From a virus, in IMG/VR virus record IMGVR_UViG_3300046453_000081, positions 45,236-109,235 of that record: a DNA stretch of 64,000 nucleotides; one strand, given 5' to 3'. Made by a program: the position numbers and the translations under genes. The notes under the pieces are model-generated. The model was not told the origin of the DNA. It ran no database searches and saw nothing but the letters and a program-made list of their open reading frames with translations. Positions 1 to 64,000 of this stretch are shown here, in pieces. Position 1 is the stretch's first letter. Every line of letters starts with the position of its first letter.

Positions 1-79
1 CACAGGTTGAGCAACCGCCATATGAATGTGTATCAGTGTATATTTCGTTGATTCCACCATTTTTCATTTCTAATATCAT
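1..79 (-). CDS. Partial hypothetical protein cut by the window edge
   Basis: The reading frame opens with ATG at 79-77 after a good ribosome site (GGAGTGAT) and runs off the left edge without a stop. The visible start is MILEMKNGGINEIY followed by THSYGGCSTC, with two cysteines that could be half of a metal site. Only about 26 residues are visible, so no function is proposed. It lies downstream of the 102-431 gene in the same operon. Confidence 0.6.
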   Translation of the reverse strand, partial: MILEMKNGGINEIYTDTHSYGGCSTC

Positions 80-101
80 TAATATCACTCCTAATAGTTT
101 T

Positions 102-431
102 TTATTCTCCTACTTCACCATAATAAAGTTTAACTAAATAAGTAGGTATATCTACATTGAGTTTTTCTTTTACTTGATTGACAAATTGTTCTTTCATCTG
201 TGGGAGTGTCATAGTTTCCATTAATTCCTCAATATCAATGCCCGCATAACTTACATAATCGTAATCGCCATAGAAGTTTACTACTTTGCCATCACTAATA
301 CCATAACTACATCTAGGTTTGTCAATTTTTTCTGCTTTCAATAATTCCTCAATAGTATTGTCATTACTTACCCCAACAATTACAAAACTACTAGAACTTG
401 AGTTCGTCACAAAACTTTTACGTATTTTCAA
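102..431 (-). CDS. Small protein with N-terminal RKSFVTNSSSSSF motif
   Basis: 109 aa. It begins MKIRKSFVTNSSSSSFVI, a recurrent N-terminal signature of many uncharacterised phage and bacterial proteins, followed by an acidic mixed body and no membrane segment. Ribosome site GGGAGGTATATGC precedes ATG. It lies 16 nt downstream of the YqeY-like gene and about 1.1 kb downstream of a radical SAM/SPASM gene in the same direction. The serine run could be a modification or recognition tag, which is inference. The enzymatic role is unknown. Confidence 0.75.
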   Translation of the reverse strand: MKIRKSFVTNSSSSSFVIVGVSNDNTIEELLKAEKIDKPRCSYGISDGKVVNFYGDYDYVSYAGIDIEELMETMTLPQMKEQFVNQVKEKLNVDIPTYLVKLYYGEVGE

Positions 432-447
432 AATGCATATACCTCCC

Positions 448-891
448 TTATTTTGTCATTGCATCTTTTACTAGCTGTGAAACTTGCTTCATATCTACCT
501 TACCTTTTAATCTCTGAGACAGGTACTTCATGATATTATCAATTTCACCATTTTCGGCTAAACTGATTACATGTGCAATTACTTCTAACACTTCTGTTGC
601 AGACATTTGTTTTGGCAAATATGTTAATAATAACTCTTTTTCTGCAACTTGTTTTGAAGTATCACGCCCCGCATTGACCAATGACTCTACTTCTTGATTA
701 ATTGTTTTAAGGTTTTTGCTAATTGCATCAATAATGTCTGATTCAGTCAACTCAGTCATTAATGTTAACTTTTTTTCAACTTTCTTTTTTTCGATAGTCG
801 CAATTAGCATTCTAAGAGTGGACAACTTATCTTTTTCTTTATTACGCATGGCTTGTTTCATATCATTCTGAATCGTTTCAATTAGTTTCAT
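448..891 (-). CDS. yqeY: YqeY-like protein (GatB/YqeY domain)
   Basis: 147 aa, the usual length for the YqeY family, which resembles the C-terminal tRNA-interacting tail of GatB amidotransferase subunits. Visible family features are the N-terminal helix MKLIETIQNDMKQAMRNKEK, an STLRML segment, LLTYLPKQMS in the middle, and a C-terminal helical part with LKGKVDMKQVSQLVKDAM. YqeY is thought to act near tRNA amidation or tRNA recognition, but its precise role is unsettled. The start ATG overlaps the stop of the upstream membrane protein gene by 4 nt, so the two are translationally coupled. Confidence 0.85.
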   Translation of the reverse strand: MKLIETIQNDMKQAMRNKEKDKLSTLRMLIATIEKKKVEKKLTLMTELTESDIIDAISKNLKTINQEVESLVNAGRDTSKQVAEKELLLTYLPKQMSATEVLEVIAHVISLAENGEIDNIMKYLSQRLKGKVDMKQVSQLVKDAMTK

Positions 892-1214
892 TTTGTTGGC
901 TCTCCTGTCTTTTTCTTTTCATCTTTAAAAGTGTATAATTTTAATGAAAATAATTTTTTAAATGTTGGAAATGTAATACCAATAATCATTGGTGGAATAT
1001 CGAATATCATTCTAATAACATGATATAGTCTTAAATCCTTTTTATACTGTCCAATTAAAATATGTTTATATCCTTTTTTAAAGCCATATTCTGTTACTTC
1101 ATCCCAAACATCATAAGCACGTAATAGGAAATATATTGCGTAAACAATCCATAGAATCATTTGCCACCAAGTTAAAGACACAAGTCGTGTCAACCAAAAA
1201 TCAATATCAAACAT
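888..1214 (-). CDS. Small membrane protein
   Basis: 108 aa from ATG at 1214, chosen because AAAGGAGAAGTGAT lies just upstream; a longer frame exists to 1271 but lacks such a site. A hydrophobic stretch around residues 10-35 (LVSLTWWQMILWIVYAIYFL) and a weaker one around residues 65-80 suggest one or two membrane passes with a lysine-rich C-terminal tail. The end overlaps the yqeY-like gene by 4 nt. Function unknown. Confidence 0.65.
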   Translation of the reverse strand: MFDIDFWLTRLVSLTWWQMILWIVYAIYFLLRAYDVWDEVTEYGFKKGYKHILIGQYKKDLRLYHVIRMIFDIPPMIIGITFPTFKKLFSLKLYTFKDEKKKTGEPTK

Positions 1215-1230
1215 TTTATCACTTCTCCTT

Positions 1231-1338
1231 TTATAAAAATAACTTACAGATGCTCTCCATAATACTGTCAAGAGCAGATAAGAAAACTATCAATATGAGA
1301 GTGAATGCAAAGGGGTGTTTGTCTGCAAACTTCCACAT
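1231..1338 (-). CDS. 35-aa membrane microprotein
   Basis: Starts ATG immediately after the stop of the upstream gene (TAATATG), consistent with coupled translation, and ends inside the ribosome site of the next gene. The sequence starts MWKFADKHPF and has one hydrophobic segment (FTLILIVFLSAL). It resembles the short single-pass proteins found between phage operon genes. Function unknown. Confidence 0.5.
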   Translation of the reverse strand: MWKFADKHPFAFTLILIVFLSALDSIMESICKLFL

Positions 1339-1339
1339 A

Positions 1340-1528
1340 TTATTCAGATTCAATCCATTCAAATTCTAATTCAACTAGGTCTTGAATATGGTCATTCTTG
1401 TCTATGAATCTGTACCAAGTATCATTCCATTCTGAAAGACCTACACATGTCACAATCTCACCTATTACAAAATCATGCGCCCCTGCTTCTTCGTAATCAA
1501 TTACTTTTGCTTGTTTTCCTATTTTCAT
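1340..1528 (-). CDS. Hypothetical acidic 62-aa protein
   Basis: Starts ATG (MKIGKQAKVIDYEE) after CTAAGGAGTGCTAAATATA; a GTG inside the ribosome site is a less likely start. The protein resembles small SH3-like or KOW-like folds in its beta-rich pattern (V..IDYEEAGAHDFVIGEIVTCVG), but no family is recognised. Cotranscribed with the radical SAM gene 15 nt upstream. Confidence 0.65.
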   Translation of the reverse strand: MKIGKQAKVIDYEEAGAHDFVIGEIVTCVGLSEWNDTWYRFIDKNDHIQDLVELEFEWIESE

Positions 1529-1543
1529 TATATTTAGCACTCC

Positions 1544-2632
1544 TTAGACATTAAAAATATTTTTCTCTTCTCTATTGCACAATGTTATTTGGTTCACTAC
1601 AGGACATCCACCCATGCATAATTCCCTTTGTTTGCAACCTCCACAGCTATATCTTAAATGATTGCGGAATTGATTAAATAAATCACTATTCCAACCTTCC
1701 TCAATAGAATGAGTATTTAAATCTATTGCCCATCTTTCTTTTTGGTTGTCAAATGAACATGGTAGCAATTTATTGTCAGGTGTAATATAACAACTGTACC
1801 TACTTGCTTCGCAAGCATCTGTACTATCCATATTGATATTCTTATTAAAATTGACTAATCCTGCCATATTGCAACTATCAAACCCAATTTGAAAGTCAAA
1901 ATTCATTTGGTCAATGATGCTATAAAATTCTGCAACCTTTGGGTCATCAACTTTTAATACATTTGCTTCACTACCTAATCCAACAGGTTTATGCAATAAG
2001 AAAACAACCGCATTAATTCCTTTAGGGAAATCATTGTTTTTTAATCTCTCGATAGCTTCATCAATACTATTGTTGCCAAGAACATAATGAATATTGGTTG
2101 AGATTCCTGCATCAATAAACATTTGTAATGCTCTATAAGTGTGAGATTGACGATAGAAGCTGACTGCCACAGAACCCGCAAATTCTTTTGTAATCTCTAC
2201 TTCCTTCTTAGTTAGTCCAAGCCCACTAGTCGTGTAGTTGGGTGCAATCCCATTTTCTCTACAATAACTCATAATTTCAGCAAACGACTCATGCTTGTTG
2301 ACATCTCCTCTGCCCCCTAAAGCAAACTGAAATGAATTACCTTTTGATTGGTCAACAATTTTTTTGAAAGTTTCTAAGGACATATTTGGTTCTGTTTTTC
2401 CTAATCCGTTTTGATAGCATTCTACTCCTGCTTTAACACATAGACCTGATTTACCATGTATACAGCTTCCCATAATGCCAACGTCAATTAATTCAGGGTA
2501 CGATGCCATAAATGGGTCAATCCCTGTATCCTTACCGTTGTCAATGATTCCTGTTCTTACATAGAATCCTGTCTCAGTATTAAACATAGATACAAATTTA
2601 TTTTCCTTATCTACTCTAGTAATCATGCTCAT
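1544..2632 (-). CDS. Radical SAM / SPASM-type protein with atypical cluster motif
   Basis: 362 aa. The N-terminal half has the TIM-barrel pattern of radical SAM enzymes, but the expected CX3CX2C is absent. Instead there is C57-X7-C65-X6-C72 (SCIHGKSGLC, then KAGVEC). The C-terminal third has a SPASM-like cysteine set (DACEASRYSC, LLPCSF, CGGCKQRELCMGGC), which in other families binds auxiliary Fe-S clusters and occurs in peptide-modifying enzymes and relatives. The substrate is unknown. The NSSSSS-motif protein encoded 1.1 kb downstream is a speculative partner. Expressed from its own upstream element at 2662-2677. Confidence 0.75.
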   Translation of the reverse strand: MSMITRVDKENKFVSMFNTETGFYVRTGIIDNGKDTGIDPFMASYPELIDVGIMGSCIHGKSGLCVKAGVECYQNGLGKTEPNMSLETFKKIVDQSKGNSFQFALGGRGDVNKHESFAEIMSYCRENGIAPNYTTSGLGLTKKEVEITKEFAGSVAVSFYRQSHTYRALQMFIDAGISTNIHYVLGNNSIDEAIERLKNNDFPKGINAVVFLLHKPVGLGSEANVLKVDDPKVAEFYSIIDQMNFDFQIGFDSCNMAGLVNFNKNINMDSTDACEASRYSCYITPDNKLLPCSFDNQKERWAIDLNTHSIEEGWNSDLFNQFRNHLRYSCGGCKQRELCMGGCPVVNQITLCNREEKNIFNV

Positions 2633-2661
2633 TTTAATGTTCCCCTTTTACTGTTTAGTTT

Positions 2662-2677
2662 ATTATATTTATCACTT
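2662..2677 (-). promoter_or_regulatory. Recurrent element AAGTGATAAATATAAT
   Basis: Minus-strand AAGTGATAAATATAAT, 30 nt upstream of the radical SAM start. It is one of 13 copies in this window (see finding). A TATAAT also directly precedes it on the minus strand. Promoter versus operator is not decided. Confidence 0.6.
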
Positions 2678-2678
2678 A

Positions 2679-2999
2679 TTATACACTATAATTATTTGGA
2701 TGATATTGTAATGATTGTTCAAATCTAATTTCTTCACCATCTTCATTCTTAACAAAATGGTATACTCTAACATCTATGCCACACTCAACACAATTCGCTA
2801 CACCATGTGCTATTCCCCATTGAATATATAGAGATTCATCACACAACCAACATGTTTTAGATGGTTTTACAAAAGCTTTTAGATATTCATTTAACAAATC
2901 TTCTGATATTCCTTTTGGAATTCTTATTAAGTCCTCGACTGTTGCAACAGGAAGCTTTTTTGCTTCTTCAAGTTTCTTTGCAGTTTCTTCTTTATTCAT
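2679..2999 (-). CDS. Hypothetical protein with CxxC pair
   Basis: 106 aa from ATG at 2999 (MNKEETAKKLEEAKK), about 11 nt after GGAGGT; the upstream TTG lies in the ribosome site itself. A helical N-terminus is followed by CWLCDES and CVECGID, a four-cysteine zinc-ribbon-like arrangement. It directly follows the nadR-like gene, whose stop is only a few nt upstream, so it belongs to the NAD-salvage transcript. Function unknown. Confidence 0.75.
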   Translation of the reverse strand: MNKEETAKKLEEAKKLPVATVEDLIRIPKGISEDLLNEYLKAFVKPSKTCWLCDESLYIQWGIAHGVANCVECGIDVRVYHFVKNEDGEEIRFEQSLQYHPNNYSV

Positions 3000-3003
3000 T
3001 GTA

Positions 3004-4041
3004 TTAGTTACCTCCAATCAGATTATTCACATGCTCAACTGCTGTTTCAAGTCTTTCTTGATAATTGCCTGAAATACTGACATAATTAACATAAAATTCT
3101 TTTAACAATCCTTTTAGATATTCATTGTTAGATTCACGTATACCTTGTTCCCCATGAACTCTAGTTCCATCATCCACCCACTTTACATCAGGTTCTAGGA
3201 ACAACCATAAATCATATTCTTGCATATGAGCGATTGCTTCTAAAATAGGATTCCACTTCTTCAAGTATAGCAAAGAATAGTATTGAGTGACTATTGCTTC
3301 TGTGTCAATAAAAAGAACTTTATTCGCCTTTTGTAATTGCACTTTTTCATGGTATTTATGTTCGAAAGCTATTTCAGGATAATCAGATGGCAATGTTATA
3401 TCGTCACATCCACCAAGTCGTTCATAGAAGGTTCTGCCAAATTCTTCTACAAAAGTTGTGTTATATAGACTTGCTAAATTTTTAACTAGAGTTGACTTTC
3501 CGCAACTTTCCGTCCCTACAATTACTACCTTCTTAGCAAAGTATGGTCTAACAATTTCAGGTAGCATGTCCCAATGTTTCATCGCTCCCTCAGTTCTTAG
3601 TTCAGTGGCTGATATATTATAATTTTCTCGTTTAGCATCAACAACAACATGTTGTGCTGTCGGATACAGTTTACTAAAGAACTCACCATATTCATGTTCT
3701 GAACTGAATACTACATCAATATGTTTGCCAATAGCTTTTTTAATACCATCTGCCCCTTTTTCCCAATCCGAGAACTGTCCTGTTTGTTTCTCCTCTATTG
3801 CATGAACGTGGACATGGGACATATCCTTTGTTATCTGTTTCCACCATCGTAGTCGAATATTGAAAGGCACATGCTCCATTTTTGTATTTTTAAATAATAC
3901 ATTTTTCTCAAATTCATCATCATATGAAACTATAATGTGTAATTCGTCCACCATTGTACTTGCCTTAATCATTGCGTAAACATGTCCATTGTGGATAGGG
4001 CTGAATTTACCTCCATAAAAACCAACTTTACCAACTGTCAT
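3004..4041 (-). CDS. nadR: NadR-like NMN adenylyltransferase / ribosylnicotinamide kinase
   Basis: 345 aa. The N-terminal nucleotidyltransferase domain carries GGKFSPIHNGH (residues 10-20, the family GxFxPxHxGH) and ISATELR (ISxTxxR). The C-terminal kinase domain starts near residue 170 with a P-loop (GTESCGKST). This is the NadR architecture, which phosphorylates nicotinamide riboside to NMN and adenylates NMN to NAD. There is no helix-turn-helix repressor domain at the N-terminus, so the protein is expected to be enzymatic only. Its start overlaps the stop of pnuC by 1 nt, matching the pathway of uptake followed by phosphorylation. Confidence 0.9.
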   Translation of the reverse strand: MTVGKVGFYGGKFSPIHNGHVYAMIKASTMVDELHIIVSYDDEFEKNVLFKNTKMEHVPFNIRLRWWKQITKDMSHVHVHAIEEKQTGQFSDWEKGADGIKKAIGKHIDVVFSSEHEYGEFFSKLYPTAQHVVVDAKRENYNISATELRTEGAMKHWDMLPEIVRPYFAKKVVIVGTESCGKSTLVKNLASLYNTTFVEEFGRTFYERLGGCDDITLPSDYPEIAFEHKYHEKVQLQKANKVLFIDTEAIVTQYYSLLYLKKWNPILEAIAHMQEYDLWLFLEPDVKWVDDGTRVHGEQGIRESNNEYLKGLLKEFYVNYVSISGNYQERLETAVEHVNNLIGGN

Positions 4042-4733
4042 TATCTCTCACCTTGTTCCTTTGATAGTTTCAGCCAATTGATGAACCCAAATACCGAGTT
4101 GACCAAAAATGCTGACCACATCACTAACATTGCGTAATCGTTCCCGCCTTTTGAAGCCAATACAATGAACCACATTGTAACCGATAATACATTTACTACA
4201 ATCCACAAAACCCACTGTTCTGCAAATCGTTTTAACATTAAAAATTGTGCAATGATAGATAACACTACCGCTATTGAATCCAATCTAACCTGTTGCCCAC
4301 CAATTGCATTTAGAATATAAGCATAAATACTGGAAGTGACCACCATTATTGTAATTAAGTACACCCAACCTTTATTTGTTAAACGATTAACTATAACATC
4401 TTCACCTTTAACACTGTTATCTGTCTTATGCTTGCTCCACATATAGATACCAATAAATTGAATTGGAAGATAGAATAAGCCATTTAGCATTGACTCTCCG
4501 TATAATCCATATGTGTAGGAGATATACGTGTAGGTGACTGTTTGAACAATACCAAAGTAGTAGTTTGATATTTTGCCTTTTGCAACAAGCAGAACGCAAA
4601 GCATACCTGTTATTGAACTTACAAGTCCAATTAATGAATCATGGAGTGCAATAAAGAGATATATGTTTACTCCTGTGAATGTTAATAGCCACATCTTTTC
4701 GAATAGTGTCCAATCCTTTAGTAATTTGTTCAT
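4041..4733 (-). CDS. pnuC: PnuC-type nicotinamide riboside transporter
   Basis: 230 aa from ATG at 4733 (MNKLLKDWTLFEKMWLL) after GAAGGGTGAT. It is strongly hydrophobic with about seven predicted membrane segments, and carries NYYFGIVQTVTYTYISYTYG and FYLPIQFIGIYMWSKHK, typical of PnuC carriers. PnuC proteins mediate facilitated diffusion of nicotinamide riboside, trapped by phosphorylation; the NadR-like kinase is the next gene. Cytoplasmic membrane. Confidence 0.88.
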   Translation of the reverse strand: MNKLLKDWTLFEKMWLLTFTGVNIYLFIALHDSLIGLVSSITGMLCVLLVAKGKISNYYFGIVQTVTYTYISYTYGLYGESMLNGLFYLPIQFIGIYMWSKHKTDNSVKGEDVIVNRLTNKGWVYLITIMVVTSSIYAYILNAIGGQQVRLDSIAVVLSIIAQFLMLKRFAEQWVLWIVVNVLSVTMWFIVLASKGGNDYAMLVMWSAFLVNSVFGFINWLKLSKEQGER

Positions 4734-4763
4734 TATAATTATCACCCTTCATGTTTAAGTTTT

Positions 4764-5231
4764 TTAATAAAAACAACCATATCCAATCTGTACGTTTAGG
4801 TTTCCCCAATATCCATTTATAGCCTGTGCTTCCAACACTCTATATTCAAAGTTTTTGGGCATACTGTAGGAGATAAACCACATAAATAATTCAAACATAT
4901 CTCCTCCGCTTAGATAATCATTACCTTTAGTTAGCTTTTTACCATACATTGTACAACCATGTTCAATAAGTATTTCTAATGCTTCCTCTTCAATTTCTGA
5001 ATCTTGATATTCTGTTGCTATTTGTCGCCAACTACCATATCCGTTGCATTCAGGTAATCCAGTATAGTTTTCATTATGATTTAATTGCAATCCAATCTTT
5101 TTACATGTGTCCTTGTATGCTTGCTGTAAATCTTCAACTGGATAGTTTGAAATAATATAGTAGTCACTGCTTTGATTGTGACCATCACATGACCAATCAC
5201 CAATAGGCACTTTCAATATATGTTCTGTCAT
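4764..5231 (-). CDS. Hypothetical protein, 155 aa
   Basis: Starts MTEHILKVPIGDWSCDGHNQ after AGGGAGAGAAAAATAACG. Soluble, with conserved-looking aromatic and cysteine residues (GDWSCDGH, GYGCFY at the end). The pattern IGDWSCDGHN..SDYY is reminiscent of small uncharacterised phage proteins, but no family is assigned. Between the NAD genes and the 101-aa gene in one transcript. Confidence 0.75.
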   Translation of the reverse strand: MTEHILKVPIGDWSCDGHNQSSDYYIISNYPVEDLQQAYKDTCKKIGLQLNHNENYTGLPECNGYGSWRQIATEYQDSEIEEEALEILIEHGCTMYGKKLTKGNDYLSGGDMFELFMWFISYSMPKNFEYRVLEAQAINGYWGNLNVQIGYGCFY

Positions 5232-5255
5232 CGTTATTTTTCTCTCCCTGTTAGG

Positions 5256-5561
5256 TTATTTTTCAGTAGAACTCCTCAACCCTAAAGCTAATTCGATTAC
5301 TTGAATATAGTAATCATCCCAATTTTTATCAGGCAACTTGTAATCTAGACACCCTTCTTGTCTAAGTAGGTTTCTAACGTTTGTTCCCCAACCATGATGA
5401 TATGGGATTGCCCATTCTATCTCTCCATCTTGCTCATACGCATTTTTGATTTCATCTATTTCTTCTTGTTCAAATTCCTTTTGAATTAATTTAACACATT
5501 CTTCTAAGAAATCTTTTGGTATTTCTGACAACTTTTCGTCATAATATGCTTTATTCGACAT
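5256..5561 (-). CDS. Hypothetical protein with HHGWGTNVRN motif
   Basis: 101 aa starting MSNKAYYDEKLSEIPK after ATAGGAGGAAAAC. The centre has WAIPYHHGWGTNVRNLLR, a signature of a widespread uncharacterised family found in phages and bacteria. First gene of the leftward operon that includes pnuC and nadR; a leftward promoter probably lies in the 120 bp upstream. Confidence 0.75.
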   Translation of the reverse strand: MSNKAYYDEKLSEIPKDFLEECVKLIQKEFEQEEIDEIKNAYEQDGEIEWAIPYHHGWGTNVRNLLRQEGCLDYKLPDKNWDDYYIQVIELALGLRSSTEK

Positions 5562-5639
5562 GGTTTTCCTCCTATGTTCGTTATATAATACAATACGTGG
5601 ATATGAGTCTAGTAAAGGATTCAGAATATTCCAAATATG

Positions 5640-5667
5640 TTTACTAATTGTAAAAATCTGTTATAAT
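5640..5667 (+). promoter_or_regulatory. Rightward promoter in a divergent spacer
   Basis: TTTACT, 16 bp, TATAAT on the plus strand, ending 23 nt before the start of the only plus-strand gene. The spacer 5562-5689 also holds TATTAT and TATATAAC on the minus strand, a possible leftward promoter for the 5256-5561 operon. Confidence 0.6.
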
Positions 5668-5689
5668 AATATTATGGGGAGTGAATTAT

Positions 5690-6052
5690 ATGATTTCAAA
5701 TAATAATAAGTTATTACAAGGCAATATCGGTTTAGGTATCGCTATATCATACTTCACTTTAAATGGCTGTATAGTTAGCATACCTTTAAACGATATTCAG
5801 GATTATGATTTAATCGTAGACTTTGGAGATAGCAAACCAACTAAAATTCAAGTTAAGACTACAACTTGTATAGAAAGAGGTAAATACAAGGTTGCCTTAA
5901 AAACAACTGCTAAACTTTTTACAAACAATCAATCAGACTATTTATTCGTTGTTGATGGTGATGGCAATAAATATTTAATACCAAGAAGTAAGGTGAAGGC
6001 TAGTAGTGCAATTGTTTTAGGGAACAATTATTCTAAATATGTGGTTTGTTAA
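5690..6052 (+). CDS. PD-(D/E)XK nuclease-like protein, possibly a free-standing homing endonuclease
   Basis: 120 aa from ATG at 5690, preceded by GGGGAGTGA; GTG at 5681 lies in the ribosome site. The order GNIGLGIAISYFTLNG, then YDLIVDF, then KIQVKTTT fits the alpha, D, (E/Q)xK core of small PD-(D/E)XK nucleases, with D of YDLIVDF and QVK as candidate active-site residues. It resembles the group of small PD-(D/E)XK proteins associated with group I introns. It is the only gene on the plus strand and has its own promoter, as expected for an inserted selfish endonuclease. No intron is seen adjacent. Its 3' end overlaps the opposite gene by 4 nt. Confidence 0.65.
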   Translation: MISNNNKLLQGNIGLGIAISYFTLNGCIVSIPLNDIQDYDLIVDFGDSKPTKIQVKTTTCIERGKYKVALKTTAKLFTNNQSDYLFVVDGDGNKYLIPRSKVKASSAIVLGNNYSKYVVC

Positions 6053-6237
6053 AAGTTTTTAATAAACTTTCCATACCAGTAATATACACGATTTCCAACA
6101 AAAAGAGAGTCATCTGATTTTTTAACTTGACCTGTACATTCAAATCCGTATGATTCCATCAATTTAATGTGGTCTTCTCTTTCTTCTTTAGAATCATATT
6201 TAAATTCAAGAACCTTAAATTCAGATATTTTTTCCAC
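6049..6237 (-). CDS. Hypothetical 62-aa protein
   Basis: GTG start (VEKISEFKVLEF) placed 8 nt after AAAAGGAGTGATAATT; an upstream in-frame start without a ribosome site is less likely. Contains KYDSKEEREDHIKLMESYGFECTGQVK, a pattern seen in short phage proteins that read 'S-KEEREkH...M...Gw'. Convergent with the plus-strand nuclease gene. Function unknown. Confidence 0.6.
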   Translation of the reverse strand: MEKISEFKVLEFKYDSKEEREDHIKLMESYGFECTGQVKKSDDSLFVGNRVYYWYGKFIKNF

Positions 6238-6266
6238 AATTATCACTCCTTTTATTGACCTTATAG

Positions 6267-6455
6267 TCAAATGTACATTTTCTTACGTTTGAATTCTTCT
6301 CGACTAAATACTCTGCCAATCCTTTTAAACTTCCTTTTAGTTGAATTGTATTTAATCACGCAGGGCTTACACATGCTTGTTAACCTGTCTGTAGCTGAAT
6401 CATAGTAAAAATTATCTTCATCTTTTTCACATTCGCACATTGTACATCTTTTCAT
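6267..6455 (-). CDS. Small zinc-finger-like protein
   Basis: 62 aa starting MKRCTMCECEKDEDNFYYD. Two CxxC pairs (CTMC, CKPC) around a short spacer match the 'CxxC..K....F..........C..C' ribbon often seen in HNH-associated and phage DNA-binding proteins, here without an HNH domain. Basic C-terminus (KRKFKRIGRVFSREEFKRKK). Possible nucleic-acid binding, inferred. Confidence 0.7.
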   Translation of the reverse strand: MKRCTMCECEKDEDNFYYDSATDRLTSMCKPCVIKYNSTKRKFKRIGRVFSREEFKRKKMYI

Positions 6456-6489
6456 GCAAATACCTCTAATTTTTTATTGTTTTATTAAA

Positions 6490-6588
6490 TTATTTTTCGG
6501 TTAAAGATTCTTCTTCTTCTGTATGCATAGCATAATAAAGCATTTCTGTAATTTCTCCAACTGCATTTAAATGAGTTTGATTTTCCAT
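6490..6588 (-). CDS. 32-aa acidic microprotein
   Basis: ATG after AGGGAGGTAAAATATA, an excellent ribosome site. Sequence begins MENQTHLNAVGEITEM and ends in an acidic tail (EEEESLTEK). No similarity recognised. Confidence 0.5.
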   Translation of the reverse strand: MENQTHLNAVGEITEMLYYAMHTEEEESLTEK

Positions 6589-6648
6589 TATATTTTACCT
6601 CCCTACAGATACTTATTAGGTAGAAACTTTATTCATTCGTATGGTGTT

Positions 6649-6741
6649 TTACTTCTTAAGGCTTTTTCTCATTTCAAGTTGTTCTGATAATTCCGAAGTG
6701 GTAAAGAATGAAAGGATTGAATGAATTAATCTTCTTTTCAC
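6649..6741 (-). CDS. 30-aa basic microprotein, GTG start
   Basis: GTG start 6 nt after AGGGAGGTG. Encodes MKRRLIHSILSFFTTSE and a basic end. Supported only by the ribosome site, its position in the operon and the absence of another frame. Confidence 0.4.
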   Translation of the reverse strand: MKRRLIHSILSFFTTSELSEQLEMRKSLKK

Positions 6742-6825
6742 GAATAGCACCTCCCTGTATGGTCATGATATTTGAGACACAATTGTTGTCGTTAATGGCT
6801 CATAGGTTCGTATTGTGTCGTTTGG

Positions 6826-7011
6826 CTACTCAATTTCATCAACATCTAAATCAACAACGTCTGAATTGTCTAACCAGTTTCTCCAATCAATTTCACCGCT
6901 GATTACGTCCTCTTGTTTCCATCTTGATAAAGCATCAAACTCTTCTTCTGTCATGTCTAAATCAACTTCAAAGTTGGCTCGTAATCTGAGTTCACCTTTA
7001 ACTTTTATCAT
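6826..7011 (-). CDS. Hypothetical acidic 61-62-aa protein
   Basis: ATG at 7011 (MIKVKGELRLRANFEVDLDM) after AAAAAAGGGTGTG. Contains ANFEVDLDMTEEEFDALS, a strand followed by a short helix seen in many small phage proteins. Acidic tail DVVDLDVDEIE. Function unknown. Confidence 0.65.
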   Translation of the reverse strand: MIKVKGELRLRANFEVDLDMTEEEFDALSRWKQEDVISGEIDWRNWLDNSDVVDLDVDEIE

Positions 7012-7052
7012 TTTTACACACCCTTTTTTCAACGTGATATTTACAGTGTTTT

Positions 7053-7220
7053 TTACTTAATCTTGATAAAACGACCATACCTTCTAAGAAAAATCATAAC
7101 TGTTTCAATTTCTTGTGCGTTCCTGCTCGCTAATAAATCCTCAGCCAATGTTTCATGTAACCCAAATTTTTCTACTAATTCCTGATATTCTTTTTCATAC
7201 ATATTATCAATTACACCCAC
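7053..7220 (-). CDS. Hypothetical 55-aa protein
   Basis: GTG at 7220 follows GGAGGGAGGGGTCTAA. The protein (start MGVIDNMYEKEYQELV) is helical, ending IETVMIFLRRYGRFIKIK. An internal ATG seven codons in is an alternative start. Function unknown. Confidence 0.6.
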   Translation of the reverse strand: MGVIDNMYEKEYQELVEKFGLHETLAEDLLASRNAQEIETVMIFLRRYGRFIKIK

Positions 7221-7265
7221 TTAGACCCCTCCCTCCTTTGTTTAATCATAATTTAACCATTGTAA

Positions 7266-7523
7266 TCAAAAGACTTTTACGCACAATCCTTTAGAGATAA
7301 AATATTGATTATAATCTTTATCTTCAATATATGTTTTCTCTAAATAATTTTCATCCAAGTCTTCAGTATGTCTACTAATAATGTCATTATAATCACTGCA
7401 TGTTTTAATAAATTTCTTAACTTCTACAAAACCAATATCGTATTCATCTGAACCAACTACATCTAAATTTCCATAACGCTTTCTTATTTCTTGCAAATCA
7501 TTTATTACATCGTCTATACTCAT
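7266..7523 (-). CDS. Hypothetical 85-aa protein
   Basis: Starts MSIDDVINDLQEIRKRYGN, a helical opening typical of short phage proteins with 'I..L..IR..YGdl.V'. Acidic overall, no motif. Follows the 67-aa coiled-coil gene with a 10-nt gap. Confidence 0.7.
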   Translation of the reverse strand: MSIDDVINDLQEIRKRYGNLDVVGSDEYDIGFVEVKKFIKTCSDYNDIISRHTEDLDENYLEKTYIEDKDYNQYFISKGLCVKVF

Positions 7524-7533
7524 TTTGTTATGC

Positions 7534-7737
7534 CTACTCTCCCTGCAATGTTTGTATTGCTATGTCTACAGCGTCATCAATAGACAATGGATATAAAGAA
7601 TGAGTAATTTTACCTAACCCTTGTTCATAACGTTCTCTTAGTGCTTTTTCTTTTCGCCATTCACGATGTAGATTTAGATACTGAACGTCTAAATCAGCTA
7701 GTTTTTGCACTATTGATTCAAATGTTTTATCATCCAT
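7534..7737 (-). CDS. Hypothetical coiled-coil 67-aa protein
   Basis: Starts MDDKTFESIVQKLADLDVQY after AAGGAGGAAAG. Predicted coiled coil through LHREWRKEKALRERYEQGL, then a short helical tail. Function unknown. Confidence 0.65.
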   Translation of the reverse strand: MDDKTFESIVQKLADLDVQYLNLHREWRKEKALRERYEQGLGKITHSLYPLSIDDAVDIAIQTLQGE

Positions 7738-7772
7738 TTTCTTTCCTCCTTCATTTTACAGCTTTTAGACAA

Positions 7773-7925
7773 CTAGCCTTTTAAGTGCTTTGACTTAGAT
7801 AATTTTTCTCCTGCTTGTAGTTTTTTTAATACTTCATCATCATGGCTATTGTCGTTTGAATCATAGCCCAACTGTTCTCGTACCATTTCAACTAAAAAAT
7901 CTGCGTAACCTTCAATATGGTTCAT
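7773..7925 (-). CDS. Hypothetical 50-aa protein
   Basis: ATG overlaps the stop of the upstream 31-aa gene (ATGA), so translation is coupled. Sequence starts MNHIEGYADFLVEMVREQLG and ends basic (KLSKSKHLKG). Function unknown. Confidence 0.6.
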   Translation of the reverse strand: MNHIEGYADFLVEMVREQLGYDSNDNSHDDEVLKKLQAGEKLSKSKHLKG

Positions 7926-8017
7926 AGAATCACTCTTTCGTCCTTATGGTCAACAATACGATTGAAATCGTATTGTAAATCACTTAATTTTGTCATTTTC
8001 ATTTTTACCATTTTCAT
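7922..8017 (-). CDS. 31-aa microprotein
   Basis: ATG after AAGGGAAATAAAA. Begins MKMVKMKMTKLSDLQYDF and ends overlapping the next gene by 4 nt. May serve mainly as a coupled leader for that gene. Confidence 0.45.
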   Translation of the reverse strand: MKMVKMKMTKLSDLQYDFNRIVDHKDERVIL

Positions 8018-8080
8018 TTTTATTTCCCTTTCTTGTTGAGCAATTTCCATCGTTAATGACTTATATCATCGAATTGCGAA

Positions 8081-8245
8081 TTAACCCACTCGTTTTGAAT
8101 CATAGGTTAAATGAAATTTTAGCCAATAACAAGCTTCCTTTGATTCGTGCAAATCACCTTTAAAAAACTGTTTAATCATATTAAAGAAGAGGAATCCAAC
8201 ATGTTTCCAATCTTTCTTATCAAAATTAAATATCCTTTTAATCAC
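8081..8245 (-). CDS. Hypothetical 54-aa protein, GTG start
   Basis: GTG after CGAAGGAGGGATTTAG. Begins MIKRIFNFDKKDWKHVGFLF, with many aromatics and basic residues. Function unknown. Confidence 0.55.
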   Translation of the reverse strand: MIKRIFNFDKKDWKHVGFLFFNMIKQFFKGDLHESKEACYWLKFHLTYDSKRVG

Positions 8246-8291
8246 CTAAATCCCTCCTTCGTTATATGCGTCTAATGGTTCGTAAGACGAA

Positions 8292-8459
8292 TTAACACAT
8301 TAACAAATGATTGGTTGCCTTTCCTATCCAATACCAATTACCGTCATTTTTTCCTCTTAGTTTAGATACCTTGGAAAAGGCTTCGCCAAAGGAAATATTG
8401 TCGTATATTTGTGTGACCTCACCTGTTTTGGTATCCTTCATACAAACACCATTGTTCAT
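8292..8459 (-). CDS. Hypothetical 55-aa protein
   Basis: ATG after AATTAGGGAGGGTTAACGAAG. Reads MNNGVCMKDTKTGEVTQIYD, then GEAFSKVSKLRGKNDGNWYWI, a beta-hairpin-like pattern common in small phage proteins. Function unknown. Confidence 0.6.
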   Translation of the reverse strand: MNNGVCMKDTKTGEVTQIYDNISFGEAFSKVSKLRGKNDGNWYWIGKATNHLLMC

Positions 8460-8502
8460 CTTCGTTAACCCTCCCTAATTGCTATAGTTATCAGTTGTAT
8501 TG

Positions 8503-8691
8503 TTACCACTCATATTTATATAGAACATAATCGTCTGAAACTAACCTAAAATAAGATTCACTATGTTCGCCTGAAAGAGTATTGTTTAAAGCATTAACAA
8601 TAATCTCACCGTAGTACTTTTTAACATTTTCACAAACTAAGACATCATCAACTGTATCTCTGTTATAATTATCTACATTGATTATTTTCAT
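8503..8691 (-). CDS. Hypothetical 62-aa protein
   Basis: ATG at 8691 (MKIINVDNYNRDTVDDVLVC) about 9 nt after AAAGGA; a longer frame reaches 8748 but would overlap the upstream gene by 32 nt. Ends LYKYEW. Function unknown. Confidence 0.6.
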   Translation of the reverse strand: MKIINVDNYNRDTVDDVLVCENVKKYYGEIIVNALNNTLSGEHSESYFRLVSDDYVLYKYEW

Positions 8692-8716
8692 TTCTAATAA
8701 TCCTTTCGAACAATTT

Positions 8717-8956
8717 TTAGTCAACTTTACAAGTTCTCCACTCTTCAAGTTCTAGTCTGTCTAGGGTAAAAAACATTGGAGTGTCGTCATTCATAAATTC
8801 AATAATCATCATTTTTCCTTTTTCATTGTCAGGACAATCATCAGGATTCTTATATGTTGATTCAGCGCTTACTACACTGTAGCTACCTCCATAAGCCCAA
8901 GAATCTCCGATGTATTCAATTCGACCACCTTCTTTTACTTTTGTTAAATCCAACAT
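8717..8956 (-). CDS. Hypothetical 79-aa protein
   Basis: Starts MLDLTKVKEGGRIEYIGDSW after AAGGAGATGCAACTAAA. Predicted beta-rich small barrel (EGGRIEYIGDSWAYGGSYSVV) ending EEWRTCKVD. Resembles short phage proteins with KOW/SH3-like strands; no function assigned. Confidence 0.65.
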   Translation of the reverse strand: MLDLTKVKEGGRIEYIGDSWAYGGSYSVVSAESTYKNPDDCPDNEKGKMMIIEFMNDDTPMFFTLDRLELEEWRTCKVD

Positions 8957-8982
8957 TTTAGTTGCATCTCCTTATTGTTCGC

Positions 8983-9660
8983 TTACAATTCTTGCAGAAT
9001 TCTTCTGAACATTAAATCCCATTCATCTGCTTCTACTTCTTCATCACATTTTTCAACACTTAAGAGTAAAGCATTTTCACTAACTTCTACAAGATAAGGT
9101 AGTTCATTAATATATTTTTTAAGCAATGTTATCCTAAAGCCCTGACCACGATTATCAAAACTCCCAACAAAAGATTGTCTTTCTTGATTTAATTCAATCC
9201 CAAAAATATCAGTATACAAAGTCACTGTTTTCAGTGATAAATCCTCATAAATGTTATCATCTTTATCTTCATTGCAATGACTACACATGGTTTGGTAATT
9301 CGCCAATTCATTTTTCCCGCCTTTACTAACTGGAATGATGTGGTCTTTTGTCATAAGAACCTCATTGCCTTCTCCATCAACTGCATACAGGTTAAAGTGA
9401 TATATATCCGTTTTGTTTGTGCCTTTTGAGTCTCTTTCTTTGAAGAAGTATTGACCTTCAATTCCACAGCTTACACACTTCGTTCCACTAAGGATAAAAC
9501 ACTTATACCTATCTGAAGCCATTTTCATTAAATCTCCATCAAATTCAACTCTTTGTCTTGGGTCAGTCTTTTTCATATCAATAAATAGTTTGGCTTTTGA
9601 CAAAACTTCTTCAATTGTGTATTTCTCTTTTCTAATCATGTTTCTAGGATTTATAATCAT
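8983..9660 (-). CDS. HNH endonuclease
   Basis: 225 aa. A CVSCG pair near residue 57 and CSHCNEDK near residue 130 bracket MTKDHIIPVSKGGKNELANY, the classic HNH core (DH..P...GG..N..N...C..CN). HNH proteins cut double-stranded DNA and occur as free-standing homing endonucleases or in recombination and packaging roles. No adjacent terminase is seen here, so a homing-type role is more likely. Confidence 0.85.
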   Translation of the reverse strand: MIINPRNMIRKEKYTIEEVLSKAKLFIDMKKTDPRQRVEFDGDLMKMASDRYKCFILSGTKCVSCGIEGQYFFKERDSKGTNKTDIYHFNLYAVDGEGNEVLMTKDHIIPVSKGGKNELANYQTMCSHCNEDKDDNIYEDLSLKTVTLYTDIFGIELNQERQSFVGSFDNRGQGFRITLLKKYINELPYLVEVSENALLLSVEKCDEEVEADEWDLMFRRILQEL

Positions 9661-9710
9661 GTTTATTTTCTCCTTTGTTAAAACATATCCTTTTCACTTT
9701 TATGGTAGTT

Positions 9711-9881
9711 TTACCCTTGTTCTTCAATATCATATTCACAATTGTTAATTCTCTCATACATATCCAAATACGCTTTAGTCTTATCTTTTTCTCCATTTCG
9801 ATAACATTCTGCATATTTATTAGATATATAAATTAGCATTTTTTCTTTATTCATTTTACAAATAGAATCCATATATGCCAT
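9711..9881 (-). CDS. Hypothetical 56-aa protein
   Basis: ATG at 9881 (MAYMDSICKMNKEKMLIYIS) after AACAAAGGAGTGATTGGTAGA. Its upstream 23 bp, ending in AACAAAGGAG, are nearly identical to those before the HNH gene. Helical, acidic tail. Function unknown. Confidence 0.6.
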   Translation of the reverse strand: MAYMDSICKMNKEKMLIYISNKYAECYRNGEKDKTKAYLDMYERINNCEYDIEEQG

Positions 9882-9900
9882 TCTACCAATCACTCCTTTG

Positions 9901-10089
9901 TTAAAACATATCCATTGCATCTTCGCCCAAGTCTATATCTTCTTCTTCTACCTTGTTCATTTCCCACAAACAACAAAAAAGTCTCCAAAACATTCTTGCA
10001 TCTTCATGTTCGGCAATTTCGCAATAATAGACTTCATATTTTTCATTCAAGTAGTTCAAGGCTTCATACTTATCTTTGAATCTAGCCAT
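9901..10089 (-). CDS. Hypothetical 62-aa protein
   Basis: ATG at 10089 shares bases with the stop of the upstream membrane gene (TAATG) and follows GGGGAGGATT. Begins MARFKDKYEALNYLNEKYEV. Function unknown. Confidence 0.6.
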   Translation of the reverse strand: MARFKDKYEALNYLNEKYEVYYCEIAEHEDARMFWRLFCCLWEMNKVEEEDIDLGEDAMDMF

Positions 10090-10262
10090 TACTGGAATAA
10101 TCCTCCCCAAATGATTCCCGCAGAAATAGAACTGATTATAATAGCAATAAACCACATTATTGCATGAAACTTGTTCAAGCTACCGCCAAAAAAGAATTTT
10201 ACCAACCCTTGAAATGCAAACAATCCAAAACATACTAATAATACCCAAGCTGTTATTGTCAT
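10089..10262 (-). CDS. Small two-pass membrane protein
   Basis: 57 aa from ATG at 10262 (MTITAWVLLVCFGLFAFQGL) after AAAAGGTGGAATTAA. Two hydrophobic segments, about residues 3-25 and 35-55. Function unknown. Confidence 0.6.
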   Translation of the reverse strand: MTITAWVLLVCFGLFAFQGLVKFFFGGSLNKFHAIMWFIAIIISSISAGIIWGGLFQ

Positions 10263-10294
10263 TTTTAATTCCACCTTTTAGTTTATCAATTATA

Positions 10295-10585
10295 TTAGTT
10301 GACAAATTCGGCTGTCACACCAAATCTTACACCTGACTTCACTAGTAGCTGATTGAATAGTTCAGTTAAAATAAAATCTTCAAAAAATGTATCAATATTA
10401 TTGTTTTTTATTACTTTTAAAAATCTATCTTCTTCTTCATTTGTCATTAACTCTTCTTTTTTAAATCCTTTTTTGATTAGTTCAAAGTAAATTATGTACA
10501 TCATAACAACATCTTTTTTGTAAAATACTTCTTCCATTGGCTCGTCAGATTCTATTAATTCATTATTTTCATTCACTGTTGTCAT
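10295..10585 (-). CDS. Hypothetical 96-aa protein
   Basis: ATG at 10585 (MTTVNENNELIESDEP), with TTG and GTG codons just upstream as possible alternatives. Acidic, helical. First gene after a promoter (10624-10652) and the recurrent AAGTGATAAATAAAAT element. Confidence 0.65.
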   Translation of the reverse strand: MTTVNENNELIESDEPMEEVFYKKDVVMMYIIYFELIKKGFKKEELMTNEEEDRFLKVIKNNNIDTFFEDFILTELFNQLLVKSGVRFGVTAEFVN

Positions 10586-10596
10586 CACCAAGTTTC

Positions 10597-10612
10597 ATTT
10601 TATTTATCACTT
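10597..10612 (-). promoter_or_regulatory. Recurrent element AAGTGATAAATAAAAT
   Basis: Minus-strand copy lying between the -10 of the sigma-A-like promoter and the gene start, about where the transcript begins. An operator role would fit this position. Confidence 0.55.
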
Positions 10613-10623
10613 GCTATAATTAC

Positions 10624-10652
10624 ATGTTACACCATTGCCAGTTAAGTGTCAA
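10624..10652 (-). promoter_or_regulatory. Promoter TTGACA-17-TAACAT with CCATTG/CAATGG repeat
   Basis: Minus-strand -35 TTGACA (10652-10647), 17 bp, -10 TAACAT. The repeat CCATTG..CAATGG spans the -35 and spacer. Drives the 10295-10585 gene. Confidence 0.7.
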
Positions 10653-10660
10653 TGGATTAC

Positions 10661-10696
10661 AAAGAAAAAATGCAAGAATATAACATAATTCTTGCA
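10661..10696 (-). terminator. Intrinsic terminator after the dNMP-kinase-like gene
   Basis: Minus-strand stem TGCAAGAAT / ATTCTTGCA followed by TTTTTTCTTT, 23 nt downstream of the stop at 10719. Confidence 0.8.
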
Positions 10697-10718
10697 TTAA
10701 ATTTATATAGTATTATTG

Positions 10719-11249
10719 TTATGAATTTAAGTAGGTCTTTACCAAATCTTGCTCTAATATTTCTTTTATCATAGCCGATACAATTGAGAAATCAGAATTT
10801 GAAGTATCCAGTGAAAACATCATTCTTGGCATATATATCCCATTCATAGCCTTCTCATATTGAGTTAAAATATTGCCAATATCTTCTAGTTTAATCATAT
10901 CATCTCCACGCATTGCCATTCTCTCAGCAATAATATTTTGTGGCGCATTTAGATAGATTACCAATGTTTTTTTACTTAACTTTTTTGACAGTTCCGCATA
11001 TTGAAATTGGTTCATCATTGGATAATTATATAAAAAACCATAAACAAGGTTGCTATAGAAAAATCTGTCAATAATAACATTCTCCCTATCAAGCAATCCC
11101 ATCATATGTTCAAACATTCCATCTGAACCAAACTCTGAAATTTCAAAACTACTTCCTTTTACAACTGTGTAGCCTGTCTTTTCAGCCAACAAACTTGCAA
11201 ATGTAGTTTTACCTACACAATCACAGCCTTCAGTTACTATATTTACCAT
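10719..11249 (-). CDS. Deoxynucleoside monophosphate kinase / thymidylate-kinase-like P-loop protein
   Basis: 176 aa. Walker A EGCDCVGKTT at residues 7-16, a DRFFYSNLVY motif around residue 60 (the DR[FY] of dNK/TMK-type kinases), and AERMAMRGDD near residue 115 as a lid-like arginine segment. The family phosphorylates nucleosides or dNMPs for DNA precursor supply. Exact substrate is not evident. Followed by a strong terminator. Confidence 0.75.
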   Translation of the reverse strand: MVNIVTEGCDCVGKTTFASLLAEKTGYTVVKGSSFEISEFGSDGMFEHMMGLLDRENVIIDRFFYSNLVYGFLYNYPMMNQFQYAELSKKLSKKTLVIYLNAPQNIIAERMAMRGDDMIKLEDIGNILTQYEKAMNGIYMPRMMFSLDTSNSDFSIVSAMIKEILEQDLVKTYLNS

Positions 11250-11263
11250 TATATTTTACCACC

Positions 11264-11515
11264 CTAATTAAATGTATTAATATAACGCTTTCCCAAATCA
11301 ACCATTGCAGAAAAGGTTGCATTTTCCGATTCTGCTACAGTTCTAAGTATCTGAGATTTTTTACTCTTAAAAAATAAAAATCTTTTAAACTCAAATATTG
11401 TTAATACATATGTTGGTGTTCCCACATCTTCGTTTTTATCAACTTGAAGACAATATTCATGACCATCTTTTTTTATCAGTTCTTGAAACATTAAAATGTT
11501 ATTTTCTTTGTCCAT
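11264..11515 (-). CDS. Hypothetical 83-aa protein
   Basis: Starts MDKENNILMFQELIKKDGHE and overlaps the end of the 3D-domain gene by 17 nt. Mixed alpha/beta with a basic FKSKKSQILR segment. Function unknown. Confidence 0.65.
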   Translation of the reverse strand: MDKENNILMFQELIKKDGHEYCLQVDKNEDVGTPTYVLTIFEFKRFLFFKSKKSQILRTVAESENATFSAMVDLGKRYINTFN

Positions 11516-12245
11516 ATCTAATTATCTCCACCATAACTTTTCTTCTACCGAATGTGTTTGCTTCTCTTTCATTGTTGACTAGCAAATCTATTTCATATCC
11601 TTTTATTCCACCGCCAACATCCATACTGATTGCATAAAATTCGGTATTGTCATATGATATTTTAACGATTGAATACAATGGGACTATTCTTCTATCTGTT
11701 GCAATTATCCTCATGCCCTTATATCTAATGGTGTTAGTGACATTATATCCAGTAGACGTTGTTCCTGAACAACCATAACAATAAGGTGTGTACGCTGTAG
11801 CTTCAAACACAATTGAATCAATGTGAGTAGCTTCGCCCCTAGAGGGGATTTGTGTTAATTTCTTCATTCTCTCTTTTTTTCTTCTTAATCTTTCTTTTTC
11901 TGCCTTTTCTTGTATCAGTTTGTCGTTTTTTATTTTTACTGATTTTAGGTATTCTATTCTTTTCTTGGTATTTTTTAGTTGTTCATATTCCCCTGCTTTA
12001 ATTAATTGAGAGTATTCTTCATACCATAAAACACTTCCAACGGATACATTGACAATTGAATTCCTACGTAATATTTCATTTTTATCCTGTTCTACAATGA
12101 CAATGCTCTCAATTTTCACCTTTTCACTATAGGGCAATGTGGCTGAAGATTTATCCTCAACCACATTGTTATATTGTGAAAAGAGAAAATGAGTTATTGC
12201 TAAGACAATGGCGATACCAAAGCCCCACTTTAGAAATCTACTCAT
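11499..12245 (-). CDS. Membrane-anchored 3D-domain (YuiC/MltA-like) protein, possible cell-wall hydrolase
   Basis: 248 aa from ATG at 12245 (MSRFLKWGFGIAIVLAI) after AAAGGGGAAATT. An N-terminal membrane segment (residues 5-22) is followed by a charged coiled-coil region and then a C-terminal 3D domain: EATAYTPYCYGCSG, ATDRRIVPLYSIVKI and SMDVGGGIKGYEIDL, with the three conserved aspartates. 3D domains have a double-psi beta-barrel like lytic transglycosylase MltA. Likely acts on peptidoglycan outside the membrane, perhaps during entry, lysis or superinfection control. Confidence 0.78.
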   Translation of the reverse strand: MSRFLKWGFGIAIVLAITHFLFSQYNNVVEDKSSATLPYSEKVKIESIVIVEQDKNEILRRNSIVNVSVGSVLWYEEYSQLIKAGEYEQLKNTKKRIEYLKSVKIKNDKLIQEKAEKERLRRKKERMKKLTQIPSRGEATHIDSIVFEATAYTPYCYGCSGTTSTGYNVTNTIRYKGMRIIATDRRIVPLYSIVKISYDNTEFYAISMDVGGGIKGYEIDLLVNNEREANTFGRRKVMVEIIRYGQRK

Positions 12246-12265
12246 AATTTCCCCTTTCTTTTTCA

Positions 12266-12281
12266 ATTATATTTATTACTT
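12266..12281 (-). promoter_or_regulatory. Recurrent element AAGTAATAAATATAAT
   Basis: Minus-strand copy 21 nt upstream of the 3D-domain gene start, overlapping the last base of its longer frame and 10 nt inside the intergenic side of the ATPase gene. Confidence 0.55.
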
Positions 12282-13265
12282 TAAGCTATCAACAAATTCT
12301 GCAATAGCTTTTAAGCTATCGACATCAGTCATCTTTGTATAATCAACTTTTTTGTTGTTATGTTTTTTGATAACAGTTTTAATCTCTGCCATCTTGGTTT
12401 CATCGTCAGAATAATTACCAATTGTATTCTTTAAGTGTTCAATTAGTTCATCTGACGTATGTAGTTTATCAATAGAATTTTTTTGTTTTTCTATGTATTC
12501 GTTTGATTTTTCTTCGTGTTCTTCAAACTGAATTTGTTTTTGTTTTTCTACAGCTTTAGAATCACCATTGTACTCTGCAAGAATAGCTTCTTCAATCACG
12601 TTAATAAATTCAGTAGGAGAGTATTTAATCTTGTCAGGAACATTTGCAAATCGTGAACCTGCTTCCAGTGTGGAATCACCTCTGAAATGAATGTAGCGTA
12701 CATCCTGATATTCCTTACCAACTTTTTCTTGAGCAATATCTATGTATACAATAAAGTCAACCATGTTAAGGACAACATCACGAATCTTTCCTTGAAGTGA
12801 AAGTGTGGTCTTATCATATTCTTGACCATTCTTATGTTTGACGGTTTTTTCTTTATCATGAGTAATAAATACCCAATGATAGCCCGCTTGGTCTAACTTT
12901 GTTACTTGCTCAAGAAATGCTGACTCTAACATATTGTGTGCTTTACCATAACCTACATCTTGCAATACTTTATATGTTTTAGTGTCTTGAATAGATAATT
13001 GATTAAGGACATATTTTTCACAAAGTTTTTGTGCCATGTCAACTGTATCCATGCCAAGGATTCTATATGGAACTTCATCTTTCTTTTCGACCAGTTCATC
13101 GACTAAATCAACGAATCCATCCCAATCCTCAATATCTACTGCATTAATACCATTTAAAGCGTTGTATCCCTTTTCAAAAGCAAGTAAAAGAAGTTTAGAT
13201 AAGTCACCATTATACTTTTCCTTAACTAGTTTATAAAGTAAAGATGTTTTTCCTGCTTTTGGTCG
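12276..13265 (-). CDS. Sak4-like recombination ATPase, exon 2
   Basis: 329 codons after splicing. With exon 1 (14755-14678) the protein is 355 aa, and the junction reads CISGRPKAGKTSLLY, which rebuilds a perfect Walker A (GRPKAGKT). Downstream features are a Walker B-like YRILGMDTVD, YGKAHNMLESAFLEQV, and WVFITHDKEK, with an acidic helical C-terminus. This is the AAA_24/Sak4 type of RecA-like core ATPase, which stimulates single-strand annealing recombination in phages and often sits by an SSB gene, as here. Without splicing the frame starts with 13 intron-encoded residues and lacks the glycine of the P-loop. Confidence 0.85.
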   Translation of the reverse strand, partial: RPKAGKTSLLYKLVKEKYNGDLSKLLLLAFEKGYNALNGINAVDIEDWDGFVDLVDELVEKKDEVPYRILGMDTVDMAQKLCEKYVLNQLSIQDTKTYKVLQDVGYGKAHNMLESAFLEQVTKLDQAGYHWVFITHDKEKTVKHKNGQEYDKTTLSLQGKIRDVVLNMVDFIVYIDIAQEKVGKEYQDVRYIHFRGDSTLEAGSRFANVPDKIKYSPTEFINVIEEAILAEYNGDSKAVEKQKQIQFEEHEEKSNEYIEKQKNSIDKLHTSDELIEHLKNTIGNYSDDETKMAEIKTVIKKHNNKKVDYTKMTDVDSLKAIAEFVDSLK

Positions 13266-14677
13266 CAAATGCTTGTTATCGCTAAAGTTCTTTATCTCTA
13301 GCATCTAGAGGTTTCCCTCATACCTACACGCAGGACATATAGGATACGACAGGTCAATTCCTGCCTAGTTCAGAATAAATCATCAACTTAGTTATCTCAC
13401 GACAGTAAGTTGTCCCTCTCTCGTGGCTTTATTATACTCTACACATATTAAATATTTCTTAAAGAAATACATTCCTCAAATATATTTCTTTTTCTCCTTA
13501 ACGATAAACAGTCTTCTTTATACATCATTTCATATATTTTAATTGAATGAAATGTGCTATACTCAATCTCATACAGATTTTGTTTTCGTTTTGAGACTTT
13601 CTTAATAGGTATTTCTTTGTCTGATTGACAGTGAATAACTTCAACAATTTTCTTAAGTATTTTTTCAGAACCACTTACAATTCTGAGTCTTAGTTGTGGT
13701 GTAATCGTCTTTACTCCAAACTTATTAGTTGGATATGTTATCCCAATACTACCATCACCATCAAAGTAACCTCTAACGAAATCCATCTCATATTCTTTTG
13801 GCACATTCGGAAACTCTATAATTAGGGATTTTCTGTTTTCAATTCCTAAGTCAATTAGGGTTTGACAAAATTTAACAGACCTGATTATTAAATTTACATT
13901 ACTGAATTTCCCACTTTTTCCATATTCTAAATTACCTGTGTAAGATAGTTTTCTTCTTATTTCTTCTAACAATTCGACGTTATATTCATCATCTTTTAGT
14001 CCGATTTTTAGTATGCCAAAGTTTTTCTTTCCCTTAGTAATAGTGCCATCGGAAGCTATCAGACCTAAAATATATGCCATATCGCTAGACCATTCTTTAA
14101 AATAGTCTTCATTAACATTGTAAAGTCTATTTTGTGTGTGTCTTCCTGTTTCCCTCATTGCCATGTTTGCTTCGCTAGGGCTTCTTTTTTCAATTCCATT
14201 ATATACCATAATGTCACTAACAAGTTTTATAGAAACACCTAGTTTTTTAGCTATTTCAAAACATGACATTTTTTCATTGATATACAGATTACGAATAGCG
14301 TCACTGTATTTTTCTCTATTCTTATCTTTTCTTCTCTTAAATGGAATATTGAGTTTTTCGCACCATTTAACTAATGTCTGATAACGACAATTCGCCTTTT
14401 TACAAACATCCATTGTTGGAGTTTCTTTCACAACTAATTCTTCATATAAGAAATTTCTATCCTTATAAAGAAAATCGCTCATTTTATTCACCGCCTTTCA
14501 GTAGTTAAGATGTGAGGAAAGTTAATATTGTAGTTTCAAAAGCTATTCGTTGCACCTGTATAGCCTTTTAAAGCCATACTTCGGTTCGCATTGCCATATC
14601 CATAAGGACTTAGGGTTTTACGATTTTCAGAGGAATTTGCAACAGTGCGTCACCGCAACTGTGGGGCAGACCTATTT
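13266..14677 (-). other. Group I-like intron interrupting the Walker A codons
   Basis: 1412 nt. The 5' exon ends in T (TTTCGGGT) and the intron ends in G (CATTTG), as group I introns require. The GGGT end can pair with GCCC 10 nt into the intron (U-G at the splice site), giving a P1 helix, and the next element ACAGTTGCG GTGA CGCACTGT forms a P2-like hairpin. The exons rejoin in frame at GRPKAGKT. It carries the LAGLIDADG endonuclease gene. The remaining core pairings (P3-P7) were not folded. Confidence 0.82.
13448..14482 (-). CDS. Intron-encoded LAGLIDADG homing endonuclease
   Basis: 344 aa from ATG at 14482 (MSDFLYKDRNFLYEELV) after AAGGCGGTGAATAAA. The N-terminal 110 residues look like helix-turn-helix DNA-binding segments (TMDVCKKANCRYQTLVKWCE, NEKMSCFEIAKKLGVSIKLV). 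Two LAGLIDADG motifs follow (AYILGLIASDG, FVRGYFDGDGSI), as in monomeric double-motif enzymes. It would cut intronless alleles at the Walker A site. Nested entirely inside the intron. Confidence 0.9.
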   Translation of the reverse strand: MSDFLYKDRNFLYEELVVKETPTMDVCKKANCRYQTLVKWCEKLNIPFKRRKDKNREKYSDAIRNLYINEKMSCFEIAKKLGVSIKLVSDIMVYNGIEKRSPSEANMAMRETGRHTQNRLYNVNEDYFKEWSSDMAYILGLIASDGTITKGKKNFGILKIGLKDDEYNVELLEEIRRKLSYTGNLEYGKSGKFSNVNLIIRSVKFCQTLIDLGIENRKSLIIEFPNVPKEYEMDFVRGYFDGDGSIGITYPTNKFGVKTITPQLRLRIVSGSEKILKKIVEVIHCQSDKEIPIKKVSKRKQNLYEIEYSTFHSIKIYEMMYKEDCLSLRRKRNIFEECISLRNI

Positions 14678-14755
14678 ACCCGAAATACAATATTTATAAA
14701 GAGTCCAATCTGCTACTACTTTGTTTGTTTTAATTTTATCTAACATTGATAACAT
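14678..14755 (-). CDS. Sak4-like recombination ATPase, exon 1
   Basis: 26 codons from ATG at 14755, MLSMLDKIKTNKVVADWTLY then KYCISG, ending in GGT at the 5' splice site. Ribosome site AAGGGAGAAGTGATTTG is just upstream. Without splicing it would stop one codon later (GGT AAA TAG). Joins 12276-13265. Confidence 0.8.
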
Positions 14756-14770
14756 CAAATCACTTCTCCC

Positions 14771-14786
14771 TTATATTTTATCACTT
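14771..14786 (-). promoter_or_regulatory. Recurrent element AAGTGATAAAATATAA
   Basis: Minus-strand variant with one extra A, 16 nt upstream of exon 1, immediately before the ribosome site. It touches the inverted repeat CTTTTGGG / CCCAAAAG at 14784-14820. Confidence 0.5.
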
Positions 14787-14820
14787 TTGGGAAGAATGTT
14801 CCATTGAATCTCCCCAAAAG
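14784..14820. repeat. Inverted repeat CTTTTGGGgAGA / TCTtCCCAAAAG
   Basis: Stem of 8-12 bp with a 13-nt loop between the SSB gene and the ATPase exon 1. No T-run follows on the minus strand, so an operator or RNA structure is more likely than a terminator. Confidence 0.5.
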
Positions 14821-14876
14821 TCATAAATCCGTAAATTTTATTTACTACTTGTTAAACATATGTATTACTATTGTTA

Positions 14877-14892
14877 ATTATATCTATCACTT
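14877..14892 (-). promoter_or_regulatory. Recurrent element AAGTGATAGATATAAT
   Basis: Minus-strand copy just after the SSB stop and about 120 nt upstream of ATPase exon 1, so two copies precede the ATPase gene. Confidence 0.5.
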
Positions 14893-14901
14893 ATGTTAAA
14901 C

Positions 14902-15993
14902 TTAGTTGAAGGGTAACGAATCATCATCATCCGATTCATCTGAAGCAAAAGGATTATCTGACATGTCTTCTTCATCTACTAAATCCTCTTCAACAATAAA
15001 GTCTTCAAGTTTATAGCGTTTTTGTACAAACGATTTAAGGTCTACACCTGTAATTTGTAGTTCTGTTATACGCTTTGTATTAGCACGTTTACCTTGTCCT
15101 TTAGGAGTATAACCACCATCCCCAAAGATAGAATCTTTTGGTGCTTCTACTTCTTCGGTTTCAACTTGTTCAGTTCTATTAACACATAATCCTACTACCT
15201 TCACATAGTCGCCAAATTTAAGTTTGCTATTGAACGCTGTAGCAACTGTTTTTAGCTTGGCATCCTCTGTATCAATGACAAATGGATAGTCAAAGAATGT
15301 GCCATCGTAAGAAATTGTTCGACCAAGTACAGTAAGTTTTTTAGTCTTTTTATCATACGCACTACCAACAAAGATTAGTTCTTGTTCAAATGAAGCTGTT
15401 TCTTCAAACTTTTCATCAGCAAAATCAACTTGCTTAACTAACTTTGAAGCGTATTTAATTTGATATTTTGCTTGTTTGACTTTTTCACCCTGTTGATTTT
15501 CGTATTCGCTAAGAGTTAAATCACCACTTACTGAAATACTATCCCCATCATCAAACGTTTGGAAAATGCTATCTACAGCATCATATTCAACAAATGTTTC
15601 ATAAACAATTTTTTTCTTTTCAGCTTCATCGTCTTCAAATCTACCAACGTTGATACCAATAAGATTCCACCCTTCAGGAATGTCATCACGATTTTCAAAT
15701 GATAGTTTCTTTGTAGGTGTTTTCTTACCCTGTTTACGTAATTTTTCTCGCTCCTCTTTTTTTAGTGCTTGAGAAATGTAAGCGTCTTTTTCCATTCCGT
15801 ATAATTCAACAAACAACTCATTTGTTTCATTCGTCTTCACTGAAAAACGTAAGCTTCTCCATTCCTTACCAATATTCTTCCCCTTATCGAACTCACCTTC
15901 TGTGTAAGCCTTGTCCTCACTGATACGGTTTACAATTCCAACTGCTCTCCATGTTCCTTTTGTTTGTACTAATGGTGTTTTTTCTTTTGCCAT
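14902..15993 (-). CDS. SSB-like single-stranded DNA-binding protein
   Basis: 363 aa starting MAKEKTPLVQTKGTWRAVGI after AAGGAGGAATTTAACA. Two beta-rich (OB-like) regions, about residues 10-190 and 200-310, precede a flexible acidic tail ending DESDDDDSLPFN. That end mirrors the acidic DDDxPF tip by which bacterial SSB recruits partners. It sits directly upstream of the Sak4-like ATPase, a known functional pairing in phages. The OB domains are inferred from pattern, not from a database match. Confidence 0.72.
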   Translation of the reverse strand: MAKEKTPLVQTKGTWRAVGIVNRISEDKAYTEGEFDKGKNIGKEWRSLRFSVKTNETNELFVELYGMEKDAYISQALKKEEREKLRKQGKKTPTKKLSFENRDDIPEGWNLIGINVGRFEDDEAEKKKIVYETFVEYDAVDSIFQTFDDGDSISVSGDLTLSEYENQQGEKVKQAKYQIKYASKLVKQVDFADEKFEETASFEQELIFVGSAYDKKTKKLTVLGRTISYDGTFFDYPFVIDTEDAKLKTVATAFNSKLKFGDYVKVVGLCVNRTEQVETEEVEAPKDSIFGDGGYTPKGQGKRANTKRITELQITGVDLKSFVQKRYKLEDFIVEEDLVDEEDMSDNPFASDESDDDDSLPFN

Positions 15994-16118
15994 TGTTAAA
16001 TTCCTCCTTGAGATATGTATAATTAATATTTTGTCTTGATGCGTAGCTTGGTAGTTAACTGTTTGAAGGTGGACTTCTCACAGATATTCAACTCCTTTAT
16101 CACATAGTTAATAATATC

Positions 16119-16134
16119 ATTTTATTTATCACTT
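16119..16134 (-). promoter_or_regulatory. Recurrent element AAGTGATAAATAAAAT inside a TTGACA promoter
   Basis: Minus strand reads TTGACA, 17 bp containing the element, then TATTAT. The element therefore fills the spacer of a plausible sigma-A promoter for the SSB gene, leaving an untranslated leader of about 100 nt. The leader contains only very short frames (8-20 codons), not called as genes. Confidence 0.62.
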
Positions 16135-16213
16135 GTCAAGCTTTGTCGAATCTTGTCTAAAACCGTCTTTTTAATACAGGTCGGCTATACAAGATGACAA
16201 TATTCCTATATAT

Positions 16214-16229
16214 ATTATATTTATCATTT
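16214..16229 (-). promoter_or_regulatory. Recurrent element AAATGATAAATATAAT
   Basis: Minus-strand copy about 15 nt before the 3' end of the 16244 gene. It precedes the SSB transcription unit. Confidence 0.5.
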
Positions 16230-16243
16230 GTGAAGCAACCCTT

Positions 16244-16627
16244 TCACAAAAGAAGTCGCAACATTTTTGCTCTTGGGGATTTTAAGTGTTCAGTAAATAA
16301 TTTCTCAAGTGAAATCTTACCATTCTTAATTTTATTTGTCAATAGCAAGAACTCTTGTTTGGTTATTGGATGTAAAAACAATTCTTCTAGTGCTTGCACT
16401 TGGTTCTTTGAATATTTTTCTGTGAATTCATCGAACTGTTGTGGATACTGCTCTAATCTGTGAACCCTGTAGTCGCTTACAGCCAAATTTTCATTAGAGG
16501 AATCTAAAAGAAAATTGTAAATAAATGAATCAGCTTGCTCAAGACGGTCGATTAAAATACTTAAAATGCCCTTGTTTTCATTTGTTAAGTTCTTAACTGT
16601 AAAACCATTGATTAAAACTAATTCCAT
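16244..16627 (-). CDS. Hypothetical 127-aa protein
   Basis: Starts MELVLINGFTVKNLTNENKG after TGGGGAGTTGTTGTCGGC. Helical and soluble, with a conserved-looking IDRLEQADSFIYNFLLDSS segment and basic C-terminus. Lies in the recombination block upstream of the SSB gene. Function unknown. Confidence 0.7.
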   Translation of the reverse strand: MELVLINGFTVKNLTNENKGILSILIDRLEQADSFIYNFLLDSSNENLAVSDYRVHRLEQYPQQFDEFTEKYSKNQVQALEELFLHPITKQEFLLLTNKIKNGKISLEKLFTEHLKSPRAKMLRLLL

Positions 16628-16670
16628 GCCGACAACAACTCCCCATAATCTCTCTCTTTAATATTGCTTT

Positions 16671-16711
16671 TTGTTTACTATATAATAATAGTTGTTCAAT
16701 ATAGTAAACAA
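16671..16711. promoter_or_regulatory. Operator-like inverted repeat TTGTTTACTATA-17-TATAGTAAACAA
   Basis: Two perfect 12-bp arms separated by 17 bp, 44 nt upstream of the 16244-16627 start, near the control genes at 17-18.5 kb. Fits a dimeric repressor site. Only copy seen. Confidence 0.6.
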
Positions 16712-16795
16712 TTATACAAAAAATATTTTTATATGTGTAATTTAAATACTCTGCTCATATTCTTATTATATCTTTCCTGTCATTATACGTCTATA

Positions 16796-16811
16796 ATTTT
16801 ATTTATCACTT
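16796..16811 (-). promoter_or_regulatory. Recurrent element AAGTGATAAATAAAAT
   Basis: Minus-strand copy about 170 nt upstream of the 16244-16627 gene. A TATAAT (minus) follows about 10 nt later, and GTGATA could act as its -35. Confidence 0.55.
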
Positions 16812-16922
16812 GTATGTAGATTTAGTGACTTTCATGGGACATAATGACGATTTTTTAAAAAAAATGTTTGACAACATTTATCACACTTAGTCGAATAAGC
16901 ATATTAATTGGAACAAAGTGTC

Positions 16923-16976
16923 ATAAATAAGGGAAGTCCCCTGATACCATATATCAAGAGACTTCCCTTATTTATT
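16923..16976. terminator. Strong, probably bidirectional terminator
   Basis: ATAAATAAGGGAAGTC pairs with GACTTCCCTTATTTAT around a 22-nt loop. It closes the repressor operon, 15 nt after the stop at 16992. The A/T-rich stem ends supply T-runs on both strands. Confidence 0.75.
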
Positions 16977-16991
16977 ATATTGCCATATCGT

Positions 16992-17246
16992 TTATTCATT
17001 TCCATTTTCATCTGCATTAAATTCAAATAAATCATTTATATCCACACTTAACATGTCTGCAATAGCAAATCCATAAACTAATTTCCAACTAACGTTATTA
17101 TTTAATAGTTCCATAAAATTATTATACTTAATAGTAAAACCATACTTCGTTGTCCATCGTTCATGGAATTCCTTTGCAGTCCACTCTTCTTTTCCAATTA
17201 AATTCTGAAATCTTTGTCTGTTTAATTTCGCATCTGTCAATACCAT
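16992..17246 (-). CDS. XRE-like helix-turn-helix small protein
   Basis: 84 aa from ATG at 17246 (MVLTDAKLNRQRFQNLIGKE) after AGAGGGGCGAAAACT. The ending FAIADMLSVDINDLFEF matches the last helix and 'LNVSxDELFE' tail of Cro/C1-type domains. The DNA-recognition helices are less typical. It follows the recombinase-fold repressor candidate by 17 nt and is terminated by a strong hairpin, so it probably works in the same control circuit. Confidence 0.6.
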   Translation of the reverse strand: MVLTDAKLNRQRFQNLIGKEEWTAKEFHERWTTKYGFTIKYNNFMELLNNNVSWKLVYGFAIADMLSVDINDLFEFNADENGNE

Positions 17247-17263
17247 AGTTTTCGCCCCTCTTT

Positions 17264-18472
17264 TTATACGAACGTACATTCCTCTTTGTATAATTTCTTA
17301 ATAATTTCTGGATTACAATATTTTTTAACAGGATACCAATTTTCAATATTATATATGGCACATATTTCTAAATAATCTTCTTTTGTTAATACTCCATTTT
17401 TTATTCTTCTACTCGCTTCATAGATTATACCACTTCTAACAATGTTTTTAGCAGTTAGATACGGATAGCCTAGTACTTCATTAATCATTTTGATTTTTCT
17501 ATAAATAACCATTTTATCCACAGGTCTATTTTTCTCGTCAGTCCTAGTAATAGAGGTGCGGATTACGTAATCATTGCTAACTAGGTTCGTAAGTAAACCA
17601 ACCGATTCATCTTGAATATCGCCATTTCTCTTAACGTATTCTTCTTGAATCATTGCTTTTTCTAATAAGTCCATTGTGGACTGAGTTAGCTTAACCTTCC
17701 TCTTACTATTATCTTCGTTGTATACTATAAGAATATTGTTATTGTCTATTGCTTGTCGGACATGTTCTTTCTTGATGTTTCGTATTTCAGATAACGATTC
17801 TCCCTGAATCCCTTCGAACAATAATTTGATAATAACAGCGTCTTGAGGATTTTTGCAGTCCCAATTGATTTTTTCAATTGTTGCTCTTGTGAAGTATAAC
17901 TCTAACTCTTTGTCAACAAATCTTATAAAATAATCCATAGGTAATGTCTTTAATTCATTATTTTTAGCACTTGTCTCGCTATTGTCGATGCACCAATCAA
18001 TGTATGTTGAAATGATTCTTCCATTAACGTGGGAAGCTGATTCTGTTAGTGGCTCTAATTCATACAATACATTTTCCAGTTCAGACAAGGTAAACAGAGA
18101 TAAGTCTTTATTATATTTGTCTTCATACTTCAAACTTTTCTCAAGAATTCTTGCATATGGTGTTTGTGTATTGCTTGGGTATCTGTGAAGGAATTTTAAT
18201 TTAATTTTATTATTGTAGAATGTCTCTAGATTATATTTTTCACTTTTGGTAATTTCAAATACAGAATGAATTAACATGTATTTTACAGATAATTTTAATT
18301 CCTCGACATCTTGGCTCAAAATAATCTTACGTACTTCTCCGCTGAGTAGACCATACTTTTCCATCAATATTTTTAATTCTTTTTCCCCATCAACTCTACT
18401 CCTTATTTCGTCAATTCCACTGATTACTAATGCATTGATTTTTCTTGTTTTATCTCTATCAATTTTTGTCAT
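17264..18472 (-). CDS. Tyrosine-recombinase-fold protein, MrpR/YopR-like repressor candidate
   Basis: 402 aa from ATG at 18472 (MTKIDRDKTRKINALV) after AAAGGAGTGAAAAAC. The C-terminal half follows the tyrosine recombinase fold (VIIKLLFEGIQGESLSEIRN), but the catalytic Arg of TGLR is replaced by Gln-Gly, and the HxxR box reads TAKNIVRSG. Loss of catalytic residues with fold retention is what defines the SPbeta master repressor MrpR (YopR) family, so a DNA-binding repressor is more likely than an integrase. Two sigma-A-like promoters with -35 repeats precede it, suggesting autoregulation. The family assignment is from memory of the pattern. Confidence 0.6.
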   Translation of the reverse strand: MTKIDRDKTRKINALVISGIDEIRSRVDGEKELKILMEKYGLLSGEVRKIILSQDVEELKLSVKYMLIHSVFEITKSEKYNLETFYNNKIKLKFLHRYPSNTQTPYARILEKSLKYEDKYNKDLSLFTLSELENVLYELEPLTESASHVNGRIISTYIDWCIDNSETSAKNNELKTLPMDYFIRFVDKELELYFTRATIEKINWDCKNPQDAVIIKLLFEGIQGESLSEIRNIKKEHVRQAIDNNNILIVYNEDNSKRKVKLTQSTMDLLEKAMIQEEYVKRNGDIQDESVGLLTNLVSNDYVIRTSITRTDEKNRPVDKMVIYRKIKMINEVLGYPYLTAKNIVRSGIIYEASRRIKNGVLTKEDYLEICAIYNIENWYPVKKYCNPEIIKKLYKEECTFV

Positions 18473-18552
18473 GTTTTTCACTCCTTTGTATTGCACCCTT
18501 TATTGTCTCAATGTTATTTATTTGAGTTTTTATTGTACTAATACTTAATTTA

Positions 18553-18581
18553 ATTATAATTTAATTCACAACATTTTTCAA
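18553..18581 (-). promoter_or_regulatory. Promoter P2 of the repressor candidate (TTGAAA-17-TATAAT)
   Basis: -35 TTGAAA sits inside the palindrome AACATTgaaaAATGTT. Perfect -10. About 75 nt of leader to the gene start. Confidence 0.72.
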
Positions 18582-18686
18582 TGTTATTAATTAGGCATTA
18601 AAAGGAGTGGGATATTTTTTTGCATTTCTTATAATACTTAATTGCTAAAGGCAGATGAATAAATCAACTTTTATCTGTTTGATTAT

Positions 18687-18715
18687 ATTATAACACATTT
18701 TCGATTCATTAACAA
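18687..18715 (-). promoter_or_regulatory. Promoter P1 of the repressor candidate (TTGTTA-17-TATAAT)
   Basis: -35 TTGTTA within CCATTGTTAATG, a half-conserved version of the recurrent palindrome. The leader to the gene is about 210 nt and includes P2. No other gene lies in 18473-18766. Confidence 0.7.
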
Positions 18716-18766
18716 TGGATTTTGGTATAAAGTACCATATTTCGATTCTGATAACTCGCTTTGTTT

Positions 18767-19441
18767 TTACATTTTATACACCTTTGTTTTTCTCACTCCT
18801 TCACCTTTTTGATAACTTTTTATCCAAACTTTATTACCATTTTTCAGGATTCTCCAATGTCCTCTTACCGCCCATGTTCCTGTAAATTTCTTTCTCTCTT
18901 TTTCCTTGTCGATTTCAATTTTTTCTTCTGATTGTTCCTTACTGATAGATACTTGATAATGACTCCTTCTACCAATCTTAACAACCTTATTCTTATTTGA
19001 TGACTTAGATTTTTTCTTCTTTGTATTTGGCAGACCATCTACTATTACCTTTTTCTTCAGACGTGCTGTATCGTCCTTGTAGTGTTCTATATAAGCCATG
19101 ATACTAGCGTGGACTGTAGTTGCATCTTGAATTGCATTCGACTTGCCATAGTCCTTTAAATGCCCTACAGGTGAATAATGAAATACCTTGACAGTTTTAG
19201 TCAATTTGTTCCACTTATAATGTAAAACTAACTTTTTCATTATGAATACTTTAGTTTCAACAAATAGCCCGCTATCTTTAAAGTACTGTTGATATGCGTT
19301 CTTGTTTCCGTATTCGATAACTCCTTCAGTTAAGGACGGATAAAAATTTCTTACTAAGTTCTTATTGTTGTCTCTCCATTTTAGAAGTTTTGTTAAATCA
19401 TCAGTTGTTAATTTAATCTTATCAAATCTGTCAAGATTCAT
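18767..19441 (-). CDS. Hypothetical protein with GHWR..KG C-terminal motif
   Basis: 224 aa starting MNLDRFDKIKLTTDDLTKLL. The middle holds a lysine/serine-rich linker (TKKKKSKSSNKNK). The C-terminus has TGTWAVRGHWRILKNGNKVW and SYQKGEG, a motif shared with many phage and plasmid proteins in which GHWR..G...WI..Y.KG is conserved but unexplained. Possibly nucleic-acid binding given the basic linker. Own promoter at 19474-19502. Confidence 0.7.
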   Translation of the reverse strand: MNLDRFDKIKLTTDDLTKLLKWRDNNKNLVRNFYPSLTEGVIEYGNKNAYQQYFKDSGLFVETKVFIMKKLVLHYKWNKLTKTVKVFHYSPVGHLKDYGKSNAIQDATTVHASIMAYIEHYKDDTARLKKKVIVDGLPNTKKKKSKSSNKNKVVKIGRRSHYQVSISKEQSEEKIEIDKEKERKKFTGTWAVRGHWRILKNGNKVWIKSYQKGEGVRKTKVYKM

Positions 19442-19473
19442 TATTTATCACCCATTTATTATTTTATATTACC

Positions 19474-19502
19474 ATTGTAACACAAAAATAACCCATTAGC
19501 AA
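19474..19502 (-). promoter_or_regulatory. Promoter TTGCTA-17-TACAAT with AACCCATT/AATGGGTT palindrome
   Basis: The -35 lies in AATAACCCATTGCTAATGGG, a hairpin whose 3' side runs into TTATTTTTG. The same DNA could terminate the upstream operon (19512-21904) and start the next. Confidence 0.75.
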
Positions 19503-19511
19503 TGGGTTATT

Positions 19512-19736
19512 TTAATTCTTTAATTCAAAATCTCTTTCTTTCCCTTTCGAGCATTTGTGACATCTTCTTTCTTTAGGATAGTAGAACCCATAAATATCTT
19601 GTGCTTGTGGAATAACGTGACCACATTCTAAATAATCATGTAGACCTAGACATAGTTCTCCCCTATTGTACGTTTTCGAATAAAGTATCTTCCTTAAAGG
19701 ATAACTTCGTCTACCCACTCTAGCCAATTGATTCAC
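19512..19736 (-). CDS. Hypothetical protein with CGH..RRCxKC zinc motif
   Basis: 74 aa starting MNQLARVGRRSYPLRKILYS. LECGHVIPQ and RRCHKCSKG form a four-ligand (C, H, C, C) site of a kind common in small phage proteins. Start overlaps the upstream gene by 17 nt. Function unknown. Confidence 0.7.
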   Translation of the reverse strand: MNQLARVGRRSYPLRKILYSKTYNRGELCLGLHDYLECGHVIPQAQDIYGFYYPKERRCHKCSKGKERDFELKN

Positions 19737-19971
19737 CGTTTAACCACTTTTGATATTCGCCCAACTTGACATGTCTATATTCTTCCATGTAATTCGTAAC
19801 CATATGTTCAGAATAGCCTAAATCATAGAGTTTTCTAAGTGTCCTGCTATATTCTTGTCTGATTTCGTCTTCTTCCCAATCACGTAATTTTTCATCATCT
19901 AACTTGTCCTTAATCCACACTAACTCTCTTGCCAACACTTTCAATTGTTTTTCTACGTCATTTATGCTCAT
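19720..19971 (-). CDS. Hypothetical 83-aa protein
   Basis: Starts MSINDVEKQLKVLARELVWI after AGGGAGGGGTGCTGAA. Helical, charged, likely coiled coil in the first half. Function unknown. Confidence 0.65.
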   Translation of the reverse strand: MSINDVEKQLKVLARELVWIKDKLDDEKLRDWEEDEIRQEYSRTLRKLYDLGYSEHMVTNYMEEYRHVKLGEYQKWLNGESIG

Positions 19972-19985
19972 TTCAGCACCCCTCC

Positions 19986-20264
19986 CTAATAATAAGGTTT
20001 CAAGTCAAGCCTGTTTTCATGCGTAATAATCTTTGTAATTTCAATAATAGTTACAGGTTTGCCACAATCAATATAATAAAAGTGCCAATATCCTGTTCCT
20101 TGAATCATATCTTTAGCTTGATTAAAAGCATCTGTCAAGTTGTCCCAAGTATTTGCATTGTCAACGTCTGTGTCCCCAAAAACTTCAATCATTTCATTTC
20201 CAATTTGTTGAAATATTAAATAATTGCCATCAGAATCTTTTAAGGCATAGGCTTTAAAATTCAT
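19986..20264 (-). CDS. Hypothetical 92-aa protein
   Basis: Starts MNFKAYALKDSDGNYLIFQQ; alternating strand pattern and HFYYIDCGKPVTIIEI near the end. Overlaps the stop of the upstream gene by 4 nt. Function unknown. Confidence 0.7.
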   Translation of the reverse strand: MNFKAYALKDSDGNYLIFQQIGNEMIEVFGDTDVDNANTWDNLTDAFNQAKDMIQGTGYWHFYYIDCGKPVTIIEITKIITHENRLDLKPYY

Positions 20265-20527
20265 AGCTTATCAGTTTTTTCTCTAATAATTGAACGACTT
20301 TCCAATCTGCATACATCACTTGGATATTTAATAATGACCATATCATTATCATCGACATGAATTACAGCCCCACCGTACCTAGAATACATATCGCCTATAA
20401 TATCATCAATATCTTTTTTATCTAGAGTTGTAATTTCACCTTTTTGACTGTTTGCCCTGTTAAACATTTCAAACTCATATTTAGACAGTAAATCTCTAAC
20501 TTCTGCTAAATCAGTAATTTTTCTCAT
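20261..20527 (-). CDS. Hypothetical 88-aa protein
   Basis: Starts MRKITDLAEVRDLLSKYEFE after AAAAGGAGTGACATGTACCT. Mixed alpha/beta, no motif. Coupled to the 92-aa gene by a 4-nt overlap. Confidence 0.65.
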   Translation of the reverse strand: MRKITDLAEVRDLLSKYEFEMFNRANSQKGEITTLDKKDIDDIIGDMYSRYGGAVIHVDDNDMVIIKYPSDVCRLESRSIIREKTDKL

Positions 20528-20563
20528 AGGTACATGTCACTCCTTTTAACTTTATTCGTTAAA

Positions 20564-21088
20564 TTAGAAGATTGATTCTAGAATATTAATAGCAAATCCA
20601 TGTCTTGGGTCATCTTCATCTAAAAGTTCAATCGCTGATTCTAATCTTCCGATAATATCTGATAAAGTTTTTTGCGAATCCATTAATCCTGTAAAAATGT
20701 CTTCAGATACTTGATATGTTTTATTCCTTGAAATTTCAGTCATTTTACGGTGGTGAAGCATTGCTTGTTCTCGACTGTTTTCTCTTTGTACTCTTTCTTC
20801 TATACAATTTGAACAATCGCATTCTTCACTTGCTTTGCTAACTAATATAAGAAGCAATTCCTTTTGGTCTTGTGTTAATTGTTTAAAGCGTTCAGTTGCT
20901 AAGGGGAACTCGTCTTCATAAACGCTGTTAATAACTTCAAGAACATTTATGAAATCTTCTTTTGCATCTTTTGGTGCGTTAGGGTCAGGGAGTATATGCC
21001 TTTCTCCCTCCATCCAAAAATCTTGGTCAATTCTCCTAATAGTTATTAATAAATCTTCAATATCATTATCATTCCAGTCATTCGTCAT
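20564..21088 (-). CDS. Hypothetical acidic 174-aa protein
   Basis: Starts MTNDWNDNDIEDLLITIRRI. Acidic helical protein with a single CDCSNC cluster around residue 97 and a long helix at the C-terminus (TGLMDSQKTLSDIIGRLESA). Function unknown. Confidence 0.7.
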   Translation of the reverse strand: MTNDWNDNDIEDLLITIRRIDQDFWMEGERHILPDPNAPKDAKEDFINVLEVINSVYEDEFPLATERFKQLTQDQKELLLILVSKASEECDCSNCIEERVQRENSREQAMLHHRKMTEISRNKTYQVSEDIFTGLMDSQKTLSDIIGRLESAIELLDEDDPRHGFAINILESIF

Positions 21089-21137
21089 AATAACACCTCT
21101 ATTATTTTTTTTATAGTTCGCCTGTTAAATGATTGTT

Positions 21138-21326
21138 TTATTCGTATGCTTCAATTTCAACCAACTCATTCAAAGTCAATTCCTTTATTTTGTAATGACT
21201 ACGTGGAATAAATAGCAAGGAATCTTTCAGTTTTTCAATTTGTATTTCTGCCAATTCTTCACTTTCAAAAACACCATAGATTGTTTGACCCTCATGATGG
21301 TCACGTTTTAATAAAAATATAGTCAT
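21138..21326 (-). CDS. Hypothetical 62-aa protein
   Basis: ATG at 21326 (MTIFLLKRDHHEGQTIYGVF) after AAGAGGAGCGCTAAT. The pattern 'VF.SEELAE..I..L' resembles short phage DUF-type proteins with one beta-hairpin and one helix. Function unknown. Confidence 0.6.
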   Translation of the reverse strand: MTIFLLKRDHHEGQTIYGVFESEELAEIQIEKLKDSLLFIPRSHYKIKELTLNELVEIEAYE

Positions 21327-21381
21327 ATTAGCGCTCCTCTTCAAATGAATGAATACTAAAAAATGTAATGAAACGATTCTT

Positions 21382-21639
21382 CTATTTGCTACTATATAAA
21401 TCTACAACAGCATTGTGTATCATCTGAACATCTGCTTCGAAGTTTTCTCCAATAATTTCCTCAACATCATTGTTAAGTCCTTCCATAACTTTTGAAATTG
21501 TATTTGGATGAAATACAAGATTTTGATATAGTTCACTATCTCTGTCTATTGGTGTTAAAAAAGTTACTGTGGTTTCAATATGAGGTTTACCTTTATGCAT
21601 CTTAATGATATCACGATTTACTCGTTTTGCACTAAACAC
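21382..21639 (-). CDS. Hypothetical 85-aa protein, GTG start
   Basis: GTG at 21639 follows GGGGGGAGATAGAAAC. Begins VFSAKRVNRDIIKMHKGKPH. Function unknown. Confidence 0.6.
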   Translation of the reverse strand: MFSAKRVNRDIIKMHKGKPHIETTVTFLTPIDRDSELYQNLVFHPNTISKVMEGLNNDVEEIIGENFEADVQMIHNAVVDLYSSK

Positions 21640-21712
21640 GTTTCTATCTCCCCCCACACCTAATAAATTGATTATTTTAACTTCAAATATGTTATAGTAT
21701 CTCTCCTATTTT

Positions 21713-21904
21713 TTATTTGTTCTTCCAACGTTCCACTTCTAATTCTTCCAACTCTATATGAGCATTATCTTTTATATAATCAATAACATGACCACTATTA
21801 GCAGTTTCTTTGATAATCTTTCTTATTTCAATTGGTTTAACGTGTTGATACTTATCGTTATCAATTTCGATATTTAATTCAACTTTAATAAACAAGTCGA
21901 ACAC
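21713..21904 (-). CDS. Hypothetical 63-aa protein
   Basis: Starts MFDLFIKVELNIEIDNDKYQ after AAGGAGGTGTTCG. Ends ELEELEVERWKNK. Function unknown. Confidence 0.6.
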   Translation of the reverse strand: MFDLFIKVELNIEIDNDKYQHVKPIEIRKIIKETANSGHVIDYIKDNAHIELEELEVERWKNK

Positions 21905-21920
21905 CTCCTTAAATGGTTGA

Positions 21921-22046
21921 TTATTTTATTTCTATTACTTCGTTATTGACAATCAAAACAAGTTGAGGTTTTGAAGAGTATTTCTTAATTAACTCTCCAA
22001 TTTCTTCGATGGTTAAATTTTCATATTTACAAACTCCATAAATCAC
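21921..22046 (-). CDS. Possible 41-aa protein
   Basis: GTG start immediately after AGGAA, an awkwardly close ribosome site. Reads MIYGVCKYENLTIEEIGELI and ends NNEVIEIK. Coding character is good but the start is uncertain. Confidence 0.4.
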   Translation of the reverse strand: MIYGVCKYENLTIEEIGELIKKYSSKPQLVLIVNNEVIEIK

Positions 22047-22067
22047 TTCCTAATTATAATCAATAAA

Positions 22068-22265
22068 TTAAAAAGAGCATCTAGCAATAATAGCTTTATT
22101 ATTTTCGTCTATTACTGTAATAATATAATGTCCTTTATCTATGTCTTCATATGGTTTTGAAAATTCGATACCATTTACTCTGAATCGCCCATTTTTTACT
22201 ATTTTAATCGCTTCAGTTCTGTTAACTGCCATTTTAGATTTTAATAAGATTTCTATTGGTGTCAT
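22068..22265 (-). CDS. S4-like RNA-binding mini-protein
   Basis: 65 aa starting MTPIEILLKSKMAVNRTEAI. The segment VNRTEAIKIVKNGRFRVNG matches the S4 domain alpha-L pattern (S.seA...I..G.v.VNG), found in ribosomal protein S4 and RNA modification enzymes. Here the domain is essentially the whole protein. RNA binding is inferred. Confidence 0.55.
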   Translation of the reverse strand: MTPIEILLKSKMAVNRTEAIKIVKNGRFRVNGIEFSKPYEDIDKGHYIITVIDENNKAIIARCSF

Positions 22266-22302
22266 TTCTCTGCCCTCCCCTCATTTCTGTTAAATGATTG
22301 TT

Positions 22303-22455
22303 TTACTGCTTTTTTATTGAAATGATAAATACATCCTTGAATTTTGCAAATAACTTATTTTCAGCTTCTTTTTCATTGTATGCTTTTACTAAAGCAAATT
22401 TAGTTTCTTTTGGATTGTGGTCAAAACAAAATTCAAGCCTATAATTATTCAGCAT
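22303..22455 (-). CDS. Hypothetical 50-aa protein
   Basis: ATG at 22455 (MLNNYRLEFCFDHNPKETKF) after TTAAGGGTGACATT. Strand-helix pattern ending DVFIISIKKQ. Function unknown. Confidence 0.55.
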   Translation of the reverse strand: MLNNYRLEFCFDHNPKETKFALVKAYNEKEAENKLFAKFKDVFIISIKKQ

Positions 22456-22493
22456 AATGTCACCCTTAAAAACGAATTCTTTCAATTCAGCTT

Positions 22494-22682
22494 CTAGATT
22501 TTTTCTTCAACCTCTCTTAAGACTTGTTCGCAAATTTCGTCAAATTCGTCATCACTAACAACCTTTGAACCATACACTATCCTTCTTCGATAATTACCGA
22601 ATAAATCAAGAAAATCAACATCTGAATTATCTGCACGTTTCATCATGTCTTTAATTTCTTGCTTTATTATGAGTTTAATCAT
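22494..22682 (-). CDS. Hypothetical 62-aa protein
   Basis: ATG at 22682 (MIKLIIKQEIKDMMKRADNS) after GGGTGGTGAGATA. Helical, acidic tail. Function unknown. Confidence 0.55.
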   Translation of the reverse strand: MIKLIIKQEIKDMMKRADNSDVDFLDLFGNYRRRIVYGSKVVSDDEFDEICEQVLREVEEKI

Positions 22683-22703
22683 TATCTCACCACCCAATTT
22701 TTC

Positions 22704-23150
22704 CTATTTTTTGTATCGTTTAAGTATTTCAACAATCTCAAGAAACATGTCATTAGCTTCATCGAACCCAAGTTCTTCATCGTTTTGGAGACTGTAAATC
22801 TTATCTGTTATTTCGTCCCAATCTCCATAGCGTTCATCAATTTTTTCACGTTTTGAGTCCGATAATTCATCAGCGTAATCATCTAAATCCGATTTAAACG
22901 TGTCCAACATATCTTCGAACAGGTTAATGTCTGCATTGTCCTCAATCATTGTTTTTAATAGTTTGCCTGAAAAATCATCAACATCTTCTTCAAGAACGCT
23001 ATAGCCACTTTGTTCAAGTCGATTGTATAAGTTTTCATATTCAACGACAATTTCATCAAAATCATCACGTATATTTTCTAATCCACTGATACTATTTTCA
23101 ATCGTTTCTATTATTTCCGTCAGTCTTTCTCTCTGTTCCACACGATTCAT
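22704..23150 (-). CDS. Acidic coiled-coil protein, 148 aa
   Basis: Starts MNRVEQRERLTEIIETIENS. Almost entirely helical and acidic with clear heptads, and no catalytic motif. Could be a scaffold or a DNA-mimic-like inhibitor; neither is shown. Overlapping transcription unit with the 122-aa gene upstream. Confidence 0.7.
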   Translation of the reverse strand: MNRVEQRERLTEIIETIENSISGLENIRDDFDEIVVEYENLYNRLEQSGYSVLEEDVDDFSGKLLKTMIEDNADINLFEDMLDTFKSDLDDYADELSDSKREKIDERYGDWDEITDKIYSLQNDEELGFDEANDMFLEIVEILKRYKK

Positions 23151-23165
23151 TGACCTGCCCCCTCA

Positions 23166-23513
23166 TTAATTTAAATCATATGACCTCAATACAGCTAACG
23201 ACTGATTTAACTTATCTCTTTCTTTCTTAAGCGTATCTACACATATTTGATGACTAACCTGTGTTATGCCAGTGGTCAATTCTCCAATCTGTTTCTCCAC
23301 AGATTTAATTTCTTCCTTGTTTTTGAGAAAAAATTCCTCTAATTTATTAATTGCATCTTTTTGATTATCAACTCTGCAAATAGATTTTTCACCAATATAC
23401 AGTCTTTTAATCCCACTTTTACCTACATATCCATGACTTTGCTCAATACGACCAACGATTTTGTCATCCAATAATATATCCCAATTATCTTCAGAACTTT
23501 TTTTAATTTTCAA
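23166..23513 (-). CDS. Hypothetical protein, about 115 aa
   Basis: TTG at 23513 (LKIKKSSEDNWDILL) lies 10 nt after GGGAGTGG; the frame also has ATG codons at 23534 and 23531 without a ribosome site. N-terminal strands (DDKIVGRIEQSHGYVGKSG) and a coiled-coil C-terminus. First gene after promoter 23550-23578. Confidence 0.6.
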   Translation of the reverse strand: MKIKKSSEDNWDILLDDKIVGRIEQSHGYVGKSGIKRLYIGEKSICRVDNQKDAINKLEEFFLKNKEEIKSVEKQIGELTTGITQVSHQICVDTLKKERDKLNQSLAVLRSYDLN

Positions 23514-23549
23514 CTTTATTTCCACTCCCATCATTAACTCTGTAATGCA

Positions 23550-23578
23550 ATTATATCACAACAAAAACCCAATTACAA
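23550..23578 (-). promoter_or_regulatory. Promoter TTGTAA-17-TATAAT with CCATTGTAATTGG palindrome
   Basis: Perfect -10 and 17-bp spacing. Palindrome overlaps the -35. Directly preceded by the 21-bp perfect inverted repeat at 23585-23627. Confidence 0.8.
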
Positions 23579-23584
23579 TGGACT

Positions 23585-23627
23585 ATAATAGTACAAAGAG
23601 AAAATTTTTCTCTTTGTACTATTATAA
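23585..23627. repeat. Perfect 21-bp inverted repeat
   Basis: TATAATAGTACAAAGAGAAA followed by its mirror arm, almost without loop, 10 nt after the stop of the 173-aa gene and touching the next promoter. Likely a terminator or RNA-processing hairpin; no separate T-run. Confidence 0.6.
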
Positions 23628-23637
23628 GGTCAATCCA

Positions 23638-24159
23638 TTATTGTTCATCGTCCTCAATCAATTCAATTTCCACTTTTGTAATTCGTTCGCCCCAATTACC
23701 CATGTCCTTATAAGTTGCATAGACATTGTATACACCATCACCTAAACCCGAACTGAACGCTACAGCTAATCCATCATGCCCCATCGCATAATTTAGTTGC
23801 CCCGCTTGGTCTTCACTGCATGTTAAATCGCAAATTGTGTCATAGGTGCTATCAGTAATAGCAGAAAACAGCACAATTTTACCAATTTTTTCCGAATATT
23901 CTTTTATGACTTTTGCAACACTTCGCAAATAACCATCGTCATCTGATTTTACCTTATAGACATGATTCTCTTTTGTTATATAGTCATGACCACTGTTAAT
24001 TAAAAATTCAGCCATTTCGTCTTGCCCTTGTCCCCAAAACTTCATGCCAATTATATTTGCACCATCTTCTTCCACCCATTCATCACTGATATAACATGGG
24101 TCAATAATCATCAACTGTCCTGAGTCTACTCCAACATTACCAATCAATTTTCTTTTCAT
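23638..24159 (-). CDS. Conserved hypothetical protein (VDSGQLMIIDPCYI family)
   Basis: 173 aa starting MKRKLIGNVGVDSGQLMIID. GVDSGQLMIIDPCYI near the start and AVAFSSGLGDGVYNVYATY near the end are hallmarks of a widespread uncharacterised family in bacteria and phages. Soluble, no known catalytic role. Confidence 0.75.
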   Translation of the reverse strand: MKRKLIGNVGVDSGQLMIIDPCYISDEWVEEDGANIIGMKFWGQGQDEMAEFLINSGHDYITKENHVYKVKSDDDGYLRSVAKVIKEYSEKIGKIVLFSAITDSTYDTICDLTCSEDQAGQLNYAMGHDGLAVAFSSGLGDGVYNVYATYKDMGNWGERITKVEIELIEDDEQ

Positions 24160-24184
24160 TGTATTTCCTCCACTTCAATATTTA

Positions 24185-24721
24185 TTATTTATCCCAATTA
24201 ATACGTTCTGATTCTTTCCATAATCGCATAACACTTTTCTTAAATACATCATTGTTAAGCCACTCATTATATTGCTTTGTCGTGTACCTGCCATCATTCT
24301 TTGTTATTCTATTTATTTCTTTCATGAAGTTGCCACTTAGACCAATAGAACGCATTCCTTCAAGTATTCCTGTATCAGAATCAATCAAGAACATATCGAA
24401 TCTATTGCCAACTACTTCCCCATCCATATCTACATCTAAAACATTAATATCAAATAATAGGTCAAAGACTAATTCTTCCCCAATATAAACCATGATGATT
24501 GAAGTATTTAGTATAGGATTACGATACAATGCAAATCTAATTTGACCACTTCTAAAAGCAATAACTTCTCTTTCTATTGGACTAGGTAATGTGACATACA
24601 TTGTTAATGTCTTATCCTCTTTGTTATAGTCCAATGATGCCCCGCCTTCGCCCCCTGCCATTTTTGTCAATACTTCTTCATGGGGAAATCTTTTTCCTAT
24701 TTGCATAGTGACGAATCCCAT
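24185..24721 (-). CDS. Hypothetical 178-aa protein
   Basis: Starts MGFVTMQIGKRFPHEEVLTK. First two thirds are beta-rich (LTMYVTLPSPIEREVIAF, RFALYRNPILNTSIIMVYIG), the end helical. Overlaps the next upstream gene by 1 nt. Function unknown. Confidence 0.7.
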   Translation of the reverse strand: MGFVTMQIGKRFPHEEVLTKMAGGEGGASLDYNKEDKTLTMYVTLPSPIEREVIAFRSGQIRFALYRNPILNTSIIMVYIGEELVFDLLFDINVLDVDMDGEVVGNRFDMFLIDSDTGILEGMRSIGLSGNFMKEINRITKNDGRYTTKQYNEWLNNDVFKKSVMRLWKESERINWDK

Positions 24722-24981
24722 TAGTAATTACTCCTTTCTTCTTCTTTAAGTTCTCTCAATTTGTCCAACTTGTCATCATATGGTTCTACAGCTTCCCAAT
24801 CTATCTCTCTATCCTTGAAAATTTGAAGGTAGTCTTGTTTGTCATGTTGAATCATGCTAACCAATTCATACATATCAACTTGAAAAGCATAGTATTGTAC
24901 TGTCTTTGCATCAAGCATATTTGTAATTCCTGAATTCTGTATTGTTCGGTAGCTTCTCAGTAAATCTTCACTATACTCCAT
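24721..24981 (-). CDS. Hypothetical 86-aa protein
   Basis: Starts MEYSEDLLRSYRTIQNSGIT after AACAGGGGGCAAACAATA. Helical. Single-nt overlaps with both neighbours show tight coupling. Confidence 0.65.
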   Translation of the reverse strand: MEYSEDLLRSYRTIQNSGITNMLDAKTVQYYAFQVDMYELVSMIQHDKQDYLQIFKDREIDWEAVEPYDDKLDKLRELKEEERSNY

Positions 24982-25295
24982 TATTGTTTGCCCCCTGTTA
25001 TAAATTCGAAAACTTCACCTAGTGTTCTGTAACCATTTCTAAAATGACCATCTTCTAATTCAATAGTCCAATCATTATTTTTTATTGCAAATTCACCAAA
25101 TTCATTTTCATCATAGGACATATAGACCAAATATCTTTTTCCATTTAAGTAAATAATATATCCGAAAAGATATTCATCGTTATGTTTTAAATCCAATACA
25201 GAAACATTTGCGTTAAGTCTCTCCGCAATACTCTTTGCAAATTTTTCCAAATCTCTCATAATCACATCTTTATGAAAATAAACACCAACTGCCAT
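24981..25295 (-). CDS. Hypothetical 104-aa protein
   Basis: Starts MAVGVYFHKDVIMRDLEKFA after AAAGGAGAGAATAAC. Alternating strands (YLFGYIIYLNGKRYLVYMSY) and an RTLGEVFEFITGGK end. Function unknown. Confidence 0.7.
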   Translation of the reverse strand: MAVGVYFHKDVIMRDLEKFAKSIAERLNANVSVLDLKHNDEYLFGYIIYLNGKRYLVYMSYDENEFGEFAIKNNDWTIELEDGHFRNGYRTLGEVFEFITGGKQ

Positions 25296-25331
25296 GTTAT
25301 TCTCTCCTTTACAATTTCGTCGAAGTATGCA

Positions 25332-25529
25332 CTAAGACAAAGCATCCAATTTTCTTATTTCACTTAATCGCACAACACCAATGAATGTGTATTTCCTTCT
25401 TCCTATCAATTCAAGTTCTGAAAACAGATTCTTAGTTTTTTTGGTAGCGGAAATCACATCATCAGATTCAATTTGTGCTAATTTAATTTCTTCCGAAGAA
25501 CCCACTTTGTATGAAATAATGTAAACCAT
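25332..25529 (-). CDS. Hypothetical 65-aa protein
   Basis: Starts MVYIISYKVGSSEEIKLAQI. Strand-helix-strand pattern. Function unknown. Confidence 0.65.
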   Translation of the reverse strand: MVYIISYKVGSSEEIKLAQIESDDVISATKKTKNLFSELELIGRRKYTFIGVVRLSEIRKLDALS

Positions 25530-25575
25530 TTCTCCAACTCCTTACGACGCAATTTATGTCTAATGTGAAATCTTA

Positions 25576-25785
25576 TTATCTACCTGCAAATTGCTCAGGA
25601 TAAACTACTTTACCATCTACTGCATGTAAGATGCAGTATTCATCTTCATCTTCAATAATTACTTCTTTTGCACCTTGTTTATGCAACATAACATAATTAA
25701 CACAATCTTCAATATCTTTCAGTTTCACAGGGGGCATAGTCTCTCTTACCCCCAAAATATCAACTACACAGTAACCTTTAAACAT
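25576..25785 (-). CDS. Hypothetical 69-aa protein
   Basis: Starts MFKGYCVVDILGVRETMPPV. Acidic. Overlaps the zinc-ribbon gene by 8 nt, so translated from the same message. Confidence 0.65.
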   Translation of the reverse strand: MFKGYCVVDILGVRETMPPVKLKDIEDCVNYVMLHKQGAKEVIIEDEDEYCILHAVDGKVVYPEQFAGR

Positions 25786-25993
25786 TGGCAGTCACTCCCT
25801 CTTTTTTAATGATTTTGTATACATAATTCGCTCCGCAATCAGGATTGCTACATGTAACATCAATTGAATCACCAAAATATAGACCAATCATTGGATAATA
25901 ATCTGTCAGCACCACATATGCTGAATATGTCCATCTGCATTTGCATTTAGGACAATTGTCAGGGAGTCTTTTAGAATAGGTGTCAAATAGCAT
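25778..25993 (-). CDS. Zinc-ribbon protein, 71 aa
   Basis: ATG at 25993 (MLFDTYSKRLPDNCPKCKCR) after GAAGGAGTGATGTTA. CPKCKC and CSNPDCG give a four-cysteine ribbon around a tyrosine-rich segment. Possibly nucleic-acid or protein binding. Confidence 0.7.
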   Translation of the reverse strand: MLFDTYSKRLPDNCPKCKCRWTYSAYVVLTDYYPMIGLYFGDSIDVTCSNPDCGANYVYKIIKKEGVTANV

Positions 25994-26032
25994 TAACATC
26001 ACTCCTTCACTAATTATTTTATCTTTATGTAT

Positions 26033-26061
26033 ATCTTACCATTCTCTTAGTCCAATGTAAA
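26033..26061 (-). promoter_or_regulatory. Promoter TTTACA-17-TAAGAT with CCATTTACATTGG palindrome
   Basis: 17-bp spacing, palindrome on the -35. Drives the zinc-ribbon operon starting at 25993. Confidence 0.7.
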
Positions 26062-26090
26062 TGGATTACAGGAAAATGGTAAGATAAATT

Positions 26091-26462
26091 TTACATCGTC
26101 TGTTCGTACATTTCTTCTCTTATGTCGTTCAAATCTTCCTTCAATAATTGTTTGAGATTATCGCATAAACTTACACAGAGTTCGTATGTTGCCAAATCAT
26201 TAATAGAATCATTATTATATCCATATTCACAGCACCATTCAGTAAAGGTCATACTCCCCGCTTCAGCATCCATAAACAGGCATTCTAAAACTTCTAGCAT
26301 TTGAGGTTCTTCACCTCTTAGCCCAACCCCCATATAAAATGGTACATCCATTTCGTTACCCCTGTATTTGAATGTGCAAGTCCAAGCATCAGAATTTGGG
26401 AAATTTTCATTGTCTTTAGCCCCATGTTCAACTCTAAATCGAACATTATCAAGTTTGCTCAT
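26091..26462 (-). CDS. Hypothetical 123-aa protein
   Basis: ATG at 26462 (MSKLDNVRFRVEHGAKDNEN) after AAAAAGGTGGAGTTTATT. Contains YMGVGLRGEEPQMLEVLECL and SMTFTEWCCEYGY, like 'DVL.CL..D......fe.fc.e.Gy' phage proteins of unknown function. Start overlaps the upstream gene by 14 nt. Confidence 0.7.
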   Translation of the reverse strand: MSKLDNVRFRVEHGAKDNENFPNSDAWTCTFKYRGNEMDVPFYMGVGLRGEEPQMLEVLECLFMDAEAGSMTFTEWCCEYGYNNDSINDLATYELCVSLCDNLKQLLKEDLNDIREEMYEQTM

Positions 26463-26682
26463 AATAAACTCCACCTTTTTTCATTATTGGGAACTTCATT
26501 AGCCCATCCTTATTAAGTCCATCATATACAACATCAATATGCATCCCTATTCCCACAACGTCAAAATCGTCATCAATCCAAGAGTCAAATCCAGTAAACA
26601 CATTTTGCTCTTTACCATTAAAATCAACAGTCAGAGTTTGACCATCTCTTTTTCCCACAACTTTTAGCCTAATTTCTTCCAC
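26449..26682 (-). CDS. Hypothetical 77-aa protein, GTG start
   Basis: GTG at 26682 (VEEIRLKVVGKRDGQTLTVD) after AGAGGGGTGAAAGAC. A longer frame would overlap the DUF2786 gene. Beta-rich with GIGMHIDVVYDG. Function unknown. Confidence 0.6.
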   Translation of the reverse strand: MEEIRLKVVGKRDGQTLTVDFNGKEQNVFTGFDSWIDDDFDVVGIGMHIDVVYDGLNKDGLMKFPIMKKGGVYYEQT

Positions 26683-26695
26683 GTCTTTCACCCCT

Positions 26696-27367
26696 CTAAT
26701 GACTAAACTTCTTTCCATCACTATAGCCTTTTTGCATCGCATCAGAATCACCGCTTGTTTTCCTTTTTATTCTGCTACCACTACCCATCGTGTAGCCCTC
26801 ATATTCTCGGACTACCAAGGCATCTTTTAGAAGAATAAGTGCCAACCCTTCCGTTTCCACTTGCTCTTTAAACTTGGCTTTTAACCCTTGCAAGTACCCT
26901 GCTATATAGTCGTTTTTAACTGCAATAGTAGTCCCCCTGTTGCCACCAATACCCCTCTTTTTTATGTAGTTGTCCGAATGAAATTTAATCTTAATGAGTG
27001 CAAATTCATAAATCGCCTTACAAACAGCAATATCCTGTTCAAGCCCTAAGAAAGTAATCTTTGTTCTCTTATTGAAAGACCTAGTAAATGTATAGCATCT
27101 AAAATTGTCCGCAATTATTAGTGCTAAACTTTTCATCCACCATTGTAACTTTGTATATTCAGTTCCGTCACCCTCCATTACATTTTTTCTAATTGGTTTA
27201 TTATCATAATCTATATCGTTAATTGAAAGATTGTATTTCATCATCATTTTTTGTGCTAAGAGCATAGCTGTATCCGATTCATCAGAATCAGCCCCATCAT
27301 TTGCTAGTGCAAGGCATCCTTTTATTTTTGTTATAATATCTTCTATGTTTTTGCTTTTATCGTCCAT
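26696..27367 (-). CDS. DUF2786-type protein
   Basis: 223 aa starting MDDKSKNIEDIITKIKGCLA. KIKGCLALANDGADSDE followed by AMLLAQKMMMKYNLSINDID is the DUF2786 N-terminal helical domain. The rest (YTKLQWWMKSLALIIADNFR, TFLGLEQDIAVCKAIYEFAL) matches the companion C-terminal region in such proteins, which are common on mobile elements and of unknown function. Confidence 0.8.
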   Translation of the reverse strand: MDDKSKNIEDIITKIKGCLALANDGADSDESDTAMLLAQKMMMKYNLSINDIDYDNKPIRKNVMEGDGTEYTKLQWWMKSLALIIADNFRCYTFTRSFNKRTKITFLGLEQDIAVCKAIYEFALIKIKFHSDNYIKKRGIGGNRGTTIAVKNDYIAGYLQGLKAKFKEQVETEGLALILLKDALVVREYEGYTMGSGSRIKRKTSGDSDAMQKGYSDGKKFSH

Positions 27368-27416
27368 GTCTTTATTCTCCTATCCATTTAGATTGGGTTA
27401 TCGAAGTAGTTTTAAG

Positions 27417-27470
27417 GCAACAACAGGAAGTCTATTGTTGCCCAACAATCATTTGAAAGGGTTGATTGAA
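27417..27470 (+). repeat. Inverted-orientation hairpin plus leader module
   Basis: On the plus strand a GGCAACAA..TTGTTGCC hairpin is followed by TTGAAAGGGTTGATTGAA, the leader normally found on the minus strand before genes. No plus-strand gene follows. The 27368-27508 gap holds nothing else. Confidence 0.5.
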
Positions 27471-27508
27471 TTTCATTGTATCCTATTTTGAGACTATTTT
27501 CAAGTGAT

Positions 27509-27739
27509 TTAGTCTGACAGCCTTTTATTATAATCTTCTATTGCTACTTTTAAGTCTTTAAAATAGTGTCCTTGGTAGAATCCTTTGAATTCTTTATTAA
27601 AGAGATACGTTACAAATTCATTTTTCTGATTTTCTACCAAACAATATGCTAGGTTTGCATCGTCAGGGTTGTCACTAACACTTTTGTACATAAATAATTT
27701 CCAACCTTTGGAACTTGCTACATCTTCAATGACATCCAT
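27509..27739 (-). CDS. Hypothetical 76-aa protein
   Basis: Starts MDVIEDVASSKGWKLFMYKS after AAAGGATTGGTTGGTGATTAG. Ends FKGFYQGHYFKDLKVAIEDY. Strand-rich small domain, function unknown. Confidence 0.65.
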   Translation of the reverse strand: MDVIEDVASSKGWKLFMYKSVSDNPDDANLAYCLVENQKNEFVTYLFNKEFKGFYQGHYFKDLKVAIEDYNKRLSD

Positions 27740-27770
27740 CTAATCACCAACCAATCCTTTATCTAATATA

Positions 27771-27799
27771 ATTGTAACATATTTATTACCCAATTTCAA
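27771..27799 (-). promoter_or_regulatory. Promoter TTGAAA-17-TACAAT with CCATTGAAATTGG palindrome
   Basis: Canonical module. Drives 27509-27739, starting 31 nt downstream. Confidence 0.78.
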
Positions 27800-27862
27800 T
27801 GGGTTTTTGTAATATTATCAAAAATTTAAATCTTCCTATGCGACACAAATTGGTCGTATTGT

Positions 27863-28060
27863 TCAGTAATCTAATCTAACATCATTACCACAAGAACAAT
27901 TAATTCGCATTGAATATTGACTGTCAAGATTACAGTAAAATCCTTCTTGTTTTTCTTCAATAGAATCCGATAAATAATACTTTCCATTATTGTCACTTTT
28001 AATAGGTACTTCTGTTTTACTTCCGCATTCTGTACATTTTATTGAAATCATAATATCCAT
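27863..28060 (-). CDS. Zinc-ribbon-like 65-aa protein
   Basis: ATG at 28060 (MDIMISIKCTECGSKTEVPI) after AAAGGGGCAGATAAG. CTECGS near the start and CSCGND near the end, plus one more cysteine, suggest a metal site. Function unknown. Confidence 0.65.
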   Translation of the reverse strand: MDIMISIKCTECGSKTEVPIKSDNNGKYYLSDSIEEKQEGFYCNLDSQYSMRINCSCGNDVRLDY

Positions 28061-28152
28061 CTTATCTGCCCCTTTTAATACGCAATTTATAGGTCTACTA
28101 TTCACTATGAAAGAGTGATTTTAATGTATAATTTGTTCGAATAGTGTCTTAA

Positions 28153-28383
28153 TCACTCTCTTTCTTTTGCTTGTAATACCAATTCTGTTAAGTCATTATG
28201 AGAGAATTTCCAATCATCTTCTAAACACATTCCAACATATTCATATCTGTCATCCTTTTCAGTAAAATATACTTGAAATGCCCTTCCTGTAAAGATAATT
28301 TCATTTCCTTCTTTGTCAATGAATACATCGCCCTTATTGATTTTCTTGTTCTCAGCTAACTTCCATAACTCTGAATTAGTCAT
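28153..28383 (-). CDS. Hypothetical 76-aa protein
   Basis: Starts MTNSELWKLAENKKINKGDV after GAAAGGGATGGTAAACA. Beta-rich centre (GDVFIDKEGNEIIFTGRAFQ). Function unknown. Confidence 0.65.
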   Translation of the reverse strand: MTNSELWKLAENKKINKGDVFIDKEGNEIIFTGRAFQVYFTEKDDRYEYVGMCLEDDWKFSHNDLTELVLQAKERE

Positions 28384-28450
28384 TGTTTACCATCCCTTTC
28401 ATTGCGACACACTTTATGTCAAAAGCGAATAAGATAGATATTTTATTCAC
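28376..28450 (-). CDS. Possible 24-aa coupled leader peptide
   Basis: GTG directly abuts the stop of the 15-aa frame (TAGGTG), with AGGAGTTGG upstream, and the frame ends inside the start of the 76-aa gene. May only couple translation. Confidence 0.25.
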   Translation of the reverse strand: MNKISILFAFDIKCVAMKGMVNND

Positions 28451-28498
28451 CTACCAACTCCTATCATAGTAATATGAAGGGTCTTCTAATGGTGTCAT
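28451..28498 (-). CDS. Possible 15-aa microprotein
   Basis: MTPLEDPSYYYDRSW after AAAGGGAGTATAAAA, an excellent ribosome site for such a short frame. Could be a leader peptide. Confidence 0.35.
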   Translation of the reverse strand: MTPLEDPSYYYDRSW

Positions 28499-28515
28499 TT
28501 TTATACTCCCTTTGT

Positions 28516-28755
28516 TTATTTTACTTCCTTATAGGCACTTAAATAGATTTTAACAACTGTTACTTCACCTTCATCAAACTCGTCACCATCGAATTCGTCA
28601 TCAATATCAATTTCCACACTATACCCATCTTTTTCAAGTTCTTTAAAGGTATCAATTGCGGGCTTCATAGATTCTAAAAATTCTTCCACCTTAGAAACAA
28701 GAATAAATTTACTATGGTATGTTTCTTCTTTATATACTCTTTTAAGACCTATCAT
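28516..28755 (-). CDS. Hypothetical 79-aa protein
   Basis: ATG at 28755 (MIGLKRVYKEETYHSKFILV) after GAGGGGAGTGGGAATAGATTC, which itself encodes the end of the upstream gene. Acidic region DEFDGDEFDEGEV. Function unknown. Confidence 0.6.
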   Translation of the reverse strand: MIGLKRVYKEETYHSKFILVSKVEEFLESMKPAIDTFKELEKDGYSVEIDIDDEFDGDEFDEGEVTVVKIYLSAYKEVK

Positions 28756-28759
28756 GAAT

Positions 28760-29029
28760 CTATTCCCACTCCCCTCGTTGTTCATCATCCCATTGAAATA
28801 AAAATGTTTCGTGAGAGGATATTTTACCCTGAATAAAAGCATATTCATTAGACAGCCTTTCTAAATCTAAAATACATGCATATAAATGAAGGTCTGAAAG
28901 TGTTTCGTCTGTAATTTTATCTGAAATTACTCTACTGTTTTCTTTTATTTTTTTTAACAAATTATTCTTTTGGAAAATTAATGCTTTAAGTTCCTCTCTA
29001 ATTATTCGTTTCAAATTATTTTTATTCAT
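28760..29029 (-). CDS. Hypothetical 89-aa helical protein
   Basis: Starts MNKNNLKRIIREELKALIFQ. Helical, basic first half. Function unknown. Confidence 0.65.
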   Translation of the reverse strand: MNKNNLKRIIREELKALIFQKNNLLKKIKENSRVISDKITDETLSDLHLYACILDLERLSNEYAFIQGKISSHETFLFQWDDEQRGEWE

Positions 29030-29044
29030 CTCTATTCCTCCATT

Positions 29045-29215
29045 TTAATATTTTCTTTTCAATGATTCTAACTGTTCCTGCATCCTGCAAATTTTATTAT
29101 AATCTTCATCTGTTATAGAACGTTCATCAGAAAGCAATTCCAACTCGTAAATTACCTTGTCAAAGCATACATGCAACCATTCACTTTTATTCAGTCTACC
29201 CTTTGTCTTTACCAT
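29045..29215 (-). CDS. Hypothetical 56-aa protein
   Basis: ATG after GGAGGGGGATGCAG. Reads MVKTKGRLNKSEWLHVCFDK and ends MQEQLESLKRKY; helical hairpin likely. Function unknown. Confidence 0.6.
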   Translation of the reverse strand: MVKTKGRLNKSEWLHVCFDKVIYELELLSDERSITDEDYNKICRMQEQLESLKRKY

Positions 29216-29235
29216 TCTGCATCCCCCTCCTACTG

Positions 29236-29526
29236 TTAAGGCATCATGCCAAAAAGTTTTAATAGAAAACCCAAGAGGATAGGGACAAAGAAAAGGAATC
29301 CTACAATATTGATTAAAAAGTTTGTTTCATTGTTTTCGTTGTTGCTTTTATAAACCCTACTGTTATTTGTACTGCTTGTTCTTCTTGGTCTTCTTTCTAC
29401 TTCAAAGTTCTCCCTGTGATTATAATCATCATATTCATCATCATCTTCAATGCTTGGAATTGGTCTACGATTATTAGTAGGTTCATAATCTGAAAATCCA
29501 TAAATGCTACGCTTTCTTTTTGGCAT
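29236..29526 (-). CDS. Tail-anchored membrane protein
   Basis: 96 aa starting MPKRKRSIYGFSDYEPTNNR. Charged disordered N-terminal two thirds (EDDDEYDDYN, RRPRRTSSTNN), then one membrane segment at the end (INIVGFLFFVPILLGFLLKL). Function unknown. Confidence 0.65.
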   Translation of the reverse strand: MPKRKRSIYGFSDYEPTNNRRPIPSIEDDDEYDDYNHRENFEVERRPRRTSSTNNSRVYKSNNENNETNFLINIVGFLFFVPILLGFLLKLFGMMP

Positions 29527-29600
29527 TCAGAACACCCCCACTATAACTCTATTCGACTGTCTTGCCAATTATGAATCATGAGTCAAGAAAATTCATTCCC

Positions 29601-29765
29601 CTATTTTTCGTCTTCATATTTCATATAAAATCTATATGCTTCTTCCTCGGTTTTTGTACCGAGCTGATAATTAAATTCATCTTCAAACTTTTTTAATTCT
29701 TCTTTTGAATATCCTAGAGACTTCAAAGCTAATAAGCCATAGCCAATCGCTTCACCGTTTCTCAT
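29601..29765 (-). CDS. Hypothetical 54-aa protein
   Basis: ATG after GAAAGGGGACAATTAA. MRNGEAIGYGLLALKSLGYS then KEELKKFEDEFNYQLGTKTE; two helices. Function unknown. First gene after promoter 29801-29829. Confidence 0.6.
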   Translation of the reverse strand: MRNGEAIGYGLLALKSLGYSKEELKKFEDEFNYQLGTKTEEEAYRFYMKYEDEK

Positions 29766-29800
29766 TTAATTGTCCCCTTTCTTTTATGCTATCTAAGAAC

Positions 29801-29829
29801 ATTTTACCATATTCGCAATCCAATTTCAA
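29801..29829 (-). promoter_or_regulatory. Promoter TTGAAA-17-TAAAAT with CCATTGAAATTGG palindrome
   Basis: Canonical module, 36 nt upstream of the 54-aa gene. Confidence 0.74.
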
Positions 29830-29865
29830 TGGGTTGTTCAAATAAAATTTTTAATAGGAAGTAAT

Positions 29866-30357
29866 TTATTTACTTCCTACTGTTAATCCGAATCTTATCA
29901 TGCAATCATTACCTCTAAACGGTCTGCTATCTTTTTCGAATCCGAATTTTTTATAAAACTTTTTCAACACTCTTTTTCCCACTCCAAACTTGGGGGCAAC
30001 TTCTAAATCAATACTGTACCCATACTTATCTGCAATTTCAATCAAAGCATTCATCATTTGAGTTCCTAACCCCTGTTGTTTCTTATCATCAGGAACACCA
30101 ATAAAAGCTAAGTGAATTTGTTTCTTATCTGTGTAAGTATACAGTTCAAATTTCAATCCATCATTGTCAATCAGAAATGGTCTGATATACCAAAAACCAT
30201 AGTTATAGCGTAAATCGTTAATGACAGGGCATAATACAGGGGGTTCAACAATAAAACCATTTGTAGCTTTTTCTAAATGCTCTGCTCTTTCTTTATTCGT
30301 TTCTTCTAATTCTTCTCTAGACAGTTCTATGAAGTTAATATTGTTTAACGTTTTCAT
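29866..30357 (-). CDS. GNAT-type N-acetyltransferase
   Basis: 163 aa from ATG at 30357 (MKTLNNINFIELSREELEET) after GAAAGGATTGATATCA. Motif A VPDDKKQQGLGTQMMNALIE has the Q/R-x-x-G-x-G/A acetyl-CoA loop (QQGLGT), followed by KFYKKFGFEKD typical of motif B. Acceptor substrate unknown. Confidence 0.78.
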   Translation of the reverse strand: MKTLNNINFIELSREELEETNKERAEHLEKATNGFIVEPPVLCPVINDLRYNYGFWYIRPFLIDNDGLKFELYTYTDKKQIHLAFIGVPDDKKQQGLGTQMMNALIEIADKYGYSIDLEVAPKFGVGKRVLKKFYKKFGFEKDSRPFRGNDCMIRFGLTVGSK

Positions 30358-30415
30358 TGATATCAATCCTTTCATAAGAGGGGGGGATTGCCCCCATCAT
30401 ACAACGCTTCTTCCC

Positions 30416-30577
30416 CTATATTAATCCCTTAGTTTTCTTAACCCTTTTTATCATACCTTTAATTACCATTTCTTCAGGTATTTTGTTTTTAGCTAACGTC
30501 ATTACAACCTCTTTCAAATGCCATTCTTTATAGTGTTCTCCTAATCCTTCACGCAATTGTTTCTCAATGCTGTTCAT
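30416..30577 (-). CDS. Hypothetical 53-aa protein
   Basis: ATG after AAAGGGTGATTTG. MNSIEKQLREGLGEHYKEWH, basic C-terminus (KGMIKRVKKTKGLI). Ends 16 nt before a GGGGGGATTGCCCCC hairpin. First gene after promoter 30608-30636. Confidence 0.6.
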   Translation of the reverse strand: MNSIEKQLREGLGEHYKEWHLKEVVMTLAKNKIPEEMVIKGMIKRVKKTKGLI

Positions 30578-30607
30578 CAAATCACCCTTTCTTTATCTTA
30601 TATATCC

Positions 30608-30636
30608 ATTATAGCATATATACAACCCATTTACAA
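30608..30636 (-). promoter_or_regulatory. Promoter TTGTAA-17-TATAAT with CCATTGTAAATGG palindrome
   Basis: Perfect -10, 17-bp spacing and near-perfect palindrome on the -35. Confidence 0.8.
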
Positions 30637-30767
30637 TGGATTAAGATAAAAAAATAAATGCAGGTATCAACCCACATTTACAATGTGATTATATTTAATA
30701 CTAATTCTTCTTTGTTAGATTTACAAATGGTTTTTTCTTTAGGTTTACAAAAGGTTTTTTAGTAAGA

Positions 30768-31361
30768 TTAATCACTCAAATCACCGCCCCTTATATCTAT
30801 ATTCGTAATAACAAATCCATCTTTAATATCCTTGCCATCCCAAAAGTCGTGAGAGTATTCAACGGTAAACTCTATCTTTTTATAAAGCTTATTCCCCAAT
30901 CCATTTGCAACTTGCATATCATATAAAAATTTGTAAACTTTCTTTTTATCTGTTTTGTCGTAATAACTTATATCATCATCTGTTCCCTTGATAACAAAAT
31001 TTTTACTATCACCAAAATCTTTATTGATTGAATCGACAAAACTATTCCAAGTGCCATATTGTTTAATAAAAACTGGACTATCAATATATTCACTTTTGGT
31101 CATATAGAATCTGAAAAAATCCTCTTTTTCACTAGTAGTATTCAGATACTTATAATCAAATACATCAATCAAGTTATCAGTTTCTTCTAGGTAATGCCCT
31201 GCCTTATCTGTATCGCCATTTTTCATAAGGTCTAGATATGTCTCAAGTGCATCCCTAGCCCTTGACTCGCTTTGTCCTCCTGCAAATACAGTAAGTGCAA
31301 AATACCCAATAAGACCAATCATGCAAAGCGTAATAACGCCTATAATTATCTTTTTTAACAC
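30768..31361 (-). CDS. Membrane-anchored or secreted protein, NTF2-like body
   Basis: 197 aa, GTG at 31361 (VLKKIIIGVITLCMIGLI) after TGGAGGGGTTAAT. One N-terminal membrane segment, residues 3-25, then ALETYLDLMKNGDTDKAGHY, which resembles DUF4878-type lumazine-binding or NTF2-like domains of extracellular proteins. Outside of the membrane by topology. Function unknown. Confidence 0.68.
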   Translation of the reverse strand: MLKKIIIGVITLCMIGLIGYFALTVFAGGQSESRARDALETYLDLMKNGDTDKAGHYLEETDNLIDVFDYKYLNTTSEKEDFFRFYMTKSEYIDSPVFIKQYGTWNSFVDSINKDFGDSKNFVIKGTDDDISYYDKTDKKKVYKFLYDMQVANGLGNKLYKKIEFTVEYSHDFWDGKDIKDGFVITNIDIRGGDLSD

Positions 31362-31383
31362 ATTAACCCCTCCATTAATATGA

Positions 31384-31521
31384 TTAAATTTCATTGGAGT
31401 TAATCTTGGTTGTCTCTTTTGCCCAACAAACGTCTATGGGTTCTTGAGTCTCCTCGTCACAATTACCACAAAACCATAGACAATTAATAAAGATATAGCA
31501 ATCACTACAATAACCTTGCAT
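31384..31521 (-). CDS. Cysteine-rich 45-aa protein
   Basis: ATG overlaps the upstream stop (TAATG). MQGYCSDCYIFINCLWFCGN has CSDC and CGNC with further cysteines, a compact metal site. Function unknown. Confidence 0.55.
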   Translation of the reverse strand: MQGYCSDCYIFINCLWFCGNCDEETQEPIDVCWAKETTKINSNEI

Positions 31522-31802
31522 TACTCTACACCATCCCTAAATCCCCATCTACCACTAGGATTCTCAACAATATGCTCGTCTTCTAATTCTCTTTCCATCA
31601 AGTCTTGTTTAATCCATTCAACATCGTATGTTGTAAACTTTTCCAAATCCCAATTTGGCTCTCCCTCACTTTCTCTTACATATTCGTCATAGCGTTCTGC
31701 AACTGTGTACAGGAAGTCCTTGTCATTAATAAGTGCTTTAATCAAATCAGTTTGTATTAAACTCATTAAGACTTGTTTGACATTTTCTATGCTAGTAGAC
31801 AC
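31521..31802 (-). CDS. Hypothetical 93-aa protein
   Basis: Starts MSTSIENVKQVLMSLIQTDL after AAGGAGAGGGTTACAGTG. Helical, acidic; ends ENPSGRWGFRDGVE. Function unknown. Confidence 0.7.
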   Translation of the reverse strand: MSTSIENVKQVLMSLIQTDLIKALINDKDFLYTVAERYDEYVRESEGEPNWDLEKFTTYDVEWIKQDLMERELEDEHIVENPSGRWGFRDGVE

Positions 31803-31829
31803 TGTAACCCTCTCCTTGTTGAATAAGTA

Positions 31830-32006
31830 TCATAACAGATTTTTAATTCTTATTAGTTTCCTGTCTAAAATTTGAATAGAGTTTCCTGTCATTTTACCGC
31901 ATAGTTCAATAGTATCTAGCTGTGTTTCAGTCATTTCACTTTCATGGAATTCTCCATTAAATAAATTCACATATCTAACTTGAAAATATTTTAATTTACT
32001 AGGCAT
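31830..32006 (-). CDS. Hypothetical 58-aa protein
   Basis: ATG at 32006 (MPSKLKYFQVRYVNLFNGEF) after AGGATGGGGGCT. Strand-rich. Function unknown. Confidence 0.6.
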   Translation of the reverse strand: MPSKLKYFQVRYVNLFNGEFHESEMTETQLDTIELCGKMTGNSIQILDRKLIRIKNLL

Positions 32007-32024
32007 AGCCCCCATCCTTTCTAT

Positions 32025-32387
32025 TTATGCATAAAATACCTTTACATCAACCATGTCATTGTCTTGCACAGTAACAATAAATTTCTGATTATACTTTTTT
32101 TCCAACGCTAAAAAATCATTAAGATTGAAGTCATCTTTTGGAACATTAATTTCAAATGCAACCCACTCATATTTGGAAAAGTCTTGTTTGTGGTTCGTTT
32201 CAAATATTTCAAATAATTGTGGAATAGAAAAATTAGACGCTAAGATAAAGTGTTCTACCCCATCTTTTAATCTCATGTTTTTAATGACAACAGAATCTAA
32301 CACCACAATATTGTCAGTAAGTATTCCAGTATTAATTAATTCCTGCAAAATAATAGATTTACGTGCCTTGCCTTGTAAGATTAACAT
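32025..32387 (-). CDS. Hypothetical 120-aa protein
   Basis: Starts MLILQGKARKSIILQELINT after TAGGAGAATACA. Contains YEWVAFEINVPKDDFNLNDF, an alpha/beta pattern resembling P-loop-like or thioredoxin-size folds, but no nucleotide motif. Start overlaps the upstream gene by 7 nt. Confidence 0.68.
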   Translation of the reverse strand: MLILQGKARKSIILQELINTGILTDNIVVLDSVVIKNMRLKDGVEHFILASNFSIPQLFEIFETNHKQDFSKYEWVAFEINVPKDDFNLNDFLALEKKYNQKFIVTVQDNDMVDVKVFYA

Positions 32388-32569
32388 TGTATTCTCCTAT
32401 TTCTTATGGAGTAATATTTTTCTACCAATGAATCTACCGAATCCCAAACCTCAACAGGTATACGTGTATCATTAAAGATGCCTACTGCACCTACAACTCT
32501 ATTAACTATAAAAAGTTTTTCTGCAAAATTTTCTATTGTTTGCCCTGAATGTGAATGTAGTTCCATCAT
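32381..32569 (-). CDS. Hypothetical 62-aa protein
   Basis: Starts MMELHSHSGQTIENFAEKLF (either methionine possible) after GGGGAGCGAACAAATA. HSHSGQTIENFAEKLFIV. Function unknown. Confidence 0.6.
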   Translation of the reverse strand: MMELHSHSGQTIENFAEKLFIVNRVVGAVGIFNDTRIPVEVWDSVDSLVEKYYSIRNRRIQC

Positions 32570-32636
32570 TATTTGTTCGCTCCCCTATTCCTCTTTTTTC
32601 ATAAACTTAATCTTAAATTCATCAATTTTTTCTTAT

Positions 32637-32792
32637 TTATCTTTTATATAAGTCAAAAGTTCCATCAGGCAACTCTGCTTTCTCTCCATCGTAAGCAACA
32701 CCAAAAATCCCGCTATATCCTGTCTCTCTATTGATTGTTATAGAATATGCAAGAAATTCTTTCCCATCACTTAACCTTCTCACATACCACAT
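32637..32792 (-). CDS. Hypothetical 51-aa protein
   Basis: ATG at 32792 (MWYVRRLSDGKEFLAYSITI) after GAAAGGAATGTTGAAA. The longer in-frame start to 32897 would overlap the zinc-ribbon gene and lacks support. Beta-rich. Function unknown. Confidence 0.55.
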   Translation of the reverse strand: MWYVRRLSDGKEFLAYSITINRETGYSGIFGVAYDGEKAELPDGTFDLYKR

Positions 32793-32840
32793 TTTCAACA
32801 TTCCTTTCGTTGTTTTCATTTTTGGTTTCACGTTCTTATA

Positions 32841-32862
32841 GTCAGGGGAACAAGCCCCTGAC
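32841..32862. repeat. GGGG/CCCC 3'-end hairpin
   Basis: GTCAGGGG..CCCCTGAC just after the zinc-ribbon stop. One of a family of short G/C hairpins at gene ends (see finding). Confidence 0.55.
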
Positions 32863-32866
32863 CCAT

Positions 32867-33034
32867 TTAGAAATTCTCTCCTGTTTCTTCTCCCCATTGT
32901 TCTCTTGGGGCTAATCGTTGACCAAGACCATTGTATTCAGTCCCACAGCTATCACATTCATTCGCCCAACTGTTAGTTAGCACCACTGTTTCACCGCAAC
33001 ATTTACATTTAATTTCTTTTACTTCAAATGCCAT
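32867..33034 (-). CDS. Zinc-ribbon protein ending GLGQRLAPREQWGEETGE
   Basis: 55 aa, ATG after GGAAGGGATTGGTTAAT. CKCCGE and CDSCGTEYN form the ribbon. The tail LGQRLAPREQWGEETGE is a well-conserved signature of small phage/bacterial ribbons with 'NG.GQ.LA....W.EETGE'. Function unknown. Drives from promoter 33066-33094. Confidence 0.75.
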   Translation of the reverse strand: MAFEVKEIKCKCCGETVVLTNSWANECDSCGTEYNGLGQRLAPREQWGEETGENF

Positions 33035-33065
33035 ATTAACCAATCCCTTCCTTATCTATATACCA

Positions 33066-33094
33066 AGTATAGCATACAAACAATCCATTTACAA
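33066..33094 (-). promoter_or_regulatory. Promoter TTGTAA-17-TATACT with CCATTGTAAATGG palindrome
   Basis: Canonical module 32 nt upstream of the zinc-ribbon gene. Confidence 0.78.
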
Positions 33095-33155
33095 TGGGTT
33101 TTTGGATGAATATCGACAATATTTTATATGTATCATAGGGGGCAAGCCCCCTCTT

Positions 33156-33515
33156 TTATCTATGATACAAATTAATATACATGTTGTAATCGTCTTTTGC
33201 AGGTATCATTCTGACCCATACATCAATATTTTTATGTTGGAAGTAATAATTAACACTGTCATATGGATTCTCTAAGTACCCTGTGTACTTCAACAATTTA
33301 CTATAAGTATTCACTTCATCACTACACACAAAATTCACAGCTTCATCCATATCTTCAGCGCTAATACCAAATTCATCAATTTTGTTTTTCCAATTCCCTG
33401 TACCAAACCATGTTTTATATGGTCTGACATCTCTCCCGCCATCAAAGTCTGCTCTCATATGCCCTAATTTTTTAGTTTGGTCAAAATCAAATGGGCATTC
33501 CTTTATTAATTTCAT
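33156..33515 (-). CDS. Hypothetical 119-aa protein
   Basis: Starts MKLIKECPFDFDQTKKLGHM. Contains RADFDGGRDVRPYKTWFGTG, like the 'DYDGyRWyttw' phage family. A GGGGGCTTGCCCCC hairpin follows the stop. Function unknown. Confidence 0.7.
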   Translation of the reverse strand: MKLIKECPFDFDQTKKLGHMRADFDGGRDVRPYKTWFGTGNWKNKIDEFGISAEDMDEAVNFVCSDEVNTYSKLLKYTGYLENPYDSVNYYFQHKNIDVWVRMIPAKDDYNMYINLYHR

Positions 33516-33527
33516 TAAATACCCCTC

Positions 33528-33860
33528 CTATTGTAATTGCTTTTCAAATTCCTTATATCCTGCTTCAAAACAATCCTTACCACATACAGGTGTTTCTTCA
33601 ACATAATATTCAACATCGTGTTCAGGCATATTTATTTCTTTATTGCAGTGTCCACATTTCTCAACTATCTTAGGCTCATAATGTCCGCAAATTAATGGCA
33701 ACTTAAATTCATCGAATTCTACTTCTTCAAAAATTTCTTCACTAACATTTTCATTTTGGCATTCAGTATAATCAGGTTCAGGTGGGTCATAGTAAGTACC
33801 CATAAATCCCCTGATAAATTTGCCATGTTTACAATGTTGACACTCTCTTATACCTTTCAC
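33528..33860 (-). CDS. Multi-cysteine zinc-binding-type protein
   Basis: 110 aa, GTG at 33860 (VKGIRECQHCKHGKFIRGFM) after GAAAGGGCTGATTAGA. CQHC, CGH, CGHCNKE and VCGKDC give two probable metal sites. Function unknown. Promoter 33893-33921. Confidence 0.65.
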   Translation of the reverse strand: MKGIRECQHCKHGKFIRGFMGTYYDPPEPDYTECQNENVSEEIFEEVEFDEFKLPLICGHYEPKIVEKCGHCNKEINMPEHDVEYYVEETPVCGKDCFEAGYKEFEKQLQ

Positions 33861-33892
33861 TCTAATCAGCCCTTTCTTTACCTTATATATCC

Positions 33893-33921
33893 ATTGTAGC
33901 AAATTCCAAATCCAATTTCAA
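33893..33921 (-). promoter_or_regulatory. Promoter TTGAAA-17-TACAAT with CCATTGAAATTGG palindrome
   Basis: Canonical module for the 33528-33860 gene, 32 nt upstream. Confidence 0.78.
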
Positions 33922-33948
33922 TGGATTATTAAAACAAATAATGAAAAG

Positions 33949-34308
33949 CTATAGATTAAAGTAACTGTCTAGATTGTTTCCTTTTACCCAACATTCAAAG
34001 GTGTGTTCTCCACCATCTTTATAAATTAATTCTATTGAAGGTGTAGCCCAAGAACTATAGGTAAAAGCATACATATTCTCTTTTGGAATGTATCCATCTA
34101 TTTTATTCCAAACTTCATCTGCTGTAGAAAACCAATCTTCTGCCAAACCTACTGATACGGATTCAAGGTTGCCTTTCCTAGTTTCTATGTTTTCTTTGAC
34201 TTTTTTCCAATCAATTTGTTTGAATACTGCTTTCTTCTTCTTTTTCTTATTTTCCAATATATGAAGTATGTTTTGCAATCTTGGATAAGCCTTTTTGATT
34301 AGATACAT
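33949..34308 (-). CDS. Hypothetical 119-aa protein
   Basis: Starts MYLIKKAYPRLQNILHILEN after AAAGGAGAATATTAG. Lysine-rich stretch (NKKKKKKAVFK) then a soluble domain ending HTFECWVKGNNLDSYFNL. Function unknown. Confidence 0.68.
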   Translation of the reverse strand: MYLIKKAYPRLQNILHILENKKKKKKAVFKQIDWKKVKENIETRKGNLESVSVGLAEDWFSTADEVWNKIDGYIPKENMYAFTYSSWATPSIELIYKDGGEHTFECWVKGNNLDSYFNL

Positions 34309-34333
34309 CTAATATTCTCCTTTGTCTTCTTTA

Positions 34334-34369
34334 ATTAGATAGGAGATAAAATTCTCTCTCCTATCTAAT
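34334..34369. terminator. Hairpin at the end of the protease-like gene
   Basis: ATTAGATAGGAGA pairs with TCTCCTATCTAAT, starting at the stop codon at 34369. T-rich sequence follows only weakly, so termination may be partial. Confidence 0.55.
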
Positions 34370-34755
34370 TACCTCTTTTCCCAATATCCATATAGTGATT
34401 TGTCTCCGCAATCCCATAGGTCATAATAAAATCCATCAACACTTGATACAATATGGTTCGCTACTCTCAAAACAAACGTGCCTTTCTTATTATCTTTAGC
34501 GAACGATTCTACTGTAGGTCTTTTACTGCCTTTTCTATTTGATATTTTATGTTCGATGAAGCTATTTCTTTTAAGGTATTCTTTCCATGCTTCATCATCA
34601 TTTGGCATAACCTTTAATTCAAAACCAATCTCACACAACTCTCTGTAGACAGCATCCCATTCTTTGCCTGTAGCCTTACAAATTGCCCTGACTACACAAT
34701 CCCCTGTCTCTTTCTTTTTTGGGTTTGCATTATAATAAAGGTTTCTTGTTTTCAT
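34369..34755 (-). CDS. Papain/C39-like cysteine protease candidate
   Basis: 128 aa from ATG at 34755 (MKTRNLYYNANPKKKETGDC) after AGAAAGGGGGAAACCTA. DCVVRAICKATGKEWDAVYR places a candidate Cys at the start of a helix, VANHIVSSVDGF supplies the His, and YYDLWDCGDKSLYGYW the third residue. The order matches small papain-like folds of uncharacterised Firmicutes/phage proteins. Catalysis is inferred. Confidence 0.6.
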   Translation of the reverse strand: MKTRNLYYNANPKKKETGDCVVRAICKATGKEWDAVYRELCEIGFELKVMPNDDEAWKEYLKRNSFIEHKISNRKGSKRPTVESFAKDNKKGTFVLRVANHIVSSVDGFYYDLWDCGDKSLYGYWEKR

Positions 34756-34787
34756 TAGGTTTCCCCCTTTCTCTATCACCTAAATAA

Positions 34788-34816
34788 AGTATAACATATG
34801 TATAATCCAATGTCAA
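34788..34816 (-). promoter_or_regulatory. Promoter TTGACA-17-TATACT with CCATTGACATTGG palindrome
   Basis: Consensus -35 inside the palindrome. Drives the protease-like gene, 33 nt downstream. Confidence 0.8.
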
Positions 34817-34860
34817 TGGGTTAAGAAGGTAAAAAATGAGGAAAGTTAACCTTTCCACAA

Positions 34861-35520
34861 TTATTTATTCAAGTATGCTAATGACCCGCCAACTTTTCTC
34901 AATTTACTATCAATGAATTCCAAGTCTCTTTCTTGCTCTTGCATTTGAGTACATAATAAAACTTTTCTCTCCAAATACTGCTTCTTAGCCTTTTCTGACT
35001 TTGATTTATACATCTTGCGTTCTAATTCAGCTATTTCTATGTTGTTATTTAATTTGTCTTCAATAACTTTTTTCTTTAAGTGTTTTCTCTTTCTATTTAA
35101 CTTTCTCATTTCTTTTAACTGCATTTGAATAATTGCATCTTTAATTTCACTGTAATTATTTAAAACTTCTGATAGATAGCGTTCACCATAGGGGACTAAA
35201 GTGTTTACATTTTTATAGTCTTTGCTAACATGAATGCCCATTTTTTCATGTGCGAACAAGTGTGATTCATTACCATCACTAGCAGGGACTAGACCCACAT
35301 ATTTTGCTTTTTTCAACGCTTCCCTTACTGTCATGTCTACCTCAACATCATTCTTTAAATCAAAGCGTTCCCTACCCCTCTTTTTTGCATGTGCGGAAAC
35401 AATTAGATGGTTAATTGTAGACAACGTTAAACCATTATCTAACTCATTTGGAGTTAGCTTTACTTCTTCTATTCGAATTTTTTTAAAGGCATCAGCCATT
35501 GCGGTTTCTGTTACACTCAA
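34861..35520 (-). CDS. Hypothetical 219-aa basic coiled-coil protein
   Basis: TTG at 35520 lies 10 nt after ATAGGAG; an in-frame ATG seven codons later lacks a ribosome site. First half has HLIVSAHAKKRGRERFDLKN; second half is a highly basic coiled coil (NRKRKHLKKKVIEDKLNNN). Nucleic-acid binding would fit. Preceded by the recurrent AAATGATAAATATAAT element. Confidence 0.65.
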   Translation of the reverse strand: MSVTETAMADAFKKIRIEEVKLTPNELDNGLTLSTINHLIVSAHAKKRGRERFDLKNDVEVDMTVREALKKAKYVGLVPASDGNESHLFAHEKMGIHVSKDYKNVNTLVPYGERYLSEVLNNYSEIKDAIIQMQLKEMRKLNRKRKHLKKKVIEDKLNNNIEIAELERKMYKSKSEKAKKQYLERKVLLCTQMQEQERDLEFIDSKLRKVGGSLAYLNK

Positions 35521-35538
35521 GAACAATCAACTCCTATA

Positions 35539-35554
35539 ATTATATTTATCATTT
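35539..35554 (-). promoter_or_regulatory. Recurrent element AAATGATAAATATAAT
   Basis: 18 nt upstream of the 34861-35520 start, abutting its ribosome site. Confidence 0.6.
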
Positions 35555-35558
35555 GGTT

Positions 35559-36194
35559 CTATGCAACTACTTCTGTTTTAGCTGTTGAACTAACATAATC
35601 CTGAAACATGCCCTTTATTCTGTCTAGGACGACATCATAAGTGTATGTGCTTATAATATTGTACTGTGTCTTATAACACCCTCCAAAATCAATTATGATG
35701 GGTATTCCGCTTTTTTTCTCGACTAGGATATTGTGTCCATGCAAATCATTCAAGGTGATTTTTTTGGAAACCATAATGTCAAGTGTTTTTTTAAAATTTT
35801 CAACGAAGCGGGTATTTAACCTGAATTGGTTACGGTAATCAGCAATACTCACCCCATCAATAAAATCGACAATCATTATAAATTGACCATCCAAACTTGT
35901 ATTGTCATAAGCATGGATTCTTGGGATATACTTGTTTCCCCTTAGTTCTAATAGTGTCTCAATATCGTATGCCCTCTCAACGTTTGCACCACTATAGTAC
36001 TGCTTAGAATACTTGATAGCAAATGTTTTCCCATTCAAAGAGGTGTATTTATACACTACTCCGAAGCATCCTGACCCAATTTTCTGAAGCGTTTCCAGTT
36101 TTCCATCTTTAAACATTTCTTCAATAATCTCAATGTCTGCATTCTTGATAGTCCTTCCAACCTTTGTTAGCTTAATCTCTCTGCTTAAATTCAT
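35559..36194 (-). CDS. Protein-kinase-like protein (RIO/Ser-Thr type)
   Basis: 211 aa starting MNLSREIKLTKVGRTIKNAD after GAAGGGAGATTTAAATTCTG. Glycine-rich loop GSGCFGVVY (residues 40-48), catalytic lysine FAIKY (K61), catalytic loop LNDLHGHNILV (D150, N155) and metal-binding DFG (169-171). All core kinase elements are present, but the protein is short and lacks most of the C-lobe after DFG, as in RIO and related minimal kinases. Could phosphorylate host proteins or small molecules. Substrate unknown. Confidence 0.82.
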   Translation of the reverse strand: MNLSREIKLTKVGRTIKNADIEIIEEMFKDGKLETLQKIGSGCFGVVYKYTSLNGKTFAIKYSKQYYSGANVERAYDIETLLELRGNKYIPRIHAYDNTSLDGQFIMIVDFIDGVSIADYRNQFRLNTRFVENFKKTLDIMVSKKITLNDLHGHNILVEKKSGIPIIIDFGGCYKTQYNIISTYTYDVVLDRIKGMFQDYVSSTAKTEVVA

Positions 36195-36214
36195 CAGAAT
36201 TTAAATCTCCCTTC

Positions 36215-36230
36215 ATTATATTTATCACTT
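36215..36230 (-). promoter_or_regulatory. Recurrent element AAGTGATAAATATAAT
   Basis: Exact consensus, 20 nt upstream of the kinase-like gene. A TTGACA lies 40 bp further upstream with no good -10. The 36231-36411 stretch is otherwise AT-rich and without a gene. Confidence 0.65.
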
Positions 36231-36411
36231 AGCCAACTAAATCAAAGCTTACCATTTGCCGACAATCTTAGAAGTATTTATATTATGTATGTCAACCTAA
36301 CAAATATATTTTAACACACACTTATTTTGAAAACAATAGTTTTTTTAATTTTATGTATCATTTGATGATTTACTTATTCAGATTATTAATAACATGAATA
36401 GCTTAATTAAG

Positions 36412-36446
36412 GTCAAAATAAAAACAGGGAGTAGACCCCCCTGTTT
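36412..36446 (-). terminator. Intrinsic terminator of the DUF262 gene
   Basis: Minus strand AAACAGGG..CCCTGTTT followed by TTTATTTT, 6 nt after the stop at 36452. Confidence 0.82.
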
Positions 36447-36451
36447 GTACA

Positions 36452-37684
36452 TCATCCAACCTGATTACTAATTTGTTCAAGATTAGACTTGAGTTTTTCT
36501 TCGCCTTTGTCTTTTCTGCCATTGACGAAATCTGTGAATGCCTTGTCCATTGCGTTAATCCTAATAACTACATTTTCTTTTTTAGCGCTTCCACTCTGAC
36601 ATGCGTTGCTGTATTCACTATCTTTGCTGTAGTTCTTAACAAGGAAATCAACAAGGAAGTCTCCAAATAATGACTTGTCAACATCGTTTTCATCAGCTTT
36701 TATTGCTGTAATGATAATCATAGGGATATTAACCTTTTTGAAAATCTGTGACAACTCTGCCTTACTTAATTCATTACATACGATAGAAAGATAATTATCA
36801 GCCTTAACGAATTTATTGAAAACATCTACACTAATCAATTCATTCTTTTCTTTCAATTCGTTTACATAGCTTTGAATTTGAACACTACCAATTCCTCTAA
36901 AAGTGTGTTCGTTGTCTAACAACATTGCGGTTTGTATGATTAATTCTTGGTCAGTGAATCTATTTTTAGCTGACTTTGACAGTAATACATAGTTTGTAAA
37001 GAATTCCATTTTTGAAATGTCTTCAATTTGAGAAATTAAATCACTGTACATGGCTCTAGTTTGTTCTATTTTTGATAGCGGTGTTCCACGATTTAATCTC
37101 ACAAACATTTCATCACGTTCTTCATCCGTCATATCTACCATCTGATAAATGGTGAAGTTCGTTGATAAAATTTCTTCTCGAAATTCTTCAGGCAGTTCTT
37201 TGAACAACTTACCGCCAATCGCTTCATTAAAGCATTTAGGTGTTGATTTATGCAATCTAAATTCGTTAAGTACAAAGTCAATTACACAGCTTAAACGTTG
37301 TTTACCATCAAGCATCCAAAGAATTCCATCACCTTTGTCTTGAGCATATGCAGGTGGGAATGGGAATCCGTAAATTAAACTATGAATGAAAAGACTTTTT
37401 TGCTGACTTGACCAAACTGAATTCCTTTGAATACTTAGGTCAAAACGAATTTTTTCTTTTTGCTTTACGATTTTTCTGATATTTCTTGGAATATGGTTCT
37501 TCTCAAGTGAAGTTGTTCTGATGATTTTTGGTTTCGCTTCTTCTTTTTTGTCTGCTTTTCCTTGGCTATCTGTTGGAACATCTGCTTGACCTTGGCTATC
37601 TGCTTGGTTCTCGTCAAGATTTTGATTTTCATTCATTTTATTTTCTTCTTGTACTACTTCTGCTTTTTCTAATGTTTTTTCCAT
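36452..37684 (-). CDS. DUF262 (GmrSD N-terminal / ParB-like fold) protein
   Basis: 410 aa. The first 60 residues are low complexity with imperfect DSQGQAD / DSQGKAD repeats. The core follows: RNIRKIVKQKEKIRFDLSIQ, RNSVWSSQQKSLFIHSLIYG and WMLDGKQRLSCVIDF, the DGQQR-like motif of DUF262. In GmrSD-type systems this domain hydrolyses nucleotide to drive a DUF1524 nuclease; no such nuclease domain is present here or next door. Role may be regulatory or anti-host. Confidence 0.82.
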   Translation of the reverse strand: MEKTLEKAEVVQEENKMNENQNLDENQADSQGQADVPTDSQGKADKKEEAKPKIIRTTSLEKNHIPRNIRKIVKQKEKIRFDLSIQRNSVWSSQQKSLFIHSLIYGFPFPPAYAQDKGDGILWMLDGKQRLSCVIDFVLNEFRLHKSTPKCFNEAIGGKLFKELPEEFREEILSTNFTIYQMVDMTDEERDEMFVRLNRGTPLSKIEQTRAMYSDLISQIEDISKMEFFTNYVLLSKSAKNRFTDQELIIQTAMLLDNEHTFRGIGSVQIQSYVNELKEKNELISVDVFNKFVKADNYLSIVCNELSKAELSQIFKKVNIPMIIITAIKADENDVDKSLFGDFLVDFLVKNYSKDSEYSNACQSGSAKKENVVIRINAMDKAFTDFVNGRKDKGEEKLKSNLEQISNQVG

Positions 37685-37737
37685 GGCTATCTTCCCTTTC
37701 AGTTTAGGTTTTTAGTTTTGTTTTACTTCTTAATTCA

Positions 37738-37766
37738 ATATTACCATATTCTTTATCCATTTTCAA
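37738..37766 (-). promoter_or_regulatory. Promoter TTGAAA-17-TAATAT with CCATTGAAAATGG palindrome
   Basis: Perfect 13-bp palindrome on the -35. Drives the DUF262 gene, 53 nt downstream. Confidence 0.78.
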
Positions 37767-37799
37767 TGGGTTTTATAATATTTTTATTATTTTTTATTT

Positions 37800-37838
37800 T
37801 ATCATGGTGAAGGTTGAATAACAACCCTCACCATGATA
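37800..37838. repeat. 17-bp inverted repeat (ATCATGGTGA..)
   Basis: Arms differ at one base, with a 5-nt loop. It starts 4 nt after the stop at 37843. No T-run on the minus strand, so RNA processing or termination with factor help. Confidence 0.6.
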
Positions 37839-37842
37839 TTTG

Positions 37843-38184
37843 TTAGCCCCAAATCATGTTTCTTCTATCTTGAAAACGTTTTTGTATTCTAGAAATCATT
37901 TCTTCTGTCAAGCTAGTAGTATTACCTTCATCATCGTGACTTGCAAAGAATACATCACCAACAACTACATCAATCACTTTATCATTGCGGACTAAGTTGA
38001 AATTTGGTTGAAGCCCATTCAGTTTTCCTTCTTCATTTAACCATAAATCAATTTCGTCATCAATCATAAGCCTTTCAATATAGCCCCCAACTAACTCCTG
38101 ACTTGTCTTATAATCATCACCCTTTGTAACAACCCTTGCTTCAAAATCCGATGCTTTTAATTGAAGAATTTTTATCATTTCCAC
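37843..38184 (-). CDS. Hypothetical 113-aa protein
   Basis: GTG at 38184 sits 11 nt after AAAGGG in the leader AAAGGGATTGATTGGTA; ATG two codons later is an alternative. Reads EMIKILQLKASDFEARVVTK. Alpha/beta, acidic. Function unknown. Confidence 0.62.
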   Translation of the reverse strand: MEMIKILQLKASDFEARVVTKGDDYKTSQELVGGYIERLMIDDEIDLWLNEEGKLNGLQPNFNLVRNDKVIDVVVGDVFFASHDDEGNTTSLTEEMISRIQKRFQDRRNMIWG

Positions 38185-38226
38185 TACCAATCAATCCCTT
38201 TCTCTACTTATTTACTTCCTAATTCA

Positions 38227-38255
38227 ATATTACCACAATCTCTAACCCATTTCAA
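38227..38255 (-). promoter_or_regulatory. Promoter TTGAAA-17-TAATAT with degenerate palindrome
   Basis: -35 lies in CCAGTTGAAATGGG. Drives 37843-38184. Confidence 0.7.
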
Positions 38256-38373
38256 CTGGATTTTATATTTTTTTATCCTTTTTTAAAATCTTTTTACTGA
38301 TTATATTTTATACTTTTAACTATACTTCAATTATTGGCACAATGTCAATAATTAAAACAAATTATTTTGAATA

Positions 38374-38670
38374 TTATGTAATATCTCTTATGATAGTATT
38401 AACATATTTGCGCCTATAATGATATTCGCAAAGCCCTCTAGAAAAAACCAACTTTCCACACTTAGGGCAGTAATCCCCTCTCAGCCTTGAATTATGCTCT
38501 TTTAAGTGCGTATTGCACATCCCCTTGGCTTTTACTACATTGTTGCAATCGCTGACCTTACAGACTGAATTCTGCATCTGTTTACGGTATTGTTTAGCCC
38601 TGCATGATTCACATAGTGTTCTTTGTTTTATTTCTTTCCCGCAATCAATACATTTTTTTGTTTCTTCCAT
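38374..38670 (-). CDS. Triple zinc-motif protein
   Basis: 98 aa from ATG at 38670 (MEETKKCIDCGKEIKQRTLC) after AAGAAAGGGTATTAATT. CIDCGK/CESC, CKVSDCNNVVKAKGMCNTH and CPKCGKLVFSRGLCEYH give three consecutive metal-binding repeats; the last two share a 'C..C....G.C..H' plan. Probably DNA or RNA binding. Confidence 0.75.
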   Translation of the reverse strand: MEETKKCIDCGKEIKQRTLCESCRAKQYRKQMQNSVCKVSDCNNVVKAKGMCNTHLKEHNSRLRGDYCPKCGKLVFSRGLCEYHYRRKYVNTIIRDIT

Positions 38671-38744
38671 AATTAATACCCTTTCTTGCAAGATTTACTT
38701 CCTCAATAATTAATCCAATTCAAATGGGTTAATTATTCAAAAAG

Positions 38745-38778
38745 CAAGGTATTTAATATTAATAATATAAATACCTTG
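38745..38778. repeat. Inverted repeat CAAGGTATTTA / TAAATACCTTG
   Basis: 11-bp arms in the 38671-38841 gap. It is followed on the plus strand by an orphan leader, CTGAAAGGATTGATTGTA, at 38797-38813. Confidence 0.5.
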
Positions 38779-38841
38779 TAAATTTCAGTCATAAAACTGA
38801 AAGGATTGATTGTATTAATATTGTACCACAACTCGACAATT

Positions 38842-39006
38842 TTATACAAGACTTTTAATCTTGGGAACAAGATAATTCTCCAATATTTCTTTTGAAAATT
38901 TGTGTGCCAGTTCCACTTCTCCATCTTTGAGCATATCACCCTCTTTCAACATGAATAGGACAAACTCAACATACCTCATTGAAAACATGACATCTTTGAC
39001 TTCCAT
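38842..39006 (-). CDS. Hypothetical 54-aa protein
   Basis: ATG at 39006 (MEVKDVMFSMRYVEFVLFML) after AAAGGAGAAGTTT. Helical. Function unknown. Confidence 0.55.
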   Translation of the reverse strand: MEVKDVMFSMRYVEFVLFMLKEGDMLKDGEVELAHKFSKEILENYLVPKIKSLV

Positions 39007-39017
39007 AAACTTCTCCT

Positions 39018-39266
39018 TTAACATTTGATGTCAATCTCTACACTTAAACTATCTATGTCTTTAATTTCATAGGGGACACTAGGAACAAACTTATCTAACT
39101 TTTCAGAAATCTCCTTGTATATATTCTCACTCTTATAGAATGTGCAATAACCCTTATAGTATAGTTTGTCAAAGATGTTAAAATAGAAACTGCCATATTC
39201 TTGTGTTTCAAAGAGTTTGCTCCACTCTGCGGATTGTTCTTTTGTGTATTCAGGATATTTTTTCAA
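39018..39266 (-). CDS. Hypothetical 82-aa protein
   Basis: Starts MKKYPEYTKEQSAEWSKLFE. Ends SLSVEIDIKC. Function unknown. Confidence 0.65.
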   Translation of the reverse strand: MKKYPEYTKEQSAEWSKLFETQEYGSFYFNIFDKLYYKGYCTFYKSENIYKEISEKLDKFVPSVPYEIKDIDSLSVEIDIKC

Positions 39267-39301
39267 TCAATAAACCCCCATTTTAATTTAAAGTAGTATT
39301 T

Positions 39302-39637
39302 TTAGTTGCCACTCAACCACGCTACACTAACTATAAAATCCTTATCATTTTCTATAATTCCATAATCATATTTATCATAATAACTGTCAGAACCAATTGT
39401 TAATTTTAAAAAATGTTCTATTGTCTTTTCTGACACTCCGTATAATTCAATAGCAATATCAATTGCCCATGGAATTGTAGACTCATACCCACCCTCCACT
39501 ACTTCTTCAGGTAAATACTCAATACCATTGTTCCCATTCATGTCTTCATCAAATTCAAAATTAAAAACTACATCCTCTCTAAAATTCTCCTTTGTAAGTG
39601 TTGTAAATGCATGTCCTAAATTATAACTTCTACTCAT
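39302..39637 (-). CDS. Hypothetical 111-aa protein
   Basis: Starts MSRSYNLGHAFTTLTKENFR after CGGAGGGATTCGTT. Acidic, alpha/beta, with YGVSEKTIEHFLKLTIGSDS. Function unknown. Confidence 0.68.
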   Translation of the reverse strand: MSRSYNLGHAFTTLTKENFREDVVFNFEFDEDMNGNNGIEYLPEEVVEGGYESTIPWAIDIAIELYGVSEKTIEHFLKLTIGSDSYYDKYDYGIIENDKDFIVSVAWLSGN

Positions 39638-39688
39638 AACGAATCCCTCCGATTAAATAATTTATTCATCAATTTTCATTTTATTTAA

Positions 39689-40057
39689 TTATTGTAAACC
39701 TAACGCTTCTCTTATTTCTTTCTGTTTCTGCTTTTTACCTCTCATATAACCTTCATCACGCTCTCTAGCAATAACATGTCCAATATCTACAATAAATTCA
39801 ATAACACCAAATCTTTGAATGACTAATCCATATAGATACTCATACAATTCGGTTGAATCACCTTTTTCTAGCAACCCATCTATATGGTCTAAAACTTGTA
39901 CATCAGTGATGTTGTATTCCTTTCCAAATCTACTATTAAACCTATATAGCTTCCTAGCATTAAGATACCCGCCCCGCCTAATAGCCAATTCATCACAGAC
40001 TGTTTTCACATAACTTCCACTTGTATTATCTTCTTCGCCAATCCATTTTTCCATCAT
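39689..40057 (-). CDS. Hypothetical 122-aa protein
   Basis: ATG at 40057 (MMEKWIGEEDNTSGSYVKTV) after TTGGGGTGAAACA. Mostly helical; basic tail RGKKQKQKEIREALGLQ. Function unknown. Confidence 0.66.
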   Translation of the reverse strand: MMEKWIGEEDNTSGSYVKTVCDELAIRRGGYLNARKLYRFNSRFGKEYNITDVQVLDHIDGLLEKGDSTELYEYLYGLVIQRFGVIEFIVDIGHVIARERDEGYMRGKKQKQKEIREALGLQ

Positions 40058-40079
40058 TGTTTCACCCCAATTGGAATAG

Positions 40080-40232
40080 TTATTTAATTCTTTCCCATAA
40101 CACCATGCAACCATATATTCCTTCTAGTTCACCAATAATCCTATCTATTTCATTACCACTTAGTTTTGATTTTGATTTTACAGCTTTTAAAATTTCACCA
40201 TCATATTCATCTGTAAAATGATATTCAAACAT
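40080..40232 (-). CDS. Hypothetical 50-aa protein
   Basis: ATG after AATGAGGTGGCAAT. MFEYHFTDEYDGEILKAVKS, then SGNEIDRIIGELEGIYG. Function unknown. Confidence 0.58.
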   Translation of the reverse strand: MFEYHFTDEYDGEILKAVKSKSKLSGNEIDRIIGELEGIYGCMVLWERIK

Positions 40233-40259
40233 ATTGCCACCTCATTTAATATTATCATT

Positions 40260-40412
40260 TCATTCAACTTTCCAAGGCTCATAACATAAATCGTATTGTG
40301 GATATTTTTCAATTAATTTAATTGCTTTTTCTTCACTATCCACAATCATAAATAATGTTTTGTCATTGTCATCATAATAGTTTTCTAATTGATAAAAAAC
40401 ACAATAAACCAT
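40260..40412 (-). CDS. Hypothetical 50-aa protein
   Basis: ATG after GGGGGGGTAAAAC. MVYCVFYQLENYYDDNDKTL then IVDSEEKAIKLIEKYPQYDL, a strand-helix unit common in small phage proteins. Function unknown. Confidence 0.6.
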   Translation of the reverse strand: MVYCVFYQLENYYDDNDKTLFMIVDSEEKAIKLIEKYPQYDLCYEPWKVE

Positions 40413-40428
40413 GTTTTACCCCCCCTCA

Positions 40429-40614
40429 TTATATATGCCTTACTATATCGTTTACATAATGAAATGCTTCGCTGTCACTCATACCGTATGTCTCCATCAA
40501 GTATTGAACAGATGAATATTTGCCCATTCTAGACCCATCAATACAGTATATCAATACAATATGACCACCCATTTTTTCATAAGTCCAAAAATCTTTTTCA
40601 CTGTTAGGCTTCAT
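40429..40614 (-). CDS. Hypothetical 61-aa protein
   Basis: Starts MKPNSEKDFWTYEKMGGHIV; overlaps the upstream gene by 4 nt. Function unknown. Confidence 0.62.
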   Translation of the reverse strand: MKPNSEKDFWTYEKMGGHIVLIYCIDGSRMGKYSSVQYLMETYGMSDSEAFHYVNDIVRHI

Positions 40615-40799
40615 TTTTTATCTGCCCCCCTATTGTCATATATATGAGATACATACATGGGGGCATTGATTATCTGCTTCATTTTCTCCATATGCTTTTC
40701 AGCCTGTTCTCTTGTGTCCCACCTTCTATTGTCTACAGACATTGGCATTGCATTTTCTTGAAACGTCATTACTTTAAAGTATTCTTTCAATTGAATCAA
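40611..40799 (-). CDS. Hypothetical 62-aa protein
   Basis: Starts MIQLKEYFKVMTFQENAMPM after GGAAAGGGTTGATTCA, the shared leader. Helix near the centre TREQAEKHMEKMKQIINAPM. First gene after promoter 40822-40850. Confidence 0.62.
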   Translation of the reverse strand: MIQLKEYFKVMTFQENAMPMSVDNRRWDTREQAEKHMEKMKQIINAPMYVSHIYDNRGADKK

Positions 40800-40821
40800 C
40801 CCTTTCCTTATCTATATACCA

Positions 40822-40850
40822 ATTGTAACACATCTATAATCCATTTTCAA
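40822..40850 (-). promoter_or_regulatory. Promoter TTGAAA-17-TACAAT with CCATTGAAAATGG palindrome
   Basis: Best example of the module: perfect 13-bp palindrome centred on the -35, extended -10 (TGTTACAAT) and the GAAAGGGTTGATT leader directly downstream. Confidence 0.82.
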
Positions 40851-40900
40851 TGGGTTTTAAAAACTTTTTTATGTATTGAAAGGGAAGCTAATCCCCTTCC

Positions 40901-41083
40901 TTAATCATATGTCATAGCAAGTAGTAGCCTAAAAGTATACCAAGCTACAGCAACAAACTCAACAAACACAATCAGCGGATTGTACAATGTTCCTAGCGTC
41001 ATAAACATGATAAGTACAGCTATCAATAATTTAATAACAATTCTAGAAATTTTTTTATTATACTCCTGTGTTGACTTATCCAA
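40901..41083 (-). CDS. Small two-pass membrane protein
   Basis: 60 aa, TTG at 41083 (LDKSTQEYNKKISRIVIKLL) after GGAAAGAGGTTTTATT. Two hydrophobic segments. Function unknown. Confidence 0.58.
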   Translation of the reverse strand: MDKSTQEYNKKISRIVIKLLIAVLIMFMTLGTLYNPLIVFVEFVAVAWYTFRLLLAMTYD

Positions 41084-41133
41084 AATAAAACCTCTTTCCA
41101 TGTTGTCGTATTTACTAATAATGTAAGGACAAA

Positions 41134-41472
41134 TTAACAGACGCTTATCTTCCTATTAAAAGGTTTAATGTTTACTAGCCATTGATTCACGCTTTTCATG
41201 TTCTGCCCTGTGATATACCAATCGTCTACTGTCCCATGAAGACTTAAGACTCCAACATGATTCACCAATGTTGATAAGAGATATCTAGAAACAAATTGCC
41301 CCAAGATGGTGAATCCCTTTACAAATCTTGTATCATAAAATTCAATTAACGGTTCATCCTCTTTGTGTTTAATGTTCATGTTAGCACCATAAAAATCCCC
41401 CTTTCTAATTAATCTAACATGAAATGGAATTCCTCTATCGTTTACTACTTGAATCACCTTAATATTCGCCAT
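41134..41472 (-). CDS. Hypothetical 112-aa protein
   Basis: ATG at 41472 (MANIKVIQVVNDRGIPFHVR) after GAGAGGGTTGATTGTG. Beta-rich: PFHVRLIRKGDFYG, LIEFYDTRFV and FTILGQFVSRYLL. Function unknown. Confidence 0.68.
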   Translation of the reverse strand: MANIKVIQVVNDRGIPFHVRLIRKGDFYGANMNIKHKEDEPLIEFYDTRFVKGFTILGQFVSRYLLSTLVNHVGVLSLHGTVDDWYITGQNMKSVNQWLVNIKPFNRKISVC

Positions 41473-41494
41473 CACAATCAACCCTCTCTGTTTT

Positions 41495-41860
41495 TTAAGA
41501 TATTTTTTCTAATTCGTAAATGCCTTCTAAAACTGTCTCAATCGCTTCATCTAATGAAGAACATTCCTCACTATCCCATGTTTCACAGCCCTTATTCGTG
41601 TCAATCTCTACTACTGCACTACACACCTTTTTTGAATCAATAGTTCTAAATAGCCCTCTAACATCTTTATAGATACTTAACCCTAAGTGTTCAGCTATAT
41701 CCAACTTTTCAATATTATCCATTTCTACTATTACAATGTCATCATTCTTCAGAATCCTAAATACGTGAAAATCCCAAACATCTTCCTGAATAAAGACTTT
41801 ACTGTAACCGCACTGTGAATAAAAATCATTTTCTACTTCATACACCTTTAAAAATTCCAT
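41495..41860 (-). CDS. Hypothetical 121-aa protein
   Basis: Starts MEFLKVYEVENDFYSQCGYS after GAAAGGGTGGTAAA. Alpha/beta; helix at the end SLDEAIETVLEGIYELEKIS. Function unknown. Confidence 0.68.
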   Translation of the reverse strand: MEFLKVYEVENDFYSQCGYSKVFIQEDVWDFHVFRILKNDDIVIVEMDNIEKLDIAEHLGLSIYKDVRGLFRTIDSKKVCSAVVEIDTNKGCETWDSEECSSLDEAIETVLEGIYELEKIS

Positions 41861-41901
41861 TTTACCACCCTTTCATTGTTCGAAATCGTTACTACCTCTT
41901 A

Positions 41902-41930
41902 ATAGTAACATATACACAACCCAATTTCAA
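41902..41930 (-). promoter_or_regulatory. Promoter TTGAAA-17-TACTAT with CCATTGAAATTGG palindrome
   Basis: Canonical module driving 41495-41860. Confidence 0.76.
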
Positions 41931-41956
41931 TGGGTTTCGAGAATAAGTGTTTAATT

Positions 41957-42154
41957 TTATTTAGTTTTGTCCCATGTAAAATTACATATATCTACTAGCT
42001 TTTCATTAATCAATTCTGCAAGAGAGTGGATATTTTGGTAATCACCTATATCAACTCCCCTAATACCATTAGTTTCATCTTTAATTTCCTGTAAAATCAC
42101 CTTCAATTCACGATTTATCCTATTAATTTCTGATGTAAGTTTATCTTTATTCAT
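41957..42154 (-). CDS. Hypothetical 65-aa helical protein
   Basis: Starts MNKDKLTSEINRINRELKVI after AGAAGGGAGATATA. Coiled-coil-prone. Function unknown. Confidence 0.6.
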   Translation of the reverse strand: MNKDKLTSEINRINRELKVILQEIKDETNGIRGVDIGDYQNIHSLAELINEKLVDICNFTWDKTK

Positions 42155-42184
42155 TATATCTCCCTTCTAGATGAAGCAGTGATT

Positions 42185-42844
42185 CTACTTATATTCATTT
42201 AAGACTTTAACACTTTCCCATTTATTAATAAAGTTGCAAAGGTCACTACCATTTACACATTTCTGTAAATCTTCTAGCATCTGTTTTTTGTAATTTTCAA
42301 CATGTCTAATCACTTCATAATAACCATTAACAATATAGATAGTTTTATCGTCTTTCCCCACATTCACATAATGTTTAATGGTTGTTTCTAATTCGCCATT
42401 ATCACTTTCTTTAATGTATTCATATCCCAAATTCTCAAGGTATTCCAAAGGCACATAAATTGTTGCCCTATTTTCGCCCCATTGTTTCCCTTTGCTAACA
42501 AAGAATACACCATATTTATCCATATTATATAATGACAACTCTAAGTTGTCACTGTTCACTCTTTTAATCTTATCATGCTTAGTAAACCTAAGTGTTTTAT
42601 AATCTGAATTCCAAACCCCTTTTGTCAACCAACCACTTTTCTCAACAAATAATTGTTTACCATCCTTGTAAAACACAAAGCTGTCTGCTTCATACGAGGA
42701 ATTTCCAAAACAAAATTTCATTGATTTTGTAATTCCTGTAGCACACATAACAAATCCAGTTCCTACACTAGTAAATTCTAATACAAAACCATTGTCAATG
42801 GGATTTACACTTTCAACAATTTCTTTTACGACTTCTTTTTTCAA
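42185..42844 (-). CDS. Hypothetical 219-aa protein
   Basis: TTG at 42844 (LKKEVVKEIVESVNPIDNGF) after GAAAGGAATGATTCTT. Beta-rich first half with YKDGKQLFVEKSGWLTKGVW, helical end. Driven by promoter 42888-42916. Function unknown. Confidence 0.65.
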   Translation of the reverse strand: MKKEVVKEIVESVNPIDNGFVLEFTSVGTGFVMCATGITKSMKFCFGNSSYEADSFVFYKDGKQLFVEKSGWLTKGVWNSDYKTLRFTKHDKIKRVNSDNLELSLYNMDKYGVFFVSKGKQWGENRATIYVPLEYLENLGYEYIKESDNGELETTIKHYVNVGKDDKTIYIVNGYYEVIRHVENYKKQMLEDLQKCVNGSDLCNFINKWESVKVLNEYK

Positions 42845-42887
42845 AAGAATCATTCCTTTCATATTTGCGTATTACCCTTATAACCCA

Positions 42888-42916
42888 ATTATAATGGATT
42901 ACAAGGATAAAGTCAA
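42888..42916 (-). promoter_or_regulatory. Promoter TTGACT-17-TATAAT, palindrome on the -10
   Basis: Here the repeated palindrome core (CCATTATAATTGG) overlaps the -10 instead of the -35, unlike the modules to the left. Confidence 0.75.
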
Positions 42917-42923
42917 ACATTAT

Positions 42924-43127
42924 TTAATATACTTTATCATTAGGATATTCCTCATTATATACTTTCTTCAATCCTTTTTTGAATATGTGTACAAAATTAT
43001 CGCCCGCATACTCCACTGGAATACCGTAATCAGTCAGCATTCTAGCAAATAAACACCTTTCCATTGCCCCAAGATTAATAGTAATCTGTGAAGGTATTTC
43101 ACGTTCATTTACTTTAAATCTCTCCAT
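42924..43127 (-). CDS. Hypothetical 67-aa protein
   Basis: Starts MERFKVNEREIPSQITINLG after TTTGGAGGGCTGAAT. NLGAMERCLFARMLTDYGIP. Function unknown. Confidence 0.62.
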   Translation of the reverse strand: MERFKVNEREIPSQITINLGAMERCLFARMLTDYGIPVEYAGDNFVHIFKKGLKKVYNEEYPNDKVY

Positions 43128-43168
43128 ATTCAGCCCTCCAAAGGGGTTAAAATCAACATTATATCCAA

Positions 43169-43387
43169 TTAAAGATTATTCACCATTACAGTATTATTAT
43201 ACTCTCTCTTTTTCTTTTTATCACTTTTCATAGATGTCCATACGAGTTCGCTTGCCTTATCCGAAATATATTGCCTTAATTCCCAACCATCCCATTCTTC
43301 AGGCATTGAATCAACTTTTTCTAGAATCCTTTCTTCTAATGACTCTAAGGCTTCTTTCACAAATCTAATTCTTGCTTCTTTATCCAT
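43169..43387 (-). CDS. Hypothetical 72-aa protein
   Basis: Starts MDKEARIRFVKEALESLEER after AGGGAGGAAAGCCACA. Helical. Pattern 'P.EWDGWELRQYI.D.' suggests a small family of phage proteins. Function unknown. Confidence 0.64.
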   Translation of the reverse strand: MDKEARIRFVKEALESLEERILEKVDSMPEEWDGWELRQYISDKASELVWTSMKSDKKKKREYNNTVMVNNL

Positions 43388-43427
43388 TGTGGCTTTCCTC
43401 CCTATTATAAAATTAGAAATTTATTTT

Positions 43428-43634
43428 TTATAATTTTTCAGCCAACATGTCCGCAACTTCATTTCTTGATTTTCCAACTATTTTTTCTTTGCCAACTGCA
43501 ACCCATTTTGAACCTTCTTTTTTAACCAATCCAAGCGAGGTATAACGATATGTCTTTGTAATTGTATTGTAATCACTTAACAAAAGAACCTCATAGCAAC
43601 TACTTCCATTTCCCCATTTTTTAAATTCATACAT
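43428..43634 (-). CDS. Hypothetical 68-aa protein
   Basis: Starts MYEFKKWGNGSSCYEVLLLS after AAAGGGGGCAGTTATTA. Beta-rich then a helix. Function unknown. Confidence 0.62.
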   Translation of the reverse strand: MYEFKKWGNGSSCYEVLLLSDYNTITKTYRYTSLGLVKKEGSKWVAVGKEKIVGKSRNEVADMLAEKL

Positions 43635-43676
43635 TAATAACTGCCCCCTTTAATATAAATACCATTTTATGTAAGC

Positions 43677-43719
43677 ATTATATCCCACAATATAATTATA
43701 ACAGATTGTGAGATATAAT
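43677..43719. repeat. Inverted repeat with internal TATAAT boxes
   Basis: ATTATATCccACAAT and its partner (14 of 15 match). Minus strand has TATAAT both inside the loop and on the left arm, so it probably overlaps a promoter for 43428-43634. Confidence 0.55.
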
Positions 43720-43737
43720 ACAGATTTAATCCAACCA

Positions 43738-44019
43738 TTACTTAGTAATGTAACAATAATCTACTTCCCACCTTTTACCCTCAGTGGGTAGTAAACTCAT
43801 ATATCTATCAAGCCTTACCCCATTGTCCTTGTCATCTAGACAATCACCGAATAAGGAAGTGCCAATCATCATAGGGTTAAAGTATTTACAATCACGGGAC
43901 ACTTTATAGCTTCTTTCCGTTTCCGAGTAGTTCTTACTGTAACTGTCCTCGGTAAATACAATAACTGCTTCTTTCCAAGATTTCTGATTTTCAAGTTCGC
44001 TAAGTGTGAGTTTTTTCAT
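43738..44019 (-). CDS. Hypothetical 93-aa protein
   Basis: Starts MKKLTLSELENQKSWKEAVI after AGAAAGGGTGATTTGAGGA. Contains TEDSYSKNYSETERSYKVSR and ends WEVDYCYITK. Function unknown. Driven by 44061-44089. Confidence 0.65.
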   Translation of the reverse strand: MKKLTLSELENQKSWKEAVIVFTEDSYSKNYSETERSYKVSRDCKYFNPMMIGTSLFGDCLDDKDNGVRLDRYMSLLPTEGKRWEVDYCYITK

Positions 44020-44060
44020 TCCTCAAATCACCCTTTCTTATTTCCTACCTCTATAATCCA

Positions 44061-44089
44061 ATTATACTGGATTATAGAGGTAAAGTCAA
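44061..44089 (-). promoter_or_regulatory. Promoter TTGACT-17-TATAAT, long stem on the -10
   Basis: CTCTATAATCCAGTATAATT and its complement form a 13-bp stem that buries the -10. Stem type replaces the short -35 palindrome. Confidence 0.72.
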
Positions 44090-44139
44090 ACATTATTTTC
44101 TAGTTCTAATATTCATAAATATATCGTCATTCCTTCCTA

Positions 44140-44367
44140 TTAAACGTAATCCAATGGTGTATATAAGCCCTGACTAGCCTTTAAATATTCTTCCTTAGTA
44201 ATCTTATTACAACCATTCATATATTCCCTTGAACCTTCTTGATGTTGCCCAATAGGACAATACATTGTTACTTTTTCATGGGCAGGTAAATCGTCAATTG
44301 CAACATAAACATCATAAGGTGAAGTTTTATCTCCATCAACATCTACAAAATATCCAAGAACCTTCAT
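44140..44367 (-). CDS. Hypothetical 75-aa protein
   Basis: Starts MKVLGYFVDVDGDKTSPYDV after GAAAGGATTGATTTGA. Ends EYLKASQGLYTPLDYV; 'KEEYL.AS.G.YTP..YV' is a recurrent ending of small phage proteins. Function unknown. Confidence 0.66.
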   Translation of the reverse strand: MKVLGYFVDVDGDKTSPYDVYVAIDDLPAHEKVTMYCPIGQHQEGSREYMNGCNKITKEEYLKASQGLYTPLDYV

Positions 44368-44412
44368 TCAAATCAATCCTTTCAATTTTTATGTATTCAC
44401 CCTTACAATCCA

Positions 44413-44441
44413 ATTGTACTGGACTGTAAGGGTGAAAGCAA
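44413..44441 (-). promoter_or_regulatory. Promoter TTGCTT-17-TACAAT, long stem on the -10
   Basis: CACCCTTACAgTCCAG / CAATTGGATTGTAAGGGTG forms the stem. Drives 44140-44367. Confidence 0.68.
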
Positions 44442-44459
44442 GCCCTAAATTGCGCTTGC

Positions 44460-45395
44460 CTATATTTTATGAACCAATGTTCTATAATGGAACACCTGTA
44501 TGTTGAAGCCCCCTGCACCAATTGTCTCTATCTTTGCCTTGCCTTTCTCTCCCTCAATGATACCATCTAAATTTCCTTTTTCACTAATTCTCAATCGACT
44601 TGCATCTGTAATTGTTCCTACAACTTCATTGATTCTGAATATCAAGTCTAACATTTTCGCTTTTTTATCTTTTTCTAGTGTTTTTTCTAAAAAGGCAAGT
44701 CTTTCTGTTTCATCATAGTATCGACACATTTCAACTACTACCCATCCTGCCATTGCTAAGAATCCTTTTTTTCTCTTCTCTATGTCTGTCCAATGAAGTT
44801 CACATTCTTTTAAGTGAAGTTGTAATTCTTTACTGTGATAACTGTCTTGCAATCTAAAATCATAATCAATGTTACCATTTTCATCTACATGCTCTGCATA
44901 TTCAGGGGCAGTCTTTATATATTCGAGAATGGTTTTTTCCTTATCGTCTTTTAATTCTTTTGACAATTTACGATAAGCATCATATTTATCAACATACCAA
45001 TAAAAACATTTCTCTTTCCACTCTTCTAAAAAATCCTTTATTACTTGAGGTATATTGTTTTGGATATAGTTTTCTTTCTCTAATTCAGCATGTAATTTTT
45101 CTCTCCAATTTTCCAATACTATCTCTGCATCCTTTAATTTTCTTGTTGCCCCTTTAATATCGTCTAGTTTGCCTATTACTTCATATATAGTCCACGAATG
45201 TTCTGTGTTTCTATAAGGTTCACGTAATTCATCAATTTCATTTTTATTTTTTCCTGTTAAGTCTAAATCAACTGCCTTAATTACTGCCTGTATCTTTTTC
45301 TCTAATTGTTTCTCATGTCTTTCAATTGTTTTTTGGCATTTCTCAACTTTTTCCTTTGCCTTAGAGACTCTTACTTCTAAATCCTTTACGTCCAC
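44460..45395 (-). CDS. Phage coiled-coil protein (GAGGFNIQ..H.RTLVHKI family)
   Basis: 311 aa, GTG at 45395 (VDVKDLEVRVSKAKEKVEKC) after GAAAGGGTTGATAAGA. Long N-terminal coiled coil, then IYEVIGKLDDIKGATRKLKD, and a C-terminal domain NLDGIIEGEKGKAKIETIGA with GGFNIQVFHYRTLVHKI, conserved in phage and mobile-element proteins of unknown role. Driven by 45440-45468. Confidence 0.75.
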   Translation of the reverse strand: MDVKDLEVRVSKAKEKVEKCQKTIERHEKQLEKKIQAVIKAVDLDLTGKNKNEIDELREPYRNTEHSWTIYEVIGKLDDIKGATRKLKDAEIVLENWREKLHAELEKENYIQNNIPQVIKDFLEEWKEKCFYWYVDKYDAYRKLSKELKDDKEKTILEYIKTAPEYAEHVDENGNIDYDFRLQDSYHSKELQLHLKECELHWTDIEKRKKGFLAMAGWVVVEMCRYYDETERLAFLEKTLEKDKKAKMLDLIFRINEVVGTITDASRLRISEKGNLDGIIEGEKGKAKIETIGAGGFNIQVFHYRTLVHKI

Positions 45396-45439
45396 TCTTA
45401 TCAACCCTTTCTTTTAATATGTAACACCTCCACAACCCA

Positions 45440-45468
45440 ATTTTACTGGATTATGAAGGTAAATGCAA
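45440..45468 (-). promoter_or_regulatory. Promoter TTGCAT-17-TAAAAT, palindrome on the -10
   Basis: Zone II type; CCAGTAAAATTGG overlaps the -10. Confidence 0.7.
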
Positions 45469-45470
45469 AA

Positions 45471-46019
45471 CTATTTGAAATTATTAATAAGCCAATTTTC
45501 GACAACCTTGTAATCATCAATAGTATTATTTTGATGGTCAATTGCATCAAATACTTCCTTCACCTCTTCAAAAGGAATATCTTTTAAATGATGTTCATCC
45601 CATAATTTATGGATAGCATCGTATAGTTCTTTGTTAATATAAATACTCATTTCATCCCTTGTATCTTGCTGTCCGCAACCTGAAGCTAAGAAATAAATGT
45701 CATCTGTCACTCCATCAATTCTAAACGATTCAGGATATAAAGAATTGTCCCAATATTCCTCAATGTCATTGTAGGTATCTAGATAAAGTCTTTCTGCTAA
45801 TTCACTTGGTTTACAATCATAATTCTCAAGTTTGTCCAATACCCAATCTTTATCCGTCTGCTCAATTAAGTCTTCAATTCTTTCCATCGTTAATTCTTTT
45901 GTAATCTCCATTGGATATGAAGTATCAAAGCTTGCGGTAAACTGTCCATTACGATATTCGACCTCTCCAAATATTACTTCCTTGTTTTTAGTGAAGCCTA
46001 ATAATAATTTTTGTCTCAC
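45471..46019 (-). CDS. Hypothetical 182-aa acidic protein
   Basis: GTG at 46019 (VRQKLLLGFTKNKEVIFGEV) after GAAAGGGATTGATTGTA. YLDTYNDIEEYWDNSLYPES in the middle; very acidic. A DNA-mimic (ArdA-like) role is possible on charge alone but not supported by a motif. Confidence 0.65.
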   Translation of the reverse strand: MRQKLLLGFTKNKEVIFGEVEYRNGQFTASFDTSYPMEITKELTMERIEDLIEQTDKDWVLDKLENYDCKPSELAERLYLDTYNDIEEYWDNSLYPESFRIDGVTDDIYFLASGCGQQDTRDEMSIYINKELYDAIHKLWDEHHLKDIPFEEVKEVFDAIDHQNNTIDDYKVVENWLINNFK

Positions 46020-46061
46020 TACAATCAATCCCTTTCTATTTGTATTAACCTCTGCAATCCA

Positions 46062-46090
46062 ATTATAATGGATTACACAGGTAAATGCAA
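46062..46090 (-). promoter_or_regulatory. Promoter TTGCAT-17-TATAAT, palindrome on the -10
   Basis: ATCCATTATAATTGGAT overlaps the -10. Drives 45471-46019. Confidence 0.74.
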
Positions 46091-46164
46091 ATACTTTTAT
46101 TAAACATTTATCCTACTTCCTTCTATTATATATGTATTACACAGGGGCAGATAGCCCCTGCTTT

Positions 46165-46695
46165 TTATTCTTCTTCCTCTTCTTCCTCTTCTTCTATGTT
46201 GTATGTCCCATCCTCAATTTCTGATTCAATATCATTAACAAAATCATCAATGATACTCATGAGATTATTATTATCAAAGTTTTCTGTTTTGCTTTCAATT
46301 TCTTCTTCAATTGCTTCTAAATCCAAATTATTTAAAACTTCTTCATCTAAGCCATCAAGAATTTCATTAATCTTTTCTGCAACCATATTAAATGCTATTA
46401 TGTCAAGATTGTCGTATAAGCTTCTTTGATAATACATGTAGTATCCAATTTGGAACAATTTTTCGATATCTGTTACACCTTCACATAAACCTTCCGATTG
46501 TGCATCTTCCGTATATTCTTTGATATCTCTTGCATGTTCCCAAATTTCATTATTGTAAATAGGAACACTGCCATCTGCTAATTCACTGATAGCGTCACAG
46601 ACATAACTGCTAGAATAATCCTTTAAAGAATCCAATACACTTTCTTCATCATCCAAAATACCAATTAAATCATAATCTCTCTTTTCGATACCCAC
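46165..46695 (-). CDS. Acidic protein with poly-glutamate tail
   Basis: 176 aa, GTG at 46695 (VGIEKRDYDLIGILDDEESV) after GAAAGGATTGGTTGAT. Helical; YNIEEEEEEEEE at the end. A strongly acidic tail can block or mimic nucleic acid, but no function is known. A GGGGC..GCCCC hairpin follows the stop. Confidence 0.68.
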   Translation of the reverse strand: MGIEKRDYDLIGILDDEESVLDSLKDYSSSYVCDAISELADGSVPIYNNEIWEHARDIKEYTEDAQSEGLCEGVTDIEKLFQIGYYMYYQRSLYDNLDIIAFNMVAEKINEILDGLDEEVLNNLDLEAIEEEIESKTENFDNNNLMSIIDDFVNDIESEIEDGTYNIEEEEEEEEE

Positions 46696-46746
46696 ATCAA
46701 CCAATCCTTTCAAGTTTTGTTATTTTTTTCTTTAACCTACTTTACC

Positions 46747-46775
46747 ATCTTAGCACCCCTATAACCCAATGTCAA
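46747..46775 (-). promoter_or_regulatory. Promoter TTGACA-17-TAAGAT with CCATTGACATTGG palindrome
   Basis: Zone I type module lying to the right of the zone II group. Drives the 46165-46695 gene. Confidence 0.76.
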
Positions 46776-46810
46776 TGGGTTATAAGAATAATAAATATTT
46801 TACTTACTCA

Positions 46811-46987
46811 TTAAAGAATAAATTCATGCAAAAAGTCTCCTACTTCATCCAAATTAGAAAATAAGAATTCCCCAAAATTGCTATGAGTCATAGTGATTTT
46901 ATCTTTGCTGAATACAATTGTCCAATCATTTTCTATTGTTTGTATTAACGCTAACATTAATACGTCAAATCCTAAATGGTTTCTCAT
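46811..46987 (-). CDS. Hypothetical 58-aa protein
   Basis: ATG after TAGGGGCGAAAT. MRNHLGFDVLMLALIQTIEN, then FGEFLFSNLDEVGDFLHEFI. Function unknown. Confidence 0.6.
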   Translation of the reverse strand: MRNHLGFDVLMLALIQTIENDWTIVFSKDKITMTHSNFGEFLFSNLDEVGDFLHEFIL

Positions 46988-47008
46988 ATTTCGCCCCTAT
47001 CTCTACAA

Positions 47009-47431
47009 TTAAATTTGTTCATTCATCAACTGACTGTTATACATTATTTCCTGATATTCTTTATATACTTCATCATAAGTTAAGCTTTCCGAAAATCCAA
47101 CATTGACAAAGGCTTCGACAACTTCTATTGCCAATTTCCAACTTTCCATATCAGCATTTTCAAATTTTGGAGTTAGCTTCAATTCCACTGTTATTCCCCC
47201 CCACATTGTTAAGCAAGATTCACAGACACGATAATAAAAAAATCTGCCCTGACTAATTCCTGACCAATATTCACAGCTACTACCTATTGTTATACTGTTA
47301 TTGCAGAATTCACAGGTTGTATTGATACGAGATTTTTTAATCTTTCTTATCCTAGTGAATTCTATTTTTTCATAGAGATAATTTTTTTCCATCCTATCAT
47401 CATTTTCATAACAGAATTCAAATCCTCTCAT
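47009..47431 (-). CDS. Zinc-binding-type protein, 140 aa
   Basis: Starts MRGFEFCYENDDRMEKNYLY after ACAGGGGTGATTAT. CEFCNNSITIGSSCEYWSG and CESCL form a treble-clef-like cysteine set, found in small phage proteins. Function unknown. Confidence 0.68.
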   Translation of the reverse strand: MRGFEFCYENDDRMEKNYLYEKIEFTRIRKIKKSRINTTCEFCNNSITIGSSCEYWSGISQGRFFYYRVCESCLTMWGGITVELKLTPKFENADMESWKLAIEVVEAFVNVGFSESLTYDEVYKEYQEIMYNSQLMNEQI

Positions 47432-47457
47432 ATAATCACCCCTGTTAACTGTATGTA

Positions 47458-47643
47458 TTAAGCCCCTATTTCCATTTCTCCGCTGTCCAATAATTCCTCA
47501 AAGTATGCTTCCCATTCATCCAATTTACCAAGAAGTCTTAACCCTTTTTTTTCACTGTACTTGCCTTTCATCCCATGAATACCAATAACATCATAATACT
47601 CCATTATCTTGTCATAGTATGCCATAACCTGTTCTTGTGTCAT
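47458..47643 (-). CDS. Hypothetical 61-aa protein
   Basis: ATG at 47643 (MTQEQVMAYYDKIMEYYDVI) after AGAAGGGTTGGTTGTTAACA. Helical. Function unknown. Confidence 0.6.
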   Translation of the reverse strand: MTQEQVMAYYDKIMEYYDVIGIHGMKGKYSEKKGLRLLGKLDEWEAYFEELLDSGEMEIGA

Positions 47644-47770
47644 TGTTAACAACCAACCCTTCTTTTGTAATATTTCTAATTATATTTTGCATTTGTGCAA
47701 AATTCAAGCATTTTCTTAGATAGAAAGAAAATGTTTCAATTTCAGACAAATCAGAGGGGTAAACAGGGGC

Positions 47771-48190
47771 TTACACCCCTGCTTTCCTCAATTCTTCATT
47801 AATTTTATGTTGTTCGCCTAAACTATAAGCATCCATGAAAACATAACCCTGTTCAAATAAATATTGAATCTTTTCACTTTCTGACAGGTTGTAATTTTCC
47901 CCTGTATCATATTTCTGTTGCACCATATCAGCTAACATTCTTACTTGGTCAAAGCATTTTTTAATTGTAGCATCTTTTATATAGGATATCAGATAAATAT
48001 GGTGTGGAATTATTAGAACATGTTCACCATTCATCATATAAGGATAAGCTTTTTCATAAGCATCAATTAAACCAACTGGATTATAGGAATAATCAATCAC
48101 TTTAAATTTATCATCCTTAGAGTAGACACGAACACTAAAAGTCTGATTTTTGTATTGTTCAAACTGCTTGCCTGTTATACTGTTGCCCAT
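47771..48190 (-). CDS. Hypothetical 139-aa protein
   Basis: Starts MGNSITGKQFEQYKNQTFSV after TGAGGTGATTTTAA. Alpha/beta; EHVLIIPHHIYLISYIKD. A GGGGC-type hairpin follows the stop. Function unknown. Confidence 0.68.
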   Translation of the reverse strand: MGNSITGKQFEQYKNQTFSVRVYSKDDKFKVIDYSYNPVGLIDAYEKAYPYMMNGEHVLIIPHHIYLISYIKDATIKKCFDQVRMLADMVQQKYDTGENYNLSESEKIQYLFEQGYVFMDAYSLGEQHKINEELRKAGV

Positions 48191-48224
48191 TTAAAATCAC
48201 CTCATAAATCAATTTGTTATTACA

Positions 48225-48253
48225 ATTATATACCCATTATGAATGGATTACAA
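48225..48253 (-). promoter_or_regulatory. Promoter TTGTAA-17-TATAAT, palindrome in the spacer
   Basis: CCATTCATAATGG falls between -35 and -10, intermediate between the zone I and zone II arrangements. Drives 47771-48190. Confidence 0.72.
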
Positions 48254-48271
48254 GCCCCAAATAAACAGATG

Positions 48272-48667
48272 CTAATAATATTGATTTAAAACTGACAGGT
48301 AAAGATTTAAAGCAAAATTTTCTAATTCAAATTTGTTATTTCTTCTTGACATTTCAAAGATGTCCATTGCTTTTATTGTAGTAATCACATTGTTGTAGTT
48401 ATACTTTTCAGACTTTTTGATACGGTTTAATAGTTCTGTTATGGAGTCATTTACTTGTTTTTCATCTGTAAAGTCACCATATTCAAACACTCTAAACATA
48501 CTTGTACTGTTAATGATGGGATTGTATGTAATGATTACACCCATAAAGGACTTTGAATACCTATCGCTAACAAAAGATGCTTCCCTGTCTACATAAGCGA
48601 CTGCATCCATAATTTCATCCTTAAACTTCCCTTGCATTACTATATTAAACATTTTTTCATTCTTCAC
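48272..48667 (-). CDS. Hypothetical 131-aa protein
   Basis: GTG at 48667 (VKNEKMFNIVMQGKFKDEIM) after GAAAGGGTTGATTAAT. Alpha/beta; YNPIINSTSMFRVFEYGDF. Function unknown. Confidence 0.66.
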   Translation of the reverse strand: MKNEKMFNIVMQGKFKDEIMDAVAYVDREASFVSDRYSKSFMGVIITYNPIINSTSMFRVFEYGDFTDEKQVNDSITELLNRIKKSEKYNYNNVITTIKAMDIFEMSRRNNKFELENFALNLYLSVLNQYY

Positions 48668-48698
48668 ATTAATCAACCCTTTCATTATTTGTATAATC

Positions 48699-48744
48699 AT
48701 TACACGACTTTATCCTATTTAATAGGCTGATAAAGTCGTGTAAT
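48699..48744. repeat. 16-bp inverted repeat with inner CCTATTTAATAGG
   Basis: ATTACACGACTTTATC and its exact complement flank a second small palindrome, between the helicase stop and the 48272 gene. Terminator or promoter-overlapping operator; not decided. Confidence 0.6.
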
Positions 48745-48789
48745 CGTTATACAATTTAGAAAAGATAGAAGGGGCAATAGCCCCCTCTC

Positions 48790-50829
48790 TTATTTGTAAA
48801 TATTGTTATGGTCATTCATTATATCTGTTAATGCTTCATTCTCTTTGTCAGACATTTGAGAATCTGCTTCGAACTCTGTCATCAATCCCATTTCTGATAT
48901 GAATCGACTTGCCCCTGCTGATTTTCCGTTATATGTTTCAGTACTGGATACAAAACATCTTTGTTCTGCCCTTGTCACTAATACATAGGCTAAACGTCTT
49001 TCCTCTTCAATTGCTTGGGGCTTTTCACCATTTTCTTCCTGTTCTGTAGCCTTTTCAATTGACTTGAAATGGGGTAGTAAGTTTTCTGATAATCCAATAC
49101 CAAACACTGTATCAAATTCTAAGCCTTTTGATTTGTGAATTGTCATCAATTGAACACCATTAATGTTATGCTTTGCTTTACTTGTCATTTCATCAACATA
49201 ATTAAGGAATGTTTCAACATTTTCAAAATGAGATAATAAATATTTTAATGTCTCAATATTTTCCATTCTAGAATCAGATTCTTCATTTTCGTCATCTAAT
49301 AGATAATCTCTATATCCTTTATCTAACAGGTGATTAATAATTCCTGTCATTGATTCACCTCTTGTTAACAGGTTTTTCATACTGTTAACTAGGTTTTTGA
49401 ATTCCATTACACCTTTTTCTTCATAGTTCTTTAATTGTACTTTGCTATTAGCGTCCCATAATGATGTTTTCTTAACTGTTTTTAATTTTTCGATATAAGC
49501 TTTGCCTAAAAATCTTGATGGGACATTGATAACTCTTTCAAACGCCTTGTTATTGTCTTTGTCGTGAACTAATTGTAAATAAGAAATAATGTCCTTAACT
49601 TCTTTCCTGTCATAGAAACTTACTCCACCATATAGAACATATGGAATACCCTGACAGATTAAAGCATTTTCAATAGCCAATGATTGTTTGTTTGTCCTGA
49701 ATAGGACAGCAATTTTTTTGTATTCCTTATTTTCTTTCTCATGTAAAATGTTAATTTCTTCAGCTACAAATTGTGATTCATCCATTTCATCAATAAAATG
49801 ATGATATGTTATTGCTTTGTCATCTGAAACAATAAAAGGAATCATCTGATTATCAATTCGATTGACATTATTTTTTATCAACTTGTTTGCACATTCTAAG
49901 ATGTGCGACTTACTTCTATAATTTATTACAAGACTAATCTCTTTAACATTTTTATAAGTTTTTGTAAAATTGATAAATTGGTCAGGTTCAGCGCCCCTGA
50001 ACGAATACATAGATTGCGAATCGTCCCCCACGACAAAAACATTGTATTCAGGATATCCAAGAAGCTTAATTAATTCATATTGCATCAAATTATTGTCTTG
50101 TGCTTCATCTACTAAAAGATACTTAAATTGTTTTTGATATTTTTTAAGAACAACTTCATTTTCTTTTAGTAATTTAACGAATAATACTAACATATCGTCC
50201 ATGTCTAAACGTTTTTGCACTTGTTTTTGATATTCGTATTCTCTGAAGAATTCATAATAGGCTAAATTTCTGTCTGTAGGGGCAGTGTTTCTCAAAAACA
50301 TGTCATCATCAAACCCTTTGTTTTTGTAGAATCCTACCACTGACAACAACCCTGTTAATCCAATCTTTTCTAATTCGTCTTTAACTTCTTTGTCAATTGT
50401 TCTATCTTTCATTAATGATTTTCTAATTTCTCCACCAAACTTCTTTTGCTCATAATTGATAAGTAGTGCATTGCTAAATCCTCTATACATTGGATGATTC
50501 ATGTTCTTATATTCTTCACGTAAAATTCTATATCCAATGGAATGACTAGTACCAATTGTTATATCGTTTAATGTACTAGCAGGGATTAACTTTGACAATC
50601 TTTCTTTCATTTCTTCGCTTGCTTTTTTGGTGAATGTTGTCATCAAAATTTCTCTTGGTTTAATTCCACTTTCAATCATAAAAGCTACACGATTTACCAA
50701 TACTCTAGTTTTTCCTGACCCTGCACAGGCATTAATTCGTGTAGTTCCTTTAATTGTTGTTACTGCTAATTTCTGATTCTCATTCAATCCTTTTAATAAT
50801 GGGTTTTCAACTTCATTTCTGTTAATCAT
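48790..50829 (-). CDS. UvrD/Rep/PcrA-type SF1A DNA helicase
   Basis: 679 aa starting MINRNEVENPLLKGLNENQK. Motif I ACAGSGKT (34-41), Ia LMTTFTKKASEEMKERL, II LLVDEAQDN, III VVGDDSQSMYSFRGAEP, IV INYRSKSHILECAN, V QLMTIHKSKGLEFDTVF and VI EERRLAYVLVTRAEQRCF are all present. 3'-5' helicases of this type act in replication restart, repair and rolling-circle replication. Length is close to host PcrA but shorter at the C-terminus. Likely replaces or assists host UvrD in phage DNA metabolism. Confidence 0.93.
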   Translation of the reverse strand: MINRNEVENPLLKGLNENQKLAVTTIKGTTRINACAGSGKTRVLVNRVAFMIESGIKPREILMTTFTKKASEEMKERLSKLIPASTLNDITIGTSHSIGYRILREEYKNMNHPMYRGFSNALLINYEQKKFGGEIRKSLMKDRTIDKEVKDELEKIGLTGLLSVVGFYKNKGFDDDMFLRNTAPTDRNLAYYEFFREYEYQKQVQKRLDMDDMLVLFVKLLKENEVVLKKYQKQFKYLLVDEAQDNNLMQYELIKLLGYPEYNVFVVGDDSQSMYSFRGAEPDQFINFTKTYKNVKEISLVINYRSKSHILECANKLIKNNVNRIDNQMIPFIVSDDKAITYHHFIDEMDESQFVAEEINILHEKENKEYKKIAVLFRTNKQSLAIENALICQGIPYVLYGGVSFYDRKEVKDIISYLQLVHDKDNNKAFERVINVPSRFLGKAYIEKLKTVKKTSLWDANSKVQLKNYEEKGVMEFKNLVNSMKNLLTRGESMTGIINHLLDKGYRDYLLDDENEESDSRMENIETLKYLLSHFENVETFLNYVDEMTSKAKHNINGVQLMTIHKSKGLEFDTVFGIGLSENLLPHFKSIEKATEQEENGEKPQAIEEERRLAYVLVTRAEQRCFVSSTETYNGKSAGASRFISEMGLMTEFEADSQMSDKENEALTDIMNDHNNIYK

Positions 50830-50901
50830 TGTACAATCAAACCCTTTCTTTTTTTATTTGTCTTTGTTATATCGTACCTATATGTAGTTTATGACTTGAT
50901 G

Positions 50902-50917
50902 ATTATATTTATTACTT
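50902..50917 (-). promoter_or_regulatory. Recurrent element AAGTAATAAATATAAT
   Basis: Lies where the helicase transcript would begin, just downstream of promoter 50930-50958. Confidence 0.6.
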
Positions 50918-50929
50918 GCAACTAAAATA

Positions 50930-50958
50930 AGTATAACAAAGACAAAAACAGAAAACAA
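50930..50958 (-). promoter_or_regulatory. Promoter TTGTTT-17-TATACT of the helicase gene
   Basis: 17-bp spacing, with TG before the -10. Leader of about 95 nt to the helicase start carries the recurrent element. Confidence 0.68.
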
Positions 50959-50975
50959 GATTAAGCTGTTATTTT

Positions 50976-51041
50976 CTGTTATTTCATTACCCATTTTTAC
51001 AGTCTTGTCCCGTCTAGGACAAACAGGTAATCAAATAACAG
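50976..51041. repeat. Nested inverted repeat upstream of the helicase promoter
   Basis: Outer 16-bp arms CTGTTATTTcATTACC (15 of 16 match) enclose an inner TTGTCC/GGACAA palindrome (51005-51022). Both arms contain the TGTTAT word shared with the cassette hairpins. Confidence 0.62.
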
Positions 51042-51060
51042 AAACAGGGGGCTAACCCTG

Positions 51061-51273
51061 TTAATTGTTATCAGCTTTTATCAATCTTGAAAATGGACTA
51101 GATAAAGCCCTGTTAATCATCCATTCATTAACTACAATATCTTTCATAAACTTAGAGTCTTCACTTGCCATTAAACATATGCTTTCATTGATATGTCTTG
51201 TCTTGCCTTTACCATCCTTTTCATCCATTGCTCTAACAAACATTTCAAAGCCTTTTTCAAAATTTGATAACAT
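51061..51273 (-). CDS. Hypothetical 70-aa protein
   Basis: ATG at 51273 (MLSNFEKGFEMFVRAMDEKD) after GAGAGGGTTGATTGAC. Helical. A GGGG..CCCTG hairpin follows. Function unknown. Confidence 0.64.
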   Translation of the reverse strand: MLSNFEKGFEMFVRAMDEKDGKGKTRHINESICLMASEDSKFMKDIVVNEWMINRALSSPFSRLIKADNN

Positions 51274-51291
51274 GTCAATCAACCCTCTCAT

Positions 51292-51381
51292 TTTTTTAAT
51301 TTAAAACAAAGTAATAGGAAACAATTGTTATATTGTTTCCCTTGTCTTTGTAGTAAATTTAATTGTTTTGATACATACTCT
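51292..51381 (-). repeat. Intercassette element, class C
   Basis: Minus strand: AAGACAAGGGAAACAAT, loop ATAACA, ATTGTTTCC. One of three AAGACA-type hairpins (also at 51598 and 52143). Confidence 0.55.
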
Positions 51382-51579
51382 CTAACAATCTTTTCCTGAC
51401 AATTCTAATGTGTCATCAGTAAAGAAATAATATTTCCCATCATTTTCATTGGACAATAAGCACGAATAACCATATTTAAAAATAACTACAATAGTAAATT
51501 CTTTACCTCTGTTTGAACCCAATGTACAAATCACCTTTTGACCAATTTTAAATTTTGTATTCAATTCTATCTTATTCAA
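51382..51579 (-). CDS. Hypothetical 65-aa protein, TTG start
   Basis: TTG (LNKIELNTKFKIGQKVICTL) after GAAAGGGTTGATTTGT. FKIGQKVICTLGSNRGKEFT reads like a small KOW/SH3 barrel. Function unknown. Confidence 0.62.
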   Translation of the reverse strand: MNKIELNTKFKIGQKVICTLGSNRGKEFTIVVIFKYGYSCLLSNENDGKYYFFTDDTLELSGKDC

Positions 51580-51597
51580 ACAAATCAACCCTTTCAT

Positions 51598-51668
51598 TTT
51601 TTTAAAACAAAGTAATGGGAATAGATTGTTATAGAGAATCTATTCCCCCTGTCTTTATTTTAAATCTG
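51598..51668 (-). repeat. Intercassette element, class C
   Basis: GGGGGAATAGATT, loop TCTATAACA, AATCTATTCCC; the ATAACA word is in the loop. Confidence 0.6.
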
Positions 51669-51923
51669 TTAAGGCAACAAGGCTACACTTTCACCTGTTT
51701 GAATAAAATAGGCACGTTGTAAGAATGCTAAAACATGGTCATGTTTTCCTTCCATGTATTCTTTTGCGCTTTTTTCTTCCCATTTGGTATAATCTTCAAG
51801 ATTATTCACATAAAACTTACCGTTTTTCGCTTCTTCAATACATGCCATTGCATTATCAGAAAACCATTTTCTAGTTTTTTGAATTGATTCTTCTGTTAAT
51901 TCGACTCCATTAAATTTTAGCAT
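51669..51923 (-). CDS. Hypothetical 84-aa protein
   Basis: ATG at 51923 (MLKFNGVELTEESIQKTRKW) after AGAAAGGAATGTTGATAAAT. 'W..N...CI.EA..G.f.VN....Y' is a recurring phage pattern. Function unknown. Confidence 0.66.
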   Translation of the reverse strand: MLKFNGVELTEESIQKTRKWFSDNAMACIEEAKNGKFYVNNLEDYTKWEEKSAKEYMEGKHDHVLAFLQRAYFIQTGESVALLP

Positions 51924-51986
51924 ATTTATCAACATTCCTTTCTTAACAAAATGCATTTTAACGTTTTGACAATTAATGTGTTATCT

Positions 51987-52142
51987 TCAATGATTTTGCA
52001 AATAAATATTGTATTCATGTTGTTTAGATTCAATGTAATCTTTTGCGTCTTCTCCATATTCTAAGCTAACAACTCTTAATTGTTCTTCAGTTAAAGAGCA
52101 TTCTTGAGATAACCATTGGCTAAAAGTTAAAACTTTAATCAT
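51987..52142 (-). CDS. Hypothetical 51-aa protein
   Basis: ATG after GAGAGGGTTGATTTATAA. MIKVLTFSQWLSQECSLTEE, helical. Similar in plan to its left neighbour (helix, acidic, D/E-rich end). Function unknown. Confidence 0.6.
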   Translation of the reverse strand: MIKVLTFSQWLSQECSLTEEQLRVVSLEYGEDAKDYIESKQHEYNIYLQNH

Positions 52143-52233
52143 TTATAAATCAACCCTCTCAATTTTTATTTAAAACAAAGTAAGGGGAATAGGATTCTGT
52201 TATTGACTATTCCCCATGTCTTCATTTTAAAAA
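52143..52233 (-). repeat. Intercassette element, class C
   Basis: GGGGAATAG..CTATTCCCC hairpin with an AATAACAGAAT loop, after GAAGACAT. Confidence 0.58.
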
Positions 52234-52485
52234 CTAATTTCTTTGTTCTATAGTAGAAACATGTTGTAAAACATATTCAGCGCAAATGTCTTCACCTCTT
52301 TGATAATCATAACTATTGTTATGACTTCCTACACAGATACAATCATTTCCATTATCAAAAATTTCAATCTTGTAATTATTGGGAAGGATTATCCAAAACG
52401 TATCCTCTCTACATTTTTGTAAAGGATATCCATGATTAAAAAGAGTATTGAAAACTGTTTGCATTACAGGACTATAATTTTTCAT
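52234..52485 (-). CDS. Hypothetical 83-aa protein
   Basis: Starts MKNYSPVMQTVFNTLFNHGY. Beta-rich second half. Function unknown. Confidence 0.66.
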   Translation of the reverse strand: MKNYSPVMQTVFNTLFNHGYPLQKCREDTFWIILPNNYKIEIFDNGNDCICVGSHNNSYDYQRGEDICAEYVLQHVSTIEQRN

Positions 52486-52614
52486 ATTAAAATCAACCCT
52501 TTCAAATTTAATTGGTACAATCTAATATTTTAGATTGTCCTTTCAATATTCTCTATTCAATTCTAATACAGAGAATACTCAAAGGACAGCTAAAAGCCTG
52601 TCCTATCTGTTATA
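52486..52614 (-). repeat. Intercassette element, class A (three hairpins)
   Basis: H1 AGGACAGGC..GCTGTCCT, H2 CTTTGAGTATTCTCT..AGAGAATATTGAAAG, H3 GGACAATCT..AGATTGTACC, then the leader. Shared GTCC and GGAC arms overlap. Confidence 0.65.
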
Positions 52615-52740
52615 TTAAATGAAGAATGGAACGAAAAATAATGATAAAAATATTAATGCTCCAATAATTACAAATCCATAAAATTCATCTTTATCCTTGT
52701 TATAGAAATTAGATAATACTTGATAGACATCTTGCAACAT
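52615..52740 (-). CDS. 41-aa single-pass membrane protein
   Basis: ATG after ATCAGGGGGAAATAATC. MLQDVYQVLSNFYNKDKDEF then a hydrophobic end (YGFVIIGALIFLSLFFVPFF). Preceded by the recurrent AAATAATAAATATAAT element. Function unknown. Confidence 0.6.
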   Translation of the reverse strand: MLQDVYQVLSNFYNKDKDEFYGFVIIGALIFLSLFFVPFFI

Positions 52741-52755
52741 GATTATTTCCCCCTG

Positions 52756-52771
52756 ATTATATTTATTATTT
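52756..52771 (-). promoter_or_regulatory. Recurrent element AAATAATAAATATAAT
   Basis: 15 nt upstream of the 41-aa membrane gene, overlapping the stop of the preceding gene. Confidence 0.5.
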
Positions 52772-53186
52772 AAGCGTATTGTAAACTTTTCTTATAACCT
52801 TTAAATGAGTTAATTTCAAGATTGTTAATTTCACTAATTGTTTTTGTTAGATTCTTGAACAGACTGTCAACTCTATAATGTTTTTTGTACGATTTAAAAA
52901 AATCACCTTGTTTAGTTCTTAACCAAACAATTACTCTTAATGCATCTGCCCCTATATCCCTTGTTCTATCTGTCCTAATGTCCAATGATGAATAGATGAC
53001 AATACACTTGTTCGATTGATTGGTCTTTATCTTGTAAATTCTTTCCTTGGTGTTAAAACCTTTGTTAATCAGGGGCTTTGTTATGTCCTGAATACTGTTA
53101 ATAGACAGCCCTAAACCTGTTACAATAGCCTGTAATTCTGTTTCAAATTCCTGTTTGGTGAAAACACAAAAATTTTGCTTTGCCAT
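52770..53186 (-). CDS. Hypothetical 138-aa protein
   Basis: ATG at 53186 (MAKQNFCVFTKQEFETELQA) after GAAAGGGTTGATTAAC. Alpha/beta with KCIVIYSSLDIRTDRTRDIG and ADALRVIVWLRTKQGDFFKS. Resembles small phage proteins of the 'sDIRTg..R..G.DAIRvvv' type. Function unknown. Confidence 0.68.
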   Translation of the reverse strand: MAKQNFCVFTKQEFETELQAIVTGLGLSINSIQDITKPLINKGFNTKERIYKIKTNQSNKCIVIYSSLDIRTDRTRDIGADALRVIVWLRTKQGDFFKSYKKHYRVDSLFKNLTKTISEINNLEINSFKGYKKSLQYA

Positions 53187-53271
53187 GTTAATCAACCCTT
53201 TCAAATTTGTTTATTTTAAAACCAATAAAAGAGACAACATTTTTCTGTTATCTCTTTTTTTGTTTTAAAAA
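53187..53271 (-). repeat. Intercassette element, class B
   Basis: AAAGAGATAACA..TGTTGTCTCTTT hairpin flanked by complementary TTTTAAAAC arms. Confidence 0.55.
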
Positions 53272-53631
53272 TTATCGAATAATTCCACAATCGGTAACAT
53301 ATCCTTTAAAATTTTGTCCAAGGGCAATAAAGGATATTTCATGTACTCTTTTATATTCTGCCTTTCTTGTTTTCCCTTTTCCTATCCTTTCATTAGTTTC
53401 AGTTAATGACAGATTTTCAACCATATGAGAATCAATTTCTAATAGTCTTGTAATGGAAAAATGTATCTTTGTTTCAAGCGTTTTCCATTTACCTGTTTCG
53501 TCAATACAGTTATCATATGATGACTTACTCATTGCACGATATTCTGAATCAATATCAAAATGGAAAACATTTACACCATCTTTAAAGCCTGTTATATTGT
53601 CCTCTCTTAATTCAACTTGAAACATATTCAT
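53272..53631 (-). CDS. Hypothetical 119-aa protein
   Basis: ATG at 53631 (MNMFQVELREDNITGFKDGV) after GAAAGGGTTGATTGAA. Beta-rich; basic KGKTRKAEYKRVHE. Function unknown. Confidence 0.68.
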   Translation of the reverse strand: MNMFQVELREDNITGFKDGVNVFHFDIDSEYRAMSKSSYDNCIDETGKWKTLETKIHFSITRLLEIDSHMVENLSLTETNERIGKGKTRKAEYKRVHEISFIALGQNFKGYVTDCGIIR

Positions 53632-53754
53632 TTCAATCAACCCTTTCAATTTTGGTACAAATCTAAAAAATATTTATTTCAGATTGTCCAATCAATTAAC
53701 AAGTCTGTTATATTGTTAACTGATTGGACAGCCTAAAAAATGGCTGTCATACTT
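53632..53754 (-). repeat. Intercassette element, class A
   Basis: H1 GACAGCC..GGCTGTC, H2 GTCCAATCAGTTAACAA..TTGTTAATTGATTGGAC with ATAACA in its loop, H3 AATCTGAAA..TTTAGATT, leader. Confidence 0.7.
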
Positions 53755-54000
53755 TTATCTTTCAATGACAAATAATAACCCTTCATAATTGTCTTTTTCA
53801 AAATAGGCAGATATTTTGTCACCTGTCTCCAAATCTTGAATACTGTTTTCATCTGTAAAAAAGACACCTTCACCATTAACACTATTCACTGCATAATATT
53901 CTTGGTGATTTTCTACTACTTGAACATTGGTAACAGTGTAATCAAATTTTTCTGACTGAATACCTAATAAAAATAAAAACAACATCACAACATCAAACAT
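53755..54000 (-). CDS. Membrane or secreted 81-aa protein
   Basis: Starts MFDVVMLFLFLLGIQSEKFD after GAGAGGGTTGATTTTAG. N-terminal hydrophobic segment (3-14), then a beta-rich domain (TVTNVQVVENHQEYYAVNSV). Function unknown. Confidence 0.66.
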   Translation of the reverse strand: MFDVVMLFLFLLGIQSEKFDYTVTNVQVVENHQEYYAVNSVNGEGVFFTDENSIQDLETGDKISAYFEKDNYEGLLFVIER

Positions 54001-54106
54001 CTAAAATCAACCCTCTCAAATTTGGTACGTTTTGAACGTCCTTTACATTTACACTGTTATAGCCCTTGTAAACATAAAGGACAGCCAAAAATCAGGCTGT
54101 CTGTTA
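54001..54106 (-). repeat. Intercassette element, class A
   Basis: H1 GACAGCC..GGCTGTC, H2 CCTTTATGTTTACA..TGTAAATGTAAAGG with ATAACA loop, H3 GGACGTTC..ACGTACC. Confidence 0.7.
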
Positions 54107-54430
54107 TTAGAAACAATGTTTAATAATTAAGTCTTTAATCGTTCTCATTTCGCTTGTATAGTCCTGTCCTGCAATATAGCTTGCATTCCCTTTATGATTG
54201 ATAATCAATCTACTAAAAATACCATAACTTTTTGGTAAATTATCAATCTGTATATTGCATATTGCAATATACGGTTTACAACCTTTTCTAGATTCTGACA
54301 ATAAAAATTGTTTGAATTTCCATAGCATTTCCTGTCTTTCTTCGATAGGAGTATCAATCCATTCAAATTTGACATCATCATAATGTTTTCCACTGATTAA
54401 ATTTTCAAAGTTATACTGTTTGCAATTCAC
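54107..54430 (-). CDS. Hypothetical 107-aa protein
   Basis: GTG at 54430 (VNCKQYNFENLISGKHYDDV) after GAGAGGGTTGATTTAT. Alpha/beta with YIAICNIQIDNLPKSYG. Function unknown. Confidence 0.66.
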   Translation of the reverse strand: MNCKQYNFENLISGKHYDDVKFEWIDTPIEERQEMLWKFKQFLLSESRKGCKPYIAICNIQIDNLPKSYGIFSRLIINHKGNASYIAGQDYTSEMRTIKDLIIKHCF

Positions 54431-54554
54431 ATAAATCAACCCTCTCAAATTTTTAGAACAATTTAAACTAGTGTTTAGATTGTCTTTTCAATTACTATTA
54501 TTGTTATGTTAGTAATTGAAAAGACAGCCTAAAATCTGACTGCCTTTGAAAAAA
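54431..54554 (-). repeat. Intercassette element, class A
   Basis: H1 AGGCAGTCAGATTTTAGGCT (variant), H2 CTTTTCAATTACTAA..TAGTAATTGAAAAG with ATAACA loop, H3 GACAATCTAAAC..GTTTAAATTGTTC. Confidence 0.66.
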
Positions 54555-54869
54555 TTATAGACCCCAAATATAGATATATTCATTATCTGTTACATTTTTA
54601 AAACCTTGTTTTTCCCAAAATTCAATGGCTTCAAATAACGAATAAATAATAATTGGTCTGTTATCTTGTTTTAAATTATTAATGAATTCCGTACCATGTC
54701 CTTTCCCTCTATGATTTTCTTTGACAAATAAGTCTTCTAGCAATATAGCATCATGAACATTGTTTAAGTCTGTTAAGTCATATTCATCAAGTTTATACTT
54801 TGTTGTAAATTGTTTTAACTTGAATGGCTTAATAGATACCTTAGAAAAGATATGATTAAAATTTGTCAT
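54555..54869 (-). CDS. GNAT-like acetyltransferase, compact form
   Basis: 104 aa starting MTNFNHIFSKVSIKPFKLKQ after GAGAGGTGAATT. LFVKENHRGKGHGTEFINNL supplies the acetyl-CoA loop (HRGKGHGT) and AIEFWEKQGFKN the end motif. Shorter than typical GNATs (about 150 aa), missing part of the N-terminal strands. Substrate unknown. Confidence 0.7.
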   Translation of the reverse strand: MTNFNHIFSKVSIKPFKLKQFTTKYKLDEYDLTDLNNVHDAILLEDLFVKENHRGKGHGTEFINNLKQDNRPIIIYSLFEAIEFWEKQGFKNVTDNEYIYIWGL

Positions 54870-54916
54870 AATTCACCTCTCTACACTGATTCAATAAAAA
54901 TCAGGCTGTCTGTTAT

Positions 54917-55243
54917 TTACCATTCTCTGCCCTGTATTAACATTTTTCGTTCCCATGCTATTAAATCATAATATTCACGTCTATCTTGATTGTCATTTTC
55001 AGGATAGATTTGTAATGCAATACTTGTAACCATGCTTTCATCTACATGTTTGGGCAAAGTCATTACTGTTTTGTTATTTTCCTCTATTCGGAAATAACAA
55101 TAGTAATCTGATTCACCATGTTCATTGCATTGATACCATTGCCTGTTAATCACTATTTTGATGTTGTTTTCGTTGATATCCTCATATTCATAGCGAATAT
55201 CAGGCATTTCAAATCCATAATCTTTCTGTTCATCTTGATACAT
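54917..55243 (-). CDS. Hypothetical 108-aa protein
   Basis: Starts MYQDEQKDYGFEMPDIRYEY after GAAAGGGTTGATTTAGT. Beta-rich (NIKIVINRQWYQCNEHGESD) with a short helical end. Only a remnant of the hairpin element (ATCAGGCTGTCTGTTAT) lies between it and the GNAT gene. Function unknown. Confidence 0.67.
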   Translation of the reverse strand: MYQDEQKDYGFEMPDIRYEYEDINENNIKIVINRQWYQCNEHGESDYYCYFRIEENNKTVMTLPKHVDESMVTSIALQIYPENDNQDRREYYDLIAWERKMLIQGREW

Positions 55244-55373
55244 ACTAAATCAACCCTTTCAAATTTGGTTTGGTACAATCTAGAATCAGATTGTCCTTTT
55301 TACTAATAACATGGTGCTAACTGTTATAATCGTTATTAGTAAAAAGGACAGTCCAAAAAATATGGGCTGTCTG
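55244..55373 (-). repeat. Intercassette element, class A
   Basis: H1 GACAGCCC..GGACTGTC, H2 CTTTTTACTAATAAC..GTTATTAGTAAAAAG with ATTATAACAGTT in the loop, H3 GGACAATCTG..CTAGATTGTACC. Confidence 0.7.
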
Positions 55374-55663
55374 TTATTGTTCATTCATTTTGTTTTCAAT
55401 CTTTTTATAGTACATAAGTAAATAATCAATTGCGGTTTGATTCTCTGCAATTATTTGTATGCTGTCTATAGGGGTTTTTTCAAATGCATACCATTGTAAT
55501 GGTTTTTTAAGGGTCTTAATTTTTCACATGATGTTATTTCCCCCGTCATTAGATTACAAACTGCAAATTTTTGTCCATCTCTTAACCAAGATGGAAGAAC
55601 AAATTTTCCTGTCTTTTCATTAAATTCAATTTCCATTCTTTGTGCAATGTTAACCTTTTCCAT
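55374..55663 (-). CDS. Hypothetical protein interrupted by a -1 frameshift
   Basis: ATG at 55663 (MEKVNIAQRMEIEFNEKTGK) after GAAAGGGTTGATTGAT. The opened frame stops at 55466 (65 aa), but a -1 shift on a run of five A (plus-strand T5 at 55520-55524) continues for another 46 codons with good coding character (LQWYAFEKTPIDSIQIIAEN, YLLMYYKKIENKMNEQ), ending at 55374. Either a real frameshift mutation, programmed slippage or a homopolymer error. Full product would be about 96 aa. Function unknown. Confidence 0.55.
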
Positions 55664-55775
55664 ATCAATCAACCCTTTCAAATTCGATTTGGTACAATCA
55701 AATCATTTGGCTGTCCTTTCAATCAGTCATTAGTGACAGATTCAAAGGACAGCCAAAAAGAAGGCTGTCTGTCTG
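55664..55775 (-). repeat. Intercassette element, class A (degenerate H2)
   Basis: H1 GACAGCC..GGCTGTC, weak H2 CTTTGAATC..GATTGAAAG, H3 GGACAGCCAAATG..TGATTGTACC, leader. Confidence 0.62.
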
Positions 55776-55949
55776 TTATTCAGAATAAACAAGTTCATTG
55801 TATTGTTTTTCCGCTGTCTGTCTGTCTGACCCAAAATGAAAATTCATATTCTTTCTTTCAAAGTAAATAGTATAGCCCTCACTGTCTTTAATCAGTCTGA
55901 CATCAAATCCAAATTCGTCCTGACCCTGTTTTAATACGACAAAATCCAT
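55776..55949 (-). CDS. Hypothetical 57-aa protein
   Basis: ATG after AAAGGGGGACGTTAAAAG. MDFVVLKQGQDEFGFDVRLI then GSDRQTAEKQYNELVYSE. The GACAGACAGACAG in its own coding end repeats the intergenic word. Function unknown. Confidence 0.6.
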   Translation of the reverse strand: MDFVVLKQGQDEFGFDVRLIKDSEGYTIYFERKNMNFHFGSDRQTAEKQYNELVYSE

Positions 55950-55952
55950 CTT

Positions 55953-56066
55953 TTAACGTCCCCCTTTATATTCTTTAAAACATGCAAAACAGATTGATTT
56001 TAGACCCTGTTTTACTTTTAATTGCTTACAAGATGGACAGATGAAATATTTTTTAACCTTTTTCAT
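55953..56066 (-). CDS. 37-aa zinc ribbon
   Basis: ATG after GAAAGGGTTGATTAA. MKKVKKYFICPSCKQLKVKQ; CPSC and CFAC pairs form a minimal ribbon. Its end provides the ribosome site of the next gene. Confidence 0.6.
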   Translation of the reverse strand: MKKVKKYFICPSCKQLKVKQGLKSICFACFKEYKGGR

Positions 56067-56175
56067 TTAATCAACCCTTTCAATTTTGGTACATAGCTTT
56101 GTATGTCCTTTATGTTTATACTGTTATTCCGCTATAAACATAAAGGACAGCCAAATAAATAAGCTGTCAATAGTG
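56067..56175 (-). repeat. Intercassette element, class A
   Basis: H1 GACAGCT..GGCTGTC, H2 CTTTATGTTTATA..TATAAACATAAAG with AATAACA loop, H3 GGACATAC..GTATGTACC-like. Confidence 0.66.
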
Positions 56176-56346
56176 TTAATCATAAAATTTTTCAAAGATG
56201 ATATATTTTTCAAAGTGGGCTACATTCCCTATGTCTGTTATGTCATAGCCCTTTTCTTTCATTCTGTTTACAGTATTAGCCCATTTTTCAGTGTTTTCTT
56301 CTTCCTTAAAATAGATATACTGAATTTTTTCATGAAATTTTTTCAT
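56176..56346 (-). CDS. Hypothetical 56-aa protein
   Basis: ATG at 56346 (MKKFHEKIQYIYFKEEENTE) after GAAAGGGTTGATTGAA. Function unknown. Confidence 0.58.
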   Translation of the reverse strand: MKKFHEKIQYIYFKEEENTEKWANTVNRMKEKGYDITDIGNVAHFEKYIIFEKFYD

Positions 56347-56439
56347 TTCAATCAACCCTTTCAAATTTTTAAAATCAATAAAAGGAATAACATTATTGTC
56401 ATATTATTAATGACTGTTATTCCCTATCAGATATTAAAA
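56347..56439 (-). repeat. Intercassette element, class B
   Basis: GGAATAACAGTCATTA..TAATGTTATTCC hairpin with AT-rich outer arms. Confidence 0.62.
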
Positions 56440-56739
56440 TTATCTAGTCAGTGTTTTTAGCTGTCTATCCCATGTCTTTAATTTTCTTTCAAGTTTCTTG
56501 ATTATTTCAGGGTTTTCAGCCTTTTTTAATTCGTCTTGAATTTCTTCAATTGTTTGTTTGGTTACAATTATTTTCATATCTTTTTCAATTCTTAGCCTTT
56601 GTTCGACTATCAAATCAACTGTATGTCTAGTTTTGCCATATTCTAGATATGGTGTATTCATCATAATTTTGACTGCTTTTTGTAAGTCATCACAGGCTAT
56701 ACTCATTTTTTCTAACCGTTCTTTAACTGTTAATTCCAC
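56440..56739 (-). CDS. Coiled-coil 99-aa protein, GTG start
   Basis: GTG (VELTVKERLEKMSIACDDLQ) after GAAAGGGTTGATTTGTA. Helical throughout. Function unknown. Confidence 0.64.
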   Translation of the reverse strand: MELTVKERLEKMSIACDDLQKAVKIMMNTPYLEYGKTRHTVDLIVEQRLRIEKDMKIIVTKQTIEEIQDELKKAENPEIIKKLERKLKTWDRQLKTLTR

Positions 56740-56868
56740 TACAAATCAACCCTTTCAAATTTGGTGATACAATCAAGATTTTCAGTTTTGATTGTCCTTT
56801 TCACTAATACTGTAGTGTTATCTGTTATTAGCAAAAAGGACAGCCAAACAAAAATGGCTGTCTGTTAT
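56740..56868 (-). repeat. Intercassette element, class A
   Basis: H1 GACAGCC..GGCTGTC followed by CTTTTTG, H2 CTTTTTGCTAATA..TATTAGTGAAAAG, H3 GGACAATCAA..TTGATTGTATC. Confidence 0.7.
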
Positions 56869-57237
56869 CTATTCGATGACAATTTTAAAATAAGAATTAT
56901 CATTATAGACAACATAGTAATTATTTTTATTCACTGTTATTTTTTTGATACTATCCGCTGAAAATTGTTCAGATGGGTATTTTTCATCATTTAATACTAC
57001 ATAAATAGTATTATTTTCACAAAAAACCTCTGTTATTATTCCCCTTGCTATACATGTTTGTTTTCCTGATAATAATTCTTGAATATTTTCTACATTCCAC
57101 CCATTGTGAATCGAATACTTTTTACCTTTTCTTTCAATTAATTGGTGATAGAATTCACTTTTTGATAGCTCTTTTCCAATAATTTCATTGACCTTGTTAT
57201 CTCTGTCTTTGATAAATTTTTCAGTATACTTATTCAC
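56869..57237 (-). CDS. Hypothetical 122-aa protein
   Basis: GTG at 57237 (VNKYTEKFIKDRDNKVNEII) after GAAAGGGTTGATTTGT. Helical start, beta-rich end (KITVNKNNYYVVYNDNSYFK). Function unknown. Confidence 0.66.
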   Translation of the reverse strand: MNKYTEKFIKDRDNKVNEIIGKELSKSEFYHQLIERKGKKYSIHNGWNVENIQELLSGKQTCIARGIITEVFCENNTIYVVLNDEKYPSEQFSADSIKKITVNKNNYYVVYNDNSYFKIVIE

Positions 57238-57364
57238 ACAAATCAACCCTTTCAATTTTTTTGTTTGGTACAATCTAGAATCAGATTGTCCATTCAATTA
57301 ACACTATTGTTATACTGTTATGTTGTTAATTGAATGGACAGCCTAATATCAGGCTGTCATACTG
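57238..57364 (-). repeat. Intercassette element, class A
   Basis: H1 GACAGCC..GGCTGTC, H2 CCATTCAATTAACA..TGTTAATTGAATGG with two ATAACA words in the loop, H3 GGACAATCTG..TAGATTGTACC. No T-run after H1, so it is not a plain terminator. Confidence 0.72.
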
Positions 57365-57517
57365 TTATTTTTTTGTTTTATTGACACCAAATAATCTAGT
57401 ACTGCCACAATCTTTGCATTGCCATTCTTCACATATTTCTGTTTTTATTACAATTTCATGCTTTTTTAAGTCATTACATTTTTTACAAAATACACTAACA
57501 TCATCATTTTTTAACAT
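57365..57517 (-). CDS. 50-aa zinc ribbon
   Basis: ATG after GAAAGGGTTGATTTGGA. MLKNDDVSVFCKKCNDLKKH; CKKC and CKDCG pairs. Function unknown. Confidence 0.63.
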   Translation of the reverse strand: MLKNDDVSVFCKKCNDLKKHEIVIKTEICEEWQCKDCGSTRLFGVNKTKK

Positions 57518-57632
57518 TCCAAATCAACCCTTTCAAATTATTAGAACAATCGTTATTAGATTGTCTTTCAAGTATACACTTTTGTTATAGTATAAACTTG
57601 AAAGACAGCCTAAAATCAGGCTGTCAGGTTGT
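57518..57632 (-). repeat. Intercassette element, class A
   Basis: H1 GACAGCC..GGCTGTC, H2 CTTTCAAGTTTATAC..GTATACTTGAAAG with ATAACA loop, H3 GACAATCTAATAAC..ATTGTTC. Confidence 0.7.
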
Positions 57633-58013
57633 TTATTTTAATTCTACATTAAACAACGCTTCGATAGTGTTTAATATTGTATCACTATATCCAATGATAC
57701 CTTCATACCTAAGATACATGTCAAACAATTCTTTGTTGTCGTATTTTCTCATTATCTTTTCGTCTTGACTGTTGTCATTTTCGTCAATGTCTAACATCTC
57801 TCTGACCCTACTCATAATTGTGAAGGGGATAACCCTGTCAGATACTAGACTGTTATACATAGAATCTGCCTTTTTAGAGTCTGAATAATTATGATAACTA
57901 ATGCTAGTTTTACTTTCAATTTTTATGACATATTGCCCTATGTTGCCTTTTGCTAGTTGGACAATATTTCCTTTATTGTCCTGACCCTCTTTTAAAATAG
58001 ATAAGTTTTCCAT
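57633..58013 (-). CDS. Hypothetical 126-aa protein
   Basis: ATG at 58013 (MENLSILKEGQDNKGNIVQL) after GAAAGGGTTGATTTGTAAT. Beta-rich N-terminus, then helical (FTIMSRVREMLDID). Function unknown. Confidence 0.67.
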   Translation of the reverse strand: MENLSILKEGQDNKGNIVQLAKGNIGQYVIKIESKTSISYHNYSDSKKADSMYNSLVSDRVIPFTIMSRVREMLDIDENDNSQDEKIMRKYDNKELFDMYLRYEGIIGYSDTILNTIEALFNVELK

Positions 58014-58120
58014 ATTACAAATCAACCCTTTCAAATTTGGTACGCTTTGAACGTCCTTTTTGTTTATAACTATCTAACTGTTATAAACAAAAAGGACAGC
58101 CAAATAATAAAGGCTGTCTG
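58014..58120 (-). repeat. Intercassette element, class A
   Basis: H1 GACAGCC..GGCTGTC, H2 CTTTTTGTTTATAAC..GTTATAAACAAAAAG, H3 GGACGTTC..GCGTACC. Confidence 0.7.
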
Positions 58121-58381
58121 TTATAGGTATTTATTATCATACCAATGATTAAACAATTTTTTCATTGTATAAAATCTGTCTGATAGTTCTTTTAATTTTT
58201 CGTCCTTGAAATATAAAGACAAATCCCAAATTTCAATGTCTAGATTATCAATTGAAATTATTACATCTAATTGTAAATTTTCATCAAATGATAGAAATTC
58301 TTCCTTTGATATTTTTTCAATCAAAGAAAATTTTTTAATCAATTTTTCACTAGAAATTTGTACATAATTTTGCATATCCAT
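58121..58381 (-). CDS. Hypothetical 86-aa protein
   Basis: Starts MDMQNYVQISSEKLIKKFSL after GAGAGGGTTGATTTATA. Acidic helical. Function unknown. Confidence 0.65.
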   Translation of the reverse strand: MDMQNYVQISSEKLIKKFSLIEKISKEEFLSFDENLQLDVIISIDNLDIEIWDLSLYFKDEKLKELSDRFYTMKKLFNHWYDNKYL

Positions 58382-58477
58382 TATAAATCAACCCTCTCAA
58401 ATTTGTTTTTAAAGCTAATGAAATGGATAACACTATTATCATACTGTTATAGTGTTATCCATTTTTTAGGCTTAAAA
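58382..58477 (-). repeat. Intercassette element, class B
   Basis: GGATAACACTAT..ATAGTGTTATCC hairpin with AACAGTATG loop; outer AAGC/GCTT arms. Confidence 0.62.
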
Positions 58478-58813
58478 TTAAGCTGTCACTAGAATTATTT
58501 CACCCTGTGATAATTTAAAATATTGTTGGTTGTTATGTCCCAATAAATCTAACATGGTGTTAAGACTATCCCTATCACTGTTAGAATACCCATAATAATA
58601 GACAATCTCATTATCATTGTATTCAAGTGTTAACGTCCCATAATGAAACAATCTTGTTACAAGACATTTCGGGTCGGGGTATATTTCTTGCTCAATTCTA
58701 TATACTTCATTTCCCTGTCTTTTTAAGGACATACTAACAAAATCATCTGTTTTTTCAAATGCTTTGTTTAAAAGATTCTCGATAATTTTTACACTTTTTC
58801 CATATCTTGCCAT
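58478..58813 (-). CDS. Hypothetical 111-aa protein
   Basis: ATG at 58813 (MARYGKSVKIIENLLNKAFE) after GAAAGGGTTGATTTTAGTT. Beta-rich centre. Function unknown. Confidence 0.66.
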   Translation of the reverse strand: MARYGKSVKIIENLLNKAFEKTDDFVSMSLKRQGNEVYRIEQEIYPDPKCLVTRLFHYGTLTLEYNDNEIVYYYGYSNSDRDSLNTMLDLLGHNNQQYFKLSQGEIILVTA

Positions 58814-58938
58814 AACTAAAATCAACCCTTTCAAATTTGGTATAATCTAGGATAAAAATAATCTTTGATTGTCCTTTCATTTTCCACCATAGGCAGAAAA
58901 TCAAAGGACAGCCAAATAAATGGCTGTCTGTTATAGGG
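58814..58938 (-). repeat. Intercassette element, class A
   Basis: H1 GACAGCC..GGCTGTC, H2 CTTTGATTTTC..GAAAATGAAAG, H3 GGACAATCAAAG..TAGATTATACC. Confidence 0.66.
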
Positions 58939-59130
58939 TTATTTCTCAATATATAATACCCTGTTAAATTTTTCTGACAAATGACACTTAATTCCCTTTT
59001 CAAGCAATACATCATATACTTTTTGTAATTCCTCTCTATTGCCTAAAATCTGATAATTTTTGGAAAATTCGTCAATAGATAACCATTTGCTTATAGTCTT
59101 AACTAGTTTTGATAAATCTTTCTTTGCCAT
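58939..59130 (-). CDS. Hypothetical 63-aa protein
   Basis: Starts MAKKDLSKLVKTISKWLSID after GAGAGGGTTGATTTTATT. Function unknown. Confidence 0.62.
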   Translation of the reverse strand: MAKKDLSKLVKTISKWLSIDEFSKNYQILGNREELQKVYDVLLEKGIKCHLSEKFNRVLYIEK

Positions 59131-59213
59131 AATAAAATCAACCCTCTCAAATTTGTTTTTAAAGCTAATGAAAAGGATAACAACCTTGTTATGTTGTTAT
59201 CCTCTTTTTAATT
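59131..59213 (-). repeat. Intercassette element, class B
   Basis: GGATAACAAC, loop ATAACAAG, GTTGTTATCC then TTTTC; could also terminate. Confidence 0.64.
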
Positions 59214-59390
59214 TTAAAATCCATCAAAATAGATAACCGCTATTATTTCCCTTGTAGCCTTTAATTCGATGCCTATTTTATTTCCATTGTTGTATAGGTT
59301 AACTTTATGGGCTGTCAATCCATTACCCCTCAAAATAGCCCTCAGTTCTTTTTGTTTTTTTATTGATAGTTCTTTCATTTTTATTAACAT
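59214..59390 (-). CDS. Hypothetical 58-aa protein
   Basis: ATG after GAAAGGGTTGATTTTAG. MLIKMKELSIKKQKELRAIL then strands to the end (NKIGIELKATREIIAVIYFD). Function unknown. Confidence 0.6.
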   Translation of the reverse strand: MLIKMKELSIKKQKELRAILRGNGLTAHKVNLYNNGNKIGIELKATREIIAVIYFDGF

Positions 59391-59486
59391 CTAAAATCAA
59401 CCCTTTCAAATTTTTTTAAAGCCAATGAAGGAAATAACTCTATTTTCATAGTGTTAACTGTTATTTCCTTTTTTGCTTTAAAACTA
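59391..59486 (-). repeat. Intercassette element, class B
   Basis: AAGGAAATAAC..GTTATTTCCTT hairpin with AGTTAACACTATG loop. Confidence 0.6.
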
Positions 59487-59966
59487 TCAACCTGTTATTT
59501 TAACCTTTGATTTTTTGTTTGCTGTCTGTATTGTTTCTTTTCCGTATTTGTTAACCTTGTAATCGTAACTAGTAGCCTTTTTTCGTTTGGTTGTAAGATT
59601 TTCTGTCCAATACCATTTTTTATTTGACCCTGACCACTTAAAGCCAAGGCTTTTTAGAGTCTCTTTTATGGAATAAGTTTCACCATATACCCAAATCCAA
59701 GACCCTATAATGTCAATTGTTATAGCGTCAAATTTTACAATGTTATTAACAACGTCACGATAGTTAAAGCTGTCTGTATGTCCTTCTTTGTCTGTCTTAA
59801 CGTCTTTCAATTGTGCAAAAAGATTGTCATACTCATTATTGATATCTTGCATAATTTTGGTAGTATCTTTATCTCTGTTTAAATCAGGGTGAAATTGTTT
59901 TGCAAGCGTCTTGTATGCCTTTTTCAATTCTTCCATAGTGGTAACGTTTTTAAAGTATTTATACAT
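59487..59966 (-). CDS. J-domain (DnaJ-like) protein
   Basis: 159 aa starting MYKYFKNVTTMEELKKAYKT after GAAAGGGTTGATTTTAG. Residues 1-60 form a J domain with the HPD tripeptide at 26-28 (QFHPDLN). There is no G/F region or zinc centre. The C-terminus holds IIGSWIWVYGETYSIKETLK and KWSGSNKKWYW, a small domain seen with J domains in mobile-element proteins. J proteins stimulate host DnaK, so recruitment of host chaperones to phage DNA metabolism is plausible. Confidence 0.8.
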   Translation of the reverse strand: MYKYFKNVTTMEELKKAYKTLAKQFHPDLNRDKDTTKIMQDINNEYDNLFAQLKDVKTDKEGHTDSFNYRDVVNNIVKFDAITIDIIGSWIWVYGETYSIKETLKSLGFKWSGSNKKWYWTENLTTKRKKATSYDYKVNKYGKETIQTANKKSKVKITG

Positions 59967-60045
59967 CTAAAATCAACCCTTTCAAATTTTTTAAAGCTAA
60001 TGAAAAGGTTAACACTGCTGTTATAGTGTTAACCCCTTTTTAGTC
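59967..60045 (-). repeat. Intercassette element, class B
   Basis: GGTTAACACT, loop ATAACAGC, AGTGTTAACC. Confidence 0.64.
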
Positions 60046-60438
60046 TTAAAATTGGTTTATGTTACGTCTAACTAGTGTTAATTGGTCAGGCTTGTTAAAG
60101 TGGTCTTTTCTGTCAAAAACTTTTTTGGCTTGTTTGTCTGAAAATCCTACCTTGGTTAAAATCTCGTATGACCCCCTAGAACCTTCACCATGATATCCAA
60201 ACGAACAACCATAAAAAATAACTGTCTGTCCTGTTATAGTGAATAGTTTCAAACGATACCAATTCTTTGAATCATATTGCAATATAGCCCTTTTTACAGG
60301 TGACATATATTTTTCAATATGCTTAAAAAATTCTAATGACTGTTTAGTAATGCCATTAGCATATAGATTATAATTTTTGTCTTTGATGTGTGTTACCCCT
60401 CTTTGAATATCTCTTTTTAAAATTGTTTGCCCCAACAT
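60046..60438 (-). CDS. Hypothetical 130-aa protein
   Basis: Starts MLGQTILKRDIQRGVTHIKD after GAAAGGGTTGATTTT. Basic, beta-rich centre (LKLFTITGQTVIFYGCSFGY). Function unknown. Confidence 0.67.
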   Translation of the reverse strand: MLGQTILKRDIQRGVTHIKDKNYNLYANGITKQSLEFFKHIEKYMSPVKRAILQYDSKNWYRLKLFTITGQTVIFYGCSFGYHGEGSRGSYEILTKVGFSDKQAKKVFDRKDHFNKPDQLTLVRRNINQF

Positions 60439-60538
60439 AAAATCAACCCTTTCAAATTTGTTTTAAAGCTAATGAAGGAAATAACATTTTACCTATGTTG
60501 TTAAGGTTGTTATTTCCTTTTTTGCTTTAAACTGTCTG
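60439..60538 (-). repeat. Intercassette element, class B
   Basis: AAGGAAATAACA..TGTTATTTCCTT hairpin, TTAACAACA in the loop. Confidence 0.62.
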
Positions 60539-60811
60539 TTAGCTTTTTGTTTTAAATTTTAATTCAGCGTTTTCACTGTCAGATGAATAATAACCATTGG
60601 AAAAGCTATTGAATTCGCTGTTATATGTCCAAACTACATAGGGCTGATATGCTTCTTGTTTATAGCAAAGCGCTACAAATAAATATTCGTCTAATGGGTT
60701 ATTTGTCAAATATCTAAAATCTAACAATTCGAAGCCCATGTTTTTGGCTGTCATTGTAGCCTTTTCTTTCATTTCTAAACGGTTTTCCAATCTTGTATAA
60801 ATTTCTACCAT
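60539..60811 (-). CDS. Hypothetical 90-aa protein
   Basis: Starts MVEIYTRLENRLEMKEKATM after GAAAGGGTTGATTTAAC. Beta-rich; YLFVALCYKQEAYQPYVVWT. Function unknown. Confidence 0.66.
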   Translation of the reverse strand: MVEIYTRLENRLEMKEKATMTAKNMGFELLDFRYLTNNPLDEYLFVALCYKQEAYQPYVVWTYNSEFNSFSNGYYSSDSENAELKFKTKS

Positions 60812-60934
60812 GTTAAATCAACCCTTTCAATTTTGGTACGCTTTGAACGTCCTTTTCATCATTATCATAGTGATTATATTTATCACCTGTTAATAACAAA
60901 AAGGACAGCCAAATGATAAAGGCTGTCTGTTATC
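60812..60934 (-). repeat. Intercassette element, class A, with recurrent motif in the loop
   Basis: H1 GACAGCC..GGCTGTC, then an H2 whose loop holds GGTGATAAATATAAT (60873-60888), H3 GGACGTTC..GCGTACC. Only place where the two repeat families coincide. Confidence 0.68.
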
Positions 60935-61222
60935 TTACTTTTCCTTTTTTTGGTGGATATCCACCATGTTTTCATATGTTGTTATAACCAAATTATTGAT
61001 ATCTCTTATAAATTGTCTTCTTTGTTGATACAAAGGTGAACGAATGTCATTAATCTGACTGACATGTTCAATTAATTCCTTTGACATCTTTTCCATTTTT
61101 TCATGTTGTTCAATAGCAGGCTTGTAACTTTTTTCCGTTTCCATTAATACTATTGCATCATTGGAAATTTCTGTTAATACCTCAATAATTTTTTCATCTG
61201 ATAAACCTGTAAACCATGCCAT
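60935..61222 (-). CDS. Hypothetical 95-aa helical protein
   Basis: ATG at 61222 (MAWFTGLSDEKIIEVLTEIS) after GAAAGGGTTGATTGTA. Helical, with a coiled coil around QHEKMEKMSKELIEHVSQIN. Function unknown. Confidence 0.65.
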   Translation of the reverse strand: MAWFTGLSDEKIIEVLTEISNDAIVLMETEKSYKPAIEQHEKMEKMSKELIEHVSQINDIRSPLYQQRRQFIRDINNLVITTYENMVDIHQKKEK

Positions 61223-61320
61223 TACAATCAACCCTTTCAAATTTGTTTTTAAAGCTAATGAAAAGGATAACAACCTTGTTGTTATCCACTTTTTAGTTTT
61301 AAAACTGTTTTTACTGTCTG
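61223..61320 (-). repeat. Intercassette element, class B
   Basis: GGATAACAACAAGGTTGTTATCC compact hairpin with outer TTTTAAA arms. Confidence 0.6.
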
Positions 61321-61539
61321 TTATAGCCCCAATTCTTTTAAAGCCATTATTACCCTAACTTTGATTCCTACTGATAAGTATTCACTACGATAGAAGGATA
61401 AAAGATGTACATCTTGATAGACATCTTTTATTGCAAATGTCTGTCTTTTAATACCGCCTTCACGTCCGTAAAAGTCGATTTTTCCGTCTTCTTTAATAAT
61501 AGCCCATGCATTTTTTGTATAAGATACTTCTCTTAACAT
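61321..61539 (-). CDS. Hypothetical 72-aa protein, first gene of the cassette array
   Basis: Starts MLREVSYTKNAWAIIKEDGK after GAAAGGGTGTTAACACT. Beta-rich then a helix. Directly downstream of the TATAAT-bearing inverted repeat at 61568-61608, so probably the start of the leftward array transcript. Confidence 0.66.
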   Translation of the reverse strand: MLREVSYTKNAWAIIKEDGKIDFYGREGGIKRQTFAIKDVYQDVHLLSFYRSEYLSVGIKVRVIMALKELGL

Positions 61540-61567
61540 AGTGTTAACACCCTTTCAATTTTGTTTT

Positions 61568-61608
61568 TATTATACCTCAAAAACCCTGTTATCAAGGTTT
61601 TTGAGGTA
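61568..61608 (-). promoter_or_regulatory. Inverted repeat overlapping a leftward promoter
   Basis: TACCTCAAAAACC and GGTTTTTGAGGTA flank a 10-nt loop. Minus strand reads TTGATA, 15 bp, TATAAT, so the repeat covers both promoter boxes. Candidate start and control point for the 51-61 kb array. Confidence 0.62.
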
Positions 61609-62280
61609 TCACAAAAAGGCTTGATATTGTTATTTCCTGTCCTTTGCATCATTGACCCTATAAGGGTTAACTAGTCGCTTAAAGCGTCACAATAGAGACA
61701 AGACAATATCAAGCCCCTTGCATCTAATAACACTATTTTCATAGTGTTAAAATAGATACCCTTTTTTGAAAGGGGTTGATAAGGTGGATATAGCATACGA
61801 CTGTTACCTGTCAGGTTATTCAGGGCTATATCAGACCCCCCAATTATTTTCACCCTGAAAATCAATTCAAGGTATTCGTCCGAGTCGGAAAATATTGGGT
61901 AATAAGCGATAACCCCCTTATAAGTAGGGTAATGACTTCTTTTTAGAATTCGTGTCGCTGTCATTATGTGCGACGCTCTTACATGATATCAGCCCTATCA
62001 AGTGGGCAACAACCTAGCACCCTGACCCCCTGAATTGATTGGGGGCAGTCCTAAGGGCAAAGCCCCTAAGGGGTAACGCTATTCGGTTTGGGTGGCTAGG
62101 GCTTTAGCGTAGGACATGGGGGGTATATTGTGTCAAACATACCAAAAAATGGATTTGTCGAATACCTCAAAAAAAGGCTTTAAATCAACTTTACACTATT
62201 TCCACAGTGTTTATGTTAGTTCCTTCCAATCCGACTCGTAACACTTTCAAAAATACACAAAAAGTGTAATTTTACACATC

Positions 62281-62294
62281 GTTCGTGTTTTGCT
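62281..62294 (+). repeat. Iteron-like repeat GTTCGTGTTTTGCT, copy 1
   Basis: Exact 14-mer, direct orientation; other copies at 62322, 62609 and 63425 and a partial at 63384. Confidence 0.7.
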
Positions 62295-62321
62295 TATTTT
62301 TTGCTCAATTTCAAAATAATC

Positions 62322-62335
62322 GTTCGTGTTTTGCT
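62322..62335 (+). repeat. Iteron-like repeat, copy 2
   Basis: Exact copy, 41 bp after copy 1 and thus about four helical turns away. Confidence 0.7.
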
Positions 62336-62487
62336 GTCGTTTTTTTGGAGGTTTTCACTATATGTGCATTGTAAACAGTCATTTTTGTTCACAAGTCTGT
62401 CACAATTAGATGTTTTGTCGAATTTTGCGAAATGAAAAATCAATGATACCAAGGGTTGAAAGGCTATAAAATTTATTTTAAGATGTT

Positions 62488-62506
62488 TTCGACAAAATTT
62501 GTCGAA
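62488..62506. repeat. Palindrome TTCGACAAAaTTTGTCGAA
   Basis: 9-bp arms around one base. The half TTTGTCGAAT also occurs at 62153 and near 62416. Confidence 0.65.
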
Positions 62507-62608
62507 TGCCATAAAATATACCCTATACCCCTATGGGCAGTATGCTTATTAAACAATATGAACATAGTGAAAAGTTGATTTGTAGGGCTAAAATAGCTCT
62601 TTTTAATT

Positions 62609-62622
62609 GTTCGTGTTTTGCT
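62609..62622 (+). repeat. Iteron-like repeat, copy 3
   Basis: Exact copy of GTTCGTGTTTTGCT. Confidence 0.7.
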
Positions 62623-62684
62623 AATATCCTAAAATATGGGAAAAGATTGTGAATTATTCGGTTTGGGTCAGGTCAATTTTCAAG

Positions 62685-63010
62685 GCATAAAAAGGGCTGT
62701 CAGGCTTGATGTATCAGGCTTTTCAAGGCTTTTCAGGGGGTCATATTAACCCTTTTATTTCTATAGGGTGTAAAAAAGGGTCAGGCTGTCCGATATGGGC
62801 TATAAAGGGCTGTCATGGGCTGTCTGTCCGTTTTGCCACTATCCATAGGCTGTCAGGCTGTCAGGGGGCTATAAGGGGCTATAAAGGGCTGTCTGTCTGT
62901 AAGGGGCTAATATAGGGGCTGTCTATAGGCTGTCTGTCTGTCAGGGGTCAGGCTGTCTTGCATGGGCTAATATAGGGGCTTTTCAGGGTCAGGGGGTCAG
63001 TCTGACCCTA
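62685..63010 (+). repeat. GGCTGTC / GGGGCTA-rich tract
   Basis: At least eight GGCTGTC words, with GTCTGTCTGT, GGGGCTATAA and CAGGGTCAGG variants, in a GC-richer patch. The same heptamer forms the H1 stem of the cassette elements. A 69-aa plus-strand frame here has no ribosome site and a repetitive composition, so it is not called. Confidence 0.7.
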
Positions 63011-63424
63011 CCCCAAGTAAGTTTACACTATGTTGATAGTATTATATAGTAGTTTGTGAATTATTCACATAAAGCCCCACAATTGCCCTGTATTGGATTG
63101 ATATATAGGGGGGTCAGTTTACTATTCGGACGAAAATAACGCCTTATTGATACTAATTATTATTTCCCTAATATCTCCTAATAATTGGGAATAATTCAGG
63201 AAATAATGTATATCTATACAAGTCTATACAATCGGAGTTAACAACATGCATATAGTGAGAAGTTGATATATCAAGGTTAAATAGGGCTAATAGTAGGTTA
63301 CTGTATACGTTAGGGGGTATATGTAGATATGCATTGTATGATGTCTGACCCTTTATTCCCCTTGCAACGGTGCGGGGTGTATCGTTCGTGTTTAGGCTGA
63401 TATTGTATGTATATATATATTATT

Positions 63425-63438
63425 GTTCGTGTTTTGCT
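63425..63438 (+). repeat. Iteron-like repeat, copy 4
   Basis: Exact copy; a truncated copy (GTTCGTGTTT) lies at 63384-63393. Confidence 0.7.
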
Positions 63439-63599
63439 TATCATGTTAGATATCATTATCAGTTAGATAGTTTTAAATGAGAATCATAGGGAAATACGGG
63501 TTAATACTATGGGTAATGAATGTATATAGGGTTAATACTATGTGTGTAGTAGTAATGATGTGAGATGATATAACATAGGTATGTAAGATACGCTAACAT

Positions 63600-63845
63600 C
63601 ATAGAAAAGTATATAACATTATATGATGATATATAACTATGTATATATTAGTATAATGATATATGATGATATGATACTTTATATGATGTATGCAAGATGA
63701 TATATAATGTAGTATGATGATATATGATGTATTATAACTATGTATGATAACGTATAACAATATATGATAACGTATAATGATATATGATAATAGAGTACCA
63801 TATATAACCATGTATGATATATTATAATGACATATGATGACAGGG
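63600..63845. repeat. AT-rich satellite (TATATGATGA type)
   Basis: Degenerate repeats of TATATGATGA, TATGATAACGTATAA and similar. Low melting; a long minus frame through it is composition-driven. Confidence 0.65.
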
Positions 63846-63954
63846 TAACACTTCACTGTCAGACAGTATGTTATATAAACGACACGAATATAGTATTAAC
63901 TATCTGCCCTGTCTTGTATACCCTACCCCCTATTTATGGGATATTCTGCCATGC

Positions 63955-64000
63955 ATACCCTGGGGGGTGGGGGCGTGGGGGGGGGGGGGGGGTGGGGTGG
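63955..64000. other. Terminal G-rich run
   Basis: Ends with G-runs interrupted by single T or C. May be a genuine G-rich end, but unlike anything else in this AT-rich window; sequencing or assembly artefact is possible. Confidence 0.5.

Follow-up and report, generated by a model that had tools for sequence, protein, structure and literature searches.

What is the function of the hairpins that fill nearly every gap of a phage gene array? The array lies on the minus strand of the window, which is the whole 64,000-nucleotide stretch of viral DNA analyzed here, and consists of about 25 to 28 small co-oriented genes with elements between them (Table 1). According to the original prediction, about 13 elements of one class (class A), each carrying three hairpins (H1, H2, and H3), separate the genes. 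All 13 were present, between positions 52,491 and 60,927 on the minus strand. This inventory was correct for class A but left out a second class, 11 two-tier hairpins (class B, 51.3 to 61.3 kb), which are interleaved with class A and fill most of the remaining gaps. The stop codon of the upstream gene is located a few nucleotides 5' of H1 (2 to 14 nt, as read from the sequence), and a Shine-Dalgarno sequence is located a few nucleotides 3' of H3. Class A and class B alike end in one common Shine-Dalgarno block. The GAAAGGGTTGATT block, with one mismatch at most, occurred 33 times in the window versus 0.21 expected, mostly ahead of minus-strand starts, and the leader reads AAATTTGAAAGGGTTGATT in the displayed sequence.

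Table 1. Positions in the window of the gene array, three of its genes, and the intergenic elements
Feature	Position	Strand	Remark
Gene array	51061-61539	-	products mostly unknown
DnaJ-domain protein gene	59487-59966		in array
GNAT acetyltransferase gene	54555-54869		in array
TreP-like protein gene	58478-58813		in array
Class A element A1	60816-60927	-	H1-H2-H3 and Shine-Dalgarno block
Class A element A2	58820-58928	-	
Class A element A3	58020-58118	-	
Class A element A4	57522-57625	-	GTCT/AGAC/GTTCT variant, triple covariation
Class A element A5	57241-57358	-	
Class A element A6	56744-56862	-	
Class A element A7	56069-56168	-	weakened H1 in predicted fold
Class A element A8	55667-55769	-	H2 extends through H1 in predicted fold
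Class A element A9	55248-55371	-	
Class A element A10	54434-54544	-	GTCT/AGAC/GTTCT variant
Class A element A11	54005-54101	-	
Class A element A12	53635-53748	-	
Class A element A13	52491-52603	-	
Class B two-tier hairpin B1	61226-61304	-	
Class B two-tier hairpin B2	60441-60532	-	
Class B two-tier hairpin B3	59971-60051	-	
Class B two-tier hairpin B4	59395-59483	-	
Class B two-tier hairpin B5	59136-59218	-	
Class B two-tier hairpin B6	58386-58477	-	
Class B two-tier hairpin B7	56350-56439	-	
Class B two-tier hairpin B8	53190-53271	-	
Class B two-tier hairpin B9	52148-52233	-	
Class B two-tier hairpin B10	51583-51665	-	
Class B two-tier hairpin B11	51277-51357	-	

Paired RNA structure on the coding strand is strongly supported. 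A covariance model recovered exactly the 13 class A elements with scores of 85 to 111 bits, and the next match scored 39 bits. All 20 elements tested folded much better than their dinucleotide shuffles (z scores of -4.2 to -9.3). The cells of H1 and H2 were paired in 97.6% of cases, against 81.6% in shuffles and 36 to 52% when slid. Compensatory changes on both sides were found in 13 of 13 H2 pairs tested (0 of 500 shuffles), and 190 of 195 H2 pairs were standard (179 Watson-Crick, 11 G.U, and 0 A.C); in 5,000 arm swaps this number never exceeded 175. H3 kept 64 of 65 pairs, compared with an arm-swap maximum of 62. The claim that the arms covary was therefore borne out, with pairing kept beyond chance. 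On the coding strand, the wobbles in H2 were G.U and never A.C, thereby indicating selection acting on RNA; in addition, stems of at least 14 bp with G.U allowed numbered 87 on the coding strand of the contig versus 48 on the opposite strand. The arms change rapidly while the pairing is strict, which suggests that pairing rather than sequence is under selection. No Rfam family scored above its gathering threshold in the window, and a relaxed threshold gave only subthreshold, chance-like matches, mostly to miRNA-like hairpins.

The original prediction had proposed a switch, processing, or antitermination system. Its multicopy, covarying RNA elements were confirmed, its switch built on mutually exclusive hairpins was not, and processing fits best. 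We give a probability of approximately 0.5 to the reading that the array is cotranscribed and that the H2 and class B stems are putative sites of RNase III-type cleavage or of insulation, while H1 would serve the upstream message as a cap and H3 and the Shine-Dalgarno sequence would protect the downstream one. The array would be transcribed as a long polycistronic RNA in which the elements serve as structured spacers. Host RNase III, or another nuclease specific for double strands, would cut their long stems (H2 in class A and the bipartite stem in class B), or these stems would at least provide physical insulation. The upstream message would have H1 as its 3'-end cap, and the downstream 5' end would be shielded from 5'-3' decay by H3 and the strong GAAAGGGUUGAUU Shine-Dalgarno sequence, so that one long message would yield protected single-gene messages. 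The bases shared at the junctions may permit linker-free stacking of the three helices and arm exchange during RNA synthesis and cutting, and they need not make an on/off switch. The stems of H2 (approximately 13 to 18 bp) and class B (approximately 20 to 28 bp) are within the 10 to 36 bp of duplexes mapped for RNase III of Bacillus subtilis, in which U-G wobbles are favored in the distal box (PMC11780869). The phage record gave no match to the RNase III family Pfam PF14622, and the cutting enzyme would thus have to be that of the host. One feature speaks against the cap role, as the strong conservation of H1 (GACAGCC/GGCTGTC) exceeds what a simple cap requires. Some H1 copies and class B hairpins, with their short T-rich tails, could be terminators.

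Two known phage systems resemble this proposed processing. Phage T7 has approximately five early RNase III sites, intergenic bipartite stems at which the early polycistronic RNA is cut into stable single-gene messages, and class B resembles these stems. For phage SP82, RNase III cleavage of early mRNA was reportedly described by Panganiban and Whiteley (1983, listed in PMC12502629), and the stability of SP82 mRNA depends on its ribosome-binding site (PMC7509114). The host-takeover gaps of SPO1 and SP82G repeatedly contain a long irregular stem, with a purine-rich Shine-Dalgarno sequence downstream of it; these stems may correspond to the SP82 cleavage sites known from these citations. The likeness lies in the putative setting, among the early genes of a large phage of Bacillota, and in the long stems between genes, which occupy the same position and have a strong Shine-Dalgarno sequence after them. 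In contrast to the 24 elements here, SP82 and SPO1 have a handful of sites, which differ in sequence and are without the flush H1-H2-H3 stack, and many SP82G gaps also hold promoters. If the elements are processing sites, intergenic cleavage would be far denser than in SP82 or T7, and the array would be a source of compact insulators for operon building.

Termination was considered next to processing. In an unlikely alternative, H1 and the class B hairpins would be weak intrinsic terminators, acting as serial attenuators that are overridden by an early factor for processive antitermination, with the dense [AT][AG]ACAG motif as its loading site. A terminator scan from 51 to 63.5 kb gave 26 sites versus 4.5 in shuffles, most class A copies have CCTTT after the GC-rich H1, CCTTTTCATT-like tails follow the class B stems, and the motif is enriched on the RNA strand over the same region. 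However, although the stems are present, the T tails are short and interrupted. The original view that H1 is not a plain terminator was supported in part: H1 is followed by 2 to 6 T residues in 8 nt, and these are inside the arm of H2 itself. Moreover, with 24 terminators in series and no promoters, the array would be silent in the absence of an override, and this explanation leaves H2 and H3 unaccounted for. We also regard as unlikely a genome-scale phage system of RNA handling, in which flush three-helix spacers with junction bases swapping partners during transcription and cutting would be combined with the strand-specific [AT][AG]ACAG motif, spread over genes and loops of the array RNA; the motif would recruit an RNA-binding protein, encoded by phage or host, for the processing or protection of messages.

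The counterexplanation named in the original prediction, that the elements are ordinary promoters, found no support, as sigma70-type promoters were not above chance in the array gaps. Matches of at least 9/12 were found in 5 of 27 array gaps versus a shuffled mean of 6.1, and matches of at least 10/12 in 1 of 24 versus 1.5 expected, in a scan that covered sigma70-type promoters and would miss phage-specific ones. As a positive control, Bastillevirinae phage f2b1 had matches of at least 9/12 in 16 of 19 gaps versus 3.5 shuffled. This phage is similar to the array in its small co-oriented genes, its gaps of mostly 60 to 110 nt, and a hairpin in nearly every gap, but its hairpin overlaps a TTGACT-N18-TATACT promoter. 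An obvious family of promoters is present in other parts of the genome of the present phage: below 47 kb, 16 of 46 gaps had matches of at least 10/12 versus 3.3 expected, dyad promoters occupy gaps at 19 to 47 kb, and the -10 sequence (TATAAT) lies in the loops of the hairpins near 42.9 and 44.1 kb. Because the neighboring region uses promoters in the same slot, one genome shows two ways to run single-gene cassettes. These dyad promoters and the frequent TATAAC in class A and class B loops are consistent with each element being a promoter read by a sigma factor or polymerase specific to the phage, in which case the hairpins would be its terminator and operator. This is improbable in view of the variable spacing from H1 to TATAAC (12, 17, or 21 nt by reading), the occurrence of ATAACA above expectation within genes too, and the finding that class A and class B share no common block at a fixed distance besides the Shine-Dalgarno sequence.

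PeSLs are repeated intergenic stem-loop cassettes between small genes in plastic regions, and they carry an early promoter. Such cassettes were reportedly described in T4-type phages by Arbiol et al. in 2010. The array resembles them in its repeated intergenic stem-loops separating small genes, and its elements might likewise be mobile regulatory or recombination cassettes. Single-gene cassettes would then be shuffled through homology joints formed by the conserved H1 and leader ends, and the main role of the structure would be in exchanging DNA or insulating transcription. The single-gene cassettes encode small proteins unrelated to each other, the junction of the GNAT gene cassette is inside an H1 loop, and the similarities of H1, H2, and H3 between elements showed no significant correlation with one another (A5 and A9 have identical H3 but different H2). 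We nevertheless assign this explanation a low probability, since the early sigma70-type promoter that defines PeSLs is missing from the array gaps (the 5 of 27 given above), the bias toward G.U over A.C reflects selection on RNA, and shuffling may be a by-product instead of the function. The layout in cassettes also brought integron attC sites into consideration, which are marked by a GTTRRRY/RYYYAAC core and an integron integrase; a function at the DNA level only is at odds with the G.U bias on the RNA strand.

The least probable explanation is a true RNA switch, in which translation of each gene would be coupled to that of the preceding one, either by exchange at the H1/H2/H3 junctions or by the H1 5' arm pairing with the Shine-Dalgarno sequence. 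H2 had been claimed to exclude H1 and H3, but it overlaps them by just 3 to 4 nt, and H1, H2, and H3 occurred together in the minimum-free-energy and near-optimal folds of nearly all class A copies; the exceptions were A8 and, partly, A7, in which H2 extends through H1. The three helices are predicted to stack without linkers, with an exchange of 1 to 4 bp at the junctions at nearly equal energy (differences of a few tenths of a kcal/mol), and a riboswitch or attenuator of exclusive helices found no support in the predicted folds. In favor of a switch, a single junction base changes in concert with its partner in H2 and its partner in H3 in A4 and A10, where GTCC/GGAC/GTACC is replaced by GTCT/AGAC/GTTCT, and the upstream stop codons are so close to H1 that a terminating ribosome would cover it. 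Sequestration of the Shine-Dalgarno sequence by the H1 5' arm was predicted in 6 of 13 copies but not in the other 7, and this pairing was rejected as a switch for its inconsistency across copies. Class B lacks the three-hairpin arrangement and yet has the same leader.

We searched for relatives of the elements by exact-pattern and peptide scans of viral_contigs and genome_contigs and by megablast and distant blast of phages, and found no close relatives. In four contigs the leader matched once each, and on reading these matches proved to be due to chance. The covariance model gave nothing convincing on 14 loci from eight other phages (best score, 19.5 bits). In cluster K mycobacteriophages, the SAS/ESAS form a conserved block of unknown function at the starts of many small nonstructural genes in one orientation, and approximately half have 17-bp inverted repeats with a variable spacer just upstream; the sequence of these repeats follows a consensus, and according to the authors there is little to support hairpins in the mRNA (PMC3203893). 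The conserved asymmetric block at start codons in one orientation has its counterpart in GAAAGGGTTGATT. In contrast, the SAS sequence is GGGATAGGAGCCC and the leader here is AAATTTGAAAGGGTTGATT, and the arms here differ between copies yet covary. Hairpin density was below that of the array in Alicyclobacillus KKP_3916, Lactococcus 949, LC76P1, BcoS-136, SP-15, P4W, SPO1, and SP82G. With 24 fast-evolving, structurally fixed spacers, this one genome provides a natural mutational series for the intergenic needs of phages.

Two short motifs recur in the region. ATAACA, predicted for the H2 loops, was exact in 9 of 13 of them by reading, and ATAACAG occurred 19 times in the gaps versus 0.35 expected; ATAACA was enriched inside genes as well as in loops. 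The [AT][AG]ACAG motif was strand specific, with its enrichment on the RNA strand extending across the array region.

On the minus strand, 13 class A elements (hairpins H1, H2 and H3 followed by a Shine-Dalgarno leader) and 11 class B elements (two-tier hairpins) were counted, which together occupied nearly all small-gene gaps from 51.3 to 61.3 kb. Every element of both classes had the leader AAATTTGAAAGGGTTGATT as its 3' end, which resembles an extended Shine-Dalgarno sequence, and class A elements started 2 to 14 nt after the upstream stop codon, as read from the sequence. GAAAGGGTTGATT, allowing at most one mismatch, occurred in 33 copies against 0.21 expected, and all 20 elements tested folded far better than dinucleotide shuffles (z of -4.2 to -9.3). 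These results confirmed that the elements described between the small genes in the original prediction are real.

Covariation between copies, which had been proposed as a check, was also found. At the lower 15 positions of H2, 190 of 195 pairs were standard, whereas swapping arms between copies gave 175 at most, and two-sided changes were seen at every H2 pair counted (13/13). Pairing was kept in 97.6% of the H1 and H2 alignment cells, compared with 81.6% in shuffles and 36 to 52% in slid controls, and none of 500 shuffles reached any of the five measures. H3 paired in 64 of 65 cells (swap maximum, 62); the mostly invariant H1 sequence contributed little covariation evidence. The non-Watson-Crick pairs of H2 comprised 11 G.U and no A.C, indicating that selection acts on the coding-strand RNA and not on the DNA duplex. 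Altogether, the class A elements are strongly supported as RNA structures.

The hairpins had further been predicted to exclude one another, with a switch among their possible roles. However, their arms overlapped by only three or four bases, and H1, H2 and H3 coexisted in the minimum and near-minimum folds of nearly all copies, so that this switch is not upheld on present evidence. A true switch is kept as a rival explanation. In predicted folds, the bases common to adjoining hairpins exchanged partners at almost equal energy, and an extended H2 was preferred in A8 and partly in A7. Copies A4 and A10 showed a joint change of the shared base and both its partners (GTCC/GGAC/GTACC to GTCT/AGAC/GTTCT), indicating that both pairings matter, although these two copies may represent a single event. 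Pairing of the Shine-Dalgarno sequence with the H1 5' arm was predicted in only six copies.

The array elements are not sigma70-type promoters: matches of at least 9/12 were present in 5 of 27 array gaps, compared with 6.1 in shuffles. As a positive comparison, 16 of 19 gaps carried a promoter-like match in Bastillevirinae phage f2b1, which has a similar small-gene array. In the same phage as the array, an obvious promoter family was present in the gaps below 47 kb, where 16 of 46 had a match of at least 10/12 (3.3 expected). Because the array gaps are promoter poor whereas the neighboring gaps bear promoters, the array looks like a polycistron with RNA spacers in the promoter slot. Hidden promoters are still counted as a rival.

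The succession of 3' hairpin, long stem, 5' hairpin and strong Shine-Dalgarno sequence is the layout that would be needed for cutting a polycistron into protected messages. We infer that the transcript would be cut at the long stem to give protected single-gene messages, with the 3' hairpin serving the upstream gene and the 5' hairpin and Shine-Dalgarno sequence serving the downstream gene. The stem lengths fall within the range mapped for RNase III substrates of B. subtilis, 10 to 36 bp (PMC11780869). SP82 early mRNA offers a precedent for such cutting, and the SPO1/SP82G host-takeover gaps have long stems at the same position. Antitermination and cassette shuffling stand as rivals to this processing. 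The closest systems in layout are the Cluster K SAS/ESAS and the PeSL cassettes; the array elements differ from the former in their true covariation and from the latter in being without promoters. The elements matched no Rfam family, and searches of viral, phage and genome collections revealed no relatives.

Features of the window
Position	Strand	Feature
17264-18496		Tyrosine-recombinase-like protein (PHROG integrase); most likely the scanned ORF with Pfam hits to MrpR domains, which also occur in the SPbeta master repressor
19500-47000	-	Promoter family in many gaps: CCCATTGNNANTGGG overlapping -35, then TACAAT or TATAAT
42870-46800	-	Long hairpins tolerating G.U pairs, with loops of the form CCA(G/T)TNNAATTGG; the -10 lies inside some of them
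44371-44463		One of these long minus-strand hairpins, of H1-H2-like layout; class A model score, 39 bits
51061-61539	-	Array of small genes
52491-60927	-	Class A elements A1-A13
54555-54916		GNAT acetyltransferase cassette; left joint inside an H1 loop; the remaining H1 5' arm carries a small new hairpin
58478-58813		Protein related to TreP, the terminal-repeat protein of staphylococcal Kayvirus phages
62200-64000		AT-rich non-coding end; GCAAAACACGAAC-like repeats in about five copies; possible origin or control region
62.7-63.0 kb		Many GACAGCC repeats
Contig end		Homopolymer C run

The window covers bases 45,236 to 109,235 of a 109,235-base virus record, and its end coincides with the contig end. 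Among the larger proteins scanned were a UvrD helicase (48%, close to that of Bacillus phage SPO1), a DnaB-like helicase whose nearest counterparts are in Alicyclobacillus and Brevibacillus phages, and primase, RNA ligase and NAD-salvage gene products, with no obvious structural proteins. From this absence and the protein relationships, the record probably represents only part of a larger phage of the Bacillota type.

In addition, the array genes carried 56 coding-strand copies of the motif [AT][AG]ACAG (TAACAG, AGACAG), compared with 26.3 in synonymous-codon shuffles (z = 7.5), independently of reading frame. It was also enriched at 44 to 51 kb (z = 3.9), but not elsewhere in the genome (z = 0.8), and was absent from the five other phage early regions tested. 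The motif was specific to the minus strand at 44800-63000 and was enriched in hairpin loops too. As a lead only, it might be a Chi-like or an RNA-protein site. AGCGG, the Chi sequence of the SPO1 host B. subtilis, showed the same pattern in the SPO1 terminal module (positions 1-16000; 13 versus 3.4) and no enrichment in the SPO1 60- to 100-kb region (4 versus 9.4). On the coding strand of the SPO1/SP82G host-takeover genes, AGCGG was enriched beyond synonymous shuffles.
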